Assembly (NCBI RefSeq): GCF_003008615.1
Contig: NZ_CP027657.1
Span: 1 to 64,000, forward strand
DNA length: 64,000 bases
Direction of reading: 5' to 3'
DNA from: Pseudomonas mendocina
GTDB taxonomy: Bacteria > Pseudomonadota > Gammaproteobacteria > Pseudomonadales > Pseudomonadaceae
The position numbers and the translations under genes were made by a program. The notes under the pieces were generated by a model, which made no database searches, was not told where the DNA came from, and saw nothing but the letters and a program-made list of their open reading frames with translations. Shown here one piece after another: positions 1 through 64,000 of the stretch (the stretch's first letter is position 1; each line of letters opens with the position of its first letter).

Positions 1-214
1 CAGTGCCATCGACACCGCTGGCCGGCGTGCTCTCAGCCGCAGCCTTACCCTTCTCCGAGGCACCGACCTCTTCGATCACGCCGCGCTCCAGCAGCTCTTT
101 TACCAGGGCTGCCGGCACGTCCTGCGGCTCGGGCGAGCTTTTGATGACGACCTTCTTGCCACCCGCCTTGGGGATGCCATGGATGGTGGTTTTCACGATG
201 TATTGCTTTGCCAT
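1..214 (-). CDS. Small phage protein after the capsid gene (3' end outside window)
   Basis: Reading leftward from an ATG at 214, the frame stays open to the window edge. It begins MAKQYIVKTTIHGIPKAG, with an AGGAG ribosome site 8-9 bases upstream. The visible 71 residues have a basic N-terminus, then a segment ending LLERGVIEEVG, then an Ala/Ser/Lys-rich tail. It follows the capsid gene in the late operon, where lambda has FI, but I recognise no family and claim no function. The 3' end lies beyond base 1. Confidence 0.75.
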   Translation of the reverse strand, partial: MAKQYIVKTTIHGIPKAGGKKVVIKSSPEPQDVPAALVKELLERGVIEEVGASEKGKAAAESTPASGVDGT

Positions 215-265
215 GTGCTTTCTCCTGCAGGCGCACCGCAGTGCGCCTCAGTGGCTGAGGCCTGG

Positions 266-1291
266 TCAGGCGACCAGGACGAAGGTGAACTCGTCGGCGT
301 CGAACAGAACCGGCACCGGGGCGGCCTGCGTTTGCAACCACTCGACACTGGGGTTCTTAGTGAACCAGTTGGACGGGTAGCGCTCGGCGGCCGCCAGGCC
401 GTTGGCGTTGGCCTCGGCATCCTGAATGGCGCCATATGCCATCACGTTGTCGGCAGTGGCGGGGGCGATCAGCACACCGTACTCGGGCATGAAGTTCTCC
501 TTCTGCCCTTGGTCGTTGGTGAACTTGCCGGTGTAGACGATGATCTCGAACTCACCGAAGAAGCCCTTGCGCATGACTTCCTTCTCCAGCTGCGGCCCGA
601 GTTCCAGCTGGCTGGTGCTGCCGCGGCGTGTTTCGAGCAGCTCGCGCACGGCCTTGAAGCGGCTGAACAGCTTCCAGGCGCCTTTGCCCATGATCACAAG
701 GCCAACGGCACCGGTGGTCTCGCTGCTCCACTCTTCCAGATCGTCGGTGGGGTCGTAGGTTTCCGGGTCTACGGTGTCCCATTTGGCAGCACCCGCCAGT
801 ACGATCTGGTTTTCCGGGCTACGCCCGTAGTCGACCTCGACCGGCGGATGATCATCCCCCTGCATGATCACCTTGCCGTAAAGCACAGCCTGCACTGCCA
901 TCCACTCTTCGCGCGCGACGATGTTCTCCTCCTGCTCGACGAGGATGTCAGCCACGACGGCTTCATGACGTTGTGCCACGCTCATCTCGCCGTTCAGCGC
1001 TTCGCCCAGGCGGCGCTTGAGCAGACGGGTCGGACGCACCACATCGGTTTCCTTGATGTAGGCCGGCTTCATGGTGGTGAGGAAGCCGCCACGCTCACGG
1101 CGCGGGCGGCCGGAAACCAGCGGGGACACGAAGGGCGCCAGGCGGCGATCCTTCTTGATCTTGTCGAAGGCCACCTCTTCGGTATCGAAGGTGGCAGAAG
1201 TCGGGAAAAACATCTGCAGGAACAGCGGGGTGAACTTCGGCAGAAGTTCCTTCACACCCAGCAGGGTGGTCGTATCGTAGCCAGCGGCCAT
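266..1291 (-). CDS. Major capsid protein (lambda gpE family)
   Basis: The 341-residue protein has exactly the length usual for lambda gpE and shows the family's layout: an N-terminal arm (MAAGYDTTTLLGVKELLP), a central segment with the DILVEQEENIVAREEWMA stretch, and a C-terminal region ending in a hydrophobic strand. It would form the icosahedral head shell, with the decoration protein encoded just upstream. AGGAG lies upstream of the ATG. A terminator-like hairpin separates it from the decoration gene, which may adjust the D:E ratio. Confidence 0.93.
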   Translation of the reverse strand: MAAGYDTTTLLGVKELLPKFTPLFLQMFFPTSATFDTEEVAFDKIKKDRRLAPFVSPLVSGRPRRERGGFLTTMKPAYIKETDVVRPTRLLKRRLGEALNGEMSVAQRHEAVVADILVEQEENIVAREEWMAVQAVLYGKVIMQGDDHPPVEVDYGRSPENQIVLAGAAKWDTVDPETYDPTDDLEEWSSETTGAVGLVIMGKGAWKLFSRFKAVRELLETRRGSTSQLELGPQLEKEVMRKGFFGEFEIIVYTGKFTNDQGQKENFMPEYGVLIAPATADNVMAYGAIQDAEANANGLAAAERYPSNWFTKNPSVEWLQTQAAPVPVLFDADEFTFVLVA

Positions 1292-1308
1292 GTTCAGTCT
1301 CCTGAAAT

Positions 1309-1331
1309 GAAAAAGGCCGCAATTGCGGCCC
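1309..1331 (-). terminator. Intrinsic terminator-like hairpin between genes D and E
   Basis: On the leftward strand a perfect GGCCGC-AATT-GCGGCC stem-loop is followed directly by five T residues. It lies inside the late operon, after the decoration gene and before the capsid gene, where full termination would block capsid synthesis. It is therefore probably leaky, or bypassed by an antiterminated polymerase. Confidence 0.7.
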
Positions 1332-1353
1332 TGATGGGGTTGGGTAGCTGCCG

Positions 1354-1704
1354 TTAAACCGGCAGTTGCAGGCTGATCGGCGTACCGACGAAGGCGCCCA
1401 GCTTTTGCGCCGCAGTGGCACCGACCGGCCAGACGACCTGTTCGGGGTTGAAGGTACCGGTCTTGATGACCTGCGCCTGCTGGTCGCCGCCAGTGGCATC
1501 GACCGCGTAGGCGGTGATGTAGACGGCAACCTCGCGGCCATCATCGCCGGCAGGATCCCAAGCAACGACTTTGCCGCTGGCGGTTACCACGCCCAGCGGC
1601 TTCTTCTCGGGCAGGTTCTGACCAGAGAGGATCGTCACCAACGTGGTCTGGTACGAGTCGGAACCGGTCACCCAGTTATCGACGGGCTGTTGAACGATAG
1701 GCAT
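1354..1704 (-). CDS. Head decoration protein (lambda gpD family)
   Basis: A 116-residue protein beginning MPIVQQPVDNWVTGSD. It is close to lambda gpD in size (110) and lies in the same place between the protease/scaffold and capsid genes. In the family, trimers cap the expanded head lattice and stabilise it against the packed DNA. The ATG at 1704 overlaps the protease stop by four bases (ATGA), which fixes this start over an upstream in-frame ATG at 1734. Confidence 0.85.
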   Translation of the reverse strand: MPIVQQPVDNWVTGSDSYQTTLVTILSGQNLPEKKPLGVVTASGKVVAWDPAGDDGREVAVYITAYAVDATGGDQQAQVIKTGTFNPEQVVWPVGATAAQKLGAFVGTPISLQLPV

Positions 1705-2093
1705 CAGACTTTCGCTCCCGTGGCTTTGGCCCAACTGCCGACGATGGCTTGGGCCTGGTTGGGTTTCGCGTCACCGCCACCCGAGGTGAGGTTCGGCTGT
1801 TCTTCGTTGGCCATCATCTTGTCCAGCGCGGTGCTGGCATCGAGGGTGGCGCCCTGCTCTTTCTCGGCAGCTGCCAACATGGCGCCGGCTTCATCCACGC
1901 TCATCGTGGTGTTGAAGGCCAGGTGGTTGGCGAGTTTGCCGCGGCCTTCGGCCTCGGCGTGATGCAGGATGCCCTGCACGCGCGCGCGCTCGGCACTAGC
2001 GGCAGCGTTGGTGTCGGTGGTGGCCGGTGCCGGGGTGGCCGCCTGGGCAGGCGGTGCAGCTTCGGCAGTCGGCGCGGGGGTATCTCCAGCCAT
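1704..2093 (-). CDS. Nested scaffold protein (Nu3-like) from an internal start
   Basis: An in-frame ATG at residue 310 of the protease (MAGDTPAPTAEA) is preceded by AGGAG eight bases upstream, a better ribosome site than several gene starts in this operon. Initiation here would give a 129-residue protein made only of the linker and scaffold helix. Lambda makes Nu3 (132 residues) from an internal start in gene C in the same way. The site is seen directly; its use is inferred from the lambda parallel and not proven. Confidence 0.7.
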   Translation of the reverse strand: MAGDTPAPTAEAAPPAQAATPAPATTDTNAAASAERARVQGILHHAEAEGRGKLANHLAFNTTMSVDEAGAMLAAAEKEQGATLDASTALDKMMANEEQPNLTSGGGDAKPNQAQAIVGSWAKATGAKV

Positions 2094-3020
2094 GCGTTTG
2101 ACTCCTAGGGTTGTCACCCTGCCCGGGGCGGACAGGTATTCAGAAAACTCGGCGACGGCCTCATGCCCATTGACCAAGGCATCGGCGAAGCCGACATCGA
2201 TTGCCGCCTGGCCACGGAACACCGCAGCCTCGGTGGCCAGCACCGCCTCACTGGAAAGCCCCAGGTTGCGGGCCACCAGATCGGCGAACTGTTGACGTAG
2301 CGCGTCGGTATCGGTTTGGAAGCGGCTCAGCACTTCCTCGGGCAAGTCCTCGTAGGGGTTGCCGTCGACCTTGCGCGCACCGGAGTGGATGAGCGTGACC
2401 TTGATGCCCTCTTGCTCCAGATAGTTCTCGTAGCTGGCGTGGGCCATCACGACACCGACCGAGCCGACGTAGCCGGTCTGGGTGATCAAGCGACGGTCGG
2501 CCGCGCTGGCCAGCGCCATCCCTGCGGAACAGGCCGAGTCGCACGCCATGGCCCACAAGGGTTTGCCAGCTTGCTGGGCCAGCTGTCGCAAGCGGTCGGC
2601 GGTGTCGAAGCAACCGGATACCTCGCCGCCTGGTGTGTGCATGTCCATCAGCACGCCCTTGACGTCGCTCTCGGCCAGCATCATCGCGAAGCGGTTGATG
2701 ATGCCGTCATAGCCAGTCATGCCGCTGGTGGGCTTGAGGTAGCCGAACTTGTGGGCCAGCGTACCTTTCACATCCAGCAGCGCGATGCCATCCACGACCT
2801 GAAACAGGATCTCTTCTTCGCCCCAGCCGTTGAGGCGCGTTTTGTTGTAGGTGCGGGCATCCACGCGCAGCTTCTGGCCCATGTCGACGGCGCCCTGCTC
2901 GTCCTTCAGCTCGGTGATGTTCAGCCGGCTGCCGAGCGCGCTGAAGAACACGCGCGCATAGGCCGGCTCCAGCAACAGGGGTGTGTTCAGCACCCGGCTG
3001 GCGATTTGCGGATAGTTCAT
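1704..3020 (-). CDS. S49-family prohead protease with C-terminal scaffold region (lambda gpC-like)
   Basis: 438 residues, against 439 in lambda gpC. Residues 80-280 are a SppA/ClpP-type serine protease fold: strand GIALLDVKGTL, oxyanion segment TPGGEVSG, candidate nucleophile Ser165 in SACSAGM, and candidate general base Lys217 in SGARKVDG. After residue 300 comes a low-complexity Ala/Pro/Thr linker and a charged helical region, as in the scaffolding domain shared with lambda Nu3. Portal lies 8 bases upstream and decoration overlaps downstream. It should act inside the prohead and cut itself, the scaffold and the portal. Confidence 0.92.
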   Translation of the reverse strand: MNYPQIASRVLNTPLLLEPAYARVFFSALGSRLNITELKDEQGAVDMGQKLRVDARTYNKTRLNGWGEEEILFQVVDGIALLDVKGTLAHKFGYLKPTSGMTGYDGIINRFAMMLAESDVKGVLMDMHTPGGEVSGCFDTADRLRQLAQQAGKPLWAMACDSACSAGMALASAADRRLITQTGYVGSVGVVMAHASYENYLEQEGIKVTLIHSGARKVDGNPYEDLPEEVLSRFQTDTDALRQQFADLVARNLGLSSEAVLATEAAVFRGQAAIDVGFADALVNGHEAVAEFSEYLSAPGRVTTLGVKRMAGDTPAPTAEAAPPAQAATPAPATTDTNAAASAERARVQGILHHAEAEGRGKLANHLAFNTTMSVDEAGAMLAAAEKEQGATLDASTALDKMMANEEQPNLTSGGGDAKPNQAQAIVGSWAKATGAKV

Positions 3021-3028
3021 GGTGTGCC

Positions 3029-4609
3029 CTACTCGGTCGGCTCGGTCTGATCCGGCGCCAGTTCCTGGGTGCGCATCCAGCTCGGCGGCGGCAAGCCAGC
3101 CTCGCGACGCTCGTTCATCTCGCGCACTTGCTGCGCGAAGGTTTCTTGGTAGTCCTCACCCAGCAGGGCGAGCTCCTTCTCGTAGGTGCTCAGGCCGGAC
3201 TCGATGCGCAGCACCGCCTCCTTCACTTCCTTGAGCCCGTCGATGGCCAGGCGGCCGGCGCCGATCCAGTCGCAGTTGCACCAAGAAGCGCGCGCCTCGT
3301 AGAAGCCCCGACTGGCTTTGCGGGGCAGCGTCAGCAACCGCCGCTGCAAGGCCTCCTCGAAAGCCAGCACGAACAGGTGCGTGGCGAAGCGCGCGGCGAT
3401 GACCTTGCGGCGGCCCATGTAGTAGCGCCAGCCCTCCATCATCGAGGCGCGGGCGCTGCTGTAGGTGCTCTGCCGGTAGTCGCGGGCAAATGGCTCATAC
3501 GGCAGGTTCAGCCCCGCCGCCATCCAACGCAGGATGCTCGACTCGAAGTCGGCATAGCCGTTATCGACGTTGCCACTGGTCTGCAGGTGCAGCTTCTCAC
3601 CCGGCCACAGATGCGGAATCTTCACCCCATTCAGGGCCAGCTTGCTGCCACTGTTGAAGCTGTTCACTGCCATCATGTACTGGGCGATCTTGGTGACACT
3701 TTCCTCACCAGCGCCGATCAGCTCCAGCGCAGCCTCGTTGCCTAGCTCGCTCTCGATGGTTGCCGCATACATGGCATTGACGATGGCGTTCTGTAGCTTG
3801 GTGTGCTGCAGCTTGGGCAGCATGTGGCTCTGTTCCAGCACCGTGAGGAACTGGTTGGCACCACGGGCCTGGCCGTCCTCGCTGGGCTCGAACACGTGGA
3901 TGAACTTCAGTCGACCATTGGCGGCTTCGCGCTCCACACGCCGCCACTCGCTGGCATACCCGGAGCCAAGTCCGAAGCCGCCCTGGCTGAGCTGGCGTAC
4001 GTGATAGGCAATCGCCACACCGTTGCGGTCGAACTCGACACCGCCACGGATGCTGTCGGTGTCAGATCGGTCGCCCGGGTTGCCGATACGCTTGGGGCTG
4101 ACCATCCGCACGGCTGTGCGCATCGGTGTGCCACGGCGTTCGATCCACTCTCCAGCCGCGCAGACTTCGCCGAGCTTGGTATGGGTGCCGATAGCCTCCC
4201 GAACCATCATGGTTGCGGTGCGCTTGCGCTCCACATCAAGCCAGCAGCCGACAGGATCCTCGGCGTACTCAAACCACCAAGCCTCCACATCCTGGGCAAA
4301 CGCCCGAGCGTCTGCGTCGGTAATGCCGAGCAGGCGCCAACGCGGCTTGTAGCTGAGCCGGAAGAGGTGCCCGACAATGTTGTCGATATGCAGCTGCACG
4401 CCGTTGGCCGCGAAGGCGTTGTTGCGCGTGACGTCTTCAGCACGGGCATTGCCCAGCTTGAGGTTGGGCAGCAGCGCAGCATCGACCGTTTGCAGGCGCG
4501 GCTGCCAGCGTTCCAGCTGGCCACCGAAACCACCTCCAGCGCCCTGCCAGGTGCTGAGCTGCTCACGCGCTGGCAGCCCGTTGGGCGCCAGGATCTGAAC
4601 CTTACTCAT
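3029..4609 (-). CDS. Phage portal protein (lambda gpB family)
   Basis: 526 residues, near lambda gpB (533). It starts MSKVQILAPNGLPAREQL and contains family-typical stretches: LQTVDAALLPNLKLGNARAED, then DNIVGHLFRLSYKP, and near the end RQSTYSSARASMMEGWRYY. Twelve copies form the ring at one head vertex through which DNA enters and leaves and on which the tail is built. The ATG overlaps the gpW stop by four bases (ATGA), so W, B and C should be made together. Confidence 0.95.
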   Translation of the reverse strand: MSKVQILAPNGLPAREQLSTWQGAGGGFGGQLERWQPRLQTVDAALLPNLKLGNARAEDVTRNNAFAANGVQLHIDNIVGHLFRLSYKPRWRLLGITDADARAFAQDVEAWWFEYAEDPVGCWLDVERKRTATMMVREAIGTHTKLGEVCAAGEWIERRGTPMRTAVRMVSPKRIGNPGDRSDTDSIRGGVEFDRNGVAIAYHVRQLSQGGFGLGSGYASEWRRVEREAANGRLKFIHVFEPSEDGQARGANQFLTVLEQSHMLPKLQHTKLQNAIVNAMYAATIESELGNEAALELIGAGEESVTKIAQYMMAVNSFNSGSKLALNGVKIPHLWPGEKLHLQTSGNVDNGYADFESSILRWMAAGLNLPYEPFARDYRQSTYSSARASMMEGWRYYMGRRKVIAARFATHLFVLAFEEALQRRLLTLPRKASRGFYEARASWCNCDWIGAGRLAIDGLKEVKEAVLRIESGLSTYEKELALLGEDYQETFAQQVREMNERREAGLPPPSWMRTQELAPDQTEPTE

Positions 4610-4815
4610 GCGATAACACCTGCCGGCCGGCGTCGGCCTTGCGAACCGCCGCCGAGCTGGGCTTCCAGTTGAGCGATGTAGTTCTCAAGGTCGCGGCGAT
4701 TGGTTTGTTGAAACCAGACGACCTTGCCATCACGCTGCACGCTGACAGTGCTTTTACCGGTGACGAGCAAGTGCAGCGCTTCGCGGGCTTCGTTGAGTTG
4801 CTGCTGGGTTGCCAT
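4606..4815 (-). CDS. Head-tail joining protein (gpW family)
   Basis: 69 residues, against 68 in lambda gpW, with a predicted helix-hairpin-helix pattern: an N-terminal helix (TQQQLNEAREALHLLVTG), a short strand pair (STVSVQRDGKVVWFQQ) and a second helix (RRDLENYIAQLEAQLGG). gpW binds the portal after packaging and prepares the head for tail attachment. It overlaps both neighbours by ATGA junctions. Confidence 0.93.
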   Translation of the reverse strand: MATQQQLNEAREALHLLVTGKSTVSVQRDGKVVWFQQTNRRDLENYIAQLEAQLGGGSQGRRRPAGVIA

Positions 4816-6851
4816 CAGTCGTCTCCGTTCATCATCCGGCCGAGTTCGGCCAGGCTGACTGCCTGCTTGGCAGCAGCGGGTTGTGTTGCACCTGGCTCAG
4901 CTGTAACGGGCAGTTGCTCGTCGGCCTCGGACAGCAGGTCGGCCTGCATCAAGCCCGCCTCGATGTCGTCCCAGTCCTGTGGCTTCTTCAGGTGTAAGCG
5001 CATGTAGCGCGCCAGGTGAATCTGGTACTGCTCACAGTCCAGCCCCTCGTTGGCCGCGCCAGCTTTCTTCTGGTAGACCTTCTTGCCGCCGTGCTTCCTG
5101 CTCGGCGCTTTAACCTCGGCCAGTAGCTGGTCGAAGTAGTCCGCACGAACACCCTTGTAGGCATGCATGCGACCTGGGCCGCTTCCCGTCAGCTTCAGCC
5201 GCTCGAAGAGCAGGTCTTTCGCTTTGGTACCGCCGACCATGTACACCTGCAGTCCGTAGCGCGAGGCCTTGGTGCTGGTGGTGTTCAGGTCGATTTTGCG
5301 TGGCGGCGTGAGGATCTCGGCATCGACATTGGTGCTGCCCTTGATGGCCAGCAGCTTGGCAAAGCGCTTCTTGCGCGTACGCACGTAGTGATAGACGGCG
5401 TCGTTGGTTTGACCGTCCGACGAGTCGATGCTGGCAGCGCTGACACGCAGGCGGTAACCCTTGGTATGCGCGTAAACGCCAAACAGGATGCGATCCAGCT
5501 CCAGCCATACCGGGTCAGTCTTGTCCGACGTGCCGCTCTGAGCAGCGATCTCCGTCCACAGCACCAGCCAACTTTCCTCACCCCGGCCCCAGGCCCGCAG
5601 AATCAACGCGATGCGGTCGTGCTGAACGTCGACGGTCAGGAACAGGATCAAGCCGCCAGCGGGTACCACCAGCTCGCGGTATTCCTCGCAGCGCTCACGC
5701 AGCTTGTCGGCCTCGGGCAGGTCGGTGCGGTACTCGTAAGGCCGCCCCTGCTTCTGGTTGACGAACTTGATCAGCTGCTTCGGATCACCCGCATCGGCCA
5801 GCTTCTCGGCGGCCAGCTTCTCGCGCACAAGGTCAGCCAGCGAAGTGCCCGGCAGGCAGGCGTAGAGTTCGCTGAGTTCCATGAACCCGGCCTTGCCGTA
5901 GAACGGGGCCGTGGCCACCCAGCCACACATAGGGTCGCCACGTTCGACAGCCTCATACACCGTGCGGCGGATGTTCTCCTTGCGCTGGTTGTCGTCCCAC
6001 ATTTCGCCGCAGTGCGGGCAGGCGTAGCGCGCTGTTTCCGGCTTGGAGTAGCCGTAGACCTCGTGCGGCACGTCGCCCTTATCGGGGTCGCCAACCAGGT
6101 GAGTGATGTGGTCAAAGTCGAGCACATGCGCTTCACCGCAGCCGTGGCAGTAGATCGGTAACACCCGCTGATCAGTCTGTTTGAGGCGCTGTTCCGTCTT
6201 CGAGAGCCCCTTGAGTGAAGGCGTGCCACCGACGACAGTTTTCGAACCTGGGTAGCGCTTGACGCGCTCCTCGAGCAGGCCGATAGCATCGCCCTGCCCC
6301 TTCACGTCGTCGCTGGTGTCGTCGGGTTCCTCCACCACGGCCAGGCCGACGCTTGACGTCGACTTCACGTTACCGGGTGAGTTGGAGGCGACCAACTTGA
6401 GGAAGCCACCCGGGAAGCCCTTGTGGTTCCAACGGTTGCCAGACTTCTTCGCGGTCTCCACGTCAACCAGGCGACCAACCGCTTCGTTCGCGCGAATGGC
6501 CGGCACCAGCTTCTCATCGTGGAAAGCCTTGCCGTCTCCCTCCTTCGCGAACAGCACCATGATCGGCATCGGCCGACCAGTGATGCGCTTGAACAGCACA
6601 GCGATCATGAAGTACGTCCAGCCGATCTGGGCCGCCTTCATGAGGTCGATTTCTTTGACGTCGGGATCGTCGAACGCCGCGGCTACGCCCAGGAAGTAAG
6701 GGGTGTAGTAGAACTCGTAGAGACCGTGCAGCACGCCAGCTTCGGCCGGCAGATAGAACTCGTTTTCGATGTACTCAGCTGTCGGCTGATCCTTGGGCGG
6801 ATTGAATTGCTGGGCCGCGTCCAGTAATGCGACGGCCAAGTTTATCCGCAT
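4815..6851 (-). CDS. Terminase large subunit (lambda gpA family)
   Basis: The packaging motor and nuclease; 678 residues from the ATG at 6851, versus 641 in lambda gpA. The N-terminal ATPase carries the degenerate Walker A typical of this family (LMKAAQIGWTYFM). A Walker B-type LAVVEEPDDT follows, then a zinc-ribbon-like CHGCGEAH...CPHCGEMW segment, and a C-terminal nuclease with a LFLTVDVQHDRI strand containing a likely catalytic Asp. A TTG at 6884 could extend it by 11 residues. The ATG has GGAGG unusually close (2-3 bases), so the start is uncertain. It overlaps the small subunit by about 77 bases. Confidence 0.93.
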   Translation of the reverse strand: MRINLAVALLDAAQQFNPPKDQPTAEYIENEFYLPAEAGVLHGLYEFYYTPYFLGVAAAFDDPDVKEIDLMKAAQIGWTYFMIAVLFKRITGRPMPIMVLFAKEGDGKAFHDEKLVPAIRANEAVGRLVDVETAKKSGNRWNHKGFPGGFLKLVASNSPGNVKSTSSVGLAVVEEPDDTSDDVKGQGDAIGLLEERVKRYPGSKTVVGGTPSLKGLSKTEQRLKQTDQRVLPIYCHGCGEAHVLDFDHITHLVGDPDKGDVPHEVYGYSKPETARYACPHCGEMWDDNQRKENIRRTVYEAVERGDPMCGWVATAPFYGKAGFMELSELYACLPGTSLADLVREKLAAEKLADAGDPKQLIKFVNQKQGRPYEYRTDLPEADKLRERCEEYRELVVPAGGLILFLTVDVQHDRIALILRAWGRGEESWLVLWTEIAAQSGTSDKTDPVWLELDRILFGVYAHTKGYRLRVSAASIDSSDGQTNDAVYHYVRTRKKRFAKLLAIKGSTNVDAEILTPPRKIDLNTTSTKASRYGLQVYMVGGTKAKDLLFERLKLTGSGPGRMHAYKGVRADYFDQLLAEVKAPSRKHGGKKVYQKKAGAANEGLDCEQYQIHLARYMRLHLKKPQDWDDIEAGLMQADLLSEADEQLPVTAEPGATQPAAAKQAVSLAELGRMMNGDD

Positions 6852-7284
6852 AGCCTCCAATTCGGCTGACTGTAGATCCAGCAATGCGGTTCACCCCGTC
6901 GCGGTCGACCGTCACCTGGTGCTCAGCCTCGATCTGCTGGACGAGCTTCTCGACACCGCTCTGATACTCGCGGTTGGCGAAGCCTGCCCAATCCTTCAAA
7001 GCCAGCGCAGCGTCTGCGGCCGGTACCAGCGTTCCCAGTTTCTCGTGGTAGGTCAGCCGCCCGTTGGCGGCCTTGACCGTGGATTCTTCGATGCGGGCGT
7101 TGTTGAGCAGCTCGAACTGACTGCCACCACGCCCGGCGGCCTTCTCGCGTAGGTCACGGATGTAGGCGATGCGGATCTCGTCGAGATCCCATTCAGCCCA
7201 GTTGATGCCCAGCGCCTTGAGCACGTCGCGGCAGTTGCGCTCGCTCATGTCCAGATGCTGGGCTATCTCTTTCTGTGAAGGCAT
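6775..7284 (-). CDS. Terminase small subunit (Nu1-like, DUF1441-type)
   Basis: 169 residues. The N-terminus (MPSQKEIAQHLDMSERNCRDVLKALGINW) reads as a winged helix-turn-helix like the cos-binding domain of lambda Nu1. The middle is helical and charged, and the Arg-rich C-terminus probably contacts the large subunit. GGAG lies 6 bases before this ATG; the in-frame upstream extension to 7359 has no comparable site. Its role is to recognise the packaging sequence and load the motor. Confidence 0.85.
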   Translation of the reverse strand: MPSQKEIAQHLDMSERNCRDVLKALGINWAEWDLDEIRIAYIRDLREKAAGRGGSQFELLNNARIEESTVKAANGRLTYHEKLGTLVPAADAALALKDWAGFANREYQSGVEKLVQQIEAEHQVTVDRDGVNRIAGSTVSRIGGYADKLGRRITGRGPAIQSAQGSADS

Positions 7285-7418
7285 GAACGACTCCAAAGCA
7301 CCGGAATAGACAGGCCCGGAAGCGGAACCCCCTATACAACCGTCTATCTGCAAAAACATCGCGGTCTACGTCGCCGCATGAGGCGACCCCCTCCGGAAGT
7401 ACCTTTTCGATCGCGGGC

Positions 7419-7739
7419 TCACTGCCCGTCTCGCCGACGGTCAATGCCAGACCAAGGAATGTCGCCAGGCTGAACCAACCGCGCCACGTTGCCACCCGAC
7501 CGCACCACGGCAAGGGCGAACACTCCGAGCATCAGCACGAACGGCCAGAACTCCAGCGGCACGACAAGCCCCGAGGTCAGCACCTCGATGAGCAACCGAC
7601 CGCAGGCGATCATCACTGCCATCGCTACTGCCGACTTGCCCCAGCGATACCCTGCGCCGTTGCGCCGGTACGTGAACAGCCGAACGAAGATCACGATGCA
7701 CAGCACAGCCGTCATCGCCGTGAGCCAGGTACTAGCCAT
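7419..7739 (-). CDS. Putative phage holin, three membrane segments
   Basis: 106 residues from the ATG at 7739. Three hydrophobic stretches are visible: about residues 3-18, 32-50 and 58-76. The tail is charged and ends in IDRRRDGQ. This is the plan of class I-type 3TM holins, which time lysis by making lesions in the inner membrane. It sits just before terminase in the late operon, a common place in Pseudomonas siphophages, and overlaps the stop of the preceding membrane gene. No endolysin is visible; it may lie beyond the left edge. Confidence 0.7.
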   Translation of the reverse strand: MASTWLTAMTAVLCIVIFVRLFTYRRNGAGYRWGKSAVAMAVMIACGRLLIEVLTSGLVVPLEFWPFVLMLGVFALAVVRSGGNVARLVQPGDIPWSGIDRRRDGQ

Positions 7740-8088
7740 CGACACCACCTCCACCCAGATCCGGGCGACCGCGCTGCTTGAGGGCAGCATGGGAAAGGGT
7801 CACGACCATGAGCGAGGCGCCGAAAGCGGCCGGCCCGGAGTACACGAACGGGCGAAAGCCCCAGACTTCGAACTCCGTCAGCCCAGGGCTGAACAGGTAG
7901 CCCATCACCAGGCTGATCAGGAAGTACACCGCCCGCTTCCACATAGCGAACTCATGGCGTGACAGCAAGAAGATCAGCGAGCCGCAAAGGGCGCCGGTCG
8001 CGGCATTACCATCGATACCGGCAAACCAGCCAGCACCAGCAATGCTTGCCAGCAGACCGCCAGCCACCAAACCACTCGGCTCGCTCAT
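7732..8088 (-). CDS. Putative phage holin or holin partner
   Basis: 118 residues from the ATG at 8088, which has GGGAGG at ideal spacing. Three to four hydrophobic segments (MSEPSGLVAGGLLASIAG; GALCGSLIFLL; RAVYFLISLVMGYLF; AFGASLMVVTLSHAA) precede a Gly-rich charged tail. It is the first gene after the two tandem terminators and overlaps the second membrane gene by 8 bases. The pair could be holin plus antiholin or two cooperating holins; sequence alone does not say which. Confidence 0.65.
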   Translation of the reverse strand: MSEPSGLVAGGLLASIAGAGWFAGIDGNAATGALCGSLIFLLSRHEFAMWKRAVYFLISLVMGYLFSPGLTEFEVWGFRPFVYSGPAAFGASLMVVTLSHAALKQRGRPDLGGGGVDG

Positions 8089-8117
8089 AAACCCTCCCAG
8101 GCGGCCAAGGGCCAGAA

Positions 8118-8140
8118 TAAAAAACCCGCGTGCCGCGGGA
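8118..8140 (-). terminator. Intrinsic terminator upstream of the late genes
   Basis: On the leftward strand, CCCGCG-GCA-CGCGGG is followed by six T residues. It lies after the candidate antiterminator gene and before the first late gene, the position of lambda tR'. Confidence 0.8.
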
Positions 8141-8177
8141 ACGGCTGCCGCCCCTGCCAAGGTAGCGTCAGCCAGAA

Positions 8178-8205
8178 AAGACAAAGCCCCGCATGGCGGG
8201 GCTCT
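8178..8205 (-). terminator. Second (tandem) intrinsic terminator upstream of the late genes
   Basis: On the leftward strand, AGCCCCGC-CAT-GCGGGGCT is followed by TTGTCTTTT. With the hairpin at 8118-8140 it forms a double stop in the gap between the Q-like gene and the lysis/head genes. The rest of the 8089-8361 gap holds no gene I can support. Confidence 0.75.
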
Positions 8206-8361
8206 GAATCCCGAGTCGGTGGCTCGGGGCGGGTGCGACACAGCATGATCGCTCAGTTGCTCGGTAGGCGTACCTATCGAATCGTGGTGACTTTTTACCC
8301 CCCGAGTGACAAACCGAAAACCCCTATTTATGGGTTATTCCCGCCGACGCTCTTTGGCGCC

Positions 8362-8985
8362 TCACCGGCGCCTTATGACGCCGAGTCGCCCGACGAACGG
8401 TCGCCAAACAGCACGCCGCCACCAGGCCTTATGCGCCTTGTGAGCGGCGATTGCACCCTGCCCGCCCTGCGCCGCCTCGAACTCTCGCCCTCGCCCACGG
8501 TGCGCCGCACCAGCCTGCTGCGCTGCCGCCTTGCGCATCCGCTCGCCATCGCGCCGAGCCTCGCGCCGCATCCCCGCCAGCTTGCCCTGCCGCTCCAGCA
8601 GCCCGGCCTGCAGGCGCTCATGCAGCACGCCAACCTGCCGGTAGTACGCCCGCCGCCCGGCGTCGCCCTTCCCCAACTCAAGCGCATCAACCTGCTCGGC
8701 GATGGTCAGCCGTGGTTCGTTGCGGTACCGCGCATAGGCCAGACGCACCAGCGCGCTCCCGCCCTCCAGCCGCTCGATGCCGTACAGCACCTGGTTCACC
8801 TCAGCGGCTGCGTAATCCGGCCCGGCGCCTGCCACCAGCAGCCTGGCGCCGTACACACCACCACGCGGCGCACAGCCGGCGAACTCGACGATGGTGCCCA
8901 TAGTGCTGGGCAATCCGCCCCCCAGGCCGTTCTGGGCCAGTTGATCGCCCCAATGCTTCAACAGCACTTCGATAGCCTCAATCAT
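8362..8985 (-). CDS. Candidate late-gene antiterminator (Q-like)
   Basis: 207 residues from the ATG at 8985, with GGGAGG upstream. It opens MIEAIEVLLKHWGDQ, continues with LPSTMGTIVEFAGCAPRG, has a region resembling a sigma-4-type helix-turn-helix (LVRLAYARYRNEPRLTIAEQ) and then a highly basic tail. I recognise similarity to proteins annotated as phage antitermination Q or unknown in Pseudomonas prophages, from memory only. Position supports the call: last gene before two intrinsic terminators and the late operon. Any P_R'-like promoter should lie at about 8210-8360; I could not fix one. Confidence 0.55.
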   Translation of the reverse strand: MIEAIEVLLKHWGDQLAQNGLGGGLPSTMGTIVEFAGCAPRGGVYGARLLVAGAGPDYAAAEVNQVLYGIERLEGGSALVRLAYARYRNEPRLTIAEQVDALELGKGDAGRRAYYRQVGVLHERLQAGLLERQGKLAGMRREARRDGERMRKAAAQQAGAAHRGRGREFEAAQGGQGAIAAHKAHKAWWRRAVWRPFVGRLGVIRRR

Positions 8986-9030
8986 CGCCCCGCCTCCCGC
9001 CAAAACCGCAACCCAACACAAAAACCGCCA

Positions 9031-9280
9031 ACCTTACACACACCCAACACACAGAAATCTCAATAAAAACAAAGGCTTTAGAGCGACTGTGTAAGGTGTG
9101 TAAGGTGTGTAAGGTTTTCAGAGCCTCGCGTAAGGAAATTTCCGAAGGGTTTCGGGCAGCCAGATAGCCGATAAGGCGTGCAATTTTTTTTCGCACACGC
9201 GCGCGCACGCGCTTAAACCTTACACACCTTACACACTCGTCCAGAGGCCGCATGGTTACTGGGCTCGCAGTGTGTAAGGT
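9031..9280. repeat. Iteron-like cluster: seven exact TGTGTAAGGT copies
   Basis: Exact copies on the + strand lie at 9088-9097, 9097-9106, 9106-9115 and 9271-9280. Exact reverse-complement copies lie at 9031-9040, 9217-9226 and 9226-9235. The multiple copies are head to tail with a 9-base period. The 348-base gap between the Q-like gene and the replication gene is otherwise empty apart from a T-rich stretch and a GC alternating tract near 9183-9212. The layout resembles an iteron origin for the adjacent replication protein. Confidence 0.75.
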
Positions 9281-9333
9281 TGCGAAATCAAGCCTACACA
9301 GTGCCAACACACCCAACACACTTCTAGGCGCAC

Positions 9334-12114
9334 TCATGCTGCAGCCGCCTTGACGTGATCCCACGCCTCCACATTCCAGCCGCACAGCTTCGCCTTGGCC
9401 CGCCACGCCTGCACATGCGCCCCCAGCGCGGCCGCCTGCATGGATGGTGGCAGGAAGGCTGACTCATCCCTCGGTATCAAAAACGCAGCAAACCGTCGCG
9501 TGCTGCCCTCCGTCCAAGGGATCGCCCGCGTCTTGTCCACGCCCAGCGTTTCAATGAACAGGCTGAACTTCGTCTGGCTCATCCGGTGCTCACCGTTGCG
9601 CTGGCACCACTCCACGAACATCGCGTACAGGTCAGAGCTCAGGCACCCGCCCCACAACCCGTCGCCCAGCTCGCCCAGGCGCCACAGATTGGCGAACGTC
9701 TGCCAGGGTGCACGACTCAACGCTACCAGCCGCTGGCGGGCCGGCGTCTCGGGTGGCTTGGTTTGCTCATCGAAATCCCCCAGGTCATAGCGCAGCAGCC
9801 AGTCGTACAGAGCCTCAACGCCACCGTTGGCCAACTCATGCTTGATCGCCTCCTGACGCTTCGGCGGCAGCTTCTCCTCCGGCCACATCACCAAAAAGCG
9901 CCGGTCGGTATCGCTGATCGGCCAAGGCACGATCTCGTTGGAGAGGAACACCGCGTTCATGTGACTGGCTTCCTCCCAGCCGTTCACGAACTTGCTCTCG
10001 ATGCGCACCGTCTGCCCGGTGATCAACTGCTTGATCTTGCCGACCTGGTTGTACTTCTGATCGCGGCTGACCACCTCCTCGAACACCGCCCACAGCTTGC
10101 CGCTCTGCCAGGCGTTGAACGAACCTTCCAACTGCGTCTGACCGACCGTCGCCGAGTACTGCCCGTAAAGCCGGCCCATCACCACCGAGAACAGCAGGCT
10201 CTTGCCCGAGCCCTCCATCGTCGAATGCATCAGCACCGCGGTGTCCATTTTCGCCCCACTATGCTGCAGCGGGTACGCCAGCCACCGGCTCAACCACTGC
10301 GCCGCGTCCTTGGCGTGGTTGCACAGAAAGCTGATCAGCCAGATCAGGTTCGCGCACTTCGAGTCATCGTGCTCCGGCTTCAGCGGCAAGCCCTCGAACG
10401 TGTTGATGAACACCTCTGGGTCATGGCTCATCGTTGGGTCGAACACAATGTGGTTCATATCCACCACACGCCGATCAGGGCTGTTCAACCAAAGGCTGTA
10501 GGCATCGCCCAGGGCCATCTTGACCGCGCCCTCAGCGACGCGCCGCTTCTTCGCGTAGTCCCACACATCCTTGGTGCCGTCGATGTACACATAGCGCGTC
10601 AGCATCGGCATTTTCAGATCGCCAACCGCCTTGCCCGCCAGCGCCGCTGCGCGCTCAATTTCCTTGACCCAGTCCTCGCTGACAGTCTTCTTGCGCTTCG
10701 GGTCGACCTCGGCGTCCCACTGCTTGAACAGATCCTTGCCCACCAGCGCCTGAAACGCCGCCTTCTTGATGCGCCTGGCGTCATCCACGTCCCAAGCCTG
10801 AGTGGTGCCAACGATCAGCGCGAAGCGCCGGAGCAGCCCCTTGATCGTGAAGCCCCCCCCCGCCCCCCCGTTGGCGCTGCTGCCGGCCGGCGCGTCACCA
10901 TCCGAATCGGTTGGGGCGGGGGGAAGGTCGCCCGGCTCATCGGCCGAGCTGCTGCCTGCATCATCAGCCGCAGGCGCACCACTCGCATCGCCCTTCACCT
11001 TCGGCGGCGTGCCCTGGATATTCTTCTTGCGCTGGCTGGCATGATCGATGCCCAGTGCCTTCGCGGCTGCCCTGGTCGCCGCCTTCTGATCGCCGTCATG
11101 CTCGAGCAGGCAGAACACGTCGAACGCATCGTTCATATGCCCGTTCGCCAGCGGGTCGGCGCCGTGGTGCGAGTACACCTTGCCGTCCACCACCGTCACA
11201 CCCGCCAGCCCTGTGGTGCTGCCCGGGTAGAGCCACTTCTTGCCGCGCCGCTTGTAGCCATGCGCCGCCAGCTGCTGCTCCACGTCGTGCGCCTGGTTGA
11301 ATGCGCCCACCACATCCGTGCTACCGCTTGCGCCAGTAGTCGCCGGCCGGCTCGGCTTCGCCTTGGGTGCTGGGCGCTCTTTCGGTGCCGGCGCCCAATC
11401 ACAGGCACCCTGCCCCAGCGGCTTGAATATCTCCCAGTTGTTCCAGATGCTCAGCAGCTCGCGCGGCAGCTCCGGCAGGCCATCCGCCGAGGGCGGTGTA
11501 CGCCAGAAATACGGCTGGCCCGTGTCCGGGTGGATCGACGGCGGCAATACGTCCTGCACCAGGCCACCGCGCAGCTCGAACACCGTCACCGGCGCCAATT
11601 CCTTCTGTTTCGCCCGCATCGTCGCGGTCAGCTCGGCATTGCCGGTCGCCTCGGCCTGTTTCAGCGCCGCAGTGGCCAGCTTATGCTTGCTGCCGTCCGG
11701 GTCATCGGGGTTGGGCCACACCAGGGAATGCCGGCTCAGCTCCACGCCCTCCGGCACACGGAACATCAGGCGGAAGCGCGCCGGGTTGCCCACCAGCGTC
11801 GGGTACACCGCCGCCAGGTCATCGAGGTTCAGGTCGAGCACATGCAGCAGCACATGCCGCGTGTACTCCACGTGGTCGACGTCTAGCGAGCAAACGCGGC
11901 TCGGCCCGAGCACCACGCCCATGTTGTGGTTGGGGTTCTTCGTCCAGAATTGTTCGGCCTTGTCGGCATCGGTGAAATAGCCACCCGGCTTGTTCCAGCC
12001 GTTGCCCTTCGGCGCCTTCTGGCCGGGCTCGATCTTCACCAGGGCCAGCCCGAAGGCCTCGATATAGCGCCGCGCCCAGGCGGCGATGTTGCTAGGGGTG
12101 TTCGCTTGCGTCAT
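9334..12114 (-). CDS. Phage replication protein: primase-polymerase plus superfamily 3-type helicase
   Basis: 926 residues. The N-terminal 200 are a primase-polymerase (Prim-Pol) domain: GLALVKIEPGQKAPKGNGWN, then MGVVLGPSRVCSLDVDHVE with the expected acidic metal-binding residues. A Pro/Ala/Ser-rich linker (about 380-430) leads to a D5/DUF5906-like helicase with Walker A STMEGSGKSLLFS and Walker B-like LWAVFEEVVS. It should prime and unwind phage DNA at the nearby repeats. The ATG overlaps the upstream stop (ATGA). A C9-G-C7 run at 10853-10869 sits in the linker. Confidence 0.9.
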   Translation of the reverse strand: MTQANTPSNIAAWARRYIEAFGLALVKIEPGQKAPKGNGWNKPGGYFTDADKAEQFWTKNPNHNMGVVLGPSRVCSLDVDHVEYTRHVLLHVLDLNLDDLAAVYPTLVGNPARFRLMFRVPEGVELSRHSLVWPNPDDPDGSKHKLATAALKQAEATGNAELTATMRAKQKELAPVTVFELRGGLVQDVLPPSIHPDTGQPYFWRTPPSADGLPELPRELLSIWNNWEIFKPLGQGACDWAPAPKERPAPKAKPSRPATTGASGSTDVVGAFNQAHDVEQQLAAHGYKRRGKKWLYPGSTTGLAGVTVVDGKVYSHHGADPLANGHMNDAFDVFCLLEHDGDQKAATRAAAKALGIDHASQRKKNIQGTPPKVKGDASGAPAADDAGSSSADEPGDLPPAPTDSDGDAPAGSSANGGAGGGFTIKGLLRRFALIVGTTQAWDVDDARRIKKAAFQALVGKDLFKQWDAEVDPKRKKTVSEDWVKEIERAAALAGKAVGDLKMPMLTRYVYIDGTKDVWDYAKKRRVAEGAVKMALGDAYSLWLNSPDRRVVDMNHIVFDPTMSHDPEVFINTFEGLPLKPEHDDSKCANLIWLISFLCNHAKDAAQWLSRWLAYPLQHSGAKMDTAVLMHSTMEGSGKSLLFSVVMGRLYGQYSATVGQTQLEGSFNAWQSGKLWAVFEEVVSRDQKYNQVGKIKQLITGQTVRIESKFVNGWEEASHMNAVFLSNEIVPWPISDTDRRFLVMWPEEKLPPKRQEAIKHELANGGVEALYDWLLRYDLGDFDEQTKPPETPARQRLVALSRAPWQTFANLWRLGELGDGLWGGCLSSDLYAMFVEWCQRNGEHRMSQTKFSLFIETLGVDKTRAIPWTEGSTRRFAAFLIPRDESAFLPPSMQAAALGAHVQAWRAKAKLCGWNVEAWDHVKAAAA

Positions 12115-12806
12115 GCGCTCTGCTCCACCCGCTTGAACTCGACGACCCACACCCATGGATTTTCCGCCCAGGCGCCCTCGCCGTTAATGCTGTTCCACAG
12201 CCAGGCGAACGCGGTGATCGGTGACTTTGATGTGACCTCGCCTTCTTCGTCGTATCCACAGTGGAAGCGACCGGATGAAGGCGGCGAGATACCCTCGGCC
12301 AGAGCATGCTGCCTGCTGATGTCCTGCAGGCGCTCGACCCGCACGTCGGTAATTTCCAGCAGGATTCGACAGGCTCGGCGCGGCATATGAATCGAAGGGC
12401 GCGTATTGCGAGGGTAGATCCAGTGAGCAACAGAACCGTCGAATGCTGGGTCTTTGCAGCCAGATAGCAGAACCGGAGCCTTGTCAGCACTGTAACGCGA
12501 CAGGATTACCGAGCCGCAAGGTGAAACGGCAGCCTCGGTATTCTCCCGCACCCACAGACGATCACCTGGCTGGCCATACGGGCACTTGAAATCCCAGCCA
12601 TTGCTGGGCACACCATTCAGGTGGCCGTGCTGCGGCCTCCAGTACCAATCAACAGTGGCAGGGCCGTGAGGATAGTTGCGACGAGGGATCGCATCGGTAA
12701 CAGGCACGTCAGGCTGGTGCTTGACCGCACGCCGCGTGACAGTCTTCCGGCCTTCAAGAATGGCGCGCACCATGGCGCCGCTAAACAGAATCGGACGCTC
12801 TTTCAC
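12111..12806 (-). CDS. ASCH-like phage protein
   Basis: 231 residues from a GTG at 12806, fixed by GGAGG 8 bases upstream and a GTGA overlap with the preceding small gene. The start KERPILFSGAMVRAILEGRK and the later CPYGQPGDRLWVREN are hallmarks of a phage family related to ASCH domains, a beta-barrel fold that binds RNA or modified nucleotides; relatives are sometimes labelled morphogenetic protein. The true role is unknown. It overlaps the replication gene, so it is part of the early leftward operon. Confidence 0.7.
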   Translation of the reverse strand: MKERPILFSGAMVRAILEGRKTVTRRAVKHQPDVPVTDAIPRRNYPHGPATVDWYWRPQHGHLNGVPSNGWDFKCPYGQPGDRLWVRENTEAAVSPCGSVILSRYSADKAPVLLSGCKDPAFDGSVAHWIYPRNTRPSIHMPRRACRILLEITDVRVERLQDISRQHALAEGISPPSSGRFHCGYDEEGEVTSKSPITAFAWLWNSINGEGAWAENPWVWVVEFKRVEQSA

Positions 12807-12958
12807 AGCACCGCCCTCCATTCGTTGGCGGCCTGCCAGTAAGCCTGCAGGGCAACCTTGATCCCTTCCCAATCGCGCATCGCATGCAGTTCACGCAGGC
12901 GCTGGGCGGCACGATTCACTTTGGCGCGCAGATGGGCGCGCAGGGCAGGACGGTTCAT
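12803..12958 (-). CDS. Small phage protein, 51 residues
   Basis: A short frame from an ATG at 12958 encodes a basic, helical peptide (MNRPALRAHLRAKVNRAA... ending NEWRAVL). It overlaps the upstream gene by ATGA and the downstream GTG start by GTGA, so it fills the gap exactly, which is the main evidence that it is real. It resembles the small basic proteins often found beside phage replication genes. I recognise no family. Confidence 0.75.
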   Translation of the reverse strand: MNRPALRAHLRAKVNRAAQRLRELHAMRDWEGIKVALQAYWQAANEWRAVL

Positions 12959-13305
12959 GGCTGCTTCTCCTGCTGTTCTTCATCGGTTGCCGGGGTGCCG
13001 CCGAGACTACGGATGGCGACCTCAAGGGCGGCGATCAGGTCGCTCTCTGCCTCTCGGCCGCCAAGCATTATCCCGCCGCCTGGCATAACCACGCCGGATG
13101 CGAAGTACTTGCTGTGCTTGACCCACACGGAACATGCCGGCACCGGATCGCCGCTGCTGTTCGCCATCTCATGCAAATGGCCGTTGAATGAGATATGCCA
13201 ATCATCGTTGACCTGATGCTCCCAGCATCCCGGTAAATCCTTGATCGACTCCTGCCCGCAGAGCGTGGCGAGCTGGCAGCACAGCACAAAAGTTGCGCAG
13301 ATCAT
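12955..13305 (-). CDS. Hypothetical phage protein with Cys-rich N-terminus
   Basis: 116 residues from the ATG at 13305 (GGAGGT upstream; overlaps the zinc-finger stop as ATGA). The N-terminus MICATFVLCCQLATLCGQ is hydrophobic and Cys-rich. Then comes an aromatic segment (GCWEHQVNDDWHISFNGHLHE) and an acidic, Gln/Glu-rich tail. The first 18 residues could be a signal or lipid-anchor segment, but there is no clean cleavage motif. Function unknown. Confidence 0.7.
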   Translation of the reverse strand: MICATFVLCCQLATLCGQESIKDLPGCWEHQVNDDWHISFNGHLHEMANSSGDPVPACSVWVKHSKYFASGVVMPGGGIMLGGREAESDLIAALEVAIRSLGGTPATDEEQQEKQP

Positions 13306-13505
13306 CGCCGCACCTCCATCAACCCCTGGCAGGTCACGCAAAAACGGCAACCCGGCACTGCTTTGCGCCGGGCTTCGGGAATGTCGTCACCACAGCTCTC
13401 GCACTCGGTCGCGCTCTCGCCCTGATACACCACACGGTTGTCGATGGCCTGCTGCAGGCGTTCCTGCTGCGCCGCCTGGGCCATTTCGAATACGCGCTCA
13501 TCCAT
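13302..13505 (-). CDS. TraR/DksA-family zinc-finger protein
   Basis: 67 residues: an N-terminal helix (FEMAQAAQQERLQQAI) and a C4 zinc finger (CESC...CRFCVTC), as in TraR and phage DksA-like proteins. The family binds the RNA polymerase secondary channel and mimics DksA with ppGpp, shifting transcription away from stable-RNA promoters. It overlaps the CII-like gene by 8 bases and the next gene by ATGA. Confidence 0.88.
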   Translation of the reverse strand: MDERVFEMAQAAQQERLQQAIDNRVVYQGESATECESCGDDIPEARRKAVPGCRFCVTCQGLMEVRR

Positions 13506-14007
13506 CGCGGCGATCCTCCCCGGCCAGCATTGCCTGCTCGGCGCCGGCGATGATCCCGAGAATCTTGCGGATCACCGTTTCCCCGTGGTGCCTCAGCGTC
13601 TCCACCTCATGCCGCTGCCAGCGGTTGTCCGCGGCGCCGTCGTGCAGGCTGCCCACGAACTCGCCTTGGCGCTTCATCAGCTTGGCCAGGGCTTTCAAGG
13701 CATCGTTGGTCGCCGTCACCGGTACCGGCTTGAACCACACCGCCCCGGCCGGTCGCATCAGCGCGTCCAGCAGGCGCGGGTCATCAGTCAGACGGATGAT
13801 GTCCTCGAGTTCGTCCGGGCTAGCCCAGCGGCGATCCTCTTTGGGGTTCAGCTTTTTCTGGAGGGTGTCGTACCCCGTGGTGGGCTCCAGCAGCATGTCG
13901 ATGGCCAGGGCGCCAATGCCGCCCCGATAGTCACGCCCAGCGCGGTAAAGCGCGTGGCGCAGGGAGAGAACCGGGCCAGCGCCCGGCAGCAGATCTAGTC
14001 GGCTCAT
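13498..14007 (-). CDS. Phage regulatory protein, CII family (Phage_CP76-like)
   Basis: 169 residues. The N-terminal pattern (SLRHALYRAGRDYRGGIGALAIDM..YDTLQKKLNP) matches the Phage_CP76/CII-like family: a helix-turn-helix followed by an oligomerising helical region (DALKALAKLMKRQGEFVGSL). It lies downstream of cro as in lambda, so it probably promotes repressor synthesis or lysogeny; this is inferred. Its 5' leader carries the hairpin array described below. The ribosome site is GGGGTAAG. Confidence 0.8.
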   Translation of the reverse strand: MSRLDLLPGAGPVLSLRHALYRAGRDYRGGIGALAIDMLLEPTTGYDTLQKKLNPKEDRRWASPDELEDIIRLTDDPRLLDALMRPAGAVWFKPVPVTATNDALKALAKLMKRQGEFVGSLHDGAADNRWQRHEVETLRHHGETVIRKILGIIAGAEQAMLAGEDRRDG

Positions 14008-14019
14008 ACTTACCCCAAG

Positions 14020-14041
14020 CCGGCCCCAGACGGGGCCGGCT
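14020..14041 (-). promoter_or_regulatory. Strong hairpin just upstream of the CII-like gene
   Basis: A 10-bp stem AGCCGGCCCC/GGGGCCGGCT with a 4-base loop sits about 12 bases before the CII-like start codon. No T-run follows, so it is not a standard terminator. It could limit ribosome access or act as a pause site. Confidence 0.5.
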
Positions 14042-14059
14042 GTTGTGTGCTGTGTCTGC

Positions 14060-14332
14060 CGAGCAGGGCAGTCAGAGTTGCCCCGCTCGACCCCGACCGC
14101 ACCAGGGGTCAGAGTCCCCGGCGCGGTTACTACCTAAAACCGCCGTTTAACGACATAGCCAGCCAACCAGGGTTTCCCCTACTATTCCGGCTACGGCGAC
14201 TCGATGCTTCACGTGCTGTGTCGGCATCGAGCGTCGTGCGCCAGTCGAGGTGTCAGAGCCTCGCTGGCACCGGTGCAAGGGGTCAGAGCCTTGCACCACC
14301 CCGCTCGCCTGTGTGTCAGAGCTCAGGCGAGC
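14060..14332 (-). repeat. Array of five hairpins with conserved loop CTCTGAC (leftward RNA)
   Basis: Five consecutive stem-loops in the leader of the CII-like gene have unrelated stems of 9-12 bp but the same loop core. Loop cores (GTCAGAG on +) are at 14071-14077, 14108-14114, 14252-14258, 14282-14288 and 14315-14321. In three stems (65/84, 101/122 and 239/269 after 14000) a pair that is A-C on the + strand becomes a G-U wobble in leftward RNA, so the structure fits the leftward transcript. A sixth hairpin with a TTCG tetraloop follows the cro stop at 14337-14358. The 14008-14366 gap contains no gene. Confidence 0.85.
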
Positions 14333-14366
14333 ACCCGCCGGCCCCTTCGGGGGTCGGCACCTACTC

Positions 14367-14597
14367 TTAAGCAGCTTGCTGATTCGAGCGCAGATAAGCC
14401 CAATCGATGTCAGGGCGCAGAACCTCGCAGGTAACAACCGCACCACTATGGCGGTCGACCTCAATAGCAAGGCCGGCACTCGCCCGCCGGTGGCCGTAGG
14501 CAACCTGCTTCAGCTGCCCAACGGATGTTCCACAACGCTTTGCGAAGGACTCCAGCTGAGCAGCTGTCATGGGTTTGATGTATTGCAGCAGTTCCAT
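14367..14597 (-). CDS. Cro-like protein (YdaS/Cro superfamily)
   Basis: 76 residues beginning MELLQYIKPMTAAQLESFAKRCGTSVGQLKQ, a helix-turn-helix of the YdaS-like Cro group, with GGAGGT correctly spaced. It is transcribed leftward, divergent from the repressor, from a promoter overlapped by an operator. As in lambda it should compete with the repressor and favour lytic growth. Confidence 0.85.
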   Translation of the reverse strand: MELLQYIKPMTAAQLESFAKRCGTSVGQLKQVAYGHRRASAGLAIEVDRHSGAVVTCEVLRPDIDWAYLRSNQQAA

Positions 14598-14618
14598 AGG
14601 CACCTCCTACTGGCCAGC

Positions 14619-14647
14619 AGATTAGCAAGCGCTAACCGCACCCGCAA
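14619..14647 (-). promoter_or_regulatory. Leftward early promoter (P_R-like)
   Basis: On the leftward strand, -35 TTGCGG, a 17-base spacer and -10 TAATCT lie about 22 bases before the cro start. The -10 and spacer are covered by an operator dyad at 14622-14635, so the repressor should block it. Confidence 0.7.
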
Positions 14648-14675
14648 TAGCAAACAGTAATTTACAGTTTGCTAA
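14622..14675. promoter_or_regulatory. Repressor/Cro operator cluster
   Basis: Site 1, TTAGC-AAGC-GCTAA (14622-14635), is a perfect dyad. Site 2, ATAGC-AAAC-AGTAA (14647-14660), and site 3, TTACA-GTTT-GCTAA (14662-14675), are imperfect and face each other, which also makes an 8-bp inverted repeat TAGCAAAC/GTTTGCTA. The centres of sites 1 and 2 are 25 bp apart, the same as on the other side of the repressor gene. Confidence 0.8.
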
Positions 14676-14695
14676 CGGGCTGAAAAGATCGACTT

Positions 14696-15583
14696 ATGGA
14701 CATCTACGAAACCCGCGCCTGGCACCTCAAGAACATCATTGGCCCAAACCAAATCAAGGATTTTGCCAATGCCTTCGATCTTGATGCCTCTTACATATCC
14801 CAGCTTCTCAACAACCACCGCCGCATGGGGGAGCGGGCTGCCGCAACCATTGAAGAGAAAATAGGGCTGGTCAGAGGCACCCTCAGCCTCGATGGCTGGC
14901 CAACTGGCACCTTCATCTACCTGTCTCAAGCCTTCGAAAAGGCCGGGCTGGTGTGGGCTCCACCGGAAAAGAGGTACTACGATCCGGACACCATCACCTA
15001 TATCGAAGAAAGATCGCCCGTGTACCTCGCGCGGGAGCATGCTCGAAGAGAGCTCAGCTTTGATGAACTAGTGAAGGCAGACGAGCAGGAAATCTCCGGT
15101 ACCCGTGAACGGAATGGCACATACAGCGGCCCTCGTGAGCACGCTACGCTATCCCCTGAAATGAAACTGAAGGCAGGCTCAGTCCCAGTTGTAGGCAAGG
15201 CTCTGCTTGGCACGGATGGATATTTTGAAGCCATGGACTATCCAGTTGGAACGGGTGACGGCCGCCTGATGGTGCCGAGCAACGACCCAAATGCCTATGC
15301 ACTCAAGGTCAGCGGGCACAGCATGATGCCCAGAATCAAGAATGGCGAGTTTGTCCTGATCGAGCCCAACCACGGCTATGTGGCGGGCGACGAGGTTCTG
15401 GTCAAGACCTTCGCAGGCCAAGCCATGATTAAAGAGTACATCTATACACGCGACGGCGAGCACCGTTTCGACAGCGTCAATCCTGGCGTTCCGCCGCTCA
15501 TGCTGCCCGTCGAGAGCGTGGAGAAAATCCACTATGTGGCAGGCATCCTGAAGGCCTCAAGGCACATTGTTGACGACCATTAA
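14696..15583 (+). CDS. CI-like phage repressor (S24/LexA-type autoprotease)
   Basis: 295 residues. The N-terminal 60 form a helix-turn-helix (IKDFANAFDLDASYISQLLNN). The C-terminal half is a LexA-like S24 peptidase: substrate loop PVVGKALLGTDG, nucleophile Ser209 in VSGHSMMPRIKNG and general base Lys246 in QAMIKEY. RecA-stimulated self-cleavage would induce the prophage after DNA damage. It is divergent from cro, and its operators lie on both sides. The ribosome site is weak (GAAAAGA), as in leaderless or poorly translated cI genes. Confidence 0.93.
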   Translation: MDIYETRAWHLKNIIGPNQIKDFANAFDLDASYISQLLNNHRRMGERAAATIEEKIGLVRGTLSLDGWPTGTFIYLSQAFEKAGLVWAPPEKRYYDPDTITYIEERSPVYLAREHARRELSFDELVKADEQEISGTRERNGTYSGPREHATLSPEMKLKAGSVPVVGKALLGTDGYFEAMDYPVGTGDGRLMVPSNDPNAYALKVSGHSMMPRIKNGEFVLIEPNHGYVAGDEVLVKTFAGQAMIKEYIYTRDGEHRFDSVNPGVPPLMLPVESVEKIHYVAGILKASRHIVDDH

Positions 15584-15591
15584 ACACAAAA

Positions 15592-15633
15592 GTAGCAAAT
15601 GCTATTGACCAACTGATTAGCTATTGCTAATTT
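15592..15633 (+). promoter_or_regulatory. Rightward early promoter (P_L-like) with two operators
   Basis: -35 TTGACC (15605-15610), a 17-base spacer and -10 TAATTT (15628-15633). Operator dyads GTAGC-AAAT-GCTAT (15592-15605) and TTAGC-TATT-GCTAA (15617-15630) flank and overlap it, with centres 25 bp apart as on the cro side. The predicted start near 15640 puts the CTCTGAC hairpin at the very 5' end of the transcript. Confidence 0.75.
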
Positions 15634-15637
15634 CAGT

Positions 15638-15670
15638 CGCGTACCCACACTCTGACCTCTGGAGTACGCG
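15638..15670 (+). promoter_or_regulatory. CTCTGAC hairpin that covers a ribosome binding site
   Basis: A 7-bp stem CGCGTAC/GTACGCG plus three inner pairs encloses a loop containing CTCTGAC (15650-15656). The 3' arm contains the GGAG (15661-15664) of the gene starting at 15671, so folding would hide the ribosome site. Confidence 0.75.
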
Positions 15671-15925
15671 ATGCAAACGACACAGCACAAGACCGCCCAG
15701 GTGCTTCTGCACCCGGCATGCACCACCAACCCTGCCGCCGTCCGCGCCGTTCAGCAGGCCACTGGCCAACTGATCGTCCTGCGCGGCGGAAAGCCCCAGC
15801 TCGCTCCCGAGCCAAACTTCATCTTCGTCGTCAGCCAGCCCGCCTTCGTGCCCGCTGAAATAGCTGATCGCCGCTTCTTCGTCATCGACGAACTCGACGG
15901 CCTGTTCGGAGGTGACGCAGCATGA
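15671..15925 (+). CDS. Hypothetical early phage protein, 84 residues
   Basis: First gene of the rightward early operon, starting directly after the hairpin that masks its GGAG. The sequence (MQTTQHKTAQVLLHPACTTN... IADRRFFVIDELDGLFGG) has no motif I recognise; it is mostly beta-prone with an acidic C-terminus. First genes of this operon type are often host take-over or anti-repressor proteins, but nothing here shows that. It overlaps the next gene by ATGA. Confidence 0.7.
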   Translation: MQTTQHKTAQVLLHPACTTNPAAVRAVQQATGQLIVLRGGKPQLAPEPNFIFVVSQPAFVPAEIADRRFFVIDELDGLFGGDAA

Positions 15926-16218
15926 GCCGCGACCACATCACCATCGTCTTCCACCACTTCCTGCTGGCACTGGAGCACTCGCTGCGCTCGACGCGCACAG
16001 CGCTGTACGACTTCTCTGTCGAGTCCAACCGCTACCACGCCCTGGGCATGCTCTCGGCCGCCATGAATCTGGAAGCCATCGACTTCAAGCAGTACGAGCG
16101 TCTGGCCGAACTGGTGAACAACGCCGCCGTCCTGCGCCGCGAAGAGCTGATCGGCAAGATGCCGCTGCACAGCCACCGCGCTCTGGTCGTACTCACCAGA
16201 GGGGAGCGCGCAGCATGA
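15922..16218 (+). CDS. Hypothetical phage protein, 98 residues
   Basis: A helical protein beginning MSRDHITIVFHHFLLALEHS, with later FKQYERLAELVNNAAVLRREEL. It overlaps both neighbours by ATGA, so it is translated as part of the early operon. I know no named family; similar small proteins occur in Pseudomonas prophages. Confidence 0.7.
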   Translation: MSRDHITIVFHHFLLALEHSLRSTRTALYDFSVESNRYHALGMLSAAMNLEAIDFKQYERLAELVNNAAVLRREELIGKMPLHSHRALVVLTRGERAA

Positions 16219-16760
16219 CCTACTCCCTCACTCCCCTGTCGCGCGACTACCTGGCCCGGATATTGGCTGATGCCGACGGTAGCCACACAGTGCTGCACCT
16301 TGAGCGAGCCGCCCAAAACATCGCCGCCGCCCTTGTATTCGAGCAAGCCGAAGACAAATTGACGGTGACCATCACCCTGGGCCATCACCGCTCTGAAGTC
16401 CGCCTGCAGTCTGGCGACCCTGCCAACGCTCAGCACCTGCGCGAGCAGATCGAGGCCATCGCCAACGGCACGGCCGACACCGCCGAAACCGGCGCAATCG
16501 GCACACCATCGCCCCCAGCGCGGGAGGACTTCGCCCTCTGTGAAGACGACGAAGCCAGCCTGCGCCACCTGGTGCGCATCGGCGGAACCCGGCATTTGCA
16601 CTGCGGCGCATCGATCACCGTGCACAACGCGCTGCAATCCACGCAGCGGCACGCCTGGGTGACCACGCCGAACGGCACCTCGCCCCTGCAAGCAGGAACG
16701 CCGGGCGAGCTGTACGTCGCCGCCGCCCAGCACATCGAAGCCGCGCTTAACGCAGCCTGA
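16215..16760 (+). CDS. Hypothetical phage protein, 181 residues
   Basis: The start at 16215 (MTYSLTPLSRDYLARIL) is set by an ATGA overlap; a longer in-frame extension to 15912 overlaps the previous gene and is rejected. The protein has two alpha/beta halves joined by an acidic Ala/Thr-rich linker, ending in an Ala-rich helix (GELYVAAAQHIEAAL). Function unknown. Confidence 0.65.
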   Translation: MTYSLTPLSRDYLARILADADGSHTVLHLERAAQNIAAALVFEQAEDKLTVTITLGHHRSEVRLQSGDPANAQHLREQIEAIANGTADTAETGAIGTPSPPAREDFALCEDDEASLRHLVRIGGTRHLHCGASITVHNALQSTQRHAWVTTPNGTSPLQAGTPGELYVAAAQHIEAALNAA

Positions 16761-16770
16761 GGGCCACGCC

Positions 16771-17055
16771 ATGAACCGCACCGTGAAAGAGGCCGCCCAG
16801 GTACTGGGCATCGCCGAGAGCAAGCTGCGCGATCACCTGCGCAGCATCAAAGCCCTGAATCGCGACGGCACCCTGGCAGCCCGCCACATCGGCGGCGGCA
16901 AGCTGTTCATGGACTCGCGCGTCACCACCCCCGAGCGCCTGGGCATCCGCAAGCACTACGCCGTGCTCAAAGTCACCGAGGCCGGCATCGACTGGCTGGC
17001 CAAACAGCTCGGCATCGAGATCAAGGAAATCCCGCAGAAGGACAGCGCCGCATGA
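16771..17055 (+). CDS. KilAC-like (antirepressor C-terminal) domain protein
   Basis: 94 residues matching a free-standing KilAC domain: a helix-turn-helix (TVKEAAQVLGIAESKLRDHLRS) and a C-terminal LKVTEAGIDWLAKQLG. The family forms the DNA-binding half of phage antirepressors such as P1 Ant. There is no N-terminal Bro or AntA domain here, so it may be a small regulator rather than a full antirepressor. Confidence 0.65.
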   Translation: MNRTVKEAAQVLGIAESKLRDHLRSIKALNRDGTLAARHIGGGKLFMDSRVTTPERLGIRKHYAVLKVTEAGIDWLAKQLGIEIKEIPQKDSAA

Positions 17056-17429
17056 ACAAGCCCACCGCCATTACTGACGCCATTGGCGTCGTCAAGCTGG
17101 TCAGCCTGCACCACGCCAACCCGAGCGCTGTGAGCGCCGCCACCGTGCGCGATGCGGCAGAAGAATGCATCGAGCGCCTGCAGGCCATCCCGCCCCTGGC
17201 GCTGGAGCTGGCCGCGCTGTACTGCGCGCTGCTCGCCATCCTGCCGGCCCGCTGGCTGCCTTACGTCACCTGCACCGTCGACACCGAACGCCCGTTCGGC
17301 GCCGTGATCACCGACGAGGCCGGCAACATCGCCGCTACCGGTACCGGCAAGACCGTCGAAGGGCTCGCCACGCTGATCGCCACCAAGCTCGGCCACAACC
17401 CGGCGGGGTGCGGGGAGGTGGTGCGGTGA
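17052..17429 (+). CDS. Hypothetical phage protein, 125 residues
   Basis: Overlaps the KilAC gene by ATGA and the next by GTGA. The central segment is a hydrophobic helix (LALELAALYCALLAILPARWL), followed by a beta-rich C-terminus with the repeated short motif TGTGKT; the motif is not in a P-loop context I trust. Function unknown. Confidence 0.65.
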   Translation: MNKPTAITDAIGVVKLVSLHHANPSAVSAATVRDAAEECIERLQAIPPLALELAALYCALLAILPARWLPYVTCTVDTERPFGAVITDEAGNIAATGTGKTVEGLATLIATKLGHNPAGCGEVVR

Positions 17430-17665
17430 CCACAACGCTCGCCCTGCTGCAGGAGCGCTACAAGGCCACCAGCCTGCCGCTGGAAACCGTGCGCGCCGAC
17501 TACTTCTCCCACATCAAAACCGAGAAGAGCCTGCGCGCCAAGATCCGCAACGGCGAAGTGAAGCTGGCCACCTACAAGAACTCCGATTCGCGTCTGGCGC
17601 CGCTGCACGTGCGCCTGACCGACCTCGCCGCCTACCTCGACGCTCGCGCCGCGGCTGCCGCGTAA
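17426..17665 (+). CDS. PrtN-family (pyocin activator-like) protein, copy 1
   Basis: 79 residues from a GTG at 17426 that overlaps the preceding stop. The pattern YFSHIKTEKSLRAKIRNGEVKLATY...LTDLAAYLDARAA is the PrtN domain, whose founder activates pyocin genes in P. aeruginosa. A second, more typical copy closes the operon at 24541. It probably regulates transcription, but the target is unknown. Confidence 0.75.
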   Translation: MTTTLALLQERYKATSLPLETVRADYFSHIKTEKSLRAKIRNGEVKLATYKNSDSRLAPLHVRLTDLAAYLDARAAAAA

Positions 17666-17728
17666 AGCAGCCGGCACAAAGGGAGGAATGGCAGCCATGT
17701 AAACGCATCGATCCACCTCACCCCACTC

Positions 17729-17764
17729 AAGCCCCGGCGCTGCCGGGGCTTACCGGACTCTGAC
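17729..17764 (+). promoter_or_regulatory. Strong hairpin plus CTCTGAC motif before gene 17787
   Basis: A 10-bp stem AAGCCCCGGC-GCT-GCCGGGGCTT (17729-17751) is followed by CTCTGAC at 17758-17764 between short CGG/CCG arms. The motif ends 22 bases before the next start codon. The local stem round the motif is weak here, so only motif and position match the family. Confidence 0.55.
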
Positions 17765-17786
17765 CCGACAACCCGAGACGCAGCAC

Positions 17787-18128
17787 ATGAGCAAACGACC
17801 CTTCATAGACACCCTGCGCGAGGTCGAGATGGGCGGCCTGCTGGACGAGCTAACCGACGCCCAGCACAGCCTGATCGACCTGATTCGCCTGACCAACAAG
17901 GCCGGCGCCCTGACCATCACCCTCAACTACAAGCCCGAGGGCGCTGGGCAGATCACCGTCAAAGCCGAGGTCAAGGCCAAAGAGCCCAAGCTGGCCCGCG
18001 GTAGCTCCCTGTTCTTCCTCACCCCCGAAGGCAACCTCAGTCGCCGCGATCCACGTCAGCAGCAAATGGATCTGCGCCCTGTGGGCGGGGATGAAAAGCC
18101 TGACGCGCTGCGCCAGGCCGCCGAGTAA
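17787..18128 (+). CDS. Hypothetical phage protein, 113 residues
   Basis: An N-terminal helix (PFIDTLREVEMGGLLDELTDAQHSLIDLIRLT) precedes two beta strands (ALTITLNYKPEGAGQITVKAEVKAKEP) and a polar tail. It is often found just before a DUF2303 gene in prophages, from memory. No function is known. It is preceded by an intergenic CTCTGAC motif rather than a stop/start overlap. Confidence 0.7.
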   Translation: MSKRPFIDTLREVEMGGLLDELTDAQHSLIDLIRLTNKAGALTITLNYKPEGAGQITVKAEVKAKEPKLARGSSLFFLTPEGNLSRRDPRQQQMDLRPVGGDEKPDALRQAAE

Positions 18129-18132
18129 CCCT

Positions 18133-18139
18133 CTCTGAC
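18133..18139 (+). promoter_or_regulatory. CTCTGAC motif before the DUF2303 gene
   Basis: The exact motif lies between the stop at 18128 and the AGGAG (about 18150) of the gene at 18162, again ending 22 bases before the start codon. I see no strong stem here. Confidence 0.45.
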
Positions 18140-18161
18140 AACCGCTCACAGGAGCAACCCG

Positions 18162-18983
18162 ATGAAAGAAGCAATCGACCAACTCTTGGCCCTCGCTCAG
18201 GGCCTCGGCAAACCATTCAACATCGAACAGATCAAGGCACCGTTGGCCCTGGTGCCGCATGGCGTATCCCTCGAAGTGCTGGAGCAGCACCTGCCAGCAC
18301 CGACCCGCACCAAGCAAAGCCTGACGGTACTGGATGCAGCCACCTTCATCGAGTACGTGAAGCGCTACGCTACCGCCGCCACCGTGGTGTTCTGCAACGG
18401 CCCCAACGGCCGCACCTTCCGCGCGGTCATCGACTACCACCAACCCGACCAGCCTGCATGGGGCTCGCACTCGGCTTCCTACGCCTGTCCTCTCACCGTT
18501 GAATGGGGCAACTGGAAGGGGGCAGACCGCAAGCGCATGACCCAGGCCGACTTCGCCGAGTTCATCGAAGACAACGTCAAAGACGTCGTTACCAGCGAGC
18601 AGACCCCTGGCGCACCGACCGCCGCCGAAATGCTGGAGATCAGCCGCACCCTGCAGGCGCAAAAGAACATCACCTTCCGCCAGGGCACCCGCCTCGATAA
18701 CGGCCAGGTGCAACTGACCTACAACGAGGAGATCGATGGGCGCGCAGGCGAGACCGGCCAACTGCGCATCCCTGAGCAGTTCTTCATCGGCGTGAAGCCC
18801 TTCATTGGCGGCGCAGCCTTCTTGGTTGCCGCCCGTTTCCGCTACCGCATCGTCGAAGGCCGCTTGCAGGTCTGGTACGAGCTGGTACGCCCGGACAAGG
18901 TGCTTGAAGAGGCCTACGAGGCAGTCCGCCAGACCATCAGCGAAGGTATCGGCGAAGTGCCGATGTACGAAGCCACCCTGTAA
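18162..18983 (+). CDS. DUF2303-family phage protein
   Basis: 273 residues with features of this uncharacterised family: SLTVLDAATFIEYVKRYATAATVVFCN, then FRAVIDYHQ, a central MTQADFAEFIEDN, and the C-terminal FRYRIVEGRLQVWYELVRPDKVLEEAYE. Members occur in early or recombination regions of temperate phages of proteobacteria. The role is unknown. AGGAG is well placed. Confidence 0.75.
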   Translation: MKEAIDQLLALAQGLGKPFNIEQIKAPLALVPHGVSLEVLEQHLPAPTRTKQSLTVLDAATFIEYVKRYATAATVVFCNGPNGRTFRAVIDYHQPDQPAWGSHSASYACPLTVEWGNWKGADRKRMTQADFAEFIEDNVKDVVTSEQTPGAPTAAEMLEISRTLQAQKNITFRQGTRLDNGQVQLTYNEEIDGRAGETGQLRIPEQFFIGVKPFIGGAAFLVAARFRYRIVEGRLQVWYELVRPDKVLEEAYEAVRQTISEGIGEVPMYEATL

Positions 18984-18997
18984 CCCACCACCACAAA

Positions 18998-19033
18998 GCC
19001 TGCCGCCAGGGACTCTGACCCCTGGCGGCGGGC
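18998..19033 (+). promoter_or_regulatory. 13-bp hairpin with CTCTGAC loop before gene 19053
   Basis: Arms GCCTGCCGCCAGG (18998-19010) and CCTGGCGGCGGGC (19021-19033) pair over 13 bp with one U-G wobble (19001/19030). The wobble is valid only in rightward RNA. The loop is GACTCTGACC. The GGAG of the next gene lies just downstream, outside the stem. Confidence 0.85.
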
Positions 19034-19052
19034 ACCAACGGAGACACAGCAC

Positions 19053-19844
19053 ATGACCGTTTCAATCATCACCCTCGGCGTAATCGCCGCGCTCGTCATC
19101 ATCGCCCTGCTCGGCCTGGCCGCGCTGGCTTACGTCTACGCACAGACTGCCCACAACAACGGCTATGACCAAGGCCTCGACGAAGGCAAGAAGGCTGCCG
19201 CCGACTACACCCGCGACCTCGAAAAGCAGTTAGTCACCACCACCGGCCGCCTGGCCAACGCCCACCTCGAATATGGCGCCCAACTGGAGGACGCCGACCG
19301 CCGCATCGCCATCTATGCCGGCCGGAGCTGGACGCGCGACGACATCACCCTTCTCAAGCGTGGCGCCAAGCAACTCAAGCTCGCCGCCATCACCTACTCC
19401 GAGTTCGAAAAGGCCAACCTGGCTGACCCTGCTCGCTTTGCTCTGGACATCGGCAGCCAACTCGAACAACTGGCCCAGCGCATCGAGCAGCAACTCGACG
19501 GCAAAGCACCCACCGCGATCCTTACTCGTGTCGAGGCTACCCCCACTAGCGATGGCCTACTTGAAGTTGCCCTCGACGCTTTCAACCTCACCAACGGCAA
19601 GAGCTGGCTGGTGCATGGCCCAGAAGGCTGCGGAAAAACCAAGAATGCCCAGGCCATCGCCGCCGCCCTCGGCCTGACTGAGATCGTCGACGATTGGCAA
19701 CCCGGCCAACCGGTACCCGCCACCAAAGCCCTGGTGCTGACCAACCATGAAGGCCCGCACCAGCCTTTCACACGCCGCATCCTCACCTTCGCCCAAGCCA
19801 TGCAATTGGTGGCCCGCCATGCCCAGCGGGGTAACGCAGCATGA
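19053..19844 (+). CDS. Membrane-anchored P-loop protein
   Basis: 263 residues. Residues 5-30 are one hydrophobic span (IITLGVIAALVIIALLGLAA). A charged coiled-coil-like region follows (EGKKAAADYTRDLEKQL... SQLEQLAQRIEQQLDG), then a Walker A, HGPEGCGKTKNAQ, near residue 190, followed by only about 70 residues. ALVLTNHEG could be a Walker B-like strand. The ATPase would be minimal, held at the inner face of the membrane. I do not know a characterised homologue. Confidence 0.7.
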   Translation: MTVSIITLGVIAALVIIALLGLAALAYVYAQTAHNNGYDQGLDEGKKAAADYTRDLEKQLVTTTGRLANAHLEYGAQLEDADRRIAIYAGRSWTRDDITLLKRGAKQLKLAAITYSEFEKANLADPARFALDIGSQLEQLAQRIEQQLDGKAPTAILTRVEATPTSDGLLEVALDAFNLTNGKSWLVHGPEGCGKTKNAQAIAAALGLTEIVDDWQPGQPVPATKALVLTNHEGPHQPFTRRILTFAQAMQLVARHAQRGNAA

Positions 19845-20071
19845 GCACTCACCGCACCTACCCCCTTCGCCGCCTCAGCCCCGAGGCCGGCGGCAAGCTC
19901 GAGCACGATCACCAGCGCACCACCAGCAAGCTGGCTGCGCTGCAGCGTGAACACGCCGAGCTGCAGAACCAGATCCGCACCCAGTACGGCACCGAAGCGC
20001 TCTGGCAACTACGCGAAGCAACCCGCAACGCACTGCTGCTGGCAGATATCAAGCAGGAGGCAGCAGCATGA
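19841..20071 (+). CDS. Small coiled-coil phage protein, 76 residues
   Basis: Overlaps its neighbours by ATGA on both sides. Residues 20-55 form a clear heptad-type helix (HQRTTSKLAALQREHAELQNQIRT). It may pair with the coiled-coil membrane ATPase encoded just before it, by proximity only. No family recognised. Confidence 0.65.
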   Translation: MSTHRTYPLRRLSPEAGGKLEHDHQRTTSKLAALQREHAELQNQIRTQYGTEALWQLREATRNALLLADIKQEAAA

Positions 20072-20769
20072 CCTGGATACTCACCAACAGCGCCCGCGCC
20101 TTCGACCTGCTCAACCCGCGCGCCGAGAACGTCCTCACCACCGATATCGCCCACGCCCTGAGCCTGGTCTGCCGCTTCAACGGCCACTGCGCATGGCACT
20201 ACTCAGTCGCCCAACACAGCCTGCTGGTCGCGTACATCATCGAGAAGGAAGGCGGCACGCCCGAGGAACAACTGGCCGGGCTGCTGCACGACGCCGCCGA
20301 GGCCTATATCAGCGACCTGACTCGCCCGCTCAAACTGCTGCTGATTGAGGCGGCACGGCAGCGGCAAATCGCCTGGATTTACTTTGTAGGCCAGGTCAGC
20401 GCGCAGAGTCATGCGGTCAGCCTCGACGCGGCTGCAACTCGCATCCTCACCACCGCCGAACGCGAAGGCGTCAGCCTGCTGCTGGACACCTACCACCAGA
20501 TCGAGCAGCGCATCTGGCTCGCCATCGCCGAACGCTTCGACCTAGCACCCGAGCTGCCGGAGTGCGTCAAGCACGCCGACATGATCGCCCTGGCCACTGA
20601 GAAGCGCGACCTGCTGCCCGAGCACCCAGCCCCCTGGGAATGCCTCGAAGGCTACGCCCCGCTGCCGGAGCGGATCGGGAAGTACCAGCACGAAGCAGTT
20701 CGCCAGCAGTTCCACGACCGCCTACTGCAGTTGCTCGCCACCACCCACCGCCGGAGGGTAGCAGCATGA
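20068..20769 (+). CDS. HD-domain phosphohydrolase
   Basis: 233 residues with the HD-superfamily metal ligands in order: VAQHSLLVA, LLHDAAEAYISDL and KHADMIALATEKR. This is the arrangement of YfbR-like 5'-nucleotidases, and phage copies are common. It may adjust nucleotide pools during replication; the substrate is inferred from the family. ATGA overlaps at both ends. Confidence 0.85.
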   Translation: MTWILTNSARAFDLLNPRAENVLTTDIAHALSLVCRFNGHCAWHYSVAQHSLLVAYIIEKEGGTPEEQLAGLLHDAAEAYISDLTRPLKLLLIEAARQRQIAWIYFVGQVSAQSHAVSLDAAATRILTTAEREGVSLLLDTYHQIEQRIWLAIAERFDLAPELPECVKHADMIALATEKRDLLPEHPAPWECLEGYAPLPERIGKYQHEAVRQQFHDRLLQLLATTHRRRVAA

Positions 20770-21428
20770 AAATGGCCAAGCCCTCGGCCCGCGATATCGA
20801 GGCCGCAGAAGAACTGCACCAGGTGCTGCAGATGATCGACGCCCGCTTCGGCGGGCCTTTTCAGAACCACGAAGCTGGCGATGACCTGGCCACCCTGCTC
20901 GACAACGGGGACAGCGGCGTCAACGCCTTCGACAGCGATAACGAGCAACACCTGCTGACGCTCTACAACCACCTGGCCCGCCTGCTGCGCAACGCGCCCA
21001 ACTTCTACGGGCGCGTAATCGGCGGCATGTGCTGGGTGATCATGAACGAGGCCAACCAGATCCTCGACCCAGACGCTGACGTCATCGACCTGCACCCGCG
21101 CTTCCAGCAGATGGCAGACCGCCTGAACGCCCTGGAAGCGAAGATCGCCGCCGGCACCCTCCGCGAAGTGCCGGACGGGTACGTGCTGATGCCGCAGGCG
21201 CTGACCGCCGAGAACGGCGCCAAGGGCTTGCTGCTTGGTGAGTTCCATATCGACAGTGAACGCACCTGCGATCAATGCGAAATCGACGAACCCGACGAGA
21301 ACTGCGAGGTGTGTCGCGGCGAGACCGAGTACACGCAGCGAATCCCCGTTCCGTGGGACACGATCAAGGAAATCTACGCCAAGGCGGCAGCAGGCCTGGC
21401 TATTCGCACGGAGGCGCCCCAGCCATGA
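20766..21428 (+). CDS. Hypothetical phage protein with CxxC pairs
   Basis: 220 residues from the ATG at 20766 (ATGA overlap). The middle is helical (LYNHLARLLRNAPNFYGRVIGGMCWVIMNEANQILD in sequence). Near the C-terminus two Cys pairs, CDQC and CEVC, look like a small zinc ribbon. Function unknown; it ends in an ATGA overlap with the broken methyltransferase start. Confidence 0.65.
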   Translation: MKMAKPSARDIEAAEELHQVLQMIDARFGGPFQNHEAGDDLATLLDNGDSGVNAFDSDNEQHLLTLYNHLARLLRNAPNFYGRVIGGMCWVIMNEANQILDPDADVIDLHPRFQQMADRLNALEAKIAAGTLREVPDGYVLMPQALTAENGAKGLLLGEFHIDSERTCDQCEIDEPDENCEVCRGETEYTQRIPVPWDTIKEIYAKAAAGLAIRTEAPQP

Positions 21429-21514
21429 CCGCCACCACCTACCGCATCCACCCACAACCCAGCTTCAACTTCGGCGGCCTGGTCATCGACAACTTCGCCG
21501 GTGGCAGCATGACG
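21425..21514 (+). pseudogene. 5' remnant of a phage cytosine methyltransferase gene
   Basis: The first 29 codons read MTATTYRIHPQPSFNFGG, then LVIDNFAGGS. The last part is the start of motif I (FAGGGGAS in relatives) of phage C5 methyltransferases. Homology stops at about 21510, where GC falls and an opposite-strand gene ends. The ATGA overlap with the gene before shows the start once belonged to this operon. The same frame happens to stay open to 22816, antisense to the inserted genes. Confidence 0.65.
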
Positions 21515-22138
21515 TTAGTAGCGTTCCAGCGAATCGAAGTAGTCGATCAGTTGCTCCTCCTGCGCTCGGAGCAGCTTCGAGTGTTTACGGTACTCCAACG
21601 CAACCGCTTCGAACTCGGGAGTGTAAAGAGCCTTTTTTTCGGCAATTTCCACTGCGTAGATAGCGGCACTTTTGATTGGGAGGACAAACGAGACCATTTC
21701 GTTTCCGAAGACCACCAGGTCAAGGTCAACACAGCTGCGTGTTACACGCGCAAGGGCCAGCATTGCCTCATACCTAGGATTATCACTAGAGAAACTGTAG
21801 GATTTTTCCAGCTTGCCTGCAGCGCTTTCGAAGTGCCCCATCAGATGCTGCGTGAGCGAAAGAACAGCGTTGACACTATCAATGCGGCGACGCCTCTCTT
21901 GCAGCTCCGCCAACTTCATCTCATGCCGCTTCTGCCAGGCCGGCACAGCAATAGCAACGGCCACGGCCAGCAATGCGCCCAGCGCCTGAACCCAACCAGA
22001 CGTATCGGCTGGCAGCCACCCGTGCTTCACCCAGTAAGCGACCGAACCAACCAGCAACCACACCAGGCTGCCCATGGCCAACAGCACGCCAAGGAAAATC
22101 ACAACCCTCTCTATCAACCAATCCTTCTGGCTTCTCAT
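21515..22138 (-). CDS. Two-TM membrane protein of the inserted pair (downstream gene)
   Basis: 207 residues. Two hydrophobic spans (about 10-35 and 45-66) surround GWVQALGALLAVAVAIAVPAWQKRHE; a long cytosolic helical domain follows. The second span matches the paralogue at 22187-22738 (WVQAVGSVAAILAAI). It runs against the early operon, has lower GC than its flanks, and lies in a disrupted gene, all marks of a cargo (moron) gene. Exclusion or defence functions are typical of such genes but not shown here. Confidence 0.7.
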   Translation of the reverse strand: MRSQKDWLIERVVIFLGVLLAMGSLVWLLVGSVAYWVKHGWLPADTSGWVQALGALLAVAVAIAVPAWQKRHEMKLAELQERRRRIDSVNAVLSLTQHLMGHFESAAGKLEKSYSFSSDNPRYEAMLALARVTRSCVDLDLVVFGNEMVSFVLPIKSAAIYAVEIAEKKALYTPEFEAVALEYRKHSKLLRAQEEQLIDYFDSLERY

Positions 22139-22186
22139 GTTGGTCAGCTCAATGTCAGTGACTGTTTTACGGAGCCTAAGTGCACG

Positions 22187-22738
22187 TCAATGCCATTGAG
22201 TACTCAACTGTTCGGCAAGAGCTGCGAGTTGAGCATCAACACTGGTGCGTTCTGGACGTCCAGGTATGTAAGAACCTTGAACTGTGTAGAGGTGATTAGA
22301 CAGTTCACTAAGTATCCCCTGTCTAGTCAGATCATCCTCGTCGAGAAGCAATTGGCCAAAGAGTGCCTGAAAGCCAGCCATCTGCTGATCGTGATAAGGC
22401 CTTTCAGCGGGGCGCGTGGAAAGTCCCATTTTTTCATAATGAGCTATGTAGGCTCGCACGTGCTCAATGAATACTCGCAGCCGGCGAGTACGCTTGTAGT
22501 TGCTATCAATTGCTTGGCGGCGATGATGCTCAACTTGCCTTTGATGCTGGATCTGCGAAACCCAGATTGCGGCCAGTATCGCAGCAACCGAGCCAACCGC
22601 TTGCACCCAAGCGGCTCCGACAACTCCAGCATTCACAGCCAGCATCAAGATGTAGGCGCCCGCGAAGATAGCGACAACACCAGGGACTGTGATCGTCAGA
22701 CGCTCCCTCATCCAATGCCAGACACGCTCGTACCACAT
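22187..22738 (-). CDS. Two-TM membrane protein of the inserted pair (upstream gene)
   Basis: 183 residues: TM1 at about 17-38 (VPGVVAIFAGAYILMLAV), a short loop, TM2 WVQAVGSVAAILAAIWVSQ, then a basic helical stretch (HQRQVEHHRRQAIDSNYKRTRRL) and a C-terminal helical domain. It lies 48 bases before its paralogue in the same orientation, probably one transcript. GAGG is placed before the ATG. No named family; possible superinfection exclusion or abortive protein by context only. Confidence 0.7.
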   Translation of the reverse strand: MWYERVWHWMRERLTITVPGVVAIFAGAYILMLAVNAGVVGAAWVQAVGSVAAILAAIWVSQIQHQRQVEHHRRQAIDSNYKRTRRLRVFIEHVRAYIAHYEKMGLSTRPAERPYHDQQMAGFQALFGQLLLDEDDLTRQGILSELSNHLYTVQGSYIPGRPERTSVDAQLAALAEQLSTQWH

Positions 22739-22812
22739 CCCTATAACCTCGCCGAACTAGAACATGAGCGGAGCATGCCGGCCCTCTGCCACCATGTCCA
22801 GCAGGTCGCCGC

Positions 22813-22929
22813 ATGACCGCCTTCAACCCCCACCTACACCAGGCAGCGCAGCAAGCGCTGCCCAATCCGCCCCAGTGCGGCGCCTGCTACGACGGCGCAT
22901 CTGATGATGACGAACAGGAGGCGGCATGA
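22813..22929 (+). CDS. Small phage protein, 38 residues
   Basis: A short frame with ATGA overlaps on both sides (22813-22816 and 22926-22929), so it joins the remnant reading frame to the next gene. The sequence ends in an acidic run (GASDDDEQEAA) after a CGAC pair. Too short to assign a function; the exact stop/start joints are the evidence. Confidence 0.55.
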   Translation: MTAFNPHLHQAAQQALPNPPQCGACYDGASDDDEQEAA

Positions 22930-23055
22930 GCCAGCGCAAGCCCTACAACCACCAGGCACGCCTGGCCACCTACTTCCGGTCGCTACTTCGTAGCAACCAC
23001 GTGGCGGTGCTCGATATCGAGCACCTTGAACTACAGGTGCTCGTCGACTGGAAGC
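22926..23055 (+). repeat. Direct repeat copy 1 flanking the methyltransferase locus
   Basis: About 130 bases, close to 80% identical to 24044-24173. The first 42 bases are identical. The pair brackets the methyltransferase cassette. Confidence 0.85.
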
Positions 23056-23231
23056 ACGCCAGAGCAATCGGCAATGGCCGAGAGGCAGTCGCCACAGCCG
23101 TCACCGACTTCGGCCTGTTGCGCCAGGCCAGCCACAGCCAGAACGACCGCCGCAAGCTGACCAAGGTACTGCTGCTGCGCGGTCGCTCGGTGGACTACGG
23201 CATGACGAAGATTTTCAAGGGGGCACAGTGA
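22926..23231 (+). CDS. Hypothetical phage protein, paralogue A (101 residues)
   Basis: Begins MSQRKPYNHQARLATYFRSL. The first 43 codons are nearly the same as those of the gene at 24044, but the remainder diverges completely (LTKVLLLRGRSVDYGMTK). Basic throughout. It overlaps the methyltransferase GTG by GTGA. Function unknown. Confidence 0.7.
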   Translation: MSQRKPYNHQARLATYFRSLLRSNHVAVLDIEHLELQVLVDWKHARAIGNGREAVATAVTDFGLLRQASHSQNDRRKLTKVLLLRGRSVDYGMTKIFKGAQ

Positions 23232-24034
23232 ATGAGCTGGCTCTTTTCGCGGGCGCTGGTGGCGGAATACTCGCCGGGCACCTGCTCGGATGGCGAACCC
23301 TCTGCGCCGTTGAGCGTGATGCCTACCCAGCACAAGTTCTGGCGCAACGACAAAACGATGGATGCCTCCCAGCTTTCCCGATTTGGTCTGACGTGTGCAG
23401 TTTTGACGGCAGACCATGGCGAGGCCTTGTTGACGTCGTATCTGGCGGCTTCCCGTGCCAGGACATCTCAGCAGCCGGCGCCGGCGTCGGCATCGATGGC
23501 AGCCGATCAGGCCTGTGGAAACAAATGGCACGAATCGTCGGTGAGGTTCTGCCTCGCTTCGTCTTCGTGGAGAACTCACCGATGCTTGTGGGACGAGGCC
23601 TTGCCGTGGTCATCAGTGACCTTGCCCAACTGGGGTATGACGCGAGCTGGCTACGTCTATCAGCATCCGACCTTGGAGCGCCCCATCAACGCGACCGACT
23701 CTGGCTTGTGGCCCACACCAACAGTGCATGGCAATCACAACCAACCCGGGATGAGCAAGAAAGCCGGCTGGGGGCTCAGCAGTGCCGTGAAGGAATGGCA
23801 AACGCCGGTCGCGGACGACGCTATGAGCAGGCCAAGGGGCAAGTTCAACAGCCGAGGCGAGCCGAAGCTTTCGGCTCAAGTGTCGACCTCGATCGAGAAT
23901 GGCCAGCTGAACCCGAACTGGGTCGAGTGGCTCATGGGGTGGCCCATCGGGTGGACAGAATTAAAGCCCTTGGCAATGGCCAGGTTTCGCGAGTGGGAGC
24001 AGCAGCATTCGCCTTGCAATGCCATCAAGAGTGA
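23228..24034 (+). CDS. Phage DNA cytosine-5 methyltransferase
   Basis: 268 residues from a GTG that overlaps the preceding stop. C5-methyltransferase motifs are present: I (ALFAGAGGGILAG), IV with catalytic Cys77 (GGFPCQDIS), VI (ENS instead of ENV), VIII (HQRDRLW) and X (RVDRIKALGNGQV). It should methylate cytosine in phage DNA, perhaps as protection from host restriction. Almost its whole length is shared with another reading frame (23232-24047). The target recognition domain is short, typical of phage forms. Confidence 0.88.
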   Translation: MNELALFAGAGGGILAGHLLGWRTLCAVERDAYPAQVLAQRQNDGCLPAFPIWSDVCSFDGRPWRGLVDVVSGGFPCQDISAAGAGVGIDGSRSGLWKQMARIVGEVLPRFVFVENSPMLVGRGLAVVISDLAQLGYDASWLRLSASDLGAPHQRDRLWLVAHTNSAWQSQPTRDEQESRLGAQQCREGMANAGRGRRYEQAKGQVQQPRRAEAFGSSVDLDREWPAEPELGRVAHGVAHRVDRIKALGNGQVSRVGAAAFALQCHQE

Positions 24035-24047
24035 GGACGCCGCATGA
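23232..24047 (+). CDS. Overlapping second methyltransferase-related reading frame
   Basis: In the +1 frame relative to the methyltransferase, 271 residues start MSWLFSRALVAEYSPGTCS. They include HKFWRNDKTMDASQLSRFGLTCAVLT, then GLWPTPTVHGNHNQ, and end near LNPNWVEWLMGWPIGW. I recall these as conserved in a phage protein family related to methylase target domains. The ATG abuts the previous stop (TGAATG), and its own stop overlaps the next ATG (ATGA), as expected for an operon gene. If both are expressed, some 800 bases are dual-coding. Confidence 0.65.
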   Translation: MSWLFSRALVAEYSPGTCSDGEPSAPLSVMPTQHKFWRNDKTMDASQLSRFGLTCAVLTADHGEALLTSYLAASRARTSQQPAPASASMAADQACGNKWHESSVRFCLASSSWRTHRCLWDEALPWSSVTLPNWGMTRAGYVYQHPTLERPINATDSGLWPTPTVHGNHNQPGMSKKAGWGLSSAVKEWQTPVADDAMSRPRGKFNSRGEPKLSAQVSTSIENGQLNPNWVEWLMGWPIGWTELKPLAMARFREWEQQHSPCNAIKSEDAA

Positions 24048-24173
24048 GCCAGCGCAAGCCCTACAACCACCAGGCACGCCTGGCCAACTACTACCGGTCG
24101 ATGCTGCGCAGCAACCACGTGGCCGTGCTCGATGTCGAGCACATCGAGCTGCAGACCATCATCAACTGGAAGA
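24044..24173 (+). repeat. Direct repeat copy 2 flanking the methyltransferase locus
   Basis: Second copy of the 130-base repeat that begins at 22926. It covers the 5' end of paralogue B. Confidence 0.85.
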
Positions 24174-24544
24174 ACGGCACGCTGGTCACCAGCAACAGCC
24201 GTGTCGCCCTAGTCGATGCCATCACCGAAAGGCCGTACCGCTGGACGATCTACCTAGCCGGCCTGCACCGGCCAGACAACGCCGAGCCCTACATGAAGAG
24301 CGAAGAACTGGCACTGGATGGCATCTACCGCGCCGAAAGCCTGATCGACGTGATCGAGCCACGCTCGATCGAGCCACGCTCGATCGAGCCACGCTCGATC
24401 GAGCTGAAAGCTCGGTGCAATCCCAAGCACCTCTTAGGCATGGCATGGATCGCCATGCCCTACCAAGCCACCCTCACCACCGCCGAGGCATCGCGCATCT
24501 TCGAGGCCTTCGGCGCCTGGCGCAAGCAGTCGGAGGCCGCATGA
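24044..24544 (+). CDS. Hypothetical phage protein, paralogue B (166 residues)
   Basis: Begins MSQRKPYNHQARLANYYRSM, like the gene at 22926, then continues into a longer body with the repeat EPRSI three times and a C-terminal domain (LLGMAWIAMPYQATLTTAEASRIFEAFGAWRK). ATGA overlaps at both ends. No function known. The shared N-terminus suggests a binding module with swapped C-terminal parts. Confidence 0.7.
   Translation: MSQRKPYNHQARLANYYRSMLRSNHVAVLDVEHIELQTIINWKNGTLVTSNSRVALVDAITERPYRWTIYLAGLHRPDNAEPYMKSEELALDGIYRAESLIDVIEPRSIEPRSIEPRSIELKARCNPKHLLGMAWIAMPYQATLTTAEASRIFEAFGAWRKQSEAA
24352..24404 (+). repeat. 15-bp tandem repeat, about 3.5 copies
   Basis: Unit GATCGAGCCACGCTC repeated in frame (24352, 24367, 24382, 24397), giving EPRSI repeats. 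Each junction makes the 12-bp palindrome GCTCGATCGAGC. Likely variable in copy number. Confidence 0.9.
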
Positions 24545-24819
24545 ACACGGCATTTTTGCTGATGGCTCAATACAACGGGGCCGCGATCATCCCCCTCGAG
24601 CGAGTGTGCGAGGACTACTTCTCCCACCTCACACCGGAGAAGCTGCTGCGCAAAGCTGGTGCCGGCGAAATCGATCTACCCATCACCCGCATCGAAGGCA
24701 GCCAGAAAGCGGCCAAGGGCGTTCACCTGAGCGACCTGGCCAACTACCTCGACGCCCAGCGCGCCAAAGCAGTTGCGGAGAATGACAAGCTGCACGGCCG
24801 CTTCAAGAAGGCCAGCTAA
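24541..24819 (+). CDS. PrtN-family (pyocin activator-like) protein, copy 2
   Basis: 92 residues: MNTAFLLMAQYNGAAIIPLE, then CEDYFSHLTPEKLLRKAGAGEIDLP and KAAKGVHLSDLANYLDAQRA, the full PrtN pattern. It is the last gene of the rightward operon, beside the integrase. In several prophages a PrtN- or AlpA-like protein in this place acts as an excisionase or activator; here that is only a possibility. Starts by ATGA overlap. Confidence 0.82.
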   Translation: MNTAFLLMAQYNGAAIIPLERVCEDYFSHLTPEKLLRKAGAGEIDLPITRIEGSQKAAKGVHLSDLANYLDAQRAKAVAENDKLHGRFKKAS

Positions 24820-24842
24820 AAGGGGGCGTTTAGCCCCCTTTT
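24818..24842. terminator. Bidirectional terminator between early operon and integrase
   Basis: AAAAGGGGGC-GTTTA-GCCCCCTTTT: a 10-bp stem with A-run and T-run on either side. It serves the rightward operon and the leftward integrase, whose stop lies inside the hairpin. Confidence 0.85.
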
Positions 24843-25951
24843 CTCAGATACCCTCGCAGGGCTTTTGACTCATTGATTCGCGGCAGCCAGGGCCAACCAG
24901 CATACTTGTCGCCACGTCCACTCAGGTGGGTGTAACGCCGCATCGAGTTCCAGTCCCGATGCCCCGACACACTGGAAACCCTCGGGATATCCCAGTCCAT
25001 CTCAAACAACCTGCTAACCCCGTCATGCCGCAGGTCATGGAAGTGCAGATCCTCCACCCCCAAAAACTTGCAGGCATTCGTCCATACCGTGCTGATGGTT
25101 TTGCTGTTGTAGGGGAATATCTCCGGGGCCAGCACATCCATGCTGTCGATGATGCTCATTGCTTCATCAGGCAGATAGCACCACACATCGTTACCAATCT
25201 TCTGCCCCGGGTTTTTCATATCACGCACCAAAACGCGCTGGCCCTGGCGATCCAGATCGTCCCAGCGGATCCGCGTGATCTCCTCCTGCCTCCGCGTTGA
25301 GAAAATGGCAAAGGCCACTAGCTTCGGCATGTGCAGCGAACTCGGTCGGCGGGTGAGCACTTCGAAGAAGTACTCGAGCAACAAGCTCAACTCCTCAAGC
25401 GTCGGCCGGCGATCTCGCTCATTACTGCGGCTGACCATTCCGAGCTTGCGCAGCACCCGCCTGGCGTCTTGCATCGCGTGCGGGTCAATCTCATTTCCCC
25501 ATGCCGGCCGAGCTACCGACAACACGGAGCCGATGTGCGACAGATCATTACCCACCGTCTGGGCCTGAACTGCACCACCCTCTGCGCTCAGGCGCCACTT
25601 TGCATAGTCCACCAGCTTCTGACTGGTGATCTCGCTATCAGTCAGATCGCCGAGCCACGTCTCACTGATCGCATTGAGCGTCCACAGCTTCGTTCTGCCC
25701 AGTGGCACCTGCGATTCATCAATGTACTGCTTGATGATGTCCCGCAGCAGCGCGGCCTTGCGGTTTGCTCGCTCTATAGCACCCGGCATAGCCAGTTCAG
25801 ACTCACGCCTGGCCACCCACGCCTTGGCAGTCTGCTGCCGGTCGAAGGTTTGGCTTTCCTGATAGACTTGCACACCGTCCCGCATGATGCGTATCTGCGC
25901 CGTGTAACCGTAGCTGCCGTCCTTGCGCTTCCGCTTCCTGATCGTTGCCAT
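24830..25951 (-). CDS. Phage integrase (tyrosine recombinase)
   Basis: 373 residues from MATIRKRKRKDGSYG, with a basic N-terminal arm-binding domain. The catalytic residues are visible: Arg in FSTRRQEEITRIRW, the HDLRHDGVSRLF box, His in SGHRDW, and Tyr in MRRYTHLS. It catalyses insertion and excision at attP/attB. The gene is divergent from dusA with only about 100 bases between. A longer in-frame start at 26086 would run into the dusA leader and lacks support. Confidence 0.93.
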   Translation of the reverse strand: MATIRKRKRKDGSYGYTAQIRIMRDGVQVYQESQTFDRQQTAKAWVARRESELAMPGAIERANRKAALLRDIIKQYIDESQVPLGRTKLWTLNAISETWLGDLTDSEITSQKLVDYAKWRLSAEGGAVQAQTVGNDLSHIGSVLSVARPAWGNEIDPHAMQDARRVLRKLGMVSRSNERDRRPTLEELSLLLEYFFEVLTRRPSSLHMPKLVAFAIFSTRRQEEITRIRWDDLDRQGQRVLVRDMKNPGQKIGNDVWCYLPDEAMSIIDSMDVLAPEIFPYNSKTISTVWTNACKFLGVEDLHFHDLRHDGVSRLFEMDWDIPRVSSVSGHRDWNSMRRYTHLSGRGDKYAGWPWLPRINESKALRGYLRKGG

Positions 25952-25960
25952 TCTGGATTT

Positions 25961-25994
25961 GGTACATGAGCTGATGGAGCCGGTACATTGTACC
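25961..25994. repeat. GGTACAT repeats upstream of the integrase
   Basis: Direct copies of GGTACAT at 25961-25967 and 25982-25988. The second is part of the palindrome GGTACATTGTACC (25982-25994). TACAAT on the leftward strand could be the int -10. Possible integrase or excisionase arm sites. Confidence 0.5.
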
Positions 25995-26055
25995 AGTGAC
26001 CCTGCAAAAACAAGCGGAAACGGGCGAAAACGAGCAGCAAACAAGACGAGCCGAA

Positions 26056-27066
26056 ATGCCCATAGAATCACCCTCCAAGCCAGCAACCACGCGCCCTACA
26101 CTGTCTCGCCGCTTCTCCGTGGCACCGATGATGGATTGGACCGACCGTCACTGCCGCTACTTCCTGCGCCAGCTGTCGCGCCATGCGCTGCTCTACACCG
26201 AGATGGTCACCACCGGCGCGCTGATCCATGGCGACCGTGAGCGTTTCCTGCGCTACAGCGAGTGCGAGCACCCCATCGCGCTGCAACTGGGTGGCAGCAA
26301 CCCGCAGGATCTGGCGACCTGCGCGAAGATGGCCGAAGCACACGGCTATGACGAAGTGAACCTGAACGTCGGCTGCCCCAGCGACCGGGTGCAGAACAAC
26401 ATGATCGGCGCCTGCCTGATGGGCCATCCCGCGCTGGTAGCCGATTGCGTGAAAGCCATGCAGGACGCCGTGAGCATCCCGGTCACGGTCAAGCATCGGA
26501 TCGGCATCAACGGTCGCGACAGCTATGCAGAACTGTGCGACTTCGTTGGCCAGGTGCGCGAAGCCGGCTGCCGCAGCTTTACCGTGCACGCCCGCATCGC
26601 CATTCTCGAAGGCCTGTCACCCAAGGAAAACCGCGAAATCCCGCCGCTGCGCTATGACATCGCCGCCCAGCTCAAGCAGGACTTCCCGGATCTGGAGATC
26701 ATCCTCAACGGTGGCATCAAGACGCTGGAAGAATGCGAGCAGCACCTGCAGACCTTCGACGGTGTGATGCTCGGTCGCGAGGCCTATCACAACCCTTTCC
26801 TGCTGGCGCAGGTGGACAATCGCTTGTTCGCTGCCGAGGCGACGCCCATCACCCGCATGGACGCCCTGCTCGCCCTCAAACCCTACGTCGAACAACACCT
26901 ACGCGACGGCGGCACCCTGCATCACGTCAGTCGTCACGTGCTCGGTCTGGCCCAGGGCTTCCCTGGCGCACGACGCTTCCGTCAGTTGCTGTCGGTGGAC
27001 ATCCACAAGGTGCAGGATCCGCTCGGCCTGCTCGATCAAGCCGCCGAACTGCTGCGCGGGCACTGA
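26056..27066 (+). CDS. dusA: tRNA-dihydrouridine synthase A
   Basis: 336 residues from [18 protein letters not shown]-dependent reduction of uridine in the tRNA D-loop, at U20/U20a by family knowledge. Motifs: [15 protein letters not shown], the catalytic-Cys segment [37 protein letters not shown] and the FMN-phosphate site ILNGGIKT...[12 protein letters not shown]. The prophage adjoins its 5' end, so the first codons and the promoter may be phage-derived (attR). An upstream in-frame ATG at 25996 is unlikely. Confidence 0.95.
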
Positions 27067-27371
27067 GCCGAAACCGTCAGGCGATAGCGGCTACGCCCGG
27101 TCGCCTGGATCATGCCGCCTTCCTCCATACGCCGCAGTACCTGACGCACACTCACCAGTGACAGCGGCTCGCCGGCCTCACTCAGTTGCTGGTGCAACTC
27201 ACGGCTGGAAATCCCCTCGTCCTCGTCGGCACCGTACAGCGCCTCCACCACTTTCTGCCGCGGCATGCTGAAGCGCAACCCGACGGCCTGCAGCAAGGCG
27301 CGGCACTGACGGCTGTCCGGGCCACTCTCTGCGTGATTCAGGGAACGAGGCAAGTTGTGCTGGGTCGACAT
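27036..27371 (-). CDS. Fur-like winged-helix regulator
   Basis: 111 residues with AAGGAG before the ATG. A Fur-type DNA-binding half is visible ([56 protein letters not shown]). The C-terminal dimerisation and metal-binding domain of true Fur/Zur is missing. Pseudomonas homologues are annotated as Fe2+/Zn2+ uptake regulation proteins. It overlaps the dusA 3' end tail to tail by 31 bases. Confidence 0.65.
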
Positions 27372-27564
27372 GTTCGGGCTCCTTGGCTGCTTTACGAAAG
27401 CCGGACTCCACTGGCTTCGGGTATTTTTCAGTGTCTCTTCAATAAAGACGAACGAGCCGGGAAAAAACGCATACCCAAAAGGTAAATATTGTCAGTGAAG
27501 CGCCCGTTGAGCGCCCAGGGCGCCTCGGGTAAGGTCACATCATCCGCAACGACAAGGCCTCGTC

Positions 27565-28491
27565 ATGACCTCCAAGCTGGAACAACTCAAGCAGTTCACC
27601 ACCGTGGTCGCCGACACCGGTGATCTCGACGCCATCGCACGCCTGCAACCGGTGGACGCCACCACCAACCCGTCCCTGCTGCTCAAAGCCGCGGCGTTGC
27701 CGCGCTATGCCGACCTGTTGCAACAGGCCGTGGGCGCCGGCCAGGGTGACCTGGGCCTGGCGTGTGATCATTTCGCCGTCGCTGTCGGCCAGGAGATTCT
27801 CAAGGTCATTCCCGGGCGCATTTCCACCGAAGTGGACGCACGCTTGTCCTTCGACACCGACGCCACCCTGCGCCGCGCCGAACGCCTGATCGGCCTTTAC
27901 GACCAGGCCGGTATCGGCCGCGAACGGGTACTGATCAAGATCGCCTCGACCTGGGAAGGCATCCGCGCCGCCGAACAGCTTGAGAAAGCCGGCATCCAGA
28001 CCAATCTCACCCTGCTGTTCGCCTTCGCCCAGGCTCAGGCCTGTGCCGACGCTGGAGTGTTCCTCATTTCGCCCTTCGTCGGACGCATCTACGACTGGTA
28101 CAAGAAGGCCGAAGGCCGCGACTACGCCGGCAGCGAAGATCCGGGCGTACGCTCGGTGACGCGCATCTACGACTACTACAAGGCCAACGCCTACGAGACC
28201 GTGGTGATGGGCGCAAGCTTCCGCAACCAGGGGCAAATCGAGGCGCTGGCCGGTTGCGACCGCCTGACCATCAGCCCGGATCTGCTGCAGAAGCTGGCCG
28301 ATGACCAGGGCCAACTGGAGCGCGTGCTGACGCCTGGGGCAGCCGGCGAGGCTCGGCATAGCCTCGACGAACGCGCATACCGCTGGGCCATGAACGAAGA
28401 CGCCATGGCCACCGAGAAACTGGCAGAAGGCATTCGCCTGTTCGCCCGCGATCAGGAAAAGCTCGAAGCACTGCTCAGCGCCAAAGCCTGA
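27565..28491 (+). CDS. tal: Transaldolase
   Basis: 308 residues of the TalB type. Moves a dihydroxyacetone unit between sedoheptulose-7-P and glyceraldehyde-3-P in the pentose phosphate pathway. Visible: the DATTNPSL phosphate-binding segment, [17 protein letters not shown] with the Schiff-base Lys, [19 protein letters not shown] and [10 protein letters not shown]. The ribosome site AAGG is modest. Followed by an intrinsic terminator. Confidence 0.96.
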
Positions 28492-28498
28492 AACGAAG

Positions 28499-28530
28499 AA
28501 GGGGCGCCGGCTTAGGCGGGCGCCCCTTTG
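28499..28530 (+). terminator. Terminator after tal
   Basis: AAGGGGCGCC and GGCGCCCCTT arms round a short loop, ending in TTT. It is followed at 28544-28565 by a short GTGCGC/GCGCAC repeat ending in CCCTAC. Confidence 0.8.
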
Positions 28531-28576
28531 GAGGAATGAGAGTCGGTGCGCACAGCGCACCCTACCAGGAAAGCGG

Positions 28577-29071
28577 TCAGTGGCGTTCCAGCGCACTCAC
28601 CAGGTCGTGAAAGGCGGCCCGGTTGGAGTCGTTAAGCCCCATCAGGATGCGGTGAGCCTCCAACACCTTGGCCTTGACCACTTCCTCGGACTGATCCTGC
28701 GACGGTAGATCATCCAGACAATCCGGGCACGGCGCAGGGCCTTCGACGATGTTGAACACCTGATCGAAGCCCATGGACTCGAGCAGGCGGGTGATGTCGT
28801 CGTGAGTGGTGACCACGGTCGGCAACAAACCTACCTTCTGCCGGGATAGGATGGACAGTTTGGCCAGCAGACCGAGGGTCGTGCTGTCGATACTGCGGGT
28901 CTCGGTCAGGTCGATGACGATGGCCGAGAAATTCAACGCGGTAAAAATCTTTTCAATCGTGGCATCCAGCGCCGAACACAAGGTCAGGCGGACTTCACCG
29001 ACGAACTTCAGGACGAAGGTTCCATCCTGCTCGGCGAATTGGATGCGACCGGGGCTTATCCCAGGATTCAT
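28577..29071 (-). CDS. rssC: STAS-domain anti-sigma factor antagonist
   Basis: 164 residues. A STAS fold with the phosphorylatable Ser in RSIDSTTLGLLAKL, followed by a C-terminal extension containing a CPDC pair and an acidic helix. By synteny (tal-rssC-rssB) it is the RssC antagonist, which acts with RssB in control of the stationary-phase sigma factor RpoS. It overlaps rssB by ATGA, giving matched amounts. Confidence 0.82.
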   Translation of the reverse strand: MNPGISPGRIQFAEQDGTFVLKFVGEVRLTLCSALDATIEKIFTALNFSAIVIDLTETRSIDSTTLGLLAKLSILSRQKVGLLPTVVTTHDDITRLLESMGFDQVFNIVEGPAPCPDCLDDLPSQDQSEEVVKAKVLEAHRILMGLNDSNRAAFHDLVSALERH

Positions 29072-30252
29072 GCAAGGTTCCTGCTCAACACCAGCAAGGC
29101 GATATCATCCGGCATCTCGCCCAGATTGGCCAGACCGAGAACTTGACGCAAACCGTCTAGGCTGCCGCCGGCCTGGCTAACTAGTTGTGGCAACGCCAAT
29201 TCCTTGTCCTTTAGCGTGTCGCCTGGGAGCAGGTCGAGAATGCCGTCGGACAACAGCGTAAGACTGAAAGACTCGGGTAGCGCCATTACGTGGTCGCTGT
29301 ACTCTGCTTCTTCGAACAGACCGACAGGCAACCCGCGCCCCTCCAGGTAACGTGCCTGGCCACCTTCGAACAGCACTGGCAATGGCAGGTGCCCGCCGAT
29401 GCTGTAAGTGAACTGGCCGCTTTCTTCGTCGATCACCCCACCCAGCATGGTCACGTGCTTGCCCAGCTTGCAGTTGATCAGGCCACGGTTGATGTGCCCG
29501 AGCACATCGGAGGGTTTGAACTCAGGCAGCGTACCGCCACGACGCCATTCGTAGAGCAGGCGCGTGGTCATGAACTTGAGCAGTACGGTGACGAACGCAG
29601 ACGAAGCGCCATGCCCTGAAACATCGGCGAGGTAAAAAGCGATACGCCGCTCGTCTATACGGAAGTAGTCGACGAAATCGCCGGACAAATACAGAGACGG
29701 AATGATCTGGTGGGCAAAGGTCAGGCCATCGGCCTGCCAGGGCGTCACCGGCAGCATGTTCATCTGCACCTGACGCCCCGCGTTCTGGTCTTCCTGCAGC
29801 AGATGCAGGCTGGCCTGCAGCTCGCGGTTGGTAGCTTCCAGCTTCTCGCGATAACGCTGGTTCTCCACGCGCAAGCGCGAACGATCCAGGGCGCGGCGCA
29901 CCGAGTGTTCGAGTACTGCCAGGTCTTCCAGAGGCTTGATCAGGTAATCGGCTGCCCCCAGGCGCAAGGCTTCTACCGCGTCATTCATCACGCCCGCGCC
30001 GGACACGACGATAACCGGTACATCCACACCCAAAGCGTTGATACGACGAATCAGCTCAAGACCGTCGACCTGCGGCATACGCAGGTCACAGATCATCAGG
30101 TCGGGGCTTTCCTGCTGGAAGACTTCCAGCCCCTGCAGACCGTTGTTGGCCTGCAAAACCTTGAAGCCGCTGTCCTCGAGATAGGCCGCGAGGCTCGCAC
30201 GCACGACGTCGTCGTCGTCGATGATCAGCAGAGTGGCACTGGTTTTGTGCAT
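29068..30252 (-). CDS. rssB: Response regulator with PP2C phosphatase domain
   Basis: 394 residues from MHKTSATLLIIDDDD. Receiver domain with the acidic pocket (DDDD), phosphoacceptor Asp in MICDLRMPQVDG, and Thr/Ser plus Lys in VIVVSGAG and YLIKPLED. A helical linker leads to a SpoIIE/PP2C-type phosphatase (FYLADVSGHGASSAFVT; SIGGHLPLPV; LLSDGILDLLPGD). In Pseudomonas RssB targets RpoS to ClpXP; the phosphatase would act on the STAS partner. GTG/ATG starts further upstream are not supported. Confidence 0.87.
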   Translation of the reverse strand: MHKTSATLLIIDDDDVVRASLAAYLEDSGFKVLQANNGLQGLEVFQQESPDLMICDLRMPQVDGLELIRRINALGVDVPVIVVSGAGVMNDAVEALRLGAADYLIKPLEDLAVLEHSVRRALDRSRLRVENQRYREKLEATNRELQASLHLLQEDQNAGRQVQMNMLPVTPWQADGLTFAHQIIPSLYLSGDFVDYFRIDERRIAFYLADVSGHGASSAFVTVLLKFMTTRLLYEWRRGGTLPEFKPSDVLGHINRGLINCKLGKHVTMLGGVIDEESGQFTYSIGGHLPLPVLFEGGQARYLEGRGLPVGLFEEAEYSDHVMALPESFSLTLLSDGILDLLPGDTLKDKELALPQLVSQAGGSLDGLRQVLGLANLGEMPDDIALLVLSRNLA

Positions 30253-30462
30253 GGGTAATCCAGGCAAACTGCGCCGGAGCAATTGAGTTGCAGCCGAGGC
30301 GCAGCGCCGCAAAGGGGTGCCAGGGCAATTTCAAGGGGCAGACGGTACTCCCATCCGCCTGCCGATTCAAGCCGGCGCCGGTCGTCGTTCGGCGGCTTTA
30401 CAGGGTAAATCGGCGAGGGTTATAAGTGCCGCGGGAAAGATCATAAGAAGAGGGTGGCGTCC

Positions 30463-30762
30463 ATGAGTCAGAACGATCGAGCGTACAGCGAGAAACGCGA
30501 CTTCATCCGCATGCGACTGGAAGCGCCAGTCACTCTGCACCACGCTGGTGGCGAAACATCGGCACTGTGCCTGGATCTGTCGAGTACCGGCATGCAAATC
30601 GAGGCGAACGTCAGCTTGAGCATGGGTGACAAAGTGCGCGTCCACATCCCGTCCGACCATAGCGAACTGGCCGGCCTGGATGCCCAGGCCGAAGTGGTTC
30701 GCATCGCTGATCTGGACGATGGCCGGCAGTCTCTGGGGCTGGCCATCCTGTCGATGAGCTGA
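30463..30762 (+). CDS. PilZ-domain c-di-GMP binding protein
   Basis: 99 residues, a single PilZ domain. Both c-di-GMP contacts are present: RxxxR in KRDFIRM and D/NxSxxG in LDLSSTGMQ. Likely a signalling adaptor that changes partner on binding c-di-GMP. It is divergent from rssB, with a 210-base gap in which I see no other gene. A GTG nine bases upstream is an alternative start. Confidence 0.87.
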   Translation: MSQNDRAYSEKRDFIRMRLEAPVTLHHAGGETSALCLDLSSTGMQIEANVSLSMGDKVRVHIPSDHSELAGLDAQAEVVRIADLDDGRQSLGLAILSMS

Positions 30763-30774
30763 AACCAATAGCAA

Positions 30775-30804
30775 CGAAAAAGGCGGCCAGAGGCCGCCTT
30801 TTTT
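30775..30804. terminator. Bidirectional terminator between PilZ gene and mlaA
   Basis: AAAAAGGCGGCC-AGA-GGCCGCCTTTTTT: a long stem with A- and T-runs on the two sides. It serves converging genes. Confidence 0.9.
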
Positions 30805-30817
30805 CATGGCTGACGTA

Positions 30818-31522
30818 TCAGAAGTCGTCTTCGACCTCGCCGTCCTTGACCTTGAACTCACGGCTCTGCAGGTAGGCGTTGCGGATGAAGATGTACTTGT
30901 CGCCACTGATCAGACGCTCGGCCGACAACAGACTCGCGCGGGTATCGATCACATTGACACCACGAGTGACATTACGAGTCGGCACATGGTCGATGTACGG
31001 ATACGGCGTCAGCAGGCTATCCGGCACTCTGCCGGTGGCATCGCGCACGGTGCTGGGGCCAAGGAACGGAATCACCAGATACGGGCCGCTATTCACGCCC
31101 CAGACGCCCAGAGTCTGGCCGAAGTCCTCGTCATTCTTCTGCAGGCCCATGTGCTTGGCCACATCGAAGAAGCCCAGCAGGCCGAAGGTGGTGTTGAAGA
31201 TCAGGCGACCGGTATCGACACCGGCGTCATGCAGCTTGCCTTGCAGCACGTTGTTGGCCAGGTTGCCCACGTCGCCGATGTTGCCGAAGACATTGTGTAT
31301 GCCATCTTCCAGAAACTGCGGGGTTACGGCCTGGTAGCCCTGCGCGATCGGTTTCAGCGCATAGGTATCGAGGGTATCGTTGAAACGGAAGATCGGGCGG
31401 TTGAAGCTTTCCCAAGGATCTTCTTCCGAAGCGGCCTGGCTCACGGCAGGCATCAAGCTCAGGCCAACGAGCGCCATCAGGCTACCCAGGCGCGCGATCC
31501 AGCGAGCACCGAACACATGCAT
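30818..31522 (-). CDS. mlaA: MlaA/VacJ outer-membrane lipid transport protein
   Basis: 234 residues. Signal sequence to about residue 30 (LMALVGLSLMPAVSQA|AS), then the MlaA signature (DPWESFNRPIFRFNDTLD), the membrane-lying region with GKLHDAGVDTGRLIFNTTFG, and LGVWGVNSGPYLVIPFLGPST. It removes mislocalised phospholipid from the outer leaflet and passes it to MlaC. No lipobox Cys follows the signal peptide, unlike E. coli MlaA. Confidence 0.93.
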   Translation of the reverse strand: MHVFGARWIARLGSLMALVGLSLMPAVSQAASEEDPWESFNRPIFRFNDTLDTYALKPIAQGYQAVTPQFLEDGIHNVFGNIGDVGNLANNVLQGKLHDAGVDTGRLIFNTTFGLLGFFDVAKHMGLQKNDEDFGQTLGVWGVNSGPYLVIPFLGPSTVRDATGRVPDSLLTPYPYIDHVPTRNVTRGVNVIDTRASLLSAERLISGDKYIFIRNAYLQSREFKVKDGEVEDDF

Positions 31523-31626
31523 TGAAATCTCTCCTTGAGGGAAATTAATGTGGCCACCGCCAGCGGCCCGAAGACCGCGTAGTATAAAGCCTGGAGCCCC
31601 GCTTGGGCAGCATAGCGAACAATGCG

Positions 31627-32037
31627 ATGACCGATAAGACTCTGCTACACACTGCGCGTATCCCCGTACGTTGGGGTGATATGGACAGCTACGGGCACGT
31701 CAACAACATCATCTACATGCAATACCTTGAAGAGGCTCGGGTCGCCTGGTTCGAACTGGCTGGCGTACCGATGAGCAACGTGCCATTGGGCCCAGTGGTA
31801 CTGCAGACTCAGCACACCTATCTCAAGCCCGTGGTGCACCCAGCCACCGTAGTGGTCGAGTTGCGCGCCGGCGCGGTCGGTCGCAGCAGCCTGGTGGTCG
31901 AGCACAGGCTGACGACCGTGGAAGATCCACAGACGGTCTACGGCGAGGGCTACTGCAAGCTGGTATGGATCGATCATGCCAAAGGGAATTCCGTGGCGCT
32001 GCCTGAGCATGTGCGCGCCTTGTTCAGCGTCATCTGA
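31627..32037 (+). CDS. Hot-dog fold acyl-CoA thioesterase (4HBT)
   Basis: 136 residues from MTDKTLLHTARIPVRW. The 4HBT active-site motif GDMDSYGHVNNIIYMQYLEEAR carries the catalytic Asp, and the long central helix and strand order fit the fold. Probably hydrolyses acyl-CoA esters; the exact substrate is unknown. It is syntenic with the PA2801-type gene next to mlaA, with which it is divergent. Confidence 0.88.
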   Translation: MTDKTLLHTARIPVRWGDMDSYGHVNNIIYMQYLEEARVAWFELAGVPMSNVPLGPVVLQTQHTYLKPVVHPATVVVELRAGAVGRSSLVVEHRLTTVEDPQTVYGEGYCKLVWIDHAKGNSVALPEHVRALFSVI

Positions 32038-32099
32038 CGGTCATATTGCGGTCATCCGCTGGCGCTAGATTGGACGAGGCCACTGCCACGGATGACCTC

Positions 32100-32819
32100 A
32101 TGCCCCACGCCTCCCCAACCGCCCTGATCTTCGAGCTTTCCGGCTGCCTGGTCGATTTCGGTGCCCGTACGTTGCCAGTCGCGTTGCAGCGCCTGCATCC
32201 GCAACGCGAACGCCCTGCCCTCGCCAGCACGGCCGAACAGGCCCTTGCCAGCATGCTGGGAACGACTCCCATCCCTGCCCAGTTGCAGGATCTGCAGCAG
32301 ACGCTGAGCGAAGTGGCCGGCGAGCATAGCGAACTGACACCCGGCGCAGCTCAATTGCTGGCCGCTCTACACGCCGACGGCATCCCCTGCGCCTGGCTCG
32401 ATGCCCTGCCCGCCGATGCCAGTCTGCGTTTGGCCGAGGCCTTGCCGACACCTGTCGAAGCCGTGCTCACGCGCCAAACCAGGCCCTGGCCGGCTCCAGA
32501 CGGTTGCTGGCAGGCCCTGAGCCAGTTGGAAGTGCAGCGCCTGGATGGCTGCATTGTGGTCAGTGGCAACCCACTGTTGCTACAAGCCGGACTCAATGCC
32601 GGCTGCTGGACGATCGGCCTGGCCGCCTGCGGCCCGCTGTGTGGTTACGCCCTGAGCGACTGGCAGGCACTGAACGCGAGCGAGCAGGAACGCCTGCGCG
32701 CCGAAGCCACGCTGCTGCTCTACCGGCTAGGCGTGCATTCGGTGGTCGACCATCTAGAGGCGATAGACGCCAGCCTCGAAGACATCGGGCTACGTCGGCA
32801 GAAAGGTGAAAAGCCCTGA
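32100..32819 (+). CDS. HAD-like protein with altered first motif
   Basis: 239 residues from MPHASPTALIF. The order resembles phosphonatase-type HAD proteins: motif I segment LIFELSGCLVDFG, cap helices, VVSGNPLLLQAGLNAGCWTIGLA in the place of motifs III-IV. However, the motif I nucleophile Asp is replaced by Glu, so phosphatase activity is doubtful. Position matches the PA2803-type gene of P. aeruginosa. It may be a binding or regulatory relic. Confidence 0.65.
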   Translation: MPHASPTALIFELSGCLVDFGARTLPVALQRLHPQRERPALASTAEQALASMLGTTPIPAQLQDLQQTLSEVAGEHSELTPGAAQLLAALHADGIPCAWLDALPADASLRLAEALPTPVEAVLTRQTRPWPAPDGCWQALSQLEVQRLDGCIVVSGNPLLLQAGLNAGCWTIGLAACGPLCGYALSDWQALNASEQERLRAEATLLLYRLGVHSVVDHLEAIDASLEDIGLRRQKGEKP

Positions 32820-32937
32820 CACATTTGACCCGCGTCAGGCAAAGCCAGCGTGCTTGAATTACCCTGCAGGTACGGGCTGAAAACTTCCGGCAGCGCCAGG
32901 GGTCAATGCCTATGCCTATTCGATAAGGGAGAACTCT

Positions 32938-33204
32938 ATGCCAGCGAATGACCTGCAGCAGCAACTGGAAGCCCTCCACCAGCACCTGGCCCAGGACACG
33001 CCGCTCAGCGAAGAAGAACGGGCATCGCTTTACCTTCTGACCCAGGAAATCGAAGTGCAACTGGCGCGCGAAGCCGCAGCAGCGCCCGATGCGACACTGG
33101 TCGATGGCGTCAACCTAGCAGTGGAACGCTTCGAAGCCAGCCACCCGACACTCGCCGGAACCCTGCGCAACATCATGCAGAGCCTGGCCAACATGGGTAT
33201 CTGA
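32938..33204 (+). CDS. DUF4404-family protein
   Basis: 88 residues with GGGAG before the ATG. Almost entirely helical (NDLQQQLEALHQHLAQDTPLSEEERASLYLLTQEIE), ending FEASHPTLAGTLRNIMQSLANMGI, the family's characteristic end. Function unknown; conserved next to queF in Pseudomonas. Confidence 0.85.
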   Translation: MPANDLQQQLEALHQHLAQDTPLSEEERASLYLLTQEIEVQLAREAAAAPDATLVDGVNLAVERFEASHPTLAGTLRNIMQSLANMGI

Positions 33205-33280
33205 ACGCCCCATCCCCGGCTACAACCGGGGCATTACCCAAGTGCCGCCACCCCTTCCGGGTTGGCGGCATTTTCATAGG

Positions 33281-34111
33281 CTACTGGCGTACCAGGCGCC
33301 CGTTGTCCGGCGCGATGGCGGCGGTGCTGCGATAGGGGTTGATATCCAGACCACCGCGGCGCACGTAACGCGCATAAACGGTCAGGGAATGCGGCTGTAG
33401 CAGACGTTGCAGATCGAGAAAGATGCGCTCCACGCACTGCTCGTGGAAGTCCGCGTGCTGACGGAAACTCACCAGATAAGCCAGCAGGCTGGCGTGATCC
33501 AGCGCCGCACCACGATACTGCACGACAAGACTGCCCCAATCCGGCTGGCCGGTCACCGGACAGTTGGACTTGAGCAGATGGCTGTGCAGGCTCTCCTCAA
33601 CCACCCGCTCGGCATCGCAGCGCAGCAGCTCCGGCTGCGGGTGGTCGTACTGGCTGACGCTGACCTCCAGCTCATCGATGCATTGGCCCGGCAACGTCGC
33701 CACGCCCTCTCCCGCTACCTCGTCCAGCGAGCGCAGGCGCACCACTACCGGCTTGCCGGCCACCGCCGACAGATCGCGCGCCAGCGTCGCCTGTAGCTCA
33801 TCCCAACTGGCAAATACCGTCTGGTTCAGTGAGTTGAGGTAGAGCTTGAAGGATTTGGATTCGATGATGTTCGGCGAATCCGCCGGGATGGCGAACTCGC
33901 CGATCGCCACCACGGGCTTGCCAGACGGCAACAGCCAGGACAGCTCGTAGCAGTTCCAGTAGTCCACGCCCTGATACGGCAGGCTGGCACCGTCGAGGCC
34001 CAGTTCCGCCCACTTGGTGGCGCGCGAGATGGGGAACAGCAGCTCGGGGCTGTACTCGGCGATGTACTGGCTGGACTTACCCAGCGGGGAGTGTTCGGCG
34101 GGGTGCTGCAT
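33281..34111 (-). CDS. queF: NADPH-dependent 7-cyano-7-deazaguanine reductase
   Basis: 276 residues from [16 protein letters not shown]. Long (bidomain) QueF that reduces preQ0 to preQ1 in queuosine synthesis. The E(S/L)KSxK-type motif [15 protein letters not shown] and the thioimide-forming Cys in [16 protein letters not shown] are present. The 52-residue extension to 34267 runs into REP-like DNA and is rejected. Confidence 0.95.
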
Positions 34112-34197
34112 GGTGCGCGATCCAGGGTGGCGAAAACCGCGCGAGTTTAGCGGGTTGAGCGCGACGTCGCACCCGCGAAGCATGACGCCGGCCACCT

Positions 34198-34265
34198 GTA
34201 GGAGCGAGCTCTGCTCGCGAATTGCATTACAGCAAGAAGCTTCGCGAGCAAAGCTCGCTCCTACC
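34198..34265. repeat. REPIN: two inverted GTAGGAGCGAGC repeats
   Basis: GTAGGAGCGAGCTCTGCTCGCGAA and its near inverse at 34241-34265 form a REP doublet typical of Pseudomonas. Such units are moved by RAYT transposases encoded elsewhere. Confidence 0.85.
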
Positions 34266-34349
34266 ACAACAATCAGTAACGCAGTGCCCCGTGGTAGGGG
34301 CTTTCGGCTCGGGCATCCTGCTTCGCTCTACCTCCTGCATCCCTGCAGT

Positions 34350-34398
34350 CGCAGCCGCGACTGCCTCAAAAGCTCGCCGCTAAAGCGCCTCCTACAGG
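34350..34398 (-). repeat. REP-like element before the RND pump 3' end
   Basis: Read leftward: CCTGTAGGAGGCGCTTTAGC followed by GGCGAGC. Another Pseudomonas REP variant. The 34112-34400 gap holds only this and the REPIN. Confidence 0.75.
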
Positions 34399-34400
34399 AT

Positions 34401-37400
34401 TCAGACCGCCACCTGCTCGTCCTCGATCTTGCGCAGCGGCGCCCAGCGACGCAGCAACAGGTACAGCGTCGGGATCACATAAAGCGTGAAGAAGGTGCCG
34501 ACCAGCAGCCCACCGACGATCACCAGACCAATCTGCTGGCGGCTTTCGGCCCCCGCCCCCGTGGCAATGGCCAAGGGCAGCGAACCCAGCACCATGGCGC
34601 CGGTGGTCATCAGGATCGGCCGCAGGCGCTGCACCGAAGCTTCGATCACCGCCTCGCGCAGCGCCTTGCCCTCACGCAGCAGGTGGTTGGCGAACTCGAC
34701 GATCAGAATGCCGTGCTTGGTGATCAGGCCGATCAGGGTCACCAGACCGATCTGCGAATAGATGTTCCAGGTACCACCAAACAGCTTCAGCGCCAGCAAG
34801 GCGCCGGCCATCGACAGCGGCACGCTGAAGAGGATGATCAACGGATCGCTGAAGCTCTCGAACTGCGCCGCCAGCACCAGGAAGATGAAGGCCAGCGCCA
34901 GGGCGAAGATCAGCAGAATGCCCGAGCTGGATTCCTTGAAATCGCGCGAGGTGCCGGTGTAGTCGTACTGCGTCTCCGGCGGGAACACCTCGCGCGCAGC
35001 CGCCTCCAGATGATTCAGGGCCTCACCCAGGGTGTAACCGGTACCGACGTTGGCGCTGATGGTCACCGCACGCAGCTGGTTGAAGTGGTTGAGTTCGCGC
35101 GGCGCCACGGTTTCGCGAACCTCGATCAGGTTGGATAGCTGCACCATGCCGCCGTCACGGTCACGCACATAGACGCGATCCAGATCCTGCGGGTTGCTGC
35201 GGTCGATGTCCTGCAGCTGCACCAGCACGTCGTATTGTTCGCCGTTCTGCTTGAAACGGGTGACCTGACGGCTGCCGAACAGGCTTTCCAGGCTGCGACC
35301 GATCACCGACACATCAGTGCCGACCGCCACTGCCTGCTCGCGGTTGACGGTGATCTTGAGCTGCGGCGAGTTGAGCTTGAGGTCGCTGTCCAGACCTTCG
35401 AGGCCCGGGTAATCACGCATGCGCTCCATCAGTTGGTCGACATAGCCCTGCAGTTCGGCGTACTCCATGGACGAGCGGATGACGAAGTTGATTGGCTGGT
35501 TGCGCGCGCTCTGCCCCAGCGGCGGACGATTGACCGGCGTGACGCGCATGCCGGCGATGTCCTGCAATTGCGGTAACAGCTCATTACGAATATCGAACTG
35601 GCTGCGCGAGCGCTCGCCCCAATCCTCCAGCTTCATGAAGGAAATACCCTGCGCCACCGTGGGGAAGCCGGCGATCATCAGGTAGCGATTGGTCTCGGGA
35701 ATGCTGGCATAGGCCGCTTCTACCTCGCGGGCATAGCGCGCCGTGTAATCAATGGTGGCGCCGTCCGGCCCGTTGAACACGCCGACGATGGTGCCGGTGT
35801 CCTCGGTCGGCGCCAGCTCCGAGCGCAGGCCACCGAACAGCCAGGCGCACAGCACGAAGGCGCCGAGCAACACGCCAAGCACCAGTGGCCAGGCGCGCAG
35901 GGCGCGATCCAGGCTGTGCTTGTAGCTGTAGGTCAGGCCGTTGAGAAAGCCTTCGATCAGGTTGTACACCCGGCCATGCTGCTCGTTGTGCTGATGCGGT
36001 TTGAGCAGCACCGCACACATCATCGGCGTCAGGGTCAGAGCGACGAAGCCGGACACCAGCACCGAGCCGGCCAGCGTCCAGGCGAACTCGGTGAACAGTT
36101 TGCCGGTGGTGCCCTGCATGAAACCGATGGGGGCGAACACCGCCGCCAGGGTCAGGGTCATGGCGATCACCGCGAAGGCGATCTCGCGGCTGCCCTTGAA
36201 GGCCGCCTGCATGGGTTTCATGCCCGCCTCGATATGGCGGTGGATGTTCTCCAGCATGACGATGGCGTCATCCACCACCAGACCGATGGCCAGCACCATG
36301 GCCAGCAGGGTCAGGGTGTTGATGGTAAAACCCATCAGCGACATCAGGGCGAAGGCGCCAATCAGCGACACCGGAATGGTCACCAGCGGGATCAGCGTCG
36401 CGCGCAGCGAGCGCAGGAAGATGAAGATGATCAGGATGACCAGTGCCACCGCTTCCCAGATAGTGGTGAAGACGTTGTCGATGGATTCGCGGATGAACTG
36501 CGAGTTGTCGTTGGCCACCGTCATGTTCATGCCATCAGGCAGCAACTCCTTGACGTCGGGCCAAGCGGCTTCGAGGCCATCGGAAATGTCCAGCGGGTTG
36601 GCCGTGGCCTGTTTGACCAGACCCAGAGTCACCGCCGGCAAGCCATTGAAGCGAACCACGGTGCGCTCGTCGCGCGGCCCCACCTCGGCGCGACCGACAT
36701 CGGACAGCCGCAGCAGGTAGCCCTGCGAATCGTCGAGAATCAGCTCGTTGAACTGCTCCGGCGTGCGCAGATCGGTTTCCGACAGCACGCTGAACTCACG
36801 CTCGCGCGACTCGATGCGCCCGGCCGGGATTTCCACGTTCTGCCGACGCAGGGCGTCTTCCACGTCCTGCACGGTGAGGTTGTGCGCGGCGAGCTTCTCC
36901 GGATCGAGCCAGATCCGCATGGAGAAGGTACGCGCACCGCGCACCTGCACTTCGGAGACACCAGGAATGGTCTGCAGGCGATCCTTGATCACCCGCTCCA
37001 GCACGTCGGTGATCTCCATGGCGCTGTGCTGCTGACTGTGGAAGGCGATCCACACCACCGGTTGAGCGTCGGCCTCGACCTTCTGCACGATGGGTTCGTC
37101 CACCTCGTCCGGCAGCAGGTTGCGCACCCGACCGAGGCGATCACGAACGTCGTTGGCCGCTTCGTCGGCGCTGCGGCCAAGACGGAACTGCGCGGTGATC
37201 TGGGTATTTTCCGCGCGGCTGATGGACGTGACGAAATCCAGGCCCTCGATACCCGAGAGCACGTCCTCCACCGGCTGCGCCACCTGCGACTCCATGATCT
37301 CCGGGCTAGCGCCGGGATAGGTGACCTGCACGGTGACGATGGGCACATCGATATTGGGGTATTCACGCACGTTGAGGCGGTCGTAGGCCATCAGGCCCAG

Positions 37401-37469
37401 CAGCACCACGATCAGCGATAGAACAGTGGCGAATACCGGCCGGCGAATGCAGACATCTGACAGCGTCAC
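34401..37469 (-). CDS. RND efflux pump permease (HAE1 family)
   Basis: 1022 residues, the usual RND length with 12 membrane spans. TM1 at about 12-30, a large periplasmic porter loop, and TM4 with the proton-relay Asp pair (LAIGLVVDDAIVMLENI), repeated in the second half (GLITKHGILIVEFAN). It exports drugs or other amphiphiles by proton antiport with the adaptor encoded upstream (ATGA overlap). No outer-membrane channel gene lies in the operon, so it must share one such as an OprM homologue. Substrate unknown. Confidence 0.93.
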   Translation of the reverse strand: MTLSDVCIRRPVFATVLSLIVVLLGLMAYDRLNVREYPNIDVPIVTVQVTYPGASPEIMESQVAQPVEDVLSGIEGLDFVTSISRAENTQITAQFRLGRSADEAANDVRDRLGRVRNLLPDEVDEPIVQKVEADAQPVVWIAFHSQQHSAMEITDVLERVIKDRLQTIPGVSEVQVRGARTFSMRIWLDPEKLAAHNLTVQDVEDALRRQNVEIPAGRIESREREFSVLSETDLRTPEQFNELILDDSQGYLLRLSDVGRAEVGPRDERTVVRFNGLPAVTLGLVKQATANPLDISDGLEAAWPDVKELLPDGMNMTVANDNSQFIRESIDNVFTTIWEAVALVILIIFIFLRSLRATLIPLVTIPVSLIGAFALMSLMGFTINTLTLLAMVLAIGLVVDDAIVMLENIHRHIEAGMKPMQAAFKGSREIAFAVIAMTLTLAAVFAPIGFMQGTTGKLFTEFAWTLAGSVLVSGFVALTLTPMMCAVLLKPHQHNEQHGRVYNLIEGFLNGLTYSYKHSLDRALRAWPLVLGVLLGAFVLCAWLFGGLRSELAPTEDTGTIVGVFNGPDGATIDYTARYAREVEAAYASIPETNRYLMIAGFPTVAQGISFMKLEDWGERSRSQFDIRNELLPQLQDIAGMRVTPVNRPPLGQSARNQPINFVIRSSMEYAELQGYVDQLMERMRDYPGLEGLDSDLKLNSPQLKITVNREQAVAVGTDVSVIGRSLESLFGSRQVTRFKQNGEQYDVLVQLQDIDRSNPQDLDRVYVRDRDGGMVQLSNLIEVRETVAPRELNHFNQLRAVTISANVGTGYTLGEALNHLEAAAREVFPPETQYDYTGTSRDFKESSSGILLIFALALAFIFLVLAAQFESFSDPLIILFSVPLSMAGALLALKLFGGTWNIYSQIGLVTLIGLITKHGILIVEFANHLLREGKALREAVIEASVQRLRPILMTTGAMVLGSLPLAIATGAGAESRQQIGLVIVGGLLVGTFFTLYVIPTLYLLLRRWAPLRKIEDEQVAV

Positions 37470-38488
37470 GGCTGACGCTCCCCGCTCTTGGTGCGCACGC
37501 TCAGGCCTTCACGCACGCGCTGCCAGCCGGCGCTGATGACGGTTTCGTCGCCCTGCAATCCTTCACGCACTTCCACCAGGCCGTCGAAGCGCTTACCCAG
37601 CACCACCTCGCGGCGCTCGACCTGGTCGTCGACCACCAGGTTGACCAGCAGCTTGTCGCCCTGCGGCATCACCGCCTCTTCCGGAATCACCAACGCTTGC
37701 GGCCGCTCTTCTAGGATCACCGAAACCCGCACGAACTGGCCTGGGCGTAAGCGACGGTCGTCATTGCCGATATGCGCGCGGATCGCCTGGCTACGTCCGG
37801 CTTCGTCCAGGCGCGGGTTGATGGCGAAGATCTCGCCGCGAAAGCGTTCATCCGGATAAGTATCGAGGGTGATTTCCACAGTCTGCCCCAGACGCACCTG
37901 GGCCACGGCCTTCTGCGGAATACGGAAATCGACCTTGAGTGGGTCGAGCACTTCCAGGTTGACGATGTTCTGCCCCGCGCTGAGGTAGTCGCCGACGCTG
38001 GCCTGGCGCAGGCCGAGCACGCCATCGTAGGGCGCCTTGATCTGGGTCTTGTCGAGTCGTGCCTGGGCCAGCGCCAGGCTGGCGCGCGCGGCCTGTTGCT
38101 GACTCTGCGCCTCGTCGAGCGCCTGAGCATTGCTGGCGCCGCGCTGGAACAGCATCTGCGCGCGCTGATGGTTCTTTTCCGCGAGGTCAAGATTGGCGCG
38201 AGCCTGGGCGAATTCGGCGCGGGTGATGGCATCGTCAAGGCTGACCAGCAGGTCGCCGGTCGTCACCGCCTGCCCTTCGCGAAAATGCAGAGTTGCCAGA
38301 CGCCCCTCCACTTCCGGGCGAATCATCACTGACTCGTCGGAGCGCAACGAACCGAAGGTGATCAGTTCGTCGCGTACTTCCATTTGCCGCACCGCCACGA
38401 CCTCGACCATCGGCCCTTCGGCTGCGCTCGCTGGCAGAGCGAATGCACCCAGCAACAACCATGGAAGAGCACGTAACAGCACGGTCAT
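37466..38488 (-). CDS. RND periplasmic adaptor (membrane fusion protein)
   Basis: 340 residues. A signal peptide (LLLGAFALPASA|AEG) without lipobox, a barrel-sandwich lipoyl half (FREGQAVTTGDLLVSLDD), an alpha-hairpin (ANLDLAEKNHQRAQMLF... AQSQQQAARASLALAQARLDK), a second lipoyl half (APYDGVLGLRQASVGDYL) and a beta-barrel. It joins the permease to an outer-membrane channel. Confidence 0.92.
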   Translation of the reverse strand: MTVLLRALPWLLLGAFALPASAAEGPMVEVVAVRQMEVRDELITFGSLRSDESVMIRPEVEGRLATLHFREGQAVTTGDLLVSLDDAITRAEFAQARANLDLAEKNHQRAQMLFQRGASNAQALDEAQSQQQAARASLALAQARLDKTQIKAPYDGVLGLRQASVGDYLSAGQNIVNLEVLDPLKVDFRIPQKAVAQVRLGQTVEITLDTYPDERFRGEIFAINPRLDEAGRSQAIRAHIGNDDRRLRPGQFVRVSVILEERPQALVIPEEAVMPQGDKLLVNLVVDDQVERREVVLGKRFDGLVEVREGLQGDETVISAGWQRVREGLSVRTKSGERQP

Positions 38489-38592
38489 GATCAGCCCCTT
38501 TTTCTCGGTAGAGGCGGAGTCTAACCGGCTGTCGCGTCACTGACAGGTGCGCAAGTTATTTCGCTATGTTTTTTCGGTCGCCAGCACATCCC

Positions 38593-38694
38593 GTAGGAGC
38601 GGCTTCAGCCGCGAGCGTCAACCGTAGTCCGGATGACGCAAACCTGTAGCCGCGGCTTGCGCCGCTAAAATCGCGGATGAATCCGCTCCCACAA
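38593..38694. repeat. REP doublet between adaptor and ABC genes
   Basis: GTAGGAGCGGCTTCAGCCGCGA (38593-38614) and a related inverted unit (38645-38694, ending ATCCGCTCCCACAA). Confidence 0.75.
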
Positions 38695-38699
38695 AAGCG

Positions 38700-39494
38700 T
38701 CACTGACGCATGCCACGACCGCTGACCAGCAGACGGATGCACAGCGTATAGAGTGCGGCGGTCGCCAGCAGCATGAAGCCGATGGCCACGCCGATACGGA
38801 TGTCGGACACCCCGAGAATCCCGTAACGGAAGGCGTTGACCATATGCAGGATGGGGTTGCCCAGCGACACCGTCTGCCAGAACGGCGGCAACAGGGTGAT
38901 GGAGTAGAACACCCCGCCCAGGTAGGTCAGCGGCGTCAGCACGAAGGTGGGGATGATGGAAATATCGTCGAAGTTGCGGGCATACACCGCGTTGACGAAG
39001 CCACCGAGGGAGAAGATGGTCGCGGTCAGCAGTACCACCAGCACCGTCACGCCCAGGTGATGCACCTGCAAGTGAGTGAAGAACAACGACAGCAGCGTGA
39101 CGATGAAACCCACGGCCAGCCCTCGCAGCACGCCACCGACGACGAAGCCGATGAGGATGGTGTGCGGCGACACCGGTGACACCAGCAGCTCCTCGACGTT
39201 GCGCTGGAACTTGCTGCCGAAGAAGCTCGACACCACGTTGCCGTAGCTGTTGGTGATCACCGACATCATGATCAGCCCCGGTACGATGTACTCCATGTAG
39301 GTGAAGCCACCCATGTCGCCGATCTGCCGGCCGATCAGGTTACCGAAGATGACGAAGTACAGAACCATGGTGATCGCTGGCGGCAGCAGCGTCTGCGGCC
39401 AGATGCGCACGAAACGGCGCACCTCGCGATGAACGATGGTACGCAGGGCCACCAGGTTGGCGGTGAACTCGCTGTTGAGGTACTGAGAAGTCAT
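38700..39494 (-). CDS. ABC-2 type transporter permease
   Basis: 264 residues with six hydrophobic spans and the ABC-2 signature region (FFGSKFQRNVEELLVSPVSPHTILIGFVVGGVLRG). With the overlapping ATPase gene (ATGA) it forms a simple exporter of the YadH/YadG kind; the substrate is unknown. Position corresponds to the PA2811-type gene. Confidence 0.92.
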   Translation of the reverse strand: MTSQYLNSEFTANLVALRTIVHREVRRFVRIWPQTLLPPAITMVLYFVIFGNLIGRQIGDMGGFTYMEYIVPGLIMMSVITNSYGNVVSSFFGSKFQRNVEELLVSPVSPHTILIGFVVGGVLRGLAVGFIVTLLSLFFTHLQVHHLGVTVLVVLLTATIFSLGGFVNAVYARNFDDISIIPTFVLTPLTYLGGVFYSITLLPPFWQTVSLGNPILHMVNAFRYGILGVSDIRIGVAIGFMLLATAALYTLCIRLLVSGRGMRQ

Positions 39495-40423
39495 TGCGCC
39501 ACCTTGGCCAGATTCTTTTCCACCAGGGAGACGAACAGCTCCTCCAGGCGATTGCTCTTGTTGCGCAGGCTGAGCACCTCGACCTGCTGTTGTGCCAGCT
39601 GCTGGAACAGCGCATTCAGGCCCTGACTCTTCTCCACCTGCACCTCCAGGGTGTGATGGTCGATCAGGCGCGCAGGATAGCCCTGCAGCGGCGGTACTGT
39701 GTTGTAGGAATCCTTGAGATCGAAGAGAAAGGTCTCGACGTGCAGCTTTTTAAGCAGATCCTTCATGCTGCTCAGCTCGACGATACGACCGTGGTCGATG
39801 ATGCCGATGTTGCGACAGAGCTGCTCAGCCTCCTCCAGATAGTGGGTGGTGAGGATGATGGTGGTGCCCTGCTTGTTCAGGTCGGTGAGGAAGCTCCACA
39901 TCGAGCGGCGCAACTCGATGTCCACCCCGGCGGTCGGCTCATCGAGGATCAGCAGGCGCGGCTGGTGCACCAGGGCACGAGCGATCATCAGCCGGCGCTT
40001 CATGCCACCGGAAAGCTCGCGTGAGGCCACGTCACGCTTGTCCCACAGGCCGAGTTGGGTCAGGTACTGCTCGGCGCGCTCCTTGGCAATGGAGCGCGGA
40101 ATGCCGTAGTAGCCGGCCTGGGTGACGACGATGTCGAACACCTTCTCGAACTGGTTGAAGTTGAATTCCTGTGGCACCACGCCCAGGCAGCGCTTGAGCG
40201 CGTAGGGTTCACGGTCGAGGTCATGGCCGAACACGCTGACCGTGCCGCCGCTCTTGTTCACCAGCGTGGAAAGCACGCCGATGGTGGTGGACTTGCCGGC
40301 GCCATTAGGGCCGAGCAAGGCGAAGAAGTCACCTTCGGCGACGTCCAGATCGATGCCGTGCAGGGCCTGGAAGCCGTTTCCGTAGGTCTTGGTCAACTGG
40401 CGAATGGTCAGGGCGGAGCTCAT
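39491..40423 (-). CDS. ABC transporter ATP-binding protein
   Basis: 310 residues: Walker A GPNGAGKST, Q-loop VPQEF, signature ELSGGMKRRLMIARAL, Walker B LLILDEPTAGVD and H-loop TTHYLEEAE. The C-terminal extension is helical. It is the first gene of the two-gene exporter operon. Confidence 0.95.
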   Translation of the reverse strand: MSSALTIRQLTKTYGNGFQALHGIDLDVAEGDFFALLGPNGAGKSTTIGVLSTLVNKSGGTVSVFGHDLDREPYALKRCLGVVPQEFNFNQFEKVFDIVVTQAGYYGIPRSIAKERAEQYLTQLGLWDKRDVASRELSGGMKRRLMIARALVHQPRLLILDEPTAGVDIELRRSMWSFLTDLNKQGTTIILTTHYLEEAEQLCRNIGIIDHGRIVELSSMKDLLKKLHVETFLFDLKDSYNTVPPLQGYPARLIDHHTLEVQVEKSQGLNALFQQLAQQQVEVLSLRNKSNRLEELFVSLVEKNLAKVAQ

Positions 40424-40577
40424 GAAGATGGGATTTCCCGCGCGAGAGTGAGGTCGTTATAGATGAGGGCGGACACCGGCGATTGCAACCTGGTGTTTCA
40501 TCCGCTCCTCACTGGCATGCACCCTACCGACCCTGGCGCGCAGAGAAAAGGCCATCCTGGCGATCTTGATTATCGAC

Positions 40578-41240
40578 TCAGTCGATAACACTGGCCTCGC
40601 GCTGCATATCACCACCGAGCTGCAGCGCCCCGGACTCGAACAGATGCGGGTAGCAGCCGCGCAGGTGATCAAAGAATAGTTGCTCCGGCAGATCCTCGAA
40701 CTGACCGTGGTCGACCAGGTACTCCATGTAGCGCTCACCCTGGTCGTTGTAGGGGTGGAAGACGCTGTCATGCACGCCGTCGAACTCCAGCGGCGCCACC
40801 TTGAACACCCGGCATAGCGCCTCGTTGAACGCCGGCGTGGCCTTGACCCAGCGCCCGTCCAGATACAGTTCGGTGTAGCCATGCATGGCGAACACCTCGC
40901 TGCGCAGCAGTTCCAGCAGACGCGGCGTCGACAGGTGATTGCGCACGTCGGCCAGGCCAATACGCGCGGGAATACCGCAATGCCGGGCACAGGCAGCGAG
41001 CAGATTGGCCTTGGGCACACAGTAGGACTCCCCCGCCGCCAGGGCCTGGCTGGCCTTCAGGGTCTGCGCATCGAGGCTGAAGGCATAGGGGTTGTAGCGG
41101 ATCTCGTCACGCACTGCGGAATAAAGAGCCACAGCCTGACCGAGCGGTTCTCGTGACGTGCCGCGCCAACGTTCGGCGAACTCGATTACCGCTGGGTGGT
41201 CACTGTCAATGAAGCGGCCGGGGCGTAGGTAGGTCTGCAT
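40578..41240 (-). CDS. Transglutaminase-like domain protein
   Basis: 220 residues from MQTYLRPGRFIDSD, with AGGAG upstream. Catalytic Cys in GESYCVPKANLLAACARHCGIPARI, and the His segment MHGYTELYLDGRWVKATPAF. The family covers amidohydrolases and proteases; substrate unknown. An ATG 21 bases upstream is less likely. Confidence 0.85.
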   Translation of the reverse strand: MQTYLRPGRFIDSDHPAVIEFAERWRGTSREPLGQAVALYSAVRDEIRYNPYAFSLDAQTLKASQALAAGESYCVPKANLLAACARHCGIPARIGLADVRNHLSTPRLLELLRSEVFAMHGYTELYLDGRWVKATPAFNEALCRVFKVAPLEFDGVHDSVFHPYNDQGERYMEYLVDHGQFEDLPEQLFFDHLRGCYPHLFESGALQLGGDMQREASVID

Positions 41241-41379
41241 GGCGGGACTCCTGAAGTTCACTTCAGTCTAAACCTGCCAATTGCGCGACGTTCACGACGA
41301 TCCGGCCAAGCTCACCGCCCCTGCCGCCATTTAGGTCTATGCTCGGGGCGCCGCCCGCTCGAATCATGGAGGAATGCAC

Positions 41380-43827
41380 ATGCTCGTCATCTGGTTGCTG
41401 GTTCTGCTGCTCGGGGTCGCCTACCTGGCCCATAGCCGCACCGCTGCCCGCCCCGCCCTCGGCATCACCGCAGCCTACCTGCTGGCCATGGCCCTGTTCA
41501 GCCCAGTGCCTGTCTGGCTGCAACTGTTGCTGTGGATCGTCACCGGCGCCGTCGCCGCATTCATCCTGCTGACCGACCTGCGCCAGCGGCTGTTCACCAG
41601 CCCGCTGTTCGCCTGGTTCCAGCGCGTCTTGCCGCCGATGTCGGCGACCGAACGCGACGCCATCGAAGCCGGCACCGTGTGGTGGGACGGCGAACTGTTC
41701 AGCGGCAAGCCCGACTGGGACAAACTGCTGGCCTACCCCAAGGCCAAGTTGACCGAAGAGGAACAGGCGTTCATCGACGGCCCCACCGAAGAGCTCTGCG
41801 CCATGATCAGCGACTGGCAGGTCGGCCAGGAGATGGATCTGCCGGAAAAAGCCTGGGAGCACATCAAGCAGCATGGCTTCTTCGCCCTGATCATTCCCAA
41901 GGAATACGGCGGCAAGGGCTTTTCTGCCTACGCCCACTCGCAGGTGGCGATGAAACTGGCGACCCGCAGTGGTGACCTGGCCTCCACCGTGATGGTGCCC
42001 AACTCCCTCGGCCCAGCGGAACTGCTGCTGCATTACGGCACCGATGAGCAGCGTCAGCACTACCTGCCGCGCCTGGCGCGCGGTGACGACATCCCCTGCT
42101 TCGCCCTCACCGGCCCGTTGGCCGGCTCCGATGCCGGCGCGATGCCGGACACCGGGATCATCTGCAAGGGCCAGTACAACGGCGAGGAAGTGATCGGCCT
42201 GCGCCTGAACTGGGAGAAGCGCTACATCACCCTCGGCCCGGTGGCCACCCTGCTCGGCCTGGCCTTCAAGGCCTACGACCCGGATCACCTGCTGGGCGAC
42301 AAGGAAGACCTCGGCATCAGCCTGGCGCTGATCCCCACCGATACCCCCGGCGTGGAAATCGGCCGTCGCCACCTGCCGCTGGGCGCTGCCTTCATGAACG
42401 GGCCGAACTCGGGCAAGGACGTGTTCATTCCGCTGGAGTACCTGATCGGCGGCCAGGAGTACCTCGGCAAGGGCTGGATGATGCTGATGAACTGCCTGTC
42501 GGTCGGTCGCTCCATCTCCCTGCCGGCGGTCGGCACCGGCGCCGCCAAGTTCACCAGCCTCGCCACCGGCCAGTACGCCCAGTTGCGTGAGCAGTTCAAC
42601 GTGCCGCTGGCGGCCTTCGAGGGTATTCAGGAGGCCCTGGCGCGCATCGGCGGCAACGCCTGGCTGATGGACAGTGCGCGCATCCTCACCGCCAACGCCG
42701 TCGACCTGGGCGAGAAACCATCGGTGCTGTCCGCGATCCTCAAGTACCACCTCACCGAACGCGGCCGCGAGTGCATCGGTCACGCCATGGACGTGCACGG
42801 CGGCAAGGGCATCATCATGGGCCCGAACAACTACCTGGCCCGCTCCTGGCAGGGCGCGCCGATCTTCATCACCGTCGAGGGCGCCAACATCCTCTCGCGC
42901 AACCTGATGATCTTCGGCCAGGGTGCCATCCGCTGCCATCCCTACGTACTCAAGGAAATGGCCCTGGCCGACCGCGAGGACAAGGATCAGGCGCTAGCCG
43001 AGTTCGACTCGCTGCTGATGAGCCATATCGGCTTCGCCGTCAGCAACGCCGCCAGCAGCTTCCTGCTTGGCCTGACGTTGAATCGCCTGGGCCAGGTACC
43101 CGGTGACGACCTCAGCCAGCCCTACTACCGTGCCCTCAACCGCCTAGCGGCGGCCTTCGCCCTGTGCGCCGACAGCAGCATGATGCTGCTCGGCGGCGAC
43201 CTGAAACGCCGCGAGCGCCTGTCCGCCCGCCTCGGCGACGTGCTCAGCCACCTCTACCTGGGTTCGGCCGCGCTCAAGCGCTACCACGACCTGGACTACC
43301 CGGAAGCCATTCGCCCGCTGCTGCGCTGGGCCATGGAGGAAAACCTCTACCACGCCGAGCAAGCGCTGGATAACCTGCTGAGCAACTTCCCCAACCGTCT
43401 GTTCGGCTGCCTGCTGAAAGTGCTGGTGTTCCCGCTGGGCCGCCGCCACCAAGGCCCGAGCGACGAACTGGACGCCGAAGTGGCCGCGATCATCGGTCGC
43501 CAGGCCGGCGACCCGGCCCTGGAGTCGGTGCTGGAAGGCTGCTATCGCCCGCAGGCCGATCAGGACTCGGTTGGCGCCCTGCAGTATGCGCTGAACCTGG
43601 TGCAGGCCAGCCAGGACGCGCGCAAGCGCCTGCACCAGGCACTCAAGGACGGCAGCCTGCAACCGGCGCCAGGCCAGAACGTGATCGAAGCGGCGATCGC
43701 TGCTGGCATCCTCGACGGCGAACAGGGTCAACGCCTGCAAGCGGCCGAAGCAGCGCGGCGCCGGGTGATCGACGTCGACGACTTCGCCAAGGAAGAGCTC
43801 AAGCTGGAGAGCGGCAAGGTGCGCTAG
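41380..43827 (+). CDS. fadE: Acyl-CoA dehydrogenase, FadE type
   Basis: 815 residues, as in E. coli FadE. Two N-terminal membrane spans (LVIWLLVLLLGVAYLAH and a second near 30-60) anchor it. The acyl-CoA dehydrogenase core includes ALTGPLAGSDAGAMPDTG (FAD/substrate contacts) and DVHGGKGIIMGPNNY, then a long helical C-terminal domain. First step of fatty acid beta-oxidation. The start at 41380 has GGAGG at good spacing; the ATG at 41374 is almost on top of it. Confidence 0.93.
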   Translation: MLVIWLLVLLLGVAYLAHSRTAARPALGITAAYLLAMALFSPVPVWLQLLLWIVTGAVAAFILLTDLRQRLFTSPLFAWFQRVLPPMSATERDAIEAGTVWWDGELFSGKPDWDKLLAYPKAKLTEEEQAFIDGPTEELCAMISDWQVGQEMDLPEKAWEHIKQHGFFALIIPKEYGGKGFSAYAHSQVAMKLATRSGDLASTVMVPNSLGPAELLLHYGTDEQRQHYLPRLARGDDIPCFALTGPLAGSDAGAMPDTGIICKGQYNGEEVIGLRLNWEKRYITLGPVATLLGLAFKAYDPDHLLGDKEDLGISLALIPTDTPGVEIGRRHLPLGAAFMNGPNSGKDVFIPLEYLIGGQEYLGKGWMMLMNCLSVGRSISLPAVGTGAAKFTSLATGQYAQLREQFNVPLAAFEGIQEALARIGGNAWLMDSARILTANAVDLGEKPSVLSAILKYHLTERGRECIGHAMDVHGGKGIIMGPNNYLARSWQGAPIFITVEGANILSRNLMIFGQGAIRCHPYVLKEMALADREDKDQALAEFDSLLMSHIGFAVSNAASSFLLGLTLNRLGQVPGDDLSQPYYRALNRLAAAFALCADSSMMLLGGDLKRRERLSARLGDVLSHLYLGSAALKRYHDLDYPEAIRPLLRWAMEENLYHAEQALDNLLSNFPNRLFGCLLKVLVFPLGRRHQGPSDELDAEVAAIIGRQAGDPALESVLEGCYRPQADQDSVGALQYALNLVQASQDARKRLHQALKDGSLQPAPGQNVIEAAIAAGILDGEQGQRLQAAEAARRRVIDVDDFAKEELKLESGKVR

Positions 43828-43903
43828 CACTGCCTAGAGAGGGGACAGCGGGCGCCAGGAACTCTATACTCCTGCGCCCGTTTTACCCTTCAGGAATCGC
43901 ACC

Positions 43904-44311
43904 ATGGCTAGCCATCTCGAACACCACCTCGCCCTGCTCAACCACCTGCGCGGCATCCTCGTCGCCCTGGGCGAAGCCGAACAGGTGCTCGACGACAGCC
44001 ACGCCCTGTTCCTCGAGCGCTACGACGAACTGCTCGCCGAACTGCCACGTGATCCGGTTTCCAGCCAGTACCTGGGCCAGGATCTGATCAGCCAGGTGTT
44101 CCACCGCTACCCGCAGATCGCCCACCTGGTACCGCGTGACCTGCTGTGGTTCTTTGGCGGCGACTGTCTGCACTTCATGCCGGACGAGGAAATCGCCCTG
44201 TACCAGGCCCTCGACGAGCGCCGCTTCGAAGCCGAAGAAAACGACGAACCCTTCGACTGGAACCAGGAAAAGCAATTGCTGGCACTGCCCACCGACGGCT
44301 CCAAGCACTGA
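43904..44311 (+). CDS. PA2817-family conserved protein
   Basis: 135 residues: HHLALLNHLRGILVALGEAEQVLDDSHALFLERYDELLAELPRDP in sequence, then VPRDLLWFFGGDCLHFMPDEEI. A small acidic, helical cytosolic protein conserved next to fadE in Pseudomonas. Function unknown. Followed by a strong terminator. Confidence 0.85.
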   Translation: MASHLEHHLALLNHLRGILVALGEAEQVLDDSHALFLERYDELLAELPRDPVSSQYLGQDLISQVFHRYPQIAHLVPRDLLWFFGGDCLHFMPDEEIALYQALDERRFEAEENDEPFDWNQEKQLLALPTDGSKH

Positions 44312-44324
44312 TCGGCCAATAAGC

Positions 44325-44361
44325 AAAAGGCCCGCACAGTACACCGGCGGGCCTTTTGTTT
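44325..44361 (+). terminator. Terminator after the PA2817-family gene
   Basis: AAAAGGCCCGC and GCGGGCCTTTT arms with an 11-base loop, then TGTTTTG. Confidence 0.88.
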
Positions 44362-44382
44362 TGTGCCTGTACAAACGACAGA

Positions 44383-44410
44383 AACGAAAACGCCGCTCGA
44401 TTGAGCGGCG
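44383..44410 (-). terminator. Terminator of the tRNA operon
   Basis: Leftward: CGCCGCTC-AATC-GAGCGGCG followed by TTTTCGTTT. It lies 13 bases after the last tRNA. Confidence 0.88.
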
Positions 44411-44422
44411 TATTCGTTTATT

Positions 44423-44498
<76 letters not shown>

Positions 44499-44512
44499 AG
44501 TACAACTTGAAA

Positions 44513-44588
44513 TGGCGTCCCCTAGGGGACTCGAACCCCTGTTACCGCCGTGAAAGGGCGGTGTCCTAGGCCACTAGACGAAGGGGAC
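44513..44588 (-). tRNA. tRNA-Glu (TTC), copy 2 of the operon
   Basis: 76 nt with CCA. Acceptor GTCCCCT/AGGGGAC, anticodon loop CCTTTCACG, T-loop TTCGAGT. Same sequence as 44725-44800. Confidence 0.97.
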
Positions 44589-44633
44589 CTGGAACTTAAT
44601 TTGAAATCCTGCCTGAGCAACATTTCTAAAATC

Positions 44634-44709
<76 letters not shown>

Positions 44710-44724
44710 ATTACAGCTTGAAAG

Positions 44725-44800
44725 TGGCGTCCCCTAGGGGACTCGAACCCCTGTTACCGCCGTGAAAGGGCGGTGTCCTAGGCCACTAGACGAAGGGGAC
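44725..44800 (-). tRNA. tRNA-Glu (TTC), copy 1 of the operon
   Basis: 76 nt, identical to 44513-44588; first gene after the promoter. Confidence 0.97.
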
Positions 44801-44872
44801 ACACCCCGGAACATCAAGCAACTTTCCGGCTTCCTTCGCTCTGCTTGTAGCATTGCGCTGGAAGTGGCGCGC

Positions 44873-44901
44873 ATTCTATGGAGGCTTTGAGAAGTCGTCA
44901 A
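44873..44901 (-). promoter_or_regulatory. tRNA operon promoter
   Basis: Leftward -35 TTGACG, a 17-base spacer, -10 TAGAAT, then a GC-rich discriminator GCGCGCC, as in stringently controlled stable-RNA promoters. An A/T-rich tract (44911-44935) lies upstream and could be an UP element. Confidence 0.88.
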
Positions 44902-45021
44902 CCTCTCTCTAAAAAATTTTTAAAATCAAAGACTTCAGCTCATAAATTGACATGGCACTAGGAGCCTCGCGGCCAAGCCACTACACTCGGACGAAAATCA
45001 GTGCTCGAGAGGTCTCAAGCT

Positions 45022-45789
45022 GTGTCCCCACTCGTGATAACCCTGCTGATCGTCGGCGGTATCGCCCTGTTGATGGTGATTGCCTACATCAACCACGCCG
45101 TCGAAAACAGCAAACTGGACAAAGCCCGCCAGCGTGCCGATCTGCTCGACCGCATCCGCCGCTGCCAGGACGTTTCCGAGCGCATGCCCGGCCAGTTGAT
45201 GACACCCCAGTTGAAGCTGCTATTGAGTCAGCTGCAATTGCAGCTCGGCGAACGGCTGCTGCCATTGGACAAACATAACGCCACGCTCAAGAGCGATATC
45301 GAAGCCCTTCGGGGTCAAGTCGCCCAGGGTGAATCCATCCCGGTGAAGAACCCTCCGACAGCTATCTCTAACGAAGCCAAGGCCAAGGAAGTACGTTTCC
45401 TGCTGGAAAACCTCCATGCCCTGATCACCGGCTCGGTACAAGGCAACCTGCTGCCGGCCAGCGAGGGCAAGCACTGGATCAAACAGATCCGCCAGATGCT
45501 GGTACTGGTACATATCGAATTCTTCGGCACGCTGGGCCAGACGGCCCTGCAACAGAATCACCCTGGCCAGGCACGTCTGGCCTTCGAGCGGGGCGTGCAA
45601 TACCTGCGCAAACAACCCGATGTAGCGCAGTACCAGGCGCAGCTCAAGCGCTTCGAAGACCAATTGGCACGCGCCAACGCCATGGTGCTCAACAGCACCG
45701 CGCCCTCAGCCGCGGAAAGCAGTGAGCTGACCGAGGGCCTGAAGAGCCTGGAAGACGAAGACTGGAAGAAGAAGAACATTTACGACTGA
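45022..45789 (+). CDS. Single-span membrane protein with coiled coil
   Basis: 255 residues from a GTG at 45022 (AGAGGT upstream; a GTG at 45001 is the alternative). One N-terminal span (LVITLLIVGGIALLMVIAYI), then a cytosolic helical, charged region (NSKLDKARQRADLLDRIRR), a central helical domain (FLLENLHALITGSVQGNLL) and an acidic tail (SLEDEDWKKKNIYD). Conserved in Pseudomonas; no known function. Confidence 0.75.
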   Translation: MSPLVITLLIVGGIALLMVIAYINHAVENSKLDKARQRADLLDRIRRCQDVSERMPGQLMTPQLKLLLSQLQLQLGERLLPLDKHNATLKSDIEALRGQVAQGESIPVKNPPTAISNEAKAKEVRFLLENLHALITGSVQGNLLPASEGKHWIKQIRQMLVLVHIEFFGTLGQTALQQNHPGQARLAFERGVQYLRKQPDVAQYQAQLKRFEDQLARANAMVLNSTAPSAAESSELTEGLKSLEDEDWKKKNIYD

Positions 45790-45830
45790 GCCACAGGCGC
45801 CCAACGCTAACCAGCCTTACAGGAGTTGCA

Positions 45831-46493
45831 ATGAGCCTGACCGTCTATGGAGCACCACTCTCCCCTTTCGTTCGCAAACTCTGCTTGTGCCTGATCGAGA
45901 AGGGCCTGGACTACGAACTCGAAGTGGTCATGCCCTTCGGCCAACCCGACTGGTACCGCGAACTCAACCCACTGGGCCGTATTCCCGCCTTTCGCGACGG
46001 TGACCTAACGCTCGCCGACTCCAGCGTCATCTGTCAGTACCTGGAAGAGCACTACCCTGAACGCCCCTCGCTGTACGGCGAAAGCGCCGAACAACGGGCC
46101 AAGGTACGCTGGCTGGAGAAGTACGCCGACTACGAGCTGGCGCCGCTATGCACCTTTACCGTGTTCCGTAACCGTGTGCTGAAAGCCACCATGGGCCTGC
46201 CCTGCGACGAGGACAAAGTGCAACAGACGCTCAAGGACAAGCTGCCCAACCACTTCGATTACTTCGAGGCGACACTGGGCGATGAGCCCTATTTTCTCGG
46301 CCAGCAACTGTCCATGGCCGACGTGGCATTGGCCAGCCAATTGATCAATATGGAGCATGGCGGCGAAACCCTGGACGCCACTCGCTGGCCGAAGCTGTTT
46401 GCGCACTATCAGCGCATCAAGGCGAGCGCCTCCGTACAGCAGGTGCTGCCGCGCGAGCTGCGCACGCTGGAGAAGATCGGCGCCAAACGCTAA
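45831..46493 (+). CDS. Glutathione S-transferase family protein
   Basis: 220 residues with AGGAG upstream. Thioredoxin-like N-domain (YGAPLSPFVRKLCLCLIEKGL; LNPLGRIPAF; LADSSVICQYLEEHYP) and helical C-domain (YFLGQQLSMADVALASQLI). Probably conjugates glutathione to electrophiles; substrate unknown. Convergent with ligA. Confidence 0.9.
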   Translation: MSLTVYGAPLSPFVRKLCLCLIEKGLDYELEVVMPFGQPDWYRELNPLGRIPAFRDGDLTLADSSVICQYLEEHYPERPSLYGESAEQRAKVRWLEKYADYELAPLCTFTVFRNRVLKATMGLPCDEDKVQQTLKDKLPNHFDYFEATLGDEPYFLGQQLSMADVALASQLINMEHGGETLDATRWPKLFAHYQRIKASASVQQVLPRELRTLEKIGAKR

Positions 46494-46534
46494 CGCGCCC
46501 CTAGCCGGTCGCGCTGCGTCCCGGGCGCTATCGT

Positions 46535-48988
<2,454 letters not shown>

Positions 48989-49810
48989 TCAGCGTTTCTG
49001 GGTCAATTGCCGGCGCTCGAATTCGACGATGCGCTGGCGATAGTGTTCGATGGTCTGCGCAGTCATCACGCTGCGCTGGTCGTCCTTCAGCTCACCGCCC
49101 AGTTCATGGGCCAGCTTGCGTGCAGCAGCGACCATCACGTCGAAGGCCTGCTTCGGATGACGCGGGCCAGGCAGGCTGAGGAAGAAGCTCACCGCACGGG
49201 TGCTGAAGCCTTCGATATCGTCGAGATCGAAGGTGCCGGGCTTGAGTGCGTTGGCCATGGAGAACAGCACCTCGCCGTTACCCGCCATGCTCTCGTGACG
49301 ATGGAAGATGTCCATCTCACCGAAGCGCAGACCGCTTTCGAGGATGTTCTGTAGCAGCGCCGGCCCCTTGAAACCAATCTCGTCACGCGCCACCACGTTG
49401 ATTACCAGCACCTCTTCGACGGGTGCGGCATCGGCAGCAGGCTTGGCAGATTTCTTCGGTTCCTGCGGCTCATCATCGACCGGGTTGAGCAAGGTCGGTA
49501 CCGGCTCGTCGACGGCCAGATTGAGGTCACCCTGCTGCGGCTCGTTGCGCGCGCGGCGCGGCAGATCCTTGGCGCTCATCGATGGCAGGTCGTCTTCATC
49601 CAGTTGCGGTTCGTGGTCGCGATTGACGACACGCGGTGGGCTGAGCAGATCCGGATCGCTGTCGTCATCCGGCATGTTGGCGAAACTGCGATCCAGCTTG
49701 AACTTGAGCCTACCCTTGCCGCCGCGCATACGACGCCAGCCGTCGAAAAGAATGCCAGCGATAACGATGATGCCAATAACGATCAGCCATTCGCGCAGAC
49801 CGAATTCCAT
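48989..49810 (-). CDS. zipA: Cell division protein ZipA
   Basis: 273 residues. N-terminal membrane span ([21 protein letters not shown]), basic then acidic/Pro-rich linker, and the C-terminal FtsZ-binding fold ([39 protein letters not shown]). It anchors FtsZ at the division ring. The ATG has no strong ribosome site. Confidence 0.95.
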
Positions 49811-49840
49811 GAAATACCCGACCCTTTAAAAATTCTGGTG

Positions 49841-49865
49841 AAAAAAAGATCCAATCAATCGGATC
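49841..49865 (-). terminator. Weak terminator-like hairpin between smc and zipA
   Basis: Leftward: GATCC-GATTGATT-GGATC followed by seven T residues. The stem is only 5 bp. It sits in a 214-base AT-rich gap, so zipA may have its own promoter there, though none is clear to me. Confidence 0.5.
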
Positions 49866-50024
49866 ACAACTCAACTATAAAACGCGGTGCCAACTCCATG
49901 TTCTATCTGACGTTTTCCGCGTGTAACAAAAGTGGGCAATAAGCTAGCACGACGAAAGACAACTTTACACAGGGAGCCACATTAGGTTTTGCCTATATTC
50001 AGTTAACCTCGCGGCGTTCTGCCA

Positions 50025-53000
50025 TCACGCATCCACCATGGCCAGCGCCTCCTCGACATCCACCGCCACCAGGCGCGAGCAACCCGGCTCATGCATGGTA
50101 ACCCCCATCAATTGATCGGCCATTTCCATGGCGATCTTGTTGTGGGTGATGTAGATGAACTGCACTGTCGCCGACATCTCCTTGACCAGTCGCGCATAGC
50201 GCCCGACGTTGGCATCATCCAGCGGCGCATCCACTTCGTCCAACATGCAGAACGGCGCCGGATTGAGCTGGAAGATGGAAAACACCAGCGCCAAAGCGGT
50301 CAACGCCTTCTCTCCACCGGAGAGCAAATGAATGGTGCTGTTCTTCTTGCCCGGAGGCCGCGCCATGATGGTTACACCGGTATCGAGTAAATCTTCGCCG
50401 GTGAGTTCCAAATAAGCGTTGCCGCCACCGAAAACTTTTGGAAAGAGTGCCTGCAAACCGCCATTGATCTGATCGAAGGTATCCTTGAAACGATTGCGCG
50501 TTTCCTTGTCGATCTTGCGGATGACGTTCTCCAGGGTTTCCAACGCTTCGACCAGGTCGGCGTCCTGCGCGTCCAGGTAGCGCTTGCGCTCGGACTGCTG
50601 CTGGTACTCGTCGATGGCCGCCAGGTTGATCGGCCCGAGACGGGCGATGCGTGCGGCCATGCGTTCCAGCTCTTCTTCCCAGGCGCTCTCGCTGGCTTCG
50701 GCCGGTAGCGTGGCGATCACACCGTGCAGGTCGTAGTTGTCCTCGGCGAGCTGATCGGCCAGCGCCTTGCGCCGCACGTTGAGCGACTGCCAGTCCATGC
50801 GCTGCTGCTCCAACTGGCCGCGCAGCAGTTGCGCCTGCTGCTCGGCCTGGGTGCGGCGCTTCTCGGCATCGCGCAGTTCGCGATCGGCGTCCTCCAGCGC
50901 CAAACGCGCCTGACGCAGTTCGTCGTCCACCGCCATGCGCCGCTCGAGCAGTTCTTCGAGCTTGATGCGCAGCTCTTCCAGTGGCGCCTCGCCCTCTTCC
51001 AGGTTCAGCGACAGTTGCTCGCGCCGCTCGTGCAGACGCTCGGCTTGCATTTCCAATCGTTCCAGCGCCTGGCGGGTAGAGTCGTGCTGCGCCTTGAGCG
51101 AGCCGACGCGCACCGCTAACTGGTGAGCGTGATCCTTGTGCTGGCGAGCCTCCTGGCGCACGCGGTCGAGACGCTCGCGCAGGCTGTCGCGGCTGGCCAA
51201 CAGGCTTTCGCGCTGCTCGTTATCCAGCGCCATGGCGTCCAGCGCGTCCTGCAATTGCAGACGCGATTCGCCCAGCTGCTCCTGCTCGATCTCGCGCTGC
51301 TCGGCCGCTTCCTGCAGCTCATCCTGCAGACGGCGACGGCGCAGACCCAGTTGCTCGGCCTTGGCCTGACTGGCGGAAAGGCGCGCCTTCAACTCGCCAA
51401 GCTGGCGACCAAGTTCCTGCCCCTGACGACGCTGTTGCTCACGTAATTCTTCCTGGCGGCGCTGTTCGTCGCGCAGCCCCAGCAGGCGTTCATCCAGCTG
51501 CGCCAGTCCCGCCTCACGCTCCTCGCGCTCAAGCTGCAGACGCTCAAGTTCCTGGCCACGCGCCAGCACACCGCTGTCCGCCTCGGCAGCGCGGCGCACA
51601 CGCAGAAAGTGCCGGCCAACCCAATAACCGTCGCGGCTGATCAAGCTCTCACCTTCAGCCAACTGTGCGCGGGCAGCCAAGGCCTGCTCCAGCGACTCGA
51701 CCGGCCGCACGCCGGCCAACCACGGCGCCAGATCATGGCTCGACTCGACCTTGTCCAGCAGGCTGCCGGCACGACGCGTACCGCCTTTGCCGGGATTGGC
51801 CAGGCGCAGCTCGCCCTGTTCCAGCGCGGAGAAATCCAGCCCGGCGAAATCATCCAGCAGCACGGCCTGCAGATCGGCGCCAAGCACGGTCTCCACCGCC
51901 AGCTCCCAGCCGGCCTCGACCCGCAGGCCTTCGGCCAGACGCGGGCGTTGCTGCAAGCCCTGCTCGCGCAGCCACTCGCCTGCGCCCTGCCCCGGATCGA
52001 GCGCAGCTTGTTGCAACGCCTCCAGCGACGCCAGGCGACCGTTCAACCGCTGCAGTTCGCCTTGCGACTGCTGCTGAGCCTGGCCAGCCTGCTGCAATTC
52101 CTCGCGCAGTTGCTGCAGGCGTTCGGCCTGCTGCTCTTCGGTCAGTTGCAGCGCTTCCTGCTCCAGCTCACCCGCTGCAAGCTGTTCGTTCAATTCGAGA
52201 ATGGCGGCGTCTTCCGGGTCGGCCACCAGTTGCTGCAATTCTTCGTTCAGGCGCCGCTGGCGTTCGGCCACACGTTCCAGGCTCTGCTCCAGCTGGGCGA
52301 TGCGCGACTGCTGTACTTCGGCCTGACGGCGCGGCTCGGCGCTGCGCTGGTTGAAGCTGTCCCATTGCTCCTGCCAGCCATGCATGGCGGCCTCGGCCTC
52401 TTCCAGCGCGGCGGCGGATTCCTCGGCAGCGGCGGCGGTCATCTCCTGCTCGGGCAGGATCATCTCCAGTTCTTCGCCGAGGGTGGCCAGCAAGGTGCGG
52501 TCGTGGCCGAGGTGCGACTCGGTCTCCAGGCGCGCCTTTTCCGCCTCACGCAGGTCGTCCTGCAACTGGCGAAGGCGCTGCTGGCCGTGCTGGATGCTCT
52601 GCTCGACGCGAGCGATATCGCCACCCACCGAGTAGAAACGGCCCTGAACCAGATTGAAGCGTTCCGACAGCTCGTGATGTCCGTCGCGCAAGCGTTCGAT
52701 ACTGGCATCGGCGCTGCGCTGCTCGGCCACCAGCGCCTCGAAGGCCACTTCCTGATCGCCGATCACCTGCTCGCGGCTGCCGACCTGCTGGTTCAGCGTC
52801 TGCCAACGCAGAGCCAGCAGTTGCGCCTTGAGTTGGCGCTCCTCGGCCTTGTATTCCTGGTACTTCTCCGCCGCCTGAGCCTGACGGTGCAGGCGTTCGA
52901 GCTGGCGTTCCAACTCTTCACGCAGGTCGGTCAGGCGCGCCAGGTTTTCCTGGGTGCGGCGGATACGGTTCTCGGTTTCGCGGCGGCGCTCCTTGTACTT

Positions 53001-53513
53001 GGAGATACCGGCCGCTTCCTCGATGAAGTTGCGCAACTCCTCGGGTTTGGCCTCGATCAGCTTGCTGATCATGCCCTGCTCGATGATCGAGTAGCTGCGC
53101 GGGCCCAGACCGGTGCCGAGGAAGATGTCGGTAATGTCGCGGCGGCGGCACTTGGTGCCGTTGAGGAAATAAGTGTTCTGCCCGTCGCGAGTCACCCGAC
53201 GGCGGATGGAAATCTCGGCGAACGCCGCGTATTCGCCCACCAGCGAGTTGTCGCTGTTGTCGAAGATCAGCTCGATGGAGGCCTGGGTCACCGGCTTTCG
53301 CGTGTTCGAGCCGTTGAAGATGACGTCGGTCATCGACTCGCCACGCAGGTTCTTCGCCGAGCTCTCGCCCATCACCCAGCGTACGGCGTCGATGATATTG
53401 GACTTGCCGCAACCGTTGGGGCCGACCACGGCCGCCATATTGCTGGGAAAGGTCACCGTCGTCGGATCGACGAAGGACTTGAAGCCCGCCAGCTTGATGC
53501 TCTTCAGGCGCAT
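50025..53513 (-). CDS. smc: Chromosome segregation ATPase SMC
   Basis: 1162 residues. N-terminal Walker A (VVGPNGCGKSNIIDAVRW), two long coiled coils (about 170-480 and 650-1000) around a hinge (about 510-640), and the C-terminal signature and Walker B (LLSGGEKALTALALVFSIF; FCMLDEVDAPLDDANVGRY). It compacts and separates chromosomes with ScpA/B or MukB-like partners. Starts 6 bases after gntR. Confidence 0.96.
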   Translation of the reverse strand: MRLKSIKLAGFKSFVDPTTVTFPSNMAAVVGPNGCGKSNIIDAVRWVMGESSAKNLRGESMTDVIFNGSNTRKPVTQASIELIFDNSDNSLVGEYAAFAEISIRRRVTRDGQNTYFLNGTKCRRRDITDIFLGTGLGPRSYSIIEQGMISKLIEAKPEELRNFIEEAAGISKYKERRRETENRIRRTQENLARLTDLREELERQLERLHRQAQAAEKYQEYKAEERQLKAQLLALRWQTLNQQVGSREQVIGDQEVAFEALVAEQRSADASIERLRDGHHELSERFNLVQGRFYSVGGDIARVEQSIQHGQQRLRQLQDDLREAEKARLETESHLGHDRTLLATLGEELEMILPEQEMTAAAAEESAAALEEAEAAMHGWQEQWDSFNQRSAEPRRQAEVQQSRIAQLEQSLERVAERQRRLNEELQQLVADPEDAAILELNEQLAAGELEQEALQLTEEQQAERLQQLREELQQAGQAQQQSQGELQRLNGRLASLEALQQAALDPGQGAGEWLREQGLQQRPRLAEGLRVEAGWELAVETVLGADLQAVLLDDFAGLDFSALEQGELRLANPGKGGTRRAGSLLDKVESSHDLAPWLAGVRPVESLEQALAARAQLAEGESLISRDGYWVGRHFLRVRRAAEADSGVLARGQELERLQLEREEREAGLAQLDERLLGLRDEQRRQEELREQQRRQGQELGRQLGELKARLSASQAKAEQLGLRRRRLQDELQEAAEQREIEQEQLGESRLQLQDALDAMALDNEQRESLLASRDSLRERLDRVRQEARQHKDHAHQLAVRVGSLKAQHDSTRQALERLEMQAERLHERREQLSLNLEEGEAPLEELRIKLEELLERRMAVDDELRQARLALEDADRELRDAEKRRTQAEQQAQLLRGQLEQQRMDWQSLNVRRKALADQLAEDNYDLHGVIATLPAEASESAWEEELERMAARIARLGPINLAAIDEYQQQSERKRYLDAQDADLVEALETLENVIRKIDKETRNRFKDTFDQINGGLQALFPKVFGGGNAYLELTGEDLLDTGVTIMARPPGKKNSTIHLLSGGEKALTALALVFSIFQLNPAPFCMLDEVDAPLDDANVGRYARLVKEMSATVQFIYITHNKIAMEMADQLMGVTMHEPGCSRLVAVDVEEALAMVDA

Positions 53514-53519
53514 CGGAGC

Positions 53520-54179
53520 TTAGCGCTCGGTCAGGGTCGCCAGCACTAGCTGGCAGTTGTGCTGACCGTAAGCCTGCAGCACTTCGCGTGCGCGTTCGTG
53601 GTCGCGGGCGATGATCGCCTGCAGCAGGCTGGCGAAGGTACCCATGAACTGGCCCATCTCGCCTTTGCGTCGTTCCAGGGCCAGGTGATAGGTGCGACTG
53701 ATGGCCGGCAGCAGGTTTTCCAGGGTTTCCTGCAGATAAGGATTGTCGGCGAAGGGAAAGGCGGCGCGCATCACGTCGAAGCTGCCCTCGACGAAGGCAG
53801 CGATATCACCACGCTCCAGGCTGCCCAGCAGGCGCTGCTGGATATCGATGAACGGCGCCAGGTCGGTTTCCACCTTCCAGCGCTCGATCACCGCGCGCGC
53901 CAGCATGATGTACAGCTCGATGCTCAACGCGTAGAGGCTGGTGACGTGATGCGGGGTCAGTTCGGTGACCTGGGCGCCGCGGCGCGGCAGGATCACGATC
54001 AGGTGGCGACGTTCGAGAATCAACAGCGCTTCGCGCACTGAACCGCGGCTGACGTTGAGTGCCTGGGTGACCTTCTGCTCCTGGATGCGCTCACGTTCCT
54101 TGAGCTCACCACGAATGATGCGTTCGGCCAGGTAATGGGCAATTTGCTCGGCGAGGCTGTCCGGGGCCTTGAACGTCAT
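53520..54179 (-). CDS. GntR-family (FCD/FadR-type) regulator
   Basis: 219 residues. N-terminal winged helix (EQIAHYLAERIIRGELKERERIQEQKVTQALNVSRGSVREALLILERR in sequence) and an all-helical FCD ligand domain with likely metal-binding His/Asp. It is divergent from alkB with palindromes between them, so it probably represses alkB and itself in answer to a fatty acid or alkane-derived ligand. AAGGA precedes the ATG. Confidence 0.88.
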   Translation of the reverse strand: MTFKAPDSLAEQIAHYLAERIIRGELKERERIQEQKVTQALNVSRGSVREALLILERRHLIVILPRRGAQVTELTPHHVTSLYALSIELYIMLARAVIERWKVETDLAPFIDIQQRLLGSLERGDIAAFVEGSFDVMRAAFPFADNPYLQETLENLLPAISRTYHLALERRKGEMGQFMGTFASLLQAIIARDHERAREVLQAYGQHNCQLVLATLTER

Positions 54180-54272
54180 GACATTCCTTATTTGCGTCGA
54201 TCTAGCGGGCAGGCGGTCGAGTCTGGGAGCCCCGCCACGGCTGGGCGCAGGCCAAAAAATCAGTTGGCGAGT

Positions 54273-54372
54273 GTAACACAGGGTGTTACCGGGCCAAGCG
54301 TCCCGGTGAAGCGCTTTCCGTTCGAAAGGTTGGGCCTGGAAGTCTGGTCACAAAAACTGATTGTCCTACAAT
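54273..54372. promoter_or_regulatory. Operator-like palindromes between gntR and alkB
   Basis: GTAACAC-AGG-GTGTTAC (54273-54289) is a perfect 17-base dyad. ATTGT-CCT-ACAAT (54360-54372) is a perfect 13-base dyad and fits the TNGTNNNACNA pattern known for FadR-type GntR proteins. The second lies about 40 bases before the alkB start. Confidence 0.65.
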
Positions 54373-54413
54373 CCTACATATCAACCACAACAACAATAAC
54401 TGGGGATTTTCCA

Positions 54414-55547
54414 ATGTTCGAACGCCTTCCCTCACGCTGGATGCTCGCCCTGAAAAAGGTCGGCTACTGGATCTGGCTGATCCCGGTACTGGGCATTCCA
54501 TTGAGCTATCACTGGTCGCTGAACAGCGCCCATGCCGACGCCTGGGCCTGGCTGGTGATCACGGTGGTGTTCGGCGTCATTCCCCTGCTGGATTTCATCG
54601 TCGGCCGTGACCCGGCCAATCCGGATGAGCGCGACGAAGTGCCGGCGCTGGAAGCGCAGGGCTACTACCGCCTGCTGAGCCTGGCCACGGTACCGCTGCT
54701 GCTGGCAATGCTGCTCTGGAGCGGCTGGATTTTCGTCAGCTACGAAGGCTGGAGCTGGGTCGGTCAGCTCGGCTGGGTTCTGTCGGTGGGCACGGTCATG
54801 GGCGCTATCGGCATCACCGTCTCGCACGAACTGATCCACAAGGACGCGGCGCTGGAGCAGAACGCCGGCGGCCTGTTGCTGGCCGCGGTGTGCTACGCCG
54901 GTTTCAAGATCGAGCATGTACGCGGTCATCACGTGCACGTTTCAACGCCGGAAGACGCCTCCTCTTCGCGCTTTGGCCAGAGCCTCTATGCGTTTCTGCC
55001 GCACGCCTACAAACACAACTTTCTCAATGCCTGGCGGCTGGAGGCCGAGCGCCTGCGTCGTCGCGGCCTGCCGGTGCTGCACTGGCGCAACGAACTGATC
55101 TGGTGGTACGCCATCAGTGCACTGTTTCTACTCGGTTTCACGCTGAACTTCGGCTGGCTCGGTGCACTGTTCTTCCTCGGCCAGGCGGTGATGGCGTTCA
55201 CCCTGCTGGAAATCGTCAACTACGTCGAACACTACGGCCTGCATCGACGCAAACTGGAAAACGGCCGCTATGAACGCACCAACCCGCACCACTCCTGGAA
55301 CAGCAACTTCCTGCTGACCAACCTGTTTCTGTTTCACTTGCAGCGCCACTCCGACCATCACACCTACGCCAAGCGCCGCTATCAGGTGCTGCGCCACTTC
55401 GACGACAGCCCGCAACTGCCCAACGGTTACGCCGGGATGATCGTCCTCGCCCTGTTTCCCCCCCTGTGGCGCGCCGTGATGGATCCCAAGGTTCGCGCCT
55501 ACTACGCTGGCGAAGAGCACCAGCTGAGCGAATCGCAGCTGACCTGA
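54414..55547 (+). CDS. alkB: Alkane 1-monooxygenase
   Basis: 377 residues from MFERLPSRWMLALKK. A membrane di-iron hydroxylase with several spans and the conserved His boxes HELIHK, HVRGHHVH, LQRHSDHHTYAKR and NYVEHYGLHRR. It oxidises medium to long n-alkanes to 1-alcohols with rubredoxin electrons. A longer frame from 54135 overlaps gntR and is rejected. GGGGA precedes the ATG. Confidence 0.95.
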   Translation: MFERLPSRWMLALKKVGYWIWLIPVLGIPLSYHWSLNSAHADAWAWLVITVVFGVIPLLDFIVGRDPANPDERDEVPALEAQGYYRLLSLATVPLLLAMLLWSGWIFVSYEGWSWVGQLGWVLSVGTVMGAIGITVSHELIHKDAALEQNAGGLLLAAVCYAGFKIEHVRGHHVHVSTPEDASSSRFGQSLYAFLPHAYKHNFLNAWRLEAERLRRRGLPVLHWRNELIWWYAISALFLLGFTLNFGWLGALFFLGQAVMAFTLLEIVNYVEHYGLHRRKLENGRYERTNPHHSWNSNFLLTNLFLFHLQRHSDHHTYAKRRYQVLRHFDDSPQLPNGYAGMIVLALFPPLWRAVMDPKVRAYYAGEEHQLSESQLT

Positions 55548-55570
55548 GCCCAGCTCGCCCCCTTCCAGCC

Positions 55571-55604
55571 AACCCCGGCAGCGCAAGCTCCCGGGGTTTT
55601 GTCT
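55571..55604 (+). terminator. Terminator after alkB
   Basis: AACCCCGG and CCGGGGTT arms with an 11-12 base loop, then TTGTCTTTG. Confidence 0.8.
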
Positions 55605-55606
55605 TT

Positions 55607-55685
55607 GTAGGGTGCGCGGGGCCGCCCAGGTCGTGCGCAGCACTGACTCGGCGTAACTGGCTGGCGCGCACAGCGCACCCTACGG
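55607..55685. repeat. REP-like inverted repeat GTAGGGTGCGC...GCGCACCCTAC
   Basis: Arms at 55607 and 55675 with a GC-rich centre; related copies at 28544-28565 and 60829-60896. With the terminator and the xdh promoter it fills most of the 380-base gap 55548-55928. Confidence 0.75.
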
Positions 55686-55791
55686 GAAGCCTGCTGCAGA
55701 GCCCTTCCTGGCACGAAAACCGCTAGTCTGAAGCGATGAATCCCGCCCGCTGCGCTCATAACCGAAGTGCATGACAAGCAGCTGACCACAA

Positions 55792-55833
55792 GGTCAAATA
55801 TTTGTTGACCCAAAAGTCAGAAAACTCTAGATT
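55792..55833 (+). promoter_or_regulatory. xdh operon promoter and operator
   Basis: -35 TTGACC (55805-55810), a 17-base spacer and -10 TAGATT (55828-55833). The -35 is one arm of the inverted repeat GGTCAA-ATATTTG-TTGACC (55792-55810), so a regulator would cover it. Further TGACC/GTCA half-sites flank it. Confidence 0.7.
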
Positions 55834-55928
55834 GCCCTCCATGGCCAGCCACGCCAGGGCCTTGCAATGCGTGCACAACACCTGGCGAGCCAACCGATTC
55901 ATAACAATAAAGTGCCTGGAGGTCGTCC

Positions 55929-57368
55929 TTGATCCAGTTTTTACTCAACCGGGAGCTGCGCACCGAGCATGCCCTGGATCCCAACGTCACCGTGCTCAAC
56001 TATTTGCGTGAGCACGTCGGCAAAACCGGAACCAAGGAAGGCTGTGCCTCCGGCGACTGCGGTGCCTGCACCGTGGTAGTGGGCGAGCTGATTGGGGAGC
56101 GCGTGCGCTATCGCACTCTCAACTCTTGCCTGACGTTCGTCTCCAGCCTGCACGGCAAGCAGCTGATCACTGTCGAAGACCTCAAGCACCAGGGCAAGCT
56201 GCACAGCGTGCAGCAAGCGATGGTCGACTGCCACGGCTCGCAGTGCGGCTTCTGCACCCCCGGTTTCATCATGTCGCTGTTCGCCCTGCAAAAGAATTCC
56301 AGCGGGTACGACAAGGGCGCCACGATGGAAGCGCTGGCCGGCAACCTGTGTCGCTGCACGGGCTACCGTCCGATCATCGACGCCGCCGAGCAGGCCTGCT
56401 GCCAGAAGCAGCCGGATCAATTCGATGCCTTCGAAAGCACCACCGTCGCCCAGCTCAAGAACATCGCCCCGCGTGAAACCGCCGAGCTCAACAGTGGCGA
56501 CAAGCGTTGCCTGGTGCCGCTGACCGTGGCCGATCTGGCCGACCTTTACGCCGCCAACCCCGAGGCTCGCTTGCTGGCTGGTGGCACCGACCTGGCCCTG
56601 GAGGTCACCCAGTTCCACCGTGAACTGCCGGTGATGATCTACGTCGGCCATATCGAAGACATGAAGCGCATCGAGGTGACCGACAAGAACATCGAGATCG
56701 GCGCCGCGGCTGCCCTCTCCGACTGCTATGAAGCGCTGGCCAGCGAGTACCCGGACTTCGGCGAGCTGCTGCACCGCTTCGCCTCCCTGCAGATCCGCAA
56801 CCAGGGCACCGTGGGCGGCAATATCGGCAACGCCTCGCCCATCGGCGATGCCCCGCCCCTGCTGATCGCCCTCGGCGCGCAGATTGCCCTGCGTCAGGGC
56901 AACAGCCGGCGCATCCTGCCACTGCAGGACTACTTCCTCGACTACAAGGTAACTGCCCGCCAGGAAGCCGAGTTCATCGAGAAGATCATCGTGCCGCGCG
57001 CCCAGCCAAATCAGGCCTTCCGCGCCTACAAGGTGTCCAAGCGCCTGGACGACGATATCTCCGCCGTCTGCGCGGCGTTCAACCTGACCATCGAGAATGG
57101 CGTAGTCAGCGAGGCCCGCATCGCCTTCGGCGGCATGGCCGCCATCCCCAAACGCGCGGCAGCTTGCGAAGCGGCGCTGGTCGGCTCGGCCTGGTATCCG
57201 GGCGTGATCGAACGCGCCTGCGAGGCACTGGCCGAAGACTTCACCCCACTGTCGGACTTCCGCGCCAGCAAGGAATACCGCCTGCTCGCCGCGCAGAACC
57301 TGCTGCGCAAGTTCTTCCTGGAACAGCAATCGCCCGAGGTCGAAACCCGGGTCACTGCCTACGCATAA
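55929..57368 (+). CDS. xdhA: Xanthine dehydrogenase small subunit
   Basis: 479 residues from a TTG at 55929 (GGAGGT at good spacing). Two [2Fe-2S] domains (EGCASGDCGACTVVVGEL; CGFCTPGF...GNLCRCTGYRPI), then the FAD-binding domain (LLAGGTDLALEVTQ; IRNQGTVGGNIGNASPIGD). It receives electrons from the molybdenum subunit in oxidation of hypoxanthine and xanthine to urate. Confidence 0.95.
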   Translation: MIQFLLNRELRTEHALDPNVTVLNYLREHVGKTGTKEGCASGDCGACTVVVGELIGERVRYRTLNSCLTFVSSLHGKQLITVEDLKHQGKLHSVQQAMVDCHGSQCGFCTPGFIMSLFALQKNSSGYDKGATMEALAGNLCRCTGYRPIIDAAEQACCQKQPDQFDAFESTTVAQLKNIAPRETAELNSGDKRCLVPLTVADLADLYAANPEARLLAGGTDLALEVTQFHRELPVMIYVGHIEDMKRIEVTDKNIEIGAAAALSDCYEALASEYPDFGELLHRFASLQIRNQGTVGGNIGNASPIGDAPPLLIALGAQIALRQGNSRRILPLQDYFLDYKVTARQEAEFIEKIIVPRAQPNQAFRAYKVSKRLDDDISAVCAAFNLTIENGVVSEARIAFGGMAAIPKRAAACEAALVGSAWYPGVIERACEALAEDFTPLSDFRASKEYRLLAAQNLLRKFFLEQQSPEVETRVTAYA

Positions 57369-57385
57369 GAGTTGGGGATAGAAAG

Positions 57386-59782
57386 ATGTCCAGTCATATT
57401 CAGCACAAGTCCCAGGAAGAGCTGGCCGAACTGTTCCGCGCCGGCATGACTAGCGGCGTCGGCCGCAGCGTCAAGCACGAGAGCGCGGACAAGCACGTGT
57501 CCGGCGAAGCGATCTATGTCGACGACCGCCTGGAGTTCCCCAACCAGCTGCACGTCTATGCGCGTCAGTCCGATCGCGCGCATGCGCGCATCCTGCGCAT
57601 CGACACAAGCCCGTGCTACGAATTTCCGGGCGTGGCAATCGCCATCACCAAGGATGACGTACCCGGCCAGCTGGATATCGGCCCGGTGGTCGCCGGAGAC
57701 CCGCTGCTGGCCGACGGCAAGGTCGAGTACGTTGGCCAGGTGGTGCTGGCGGTGGCCGCCGACAGCCTGGAAACCGCACGCAAGGCGGCCATGGCTGCCA
57801 TCGTCGAGTACGAGGATCTGGAACCGGTGCTCGACGTGGTCGAGGCCTTGCGCAAGAAGCATTTCGTGCTCGACAGCCACACCCACCGCATCGGCGACTC
57901 GGCCAGCAAGCTGGCCGGCGCTAGGCACCGCCTACAAGGCAGCCTGCATATCGGTGGCCAGGAACACTTCTACCTGGAAACCCAGATTTCCTCGGTGATG
58001 CCCAGCGAAGACGGCGGCATGCTGGTCTACACCTCGACGCAGAACCCCACCGAGGTGCAGAAGCTGGTGGCTGAAGTGCTCGGTGTGCCGATGAGCAAGA
58101 TCGTCATCGACATGCGCCGCATGGGCGGCGGCTTTGGCGGCAAGGAAACCCAGGCCGCCGGCCCGGCGTGCCTGTGCGCAGTGATCGCACACCTGACCGG
58201 TCGCCCGACCAAGATGCGTCTGCCGCGCATGGAAGACATGAGCATGACCGGCAAGCGCCACCCCTTCTACGTCGAGTACGACGTCGGCTTCGATGACGAT
58301 GGCCTGCTGCACGGCATCGAGATGGATCTGGCCGGCAACTGCGGCTACTCGCCGGACTTGTCCGGCTCCATCGTCGACCGCGCCATGTTCCACTCGGACA
58401 ACGCCTACTTCCTCGGCAACGCCACCATCAACGGCCATCGTTGCAAGACCAACACGGCCTCGAACACCGCCTACCGCGGCTTCGGCGGCCCGCAGGGCAT
58501 GGTCGCCATCGAAGAGGTGATGGACGCCGTGGCACGCCACCTGGGCAAGGATCCGCTGGAAGTGCGCAAGCTCAACTACTACGGCAAGACCGAGCGCAAC
58601 ATCACCCATTACCACCAGACCGTCGAGCACAACGTCATCCACGAGATGACCGCCGAGTTGGAGGAAAGCGCCGAATACGCCAAACGCCGCCGCGACATCA
58701 TCGAGTTCAATCACAAAAGCCCGGTGCTGAAGAAAGGCCTGGCCATGACCCCGGTGAAATTCGGCATCAGCTTCACCGCCACCTTCCTCAACCAGGCCGG
58801 CGCGCTGATTCACATCTACACCGACGGCTCGATCCACCTGAACCACGGCGGCACCGAGATGGGCCAGGGCCTCAACACCAAGGTCGCCCAGGTGGTGGCC
58901 GAAGTGTTCCAGGTCGATATCTCGCGCATCCAGATCACCGCCACCAATACCGACAAGGTGCCCAACACCTCGCCCACCGCAGCCTCCAGCGGCGCCGACC
59001 TCAACGGTATGGCCGCGAAGAACGCGGCCGAAACCATCAAGCAGCGCCTAGTGGACTTCCTCGTGCGCGAATACAAGGTCACCCCGGAAGACGTCGAATT
59101 CCGCAATGGCCAGGTGCGCGTGCGCGACCACTTCCTGTCGTTCGAGGAGATGATCCAGAAGGCCTACTTCGGCCAGGTGTCGCTGTCCTCCACCGGTTTC
59201 TATCGCACGCCGAAGATCCACTACGACCGCAACAAGGCTGCCGGCCGCCCCTTCTACTACTACGCCTACGGCGTGGCCTGCGTGGAAGTGCTGGTGGACA
59301 CCCTGACCGGCGAGTACCGCATGCTGCGTGGCGACATCCTGCATGACGTCGGCGACTCGCTGAACCCGGCCATCGACATCGGCCAGGTCGAAGGTGCCTT
59401 CGTCCAGGGCATGGGCTGGCTGACCACCGAGGAGCTGGTGTGGAACGCCAAGGGCAAGCTGATGACCAATGGTCCTGCCAGCTACAAGATTCCGGCCATT
59501 GCCGACATGCCCATCGACCTGCGGGTGAAGCTGGTGGAGAACCGCAAGAACCCGGAAGACACCGTGTTCCACTCCAAAGCTGTCGGCGAGCCGCCGTTCA
59601 TGCTCGGCATCGCTGCCTGGTGCGCCTTGAAGGACGCCGTGGCCAGCCTGGCCGACTACAAGGTGCAACCGCAGATCGACGCGCCAGCCACGCCCGAGCG
59701 CGTGCTGTGGGGCGTGGAGCAGATGCGCAAGTTGAAAGCACAGACCAAGGCGGCCAGCGCTGCCGAGGTCGAACCGGCCTGA
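57386..59782 (+). CDS. xdhB: Xanthine dehydrogenase large (molybdopterin) subunit
   Basis: 798 residues from MSSHIQHKSQEELAELF. Molybdenum cofactor domains: GQEHFYLETQ, MGGGFGGKETQAA, NTAYRGFGGPQGM with the substrate Arg, TEMGQGLNTKVAQV, and the catalytic Glu in HSKAVGEPPFMLGIAAW. Starts 17 bases after xdhA. A longer in-frame extension to 57164 overlaps xdhA. Confidence 0.95.
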   Translation: MSSHIQHKSQEELAELFRAGMTSGVGRSVKHESADKHVSGEAIYVDDRLEFPNQLHVYARQSDRAHARILRIDTSPCYEFPGVAIAITKDDVPGQLDIGPVVAGDPLLADGKVEYVGQVVLAVAADSLETARKAAMAAIVEYEDLEPVLDVVEALRKKHFVLDSHTHRIGDSASKLAGARHRLQGSLHIGGQEHFYLETQISSVMPSEDGGMLVYTSTQNPTEVQKLVAEVLGVPMSKIVIDMRRMGGGFGGKETQAAGPACLCAVIAHLTGRPTKMRLPRMEDMSMTGKRHPFYVEYDVGFDDDGLLHGIEMDLAGNCGYSPDLSGSIVDRAMFHSDNAYFLGNATINGHRCKTNTASNTAYRGFGGPQGMVAIEEVMDAVARHLGKDPLEVRKLNYYGKTERNITHYHQTVEHNVIHEMTAELEESAEYAKRRRDIIEFNHKSPVLKKGLAMTPVKFGISFTATFLNQAGALIHIYTDGSIHLNHGGTEMGQGLNTKVAQVVAEVFQVDISRIQITATNTDKVPNTSPTAASSGADLNGMAAKNAAETIKQRLVDFLVREYKVTPEDVEFRNGQVRVRDHFLSFEEMIQKAYFGQVSLSSTGFYRTPKIHYDRNKAAGRPFYYYAYGVACVEVLVDTLTGEYRMLRGDILHDVGDSLNPAIDIGQVEGAFVQGMGWLTTEELVWNAKGKLMTNGPASYKIPAIADMPIDLRVKLVENRKNPEDTVFHSKAVGEPPFMLGIAAWCALKDAVASLADYKVQPQIDAPATPERVLWGVEQMRKLKAQTKAASAAEVEPA

Positions 59783-59785
59783 CAC

Positions 59786-59838
59786 GTAGCCCGGATGAAA
59801 TCCGGGGGGAACCCTGCCCCGGATTGCATCCGGGCTAC
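59786..59838. repeat. REP-like inverted repeat GTAGCCCGGAT...ATCCGGGCTAC
   Basis: GTAGCCCGGATGAAATCCGG and CCCCGGATTGCATCCGGGCTAC face each other between xdhB and the small ORF. This repeat type is frequent in the P. stutzeri/mendocina branch. Confidence 0.8.
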
Positions 59839-59864
59839 GACTGGAAACAATGAGGTGTACAACA

Positions 59865-59996
59865 ATGACAAAACACACCGAACCGAATAATCCACCCGCT
59901 CGCCCGGCGCCGGAGCCGATTCTCGATCCATCGCCGAGCAACTGGCGCCTGCCGCGCCCGGGCCAGACCACGCCTTCCTGGAGGCTGAGCAAATGA
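59865..59996 (+). CDS. Small Pro-rich ORF between xdhB and xdhC
   Basis: 43 residues (MTKHTEPNNPPARPAPEPIL ... WRLPRPGQTTPSWRLSK) with GAGGTG eight bases before the ATG, and a stop that overlaps the xdhC ATG (ATGA). It may be a coupling leader for xdhC or a small protein of the XDH maturation pathway. No homologue known to me. Confidence 0.6.
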   Translation: MTKHTEPNNPPARPAPEPILDPSPSNWRLPRPGQTTPSWRLSK

Positions 59997-60823
59997 GCTG
60001 GATCAGCGCTCTCGCCGAGCTGCAAGACAAAGGTGAAGCCTGCGTGCTGGTGACCATCATCGAGGAGCGTGGCTCGACGCCGCGCAACGCCGGCTCGAAG
60101 ATGGTGGTCACCGCCGATCGCATCTTCGAGACCATCGGCGGCGGCCATCTGGAATACAAGGCGATGGAGATGGCGCGCGAAATGCTCGCCAGCCGCAGCC
60201 AGGAGACCCGCCTGGAGCGCTTCTCTCTCGGCGCCAGCCTGGGCCAGTGTTGCGGCGGCGCCACCGTTTTGCTGTTCGAACCCATGGGCCAGCCGCAGGC
60301 GCAGATCGCCGTGTTCGGTGCCGGCCATGTCGGCCGCGCGCTGGTACCGCTGCTCGCCAGCCTACCGTGCAAGGTGCGCTGGATCGACTCACGGGAAAAC
60401 GAATTCCCTGAACAGATACCGACCGGCGCAGAGAAGATCGTCAACGACGAAGTGGTCGATGAAGTGGATAACATGCCGCCCGGCAGCTACTACATCGTCA
60501 TGACCCACAATCACCAGCTCGACCTTGAACTGACCGCGGCGATCCTCAAACGTGGCGACTTCGCCTACTACGGCCTGATCGGCTCGAAGACCAAGCGCGT
60601 CAAGTTCGAGCACCGCCTGCGCGAGCGCGGTTTCGCCGAGGACTTGATGGCGCGCATGCGCTGCCCGATGGGTCTGCCCGAGGTGAAGGGCAAGCTGCCG
60701 GTGGAAATCGCCGTGTCCATCGCCGGCGAAGTGATCGCCACCTACAACGCCACCTTCGGCCAAGAGGTGAAGAAAGGCGAGTCCAGCGTCGCCAGACTGC
60801 TGCCAGCCTCACGTCGATCCTGA
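59993..60823 (+). CDS. xdhC: XdhC, molybdenum cofactor insertion factor
   Basis: 276 residues. N-terminal CoxI/XdhC domain (VTIIEERGSTPRNAGSKMVV) and Rossmann-like C-terminal domain (IAVFGAGHVGRALVPLL; FAYYGLIGSKTKRVKF). It binds and passes sulfurated MoCo to the large subunit. Coupled to the small ORF before it. Confidence 0.94.
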   Translation: MSWISALAELQDKGEACVLVTIIEERGSTPRNAGSKMVVTADRIFETIGGGHLEYKAMEMAREMLASRSQETRLERFSLGASLGQCCGGATVLLFEPMGQPQAQIAVFGAGHVGRALVPLLASLPCKVRWIDSRENEFPEQIPTGAEKIVNDEVVDEVDNMPPGSYYIVMTHNHQLDLELTAAILKRGDFAYYGLIGSKTKRVKFEHRLRERGFAEDLMARMRCPMGLPEVKGKLPVEIAVSIAGEVIATYNATFGQEVKKGESSVARLLPASRRS

Positions 60824-60828
60824 CTATT

Positions 60829-60896
60829 GGTGCACACAGCGCACCCTACGGGCCAAGATCCTAGGGTGTCGCAGGGCCGCCTAGGCTGTGCGCACC
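60829..60896. repeat. REP-like element before guaD
   Basis: GTGCACACAGCGCACCCTAC followed by a related inverted arm (CTAGGGTGTCGC... GCTGTGCGCACC). Confidence 0.65.
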
Positions 60897-60943
60897 GCCC
60901 CATTTTTCATGGTGCGCCCCGCGCGCCCACGTACGAGACTTCA

Positions 60944-62254
60944 ATGATGAGCAACACCCGCAAAGCCTACCGCGCCGCCATCCTGCACAGCCTTGCCGAC
61001 CCGGCCGTCGTCGGCGTCGAGCAGTCCTACCAGTATTTCGAGGACGGCATCCTGCTGATCGAGAACGGCAAGGTCGCCCAGGTCGGCGAAGCTTCCGAAT
61101 TGCTACCGAAGCTGACCGGCGTCGAGATCCAGCAATACCGTGATGCGCTGATCACCCCCGGCTTCATCGACACCCATATCCACTACCCACAGACTGGCAT
61201 GATCGCCTCCTACGGCGAACAGTTGCTGGACTGGCTCAATACCTACACCTTCCCCACCGAGAAACAGTTCGAAGACAAGGCGCACGCCGCCGAGGTCGCG
61301 GACATTTTCCTCAAGGAACTGCTGCGTAACGGCACCACGACTGCACTGGTCTTCGGCAGCGTGCATCCGCAATCGGTGGACGCCTTCTTCGAAGCGGCGC
61401 AGAAGCTCGACCTGCGCATGATCGCCGGCAAGGTGATGATGGATCGCAACGCGCCGGACTATCTGACCGACACCGCCGAATCCGGCTATGCCGAGAGCAA
61501 GGCGCTGATCGAGCGCTGGCATGGCAAGGGCCGTCTGCACTATGCCGTCACCCCGCGCTTCGCCCCTACCAGCACGCCGCAGCAACTGGATCTGGCCGGC
61601 AAGCTGTTCGGCGAATATCCCGACCTGTACATGCACACCCATATCTCGGAAAACAAGGCCGAGGTCGCCTGGGTCAAGGAACTGTTCCCGGCGCGTAAGG
61701 GTTATCTGGACGTCTACGACCACCACAAGCTGATCGGCCCGCGCGCGGTGTTCGCTCACGGCGTGCACCTGTGCGACGAAGAATGCGCGCGACTGGCCGA
61801 GACCGGCTCGGCAGTCGCCTTCTGCCCCACCTCCAACCTCTTCCTGGGCAGCGGCCTGTTCGACCTGAACAAGCTGGAACAACACGGCGTGCGCGTCGGC
61901 CTGGGTACCGACGTCGGCGCCGGCACCAGCTTCAGCCAGCTGCAATCGCTGAACGAGGCGTACAAGGTGATGCAGTTGCAGGGCAAGAAGCTCGACCCGT
62001 TCAAGTCGCTGTACCTGGCCACCCTGGGCGGTGCCCATGCGCTGTATCTGGACGACAAGCTGGGCAACTTCCTACCTGGCAAGGACGCCGACTTCCTGGT
62101 GCTCGACTACAACGCCACGCCGCTGATGAGTTATCGCATGCAGCAGGCGCGCAGCCTGGATGAAAAGCTGTTCGCCCTGACCATGCTCGGCGATGATCGC
62201 GCGGTGAAGGAAACCTTTGCGGCCGGGGTATCGGTGCACCAGCGCGAAGGCTGA
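60944..62254 (+). CDS. guaD: Guanine deaminase
   Basis: 436 residues from the ATG at 60944 (or the next ATG). Amidohydrolase fold with zinc ligands: GFIDTHIHYPQTGM, HTHISE, HGVHLCDEE and GLGTDVGAGTS. It converts guanine to xanthine, feeding the XDH enzyme encoded upstream. No clear ribosome site (GAGAC only). Confidence 0.94.
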   Translation: MMSNTRKAYRAAILHSLADPAVVGVEQSYQYFEDGILLIENGKVAQVGEASELLPKLTGVEIQQYRDALITPGFIDTHIHYPQTGMIASYGEQLLDWLNTYTFPTEKQFEDKAHAAEVADIFLKELLRNGTTTALVFGSVHPQSVDAFFEAAQKLDLRMIAGKVMMDRNAPDYLTDTAESGYAESKALIERWHGKGRLHYAVTPRFAPTSTPQQLDLAGKLFGEYPDLYMHTHISENKAEVAWVKELFPARKGYLDVYDHHKLIGPRAVFAHGVHLCDEECARLAETGSAVAFCPTSNLFLGSGLFDLNKLEQHGVRVGLGTDVGAGTSFSQLQSLNEAYKVMQLQGKKLDPFKSLYLATLGGAHALYLDDKLGNFLPGKDADFLVLDYNATPLMSYRMQQARSLDEKLFALTMLGDDRAVKETFAAGVSVHQREG

Positions 62255-62274
62255 AGGAAAGCACTAAACATCGT

Positions 62275-62325
62275 TGGGCGGGTGCAACCCGACACAGCGC
62301 CAATGGCGGGTTTCACCCGCCCTAC
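62275..62325. repeat. REP-like inverted repeat GGGCGGGTG...CACCCGCCC
   Basis: Arms GGGCGGGTGCAACCC and GGGTTTCACCCGCCC lie in the short gap between converging guaD and the dehydrogenase gene. Confidence 0.7.
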
Positions 62326-62342
62326 GAGGACAACGTCCGTAC

Positions 62343-63275
62343 TCAATAACCGCGTGAAAAATCCACTTCGCCGCGCAGGCTTTCACCGGCCTGCCAGCGC
62401 GCCAGGTTGTCGAGAAACAGGTCGGCCATCAGGGACGGATCGGTAGGCGCCGAACTGTGGCCAGTGAGCAGCAGACGCGGCGCCGTCCAGAACAAGTGAT
62501 CAGCGGCTGGCGGCTCTTCGCGACAGACGTCGATCACCGCGCCCGCCAGTTGCCCCTGCTCCAGCGCCGCGACCAGATCCGCATCCACCACCGCACTGCC
62601 ACGTCCGGCGTTGATCAACACCGCCTGCGGACTGAAACGCGCCAACAGCGCGGCATCGTAGAGATCGCGCGTGGCCGGGGTGTCCGGCAACAGGTTGATC
62701 ACGTAATCGGCCCAGCCAACCTGCTCCGGTAAATCCTGCAAACCCAGCACTTCGGTAAACGGCGCCTGCTGACGCGGCTGGCTGGCGACGCCGCGCAGCA
62801 CGATGCCGAACGGGGCGAGAAACTCGGCGACGCGCTGACCGATATCGCCGCAACCGACGATCAATACCCGGCGGCCACTCAGAGTGCGTGGCAGGGCATG
62901 ATCCCAGCGCTGCTCCACCTGGGCCGCCAGACGGGCGAACAGACGCCGTTCATACGCCAGCACATGGCCGAGCACATACTCGGCCATCACCTGACCGAAA
63001 ATCCCTACGGCACGGCTCAAGCGGTAATCGCGCGGCAGATCGGCCGCCAGCAGCGGCGTGATGCCCGCCCAGGTCGACTGCAGCCACTGCGGGCGGTAGC
63101 CCTGGCGTAGTAGCGGCACCAACAGATCCGGCTGGCCCAGCCACACGTCGCAATTGCCTGCGGCCGAGCTCAACGCCCGGACATCATCACCGGCCACCAG
63201 CTCCAGTTCGGGACAAGCTGTGCTGACGCGCTCGGCGTAGAGCGCGTGGTCATCCTCAGCAATCAGCAGGCGCAT
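62343..63275 (-). CDS. D-2-hydroxyacid dehydrogenase
   Basis: 310 residues. NAD(P)-binding motif GCGDIGQRVAEFL, the Arg region LINAGRGSAVVDADL, the Glu region VIDVCREEPP and the catalytic His in LLTGHSSAPT. Closest in form to glyoxylate/hydroxypyruvate reductase A types; substrate uncertain. Starts 3 bases after ycgL on the same strand. Confidence 0.88.
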   Translation of the reverse strand: MRLLIAEDDHALYAERVSTACPELELVAGDDVRALSSAAGNCDVWLGQPDLLVPLLRQGYRPQWLQSTWAGITPLLAADLPRDYRLSRAVGIFGQVMAEYVLGHVLAYERRLFARLAAQVEQRWDHALPRTLSGRRVLIVGCGDIGQRVAEFLAPFGIVLRGVASQPRQQAPFTEVLGLQDLPEQVGWADYVINLLPDTPATRDLYDAALLARFSPQAVLINAGRGSAVVDADLVAALEQGQLAGAVIDVCREEPPAADHLFWTAPRLLLTGHSSAPTDPSLMADLFLDNLARWQAGESLRGEVDFSRGY

Positions 63276-63278
63276 GGC

Positions 63279-63572
63279 TCAGACCGGATCGTTGCGACGC
63301 AGCAATTCGTCCGGAAGATGCTCGATGTACTCCTCCTCGGGTGGCGGCATCTGCAGGTGGTAGCCCTGTTTCTCCAGGTTCTCCAGCACTTGGGTGATGT
63401 CTTCGCGGGCCAGTTGCCGCTCGGGGCTCAGCACCAGGTCAAAGGCATGCGCCGGGGCGCCAAACACGCTCAGCAGACCTTCGGGAACGCGGCTCAGGGC
63501 TTCAGCCTTGAGTACGTAGAGGTACATTTCGTTCTTGCGCGTGCTCTTGTAGATGGAACAGATGCGTTTCAC
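63279..63572 (-). CDS. ycgL: YcgL-family protein
   Basis: 97 residues from a GTG at 63572 that overlaps the rnd stop (GTGA). The family start [19 protein letters not shown] and LGxP-like end ([17 protein letters not shown]) are clear. Role unknown; it follows rnd in many gammaproteobacteria. Confidence 0.9.
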
Positions 63573-64000
63573 GCGGATTCTCCTTCGCTGGCCAGGCAAT
63601 CGAGTAGTGCCTGGCCCATCAGCTCCCGGCGCCAGCCGCGCAGAGAGTCGGGCAATTGGTATGGGCCATTGGGGTAACCGCTTTTCAGCAGAGCCTCCAG
63701 GGTTTTCTTGCGCAGCATCAACTCGGGCACGATGTCCAGGCGCTCGCCCTCCTGCTGGCCGATGGCACGCAGTTTCTTCAGCAGGGCCGAGGCCTCGATC
63801 GGCAGCGGTTCGGGCAGCGCCTGCGGCCACTGCTCGGGCGGCAGCGCCGCCGCATCGCGAATCAGCTGCAGCAGGGTCTCGCCATCCTGACGCACGGTTT
63901 TCGGATGCATGTCCTCGATCCGCGCCAGTGCTACCAGGTTGTCCGGCTGGGTGCGCGCCAACGGCCACAGCGAATGCTCGCGCAGAATGCGGTTACGCGG
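63569..64000 (-). CDS. rnd: Ribonuclease D, C-terminal part (5' end outside window)
   Basis: The last 143 residues: [22 protein letters not shown] enters the HRDC domain ([23 protein letters not shown]), followed by [23 protein letters not shown] and [15 protein letters not shown]. RNase D trims tRNA 3' ends. The catalytic DEDD domain lies beyond the right edge. Confidence 0.92.

Follow-up and report, generated by a model that had tools for sequence, protein, structure and literature searches.

The nut sites of phage lambda combine a boxB hairpin, which carries a GNRA-like pentaloop, with a GCUCUU-like boxA beside it, and belong with the arginine-rich N protein. The put sites of HK022 are RNA hairpins near the early promoters that need no phage protein and are conserved in structure, and the CI RNA of satellite phage P4 is a phage RNA that pairs with early transcripts through short complements. 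According to the parts of PMC12197685 that deal with them, the c4 antisense RNA of P1/P7 pairs with early transcripts through short complements, probably located in loops, and IsrK, an sRNA of prophage Gifsy-1, is linked to how an antiterminator gene is controlled. The SAS/ESAS of cluster K mycobacteriophages, as treated in the corresponding part of PMC3203893, are a short repeat at translation starts, about half of the copies having an upstream inverted repeat; the consensus of the inverted repeat varies by subcluster, its arms are conserved and the authors doubt that hairpins form. Here we explore a window of 64,000 nucleotides from Pseudomonas mendocina (the whole stretch of DNA that was analysed), in which the early region of a prophage contains a repeated unit for which no description was found in open-licence papers.

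A first-pass annotation of the window had reported an array of five hairpins with a common CTCTGAC loop in the leftward leader between cro and cII, at the place of lambda nutR/tR1. The array is confirmed: on the minus strand from 14008 to 14366 CTCTGAC occurs five times and its reverse complement GTCAGAG not once, and 2000 dinucleotide shuffles of the leader never contained more than one copy (one copy in 82). The fold predicted for the leader has five hairpins with unrelated stems, each with an open loop of 8 nt (xCUCUGAC or CUCUGACx), at a stability of z = -5.9 that was reached by 0 of 100 shuffles. The position is also as proposed: as with lambda-type nut, there are sites in the cro-cII interval and ahead of the gene that opens the opposite operon. 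The features of this region are:

14696 to 15583, plus strand: CI-like S24 repressor
14367 to 14603, minus strand: Cro-like/YdaS-type regulator
14303 to 14332, minus strand: leader hairpin 1, loop CTCTGACA (fold; covariance-model match 14305-14330)
14271 to 14298, minus strand: leader hairpin 2, loop CTCTGACC (fold and covariance-model match)
14239 to 14270, minus strand: leader hairpin 3, loop CTCTGACA, one bulge (fold; covariance-model match 14242-14266, E 0.13)
14200 to 14231, minus strand: hairpin CTCGATGC/GCATCGAG of the predicted leader fold, whose loop displays the linear motif GACACAGCACG (14212-14222)
14096 to 14127, minus strand: leader hairpin 4, loop ACTCTGAC (fold; no covariance-model match at E 0.5)
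14058 to 14091, minus strand: leader hairpin 5, loop ACTCTGAC (fold; no covariance-model match at E 0.5)
14046 to 14056, minus strand: second leader copy of the linear motif, GACACAGCACA
13498 to 14007, minus strand: CII-like regulator (Phage_CP76)

Hairpin 1 has an A.A mismatch near its loop, which is closed by the one pair beside that mismatch, and hairpins 1 and 2 are among the 16 from which the covariance model described below was built. Repeated operator-like words of the type TTAGCN4GCTAA flank the CI-like gene on both sides (14615-14680 and 15590-15635).

Judged from the sequence, the hairpins of the array are half of a larger two-part unit, the second part of which, the linear motif ACACAGCAC, had been missed at first reading. 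It stands some 15-40 nt 3' of the hairpin, and GACACAGCACA or a near copy comes after the units. At genes of the right operon, which begins after the CI-like repressor, the linear motif sits between the Shine-Dalgarno sequence and the ATG; at the gene in the place of lambda N (hereafter the N-position gene) it lies inside the ORF, and the leader copy is not adjacent to the ribosome-binding site of any gene. At some Stutzerimonas-type loci the motif is found in the loop of a T-tailed, terminator-like leader hairpin. The window contains CTCTGAC twelve times: five copies form the array, four lie on the sense strand of the right operon (15650, 17758, 18133 and 19013) and three elsewhere (9631, 14870 and 36034), without an array-type stem. 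The four right-operon copies had been counted with the array, which is justified for 19013, a perfect hairpin, and for 15650, a weaker one with the Shine-Dalgarno sequence inside it, but not for 17758, with a stem of 3 bp, nor for 18133, which has no stem and no linear motif after it. The right-operon features are:

15637 to 15671, plus strand: hairpin at the right-operon start (lambda nutL place), Shine-Dalgarno GGAG at its 3' arm
15671 to 15925, plus strand: N-position gene, 84 aa (phrog_13491), MxxQH...HP...GGAA family
15679 to 15689, plus strand: linear motif GACACAGCACA within the ORF of the 84-aa gene
17754 to 17767, plus strand: weak 3-bp hairpin, loop ACTCTGAC, upstream of gene 17787
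17777 to 17787, plus strand: linear motif with one mismatch (GACGCAGCACA)
18998 to 19033, plus strand: perfect hairpin, loop ACTCTGAC, upstream of gene 19053 (covariance-model match 19004-19027)
19043 to 19053, plus strand: linear motif in the interval between Shine-Dalgarno and ATG of gene 19053

The phrog_204 gene (17787-18128) and the DUF2303 gene (YfdQ-like, 18162-18983) have relatives with units upstream in several phages.

Proteins of the N-position family are 54-86 aa long. In 113 distinct members, found by protein pattern alone, the residue preceding QH is Thr, Ala, Pro, Ser or Lys, encoded by ACA (69), GCA (38), CCA (4), TCA (1) or AAA (1), so that the codon ends in CA in 112 of 113; QH itself is encoded by CAG in all 113 and by CAC in 112. 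In the remainder of these genes the corresponding shares are 4% for ACA (634 Thr codons), 38% for GCA (1048 Ala codons), 71% for CAG (274 Gln codons) and 90% for CAC (192 His codons). Since the codons end in CA despite a varying residue, the motif in this ORF is kept as nucleic acid. In type-A P. aeruginosa phages an extra hairpin with loop TCTCTACC lies within the N-position ORF (6139-6163, minus strand, in locus L001, and orthologues); the residue that matches it is Tyr or Thr, differing by loop type.

Stem pairing was evaluated at 210 distinct module sites picked by sequence only (a loop word followed within 68 nt by CACAGCA). These sites reach a mean stem score of 9.9. Re-dealing their right arms lowers it to 4.97 (200 rounds, sd 0.23), and the mean is 5.76 at 375 other CTCTnAC sites, which still include some array members. 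A set of 16 one-register hairpins had themselves been chosen for pairing (7 or more of 9 pairs); 88.9% of their cells pair, and both sides have changed in 53 cells as compared to 17.4 in shuffles. Covariation in relatives was the test that the first-pass annotation had set for itself; these figures support it, and the stem-score test, which is free of pairing choice, agrees. Searching with a covariance model of the 16 hairpins yielded 45 matches (E no higher than 0.5) from 25 sources, among them some of the model-building hairpins and three (L008, L058 and L062, E 0.32) that are a hairpin with another loop. All 45 are in sense orientation: those before cII share its strand and lie no more than about 450 nt from it, and those of the right operon are on the other strand. 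The G-U pairs that had been taken at first reading as a sign of selection do exceed A-C pairs among 65 non-redundant stems of the window phage and its relatives (83 G.T versus 49 A.C, scored alike), but the bias is modest and not an independent test. Selection at the RNA level on the sense transcripts is nevertheless supported, as is, by the predicted fold and the relatives, a loop that is kept on variable stems.

Relatives were collected by tblastn with the CII protein (10 phage records) and by a related-locus search (19 genomic and 80 viral loci, 80 of 84 being kept). Of 107 loci scanned for leader loops four have too little leader and many repeat another; a share of the remaining leaders, mainly of putida-type and Stutzerimonas-type loci, are without such a loop under the stem threshold. 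The loop cores are CTCTGAC, CTCTCAC, CTCTAC and CTCTAAC. Putida-type phages show a larger loop that reads CTCTCACCACAAG or similar, and CTCACCA or CTTACCA (CTYACCA) in Stutzerimonas-type loci and CTCTATT in L069 fall outside the pattern. The majority loop type of the leader agrees with that of the right operon in 41 of the 41 loci that have both, or 27 of 27 distinct site sets, as compared to a mean of 10.5 and 0 of 10000 label permutations reaching 27, a count in which CTCTAC and CTCTAAC are one type and which, the loci being related, is not a probability. The distinct sets contain 66 leader loops, 64 of them of the majority type, and as many right-operon loops, of which 62 are of that type and 4 of a minority type; L051 has mixed copies below the stem threshold. 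No loop type is confined to a single lineage, and loops differ on orthologous stems that have themselves stayed the same, the N-position leader GCGTACC...GGAGTACGC being an example. As loops shift together within a phage and stems vary, a co-evolving trans-acting reader of the loop is suggested, as a candidate only. Many Pseudomonas relatives also contain a recurring TAGGG...CCCT...GGCTAC hairpin and, just upstream of cII, a second hairpin with the Shine-Dalgarno sequence in its loop (both about 7938-8000 in L002 and equivalents).

The linear motif has a complement on the cII-operon strand, in the intergenic region before the holin genes:

8238 to 8245, minus strand: TGCTGTGT, complement of the linear motif
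8175 to 8206, minus strand: intrinsic terminator with a 7-nt tail, downstream of the complement; 3' end of the putative sRNA

Ten bases (TGCTGTGTCG, 8236-8245, minus) are complementary to CGACACAGCA at 14214-14223 (minus) and 15678-15687 (plus). TGCTGTG followed by a terminator within 140 nt is found in 78 of the 88 loci with at least 6 kb after cII, on the cII-operon strand and 4.2-5.9 kb past the cII start, and in 64 loci the 310 nt surrounding the complement lack the opposite word CACAGCA. Five of the ten loci without seed were viewed: L070 has the heptamer, its terminator having been missed by the rule; L011 has TGTTGTG, by which pairing is retained via G-U; L037 has the mismatch TGCTATG, and in L012 and L033 the seed is lost. 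The last three retain copies of the linear motif although their seed is lost or mismatched. There are 25 distinct seed contexts (27 minus one chance match and one repeat), with differing flanks and often short stems around the seed. An IMG/VR query with the upstream block plus GTGCTGTG, which did not require the early motif, returned at least 120 stretches; among the matches listed, 39 distinct stretches have 6.3 kb upstream, and in 34 of these CACAGCAC occurs on the same strand 3.9-6.3 kb upstream. Among the same listed matches CACAGCAC comes after a CTCT(n)AC word in 33 of 39; the mirror word occurs in 4 of 39.

In swaps of the putative sRNA stretches among 25 representative phages the predicted own duplex was stronger at two kinds of site: leader sites, with a residual of -1.34 kcal/mol (as low in 40 of 2000 permutations), and gene sites, some of them chance copies inside ORFs, with -0.76 kcal/mol (36 of 2000). 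At N-position sites own and swapped pairing were equal (0.02, 1030 of 2000). Covariation at the eighth base is weak: with seed C the motif has G in 51 cases, A in 45 and another base in 3, with seed T it has A in 64, G in 25 and another base in 7, the window's own row being excluded. The stability of the window's putative sRNA stretch is unremarkable (z = -1.0; 29 of 200 shuffles reached it), and a promoter scan, which covered only 9000-24600, found 0 sites where 2.7 were expected by chance. At gathering score Rfam matched only four tRNAs in the whole window and no C4 antisense RNA, and near the candidate RNA it gave matches below threshold only, including IsrK (17.8 bits versus 50). The tRNA matches (44426-44800, minus) appear to be a tandem duplicate of a pair, with pairwise equal scores.

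An intrinsic terminator lies 3' of a seed that is complementary to several mRNAs, an sRNA-like arrangement which we infer to correspond to a putative sRNA. The terminated stretch, whose place resembles the lambda pR'-tR' region, may instead be the 3' untranslated part of the early operon. Upstream of TGCTGTG (about 8420-8260 of the window, minus) twelve loci show recurring blocks, GACCGTTCGTCGG, a T-tailed hairpin-like stretch and GTAAAAAGTCACCACGAT, which possibly concern late-promoter control.

Loop type is not reflected in the sRNA region, which is nearly alike in L019 and L068, so the loop needs another partner. None was found. Two proteins of the early operon deserve mention:

17426 to 17665, plus strand: PrtN-family HTH protein, best single-residue correlate of loop type
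17052 to 17429, plus strand: 125-aa protein (phrog_8889), whose model weakly resembles RNA-binding alpha-beta folds

The PrtN-family protein is encoded in the early operon of most relatives, and a residue in its HIKT[E/D]K motif follows loop type with exceptions: Glu in 12 of 14 G-type, Asp in 99 of 103 C-type and 11 of 11 A-type. The site is the start of the presumed recognition helix, and similar contrasts occur in other proteins. PrtN of pyocin control is a DNA-binding activator according to the relevant part of PMC8609362.

We tentatively favour, at a little less than an even chance, a bipartite post-transcriptional control element of the early mRNAs of a family of Pseudomonas temperate phages, in which a loop factor acts together with sRNA pairing. 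This reading builds on the unit itself, its sense orientation and RNA-level conservation, on loops that agree within each phage and on a complement conserved next to a terminator. A phage-specific factor acting in trans, which is probably a protein, would recognise the loop CUCUnAC, and the linear ACACAGCAC would base-pair with a phage-encoded sRNA (seed UGCUGUG), if made, from the region before the holin genes. Because the two parts bracket the Shine-Dalgarno sequence at right-operon genes and at the N-position gene, pairing would block translation there, and in the cro-cII leader it would alter leader folding and the fate of the transcript. The direction of the effect is likewise conjectural: overall, early genes would be switched off in concert, or silenced in the lysogen, an effect which the loop factor would set or oppose. 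A bolder version, which we regard as possible but doubtful, is an RNA regulon with two keys, in which a phage-typed loop code is read by a co-evolving RNA-binding protein while each unit carries a shared site for the lysis-boundary sRNA; one late or lysogenic RNA would then silence the early transcripts, and loop type would act like an immunity type at the RNA level.

The main rival, which we consider unlikely though by no means negligible, is nut-like antitermination, with the CUCUnAC hairpin as a boxB-like element and ACACAGCAC as a second box on which a phage protein would be loaded for read-through of terminators of the early operons, the UGCUGUG complement being incidental or a feedback. 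It is kept because of the places of the sites, in sense orientation and with phage-typed loops at the nutR (cro-cII) and nutL (first right-operon gene) positions, and the motif in the loop of T-tailed terminator-like hairpins in leaders of several Stutzerimonas-type relatives fits it too. Yet neither leader of the window has a boxA-like word, the linear box comes after the hairpin, and additional sites in the interval from Shine-Dalgarno to start codon are odd for a nut site. No stretch of 10 residues has more than 5 R/K in the 71 N-position entries, a count that includes repeats and one false member, L093. Moreover, when the window, Lodos and LPPA56 were scanned strictly for intrinsic terminators, none turned up within the early operons; each of the three had one ahead of the holin genes, and Lodos had another following cI.

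A translational operator alone, a phage protein on the loop plus ACACAGCAC covering the Shine-Dalgarno sequence with the leader array as titration site, seems improbable. It agrees with the concordant loops and with the way in which the two parts flank the ribosome-binding site of right-operon genes and of the N-position gene, but it leaves the conserved antisense UGCUGUG at the terminator unexplained, and leader copies lie tens of bases or more from the cII start. It is very improbable that a DNA-binding regulator recognises ACACAGCAC and the complementary word as its sites, with the hairpins as by-products of repeats: near the terminator the complement might serve as an inverted DNA site, and the best correlate of loop type is a PrtN-family protein, PrtN being described, in the part of PMC8609362 concerned, as DNA-binding, but the stems vary with compensation while the loop is kept, orientation matches transcription at the sites found and G.T exceeds A.C on the sense strand. 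Hardly credible, finally, are mobile or recombinogenic repeats at gene boundaries of mosaic phages that have no regulatory role; the units do sit between genes and accompany exchangeable genes, but loops change in concert while orthologous stems stay, and the coding copy keeps rare ACA codons.

The pattern CTCTnAC, 10-40 nt, ACACAGCAC, which in this exact form misses Stutzerimonas-type loops, gave 45 matches in 24 of 199 genomes of a genus sample (four being the window's own), against 9 for the control, and in 184 other genomes of a class sample 5 against 9, which is background. A similar pattern found only four prophage sites in the whole own genome (control 0). If our favoured reading is true, a widespread family of Pseudomonas prophages would have in common a post-transcriptional layer made up of an antisense-type sRNA and a phage-specific RNA-loop code. 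The concordance of loops within a phage makes a search for the binding factor and loop swaps directly feasible, and orthogonal pairs of RNA loop and factor would be a useful tool.

Compared with lambda nut, the unit likewise has a conserved, phage-typed loop on variable stems, sites at the nutL and nutR places and a linear box, but it differs by its 8-nt CUCUnAC loop, the lack of boxA, the reverse order and more sites, and, as far as N-position entries show, no arginine-rich N-like protein is present at the N place of this family. HK022 put shares RNA hairpins near early promoters, whereas here stems vary and the loop is phage-typed. Unlike the c4 and P4 CI RNAs, the candidate RNA has several targets, and its locus ahead of the lysis genes is several kb away from these; like IsrK it would be a prophage sRNA tied to early-gene control, although its Rfam match is below threshold. 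With SAS/ESAS the unit shares a short repeat at translation starts and an upstream inverted repeat with a group-specific consensus, but the 13-bp GGGATAGGAGCCC has 0 exact copies in the window and the conserved part there is the repeat arms. While their combination matches none of the systems compared, the parts resemble known kinds, namely nut, antisense RNAs of the c4/P4 type and SAS.
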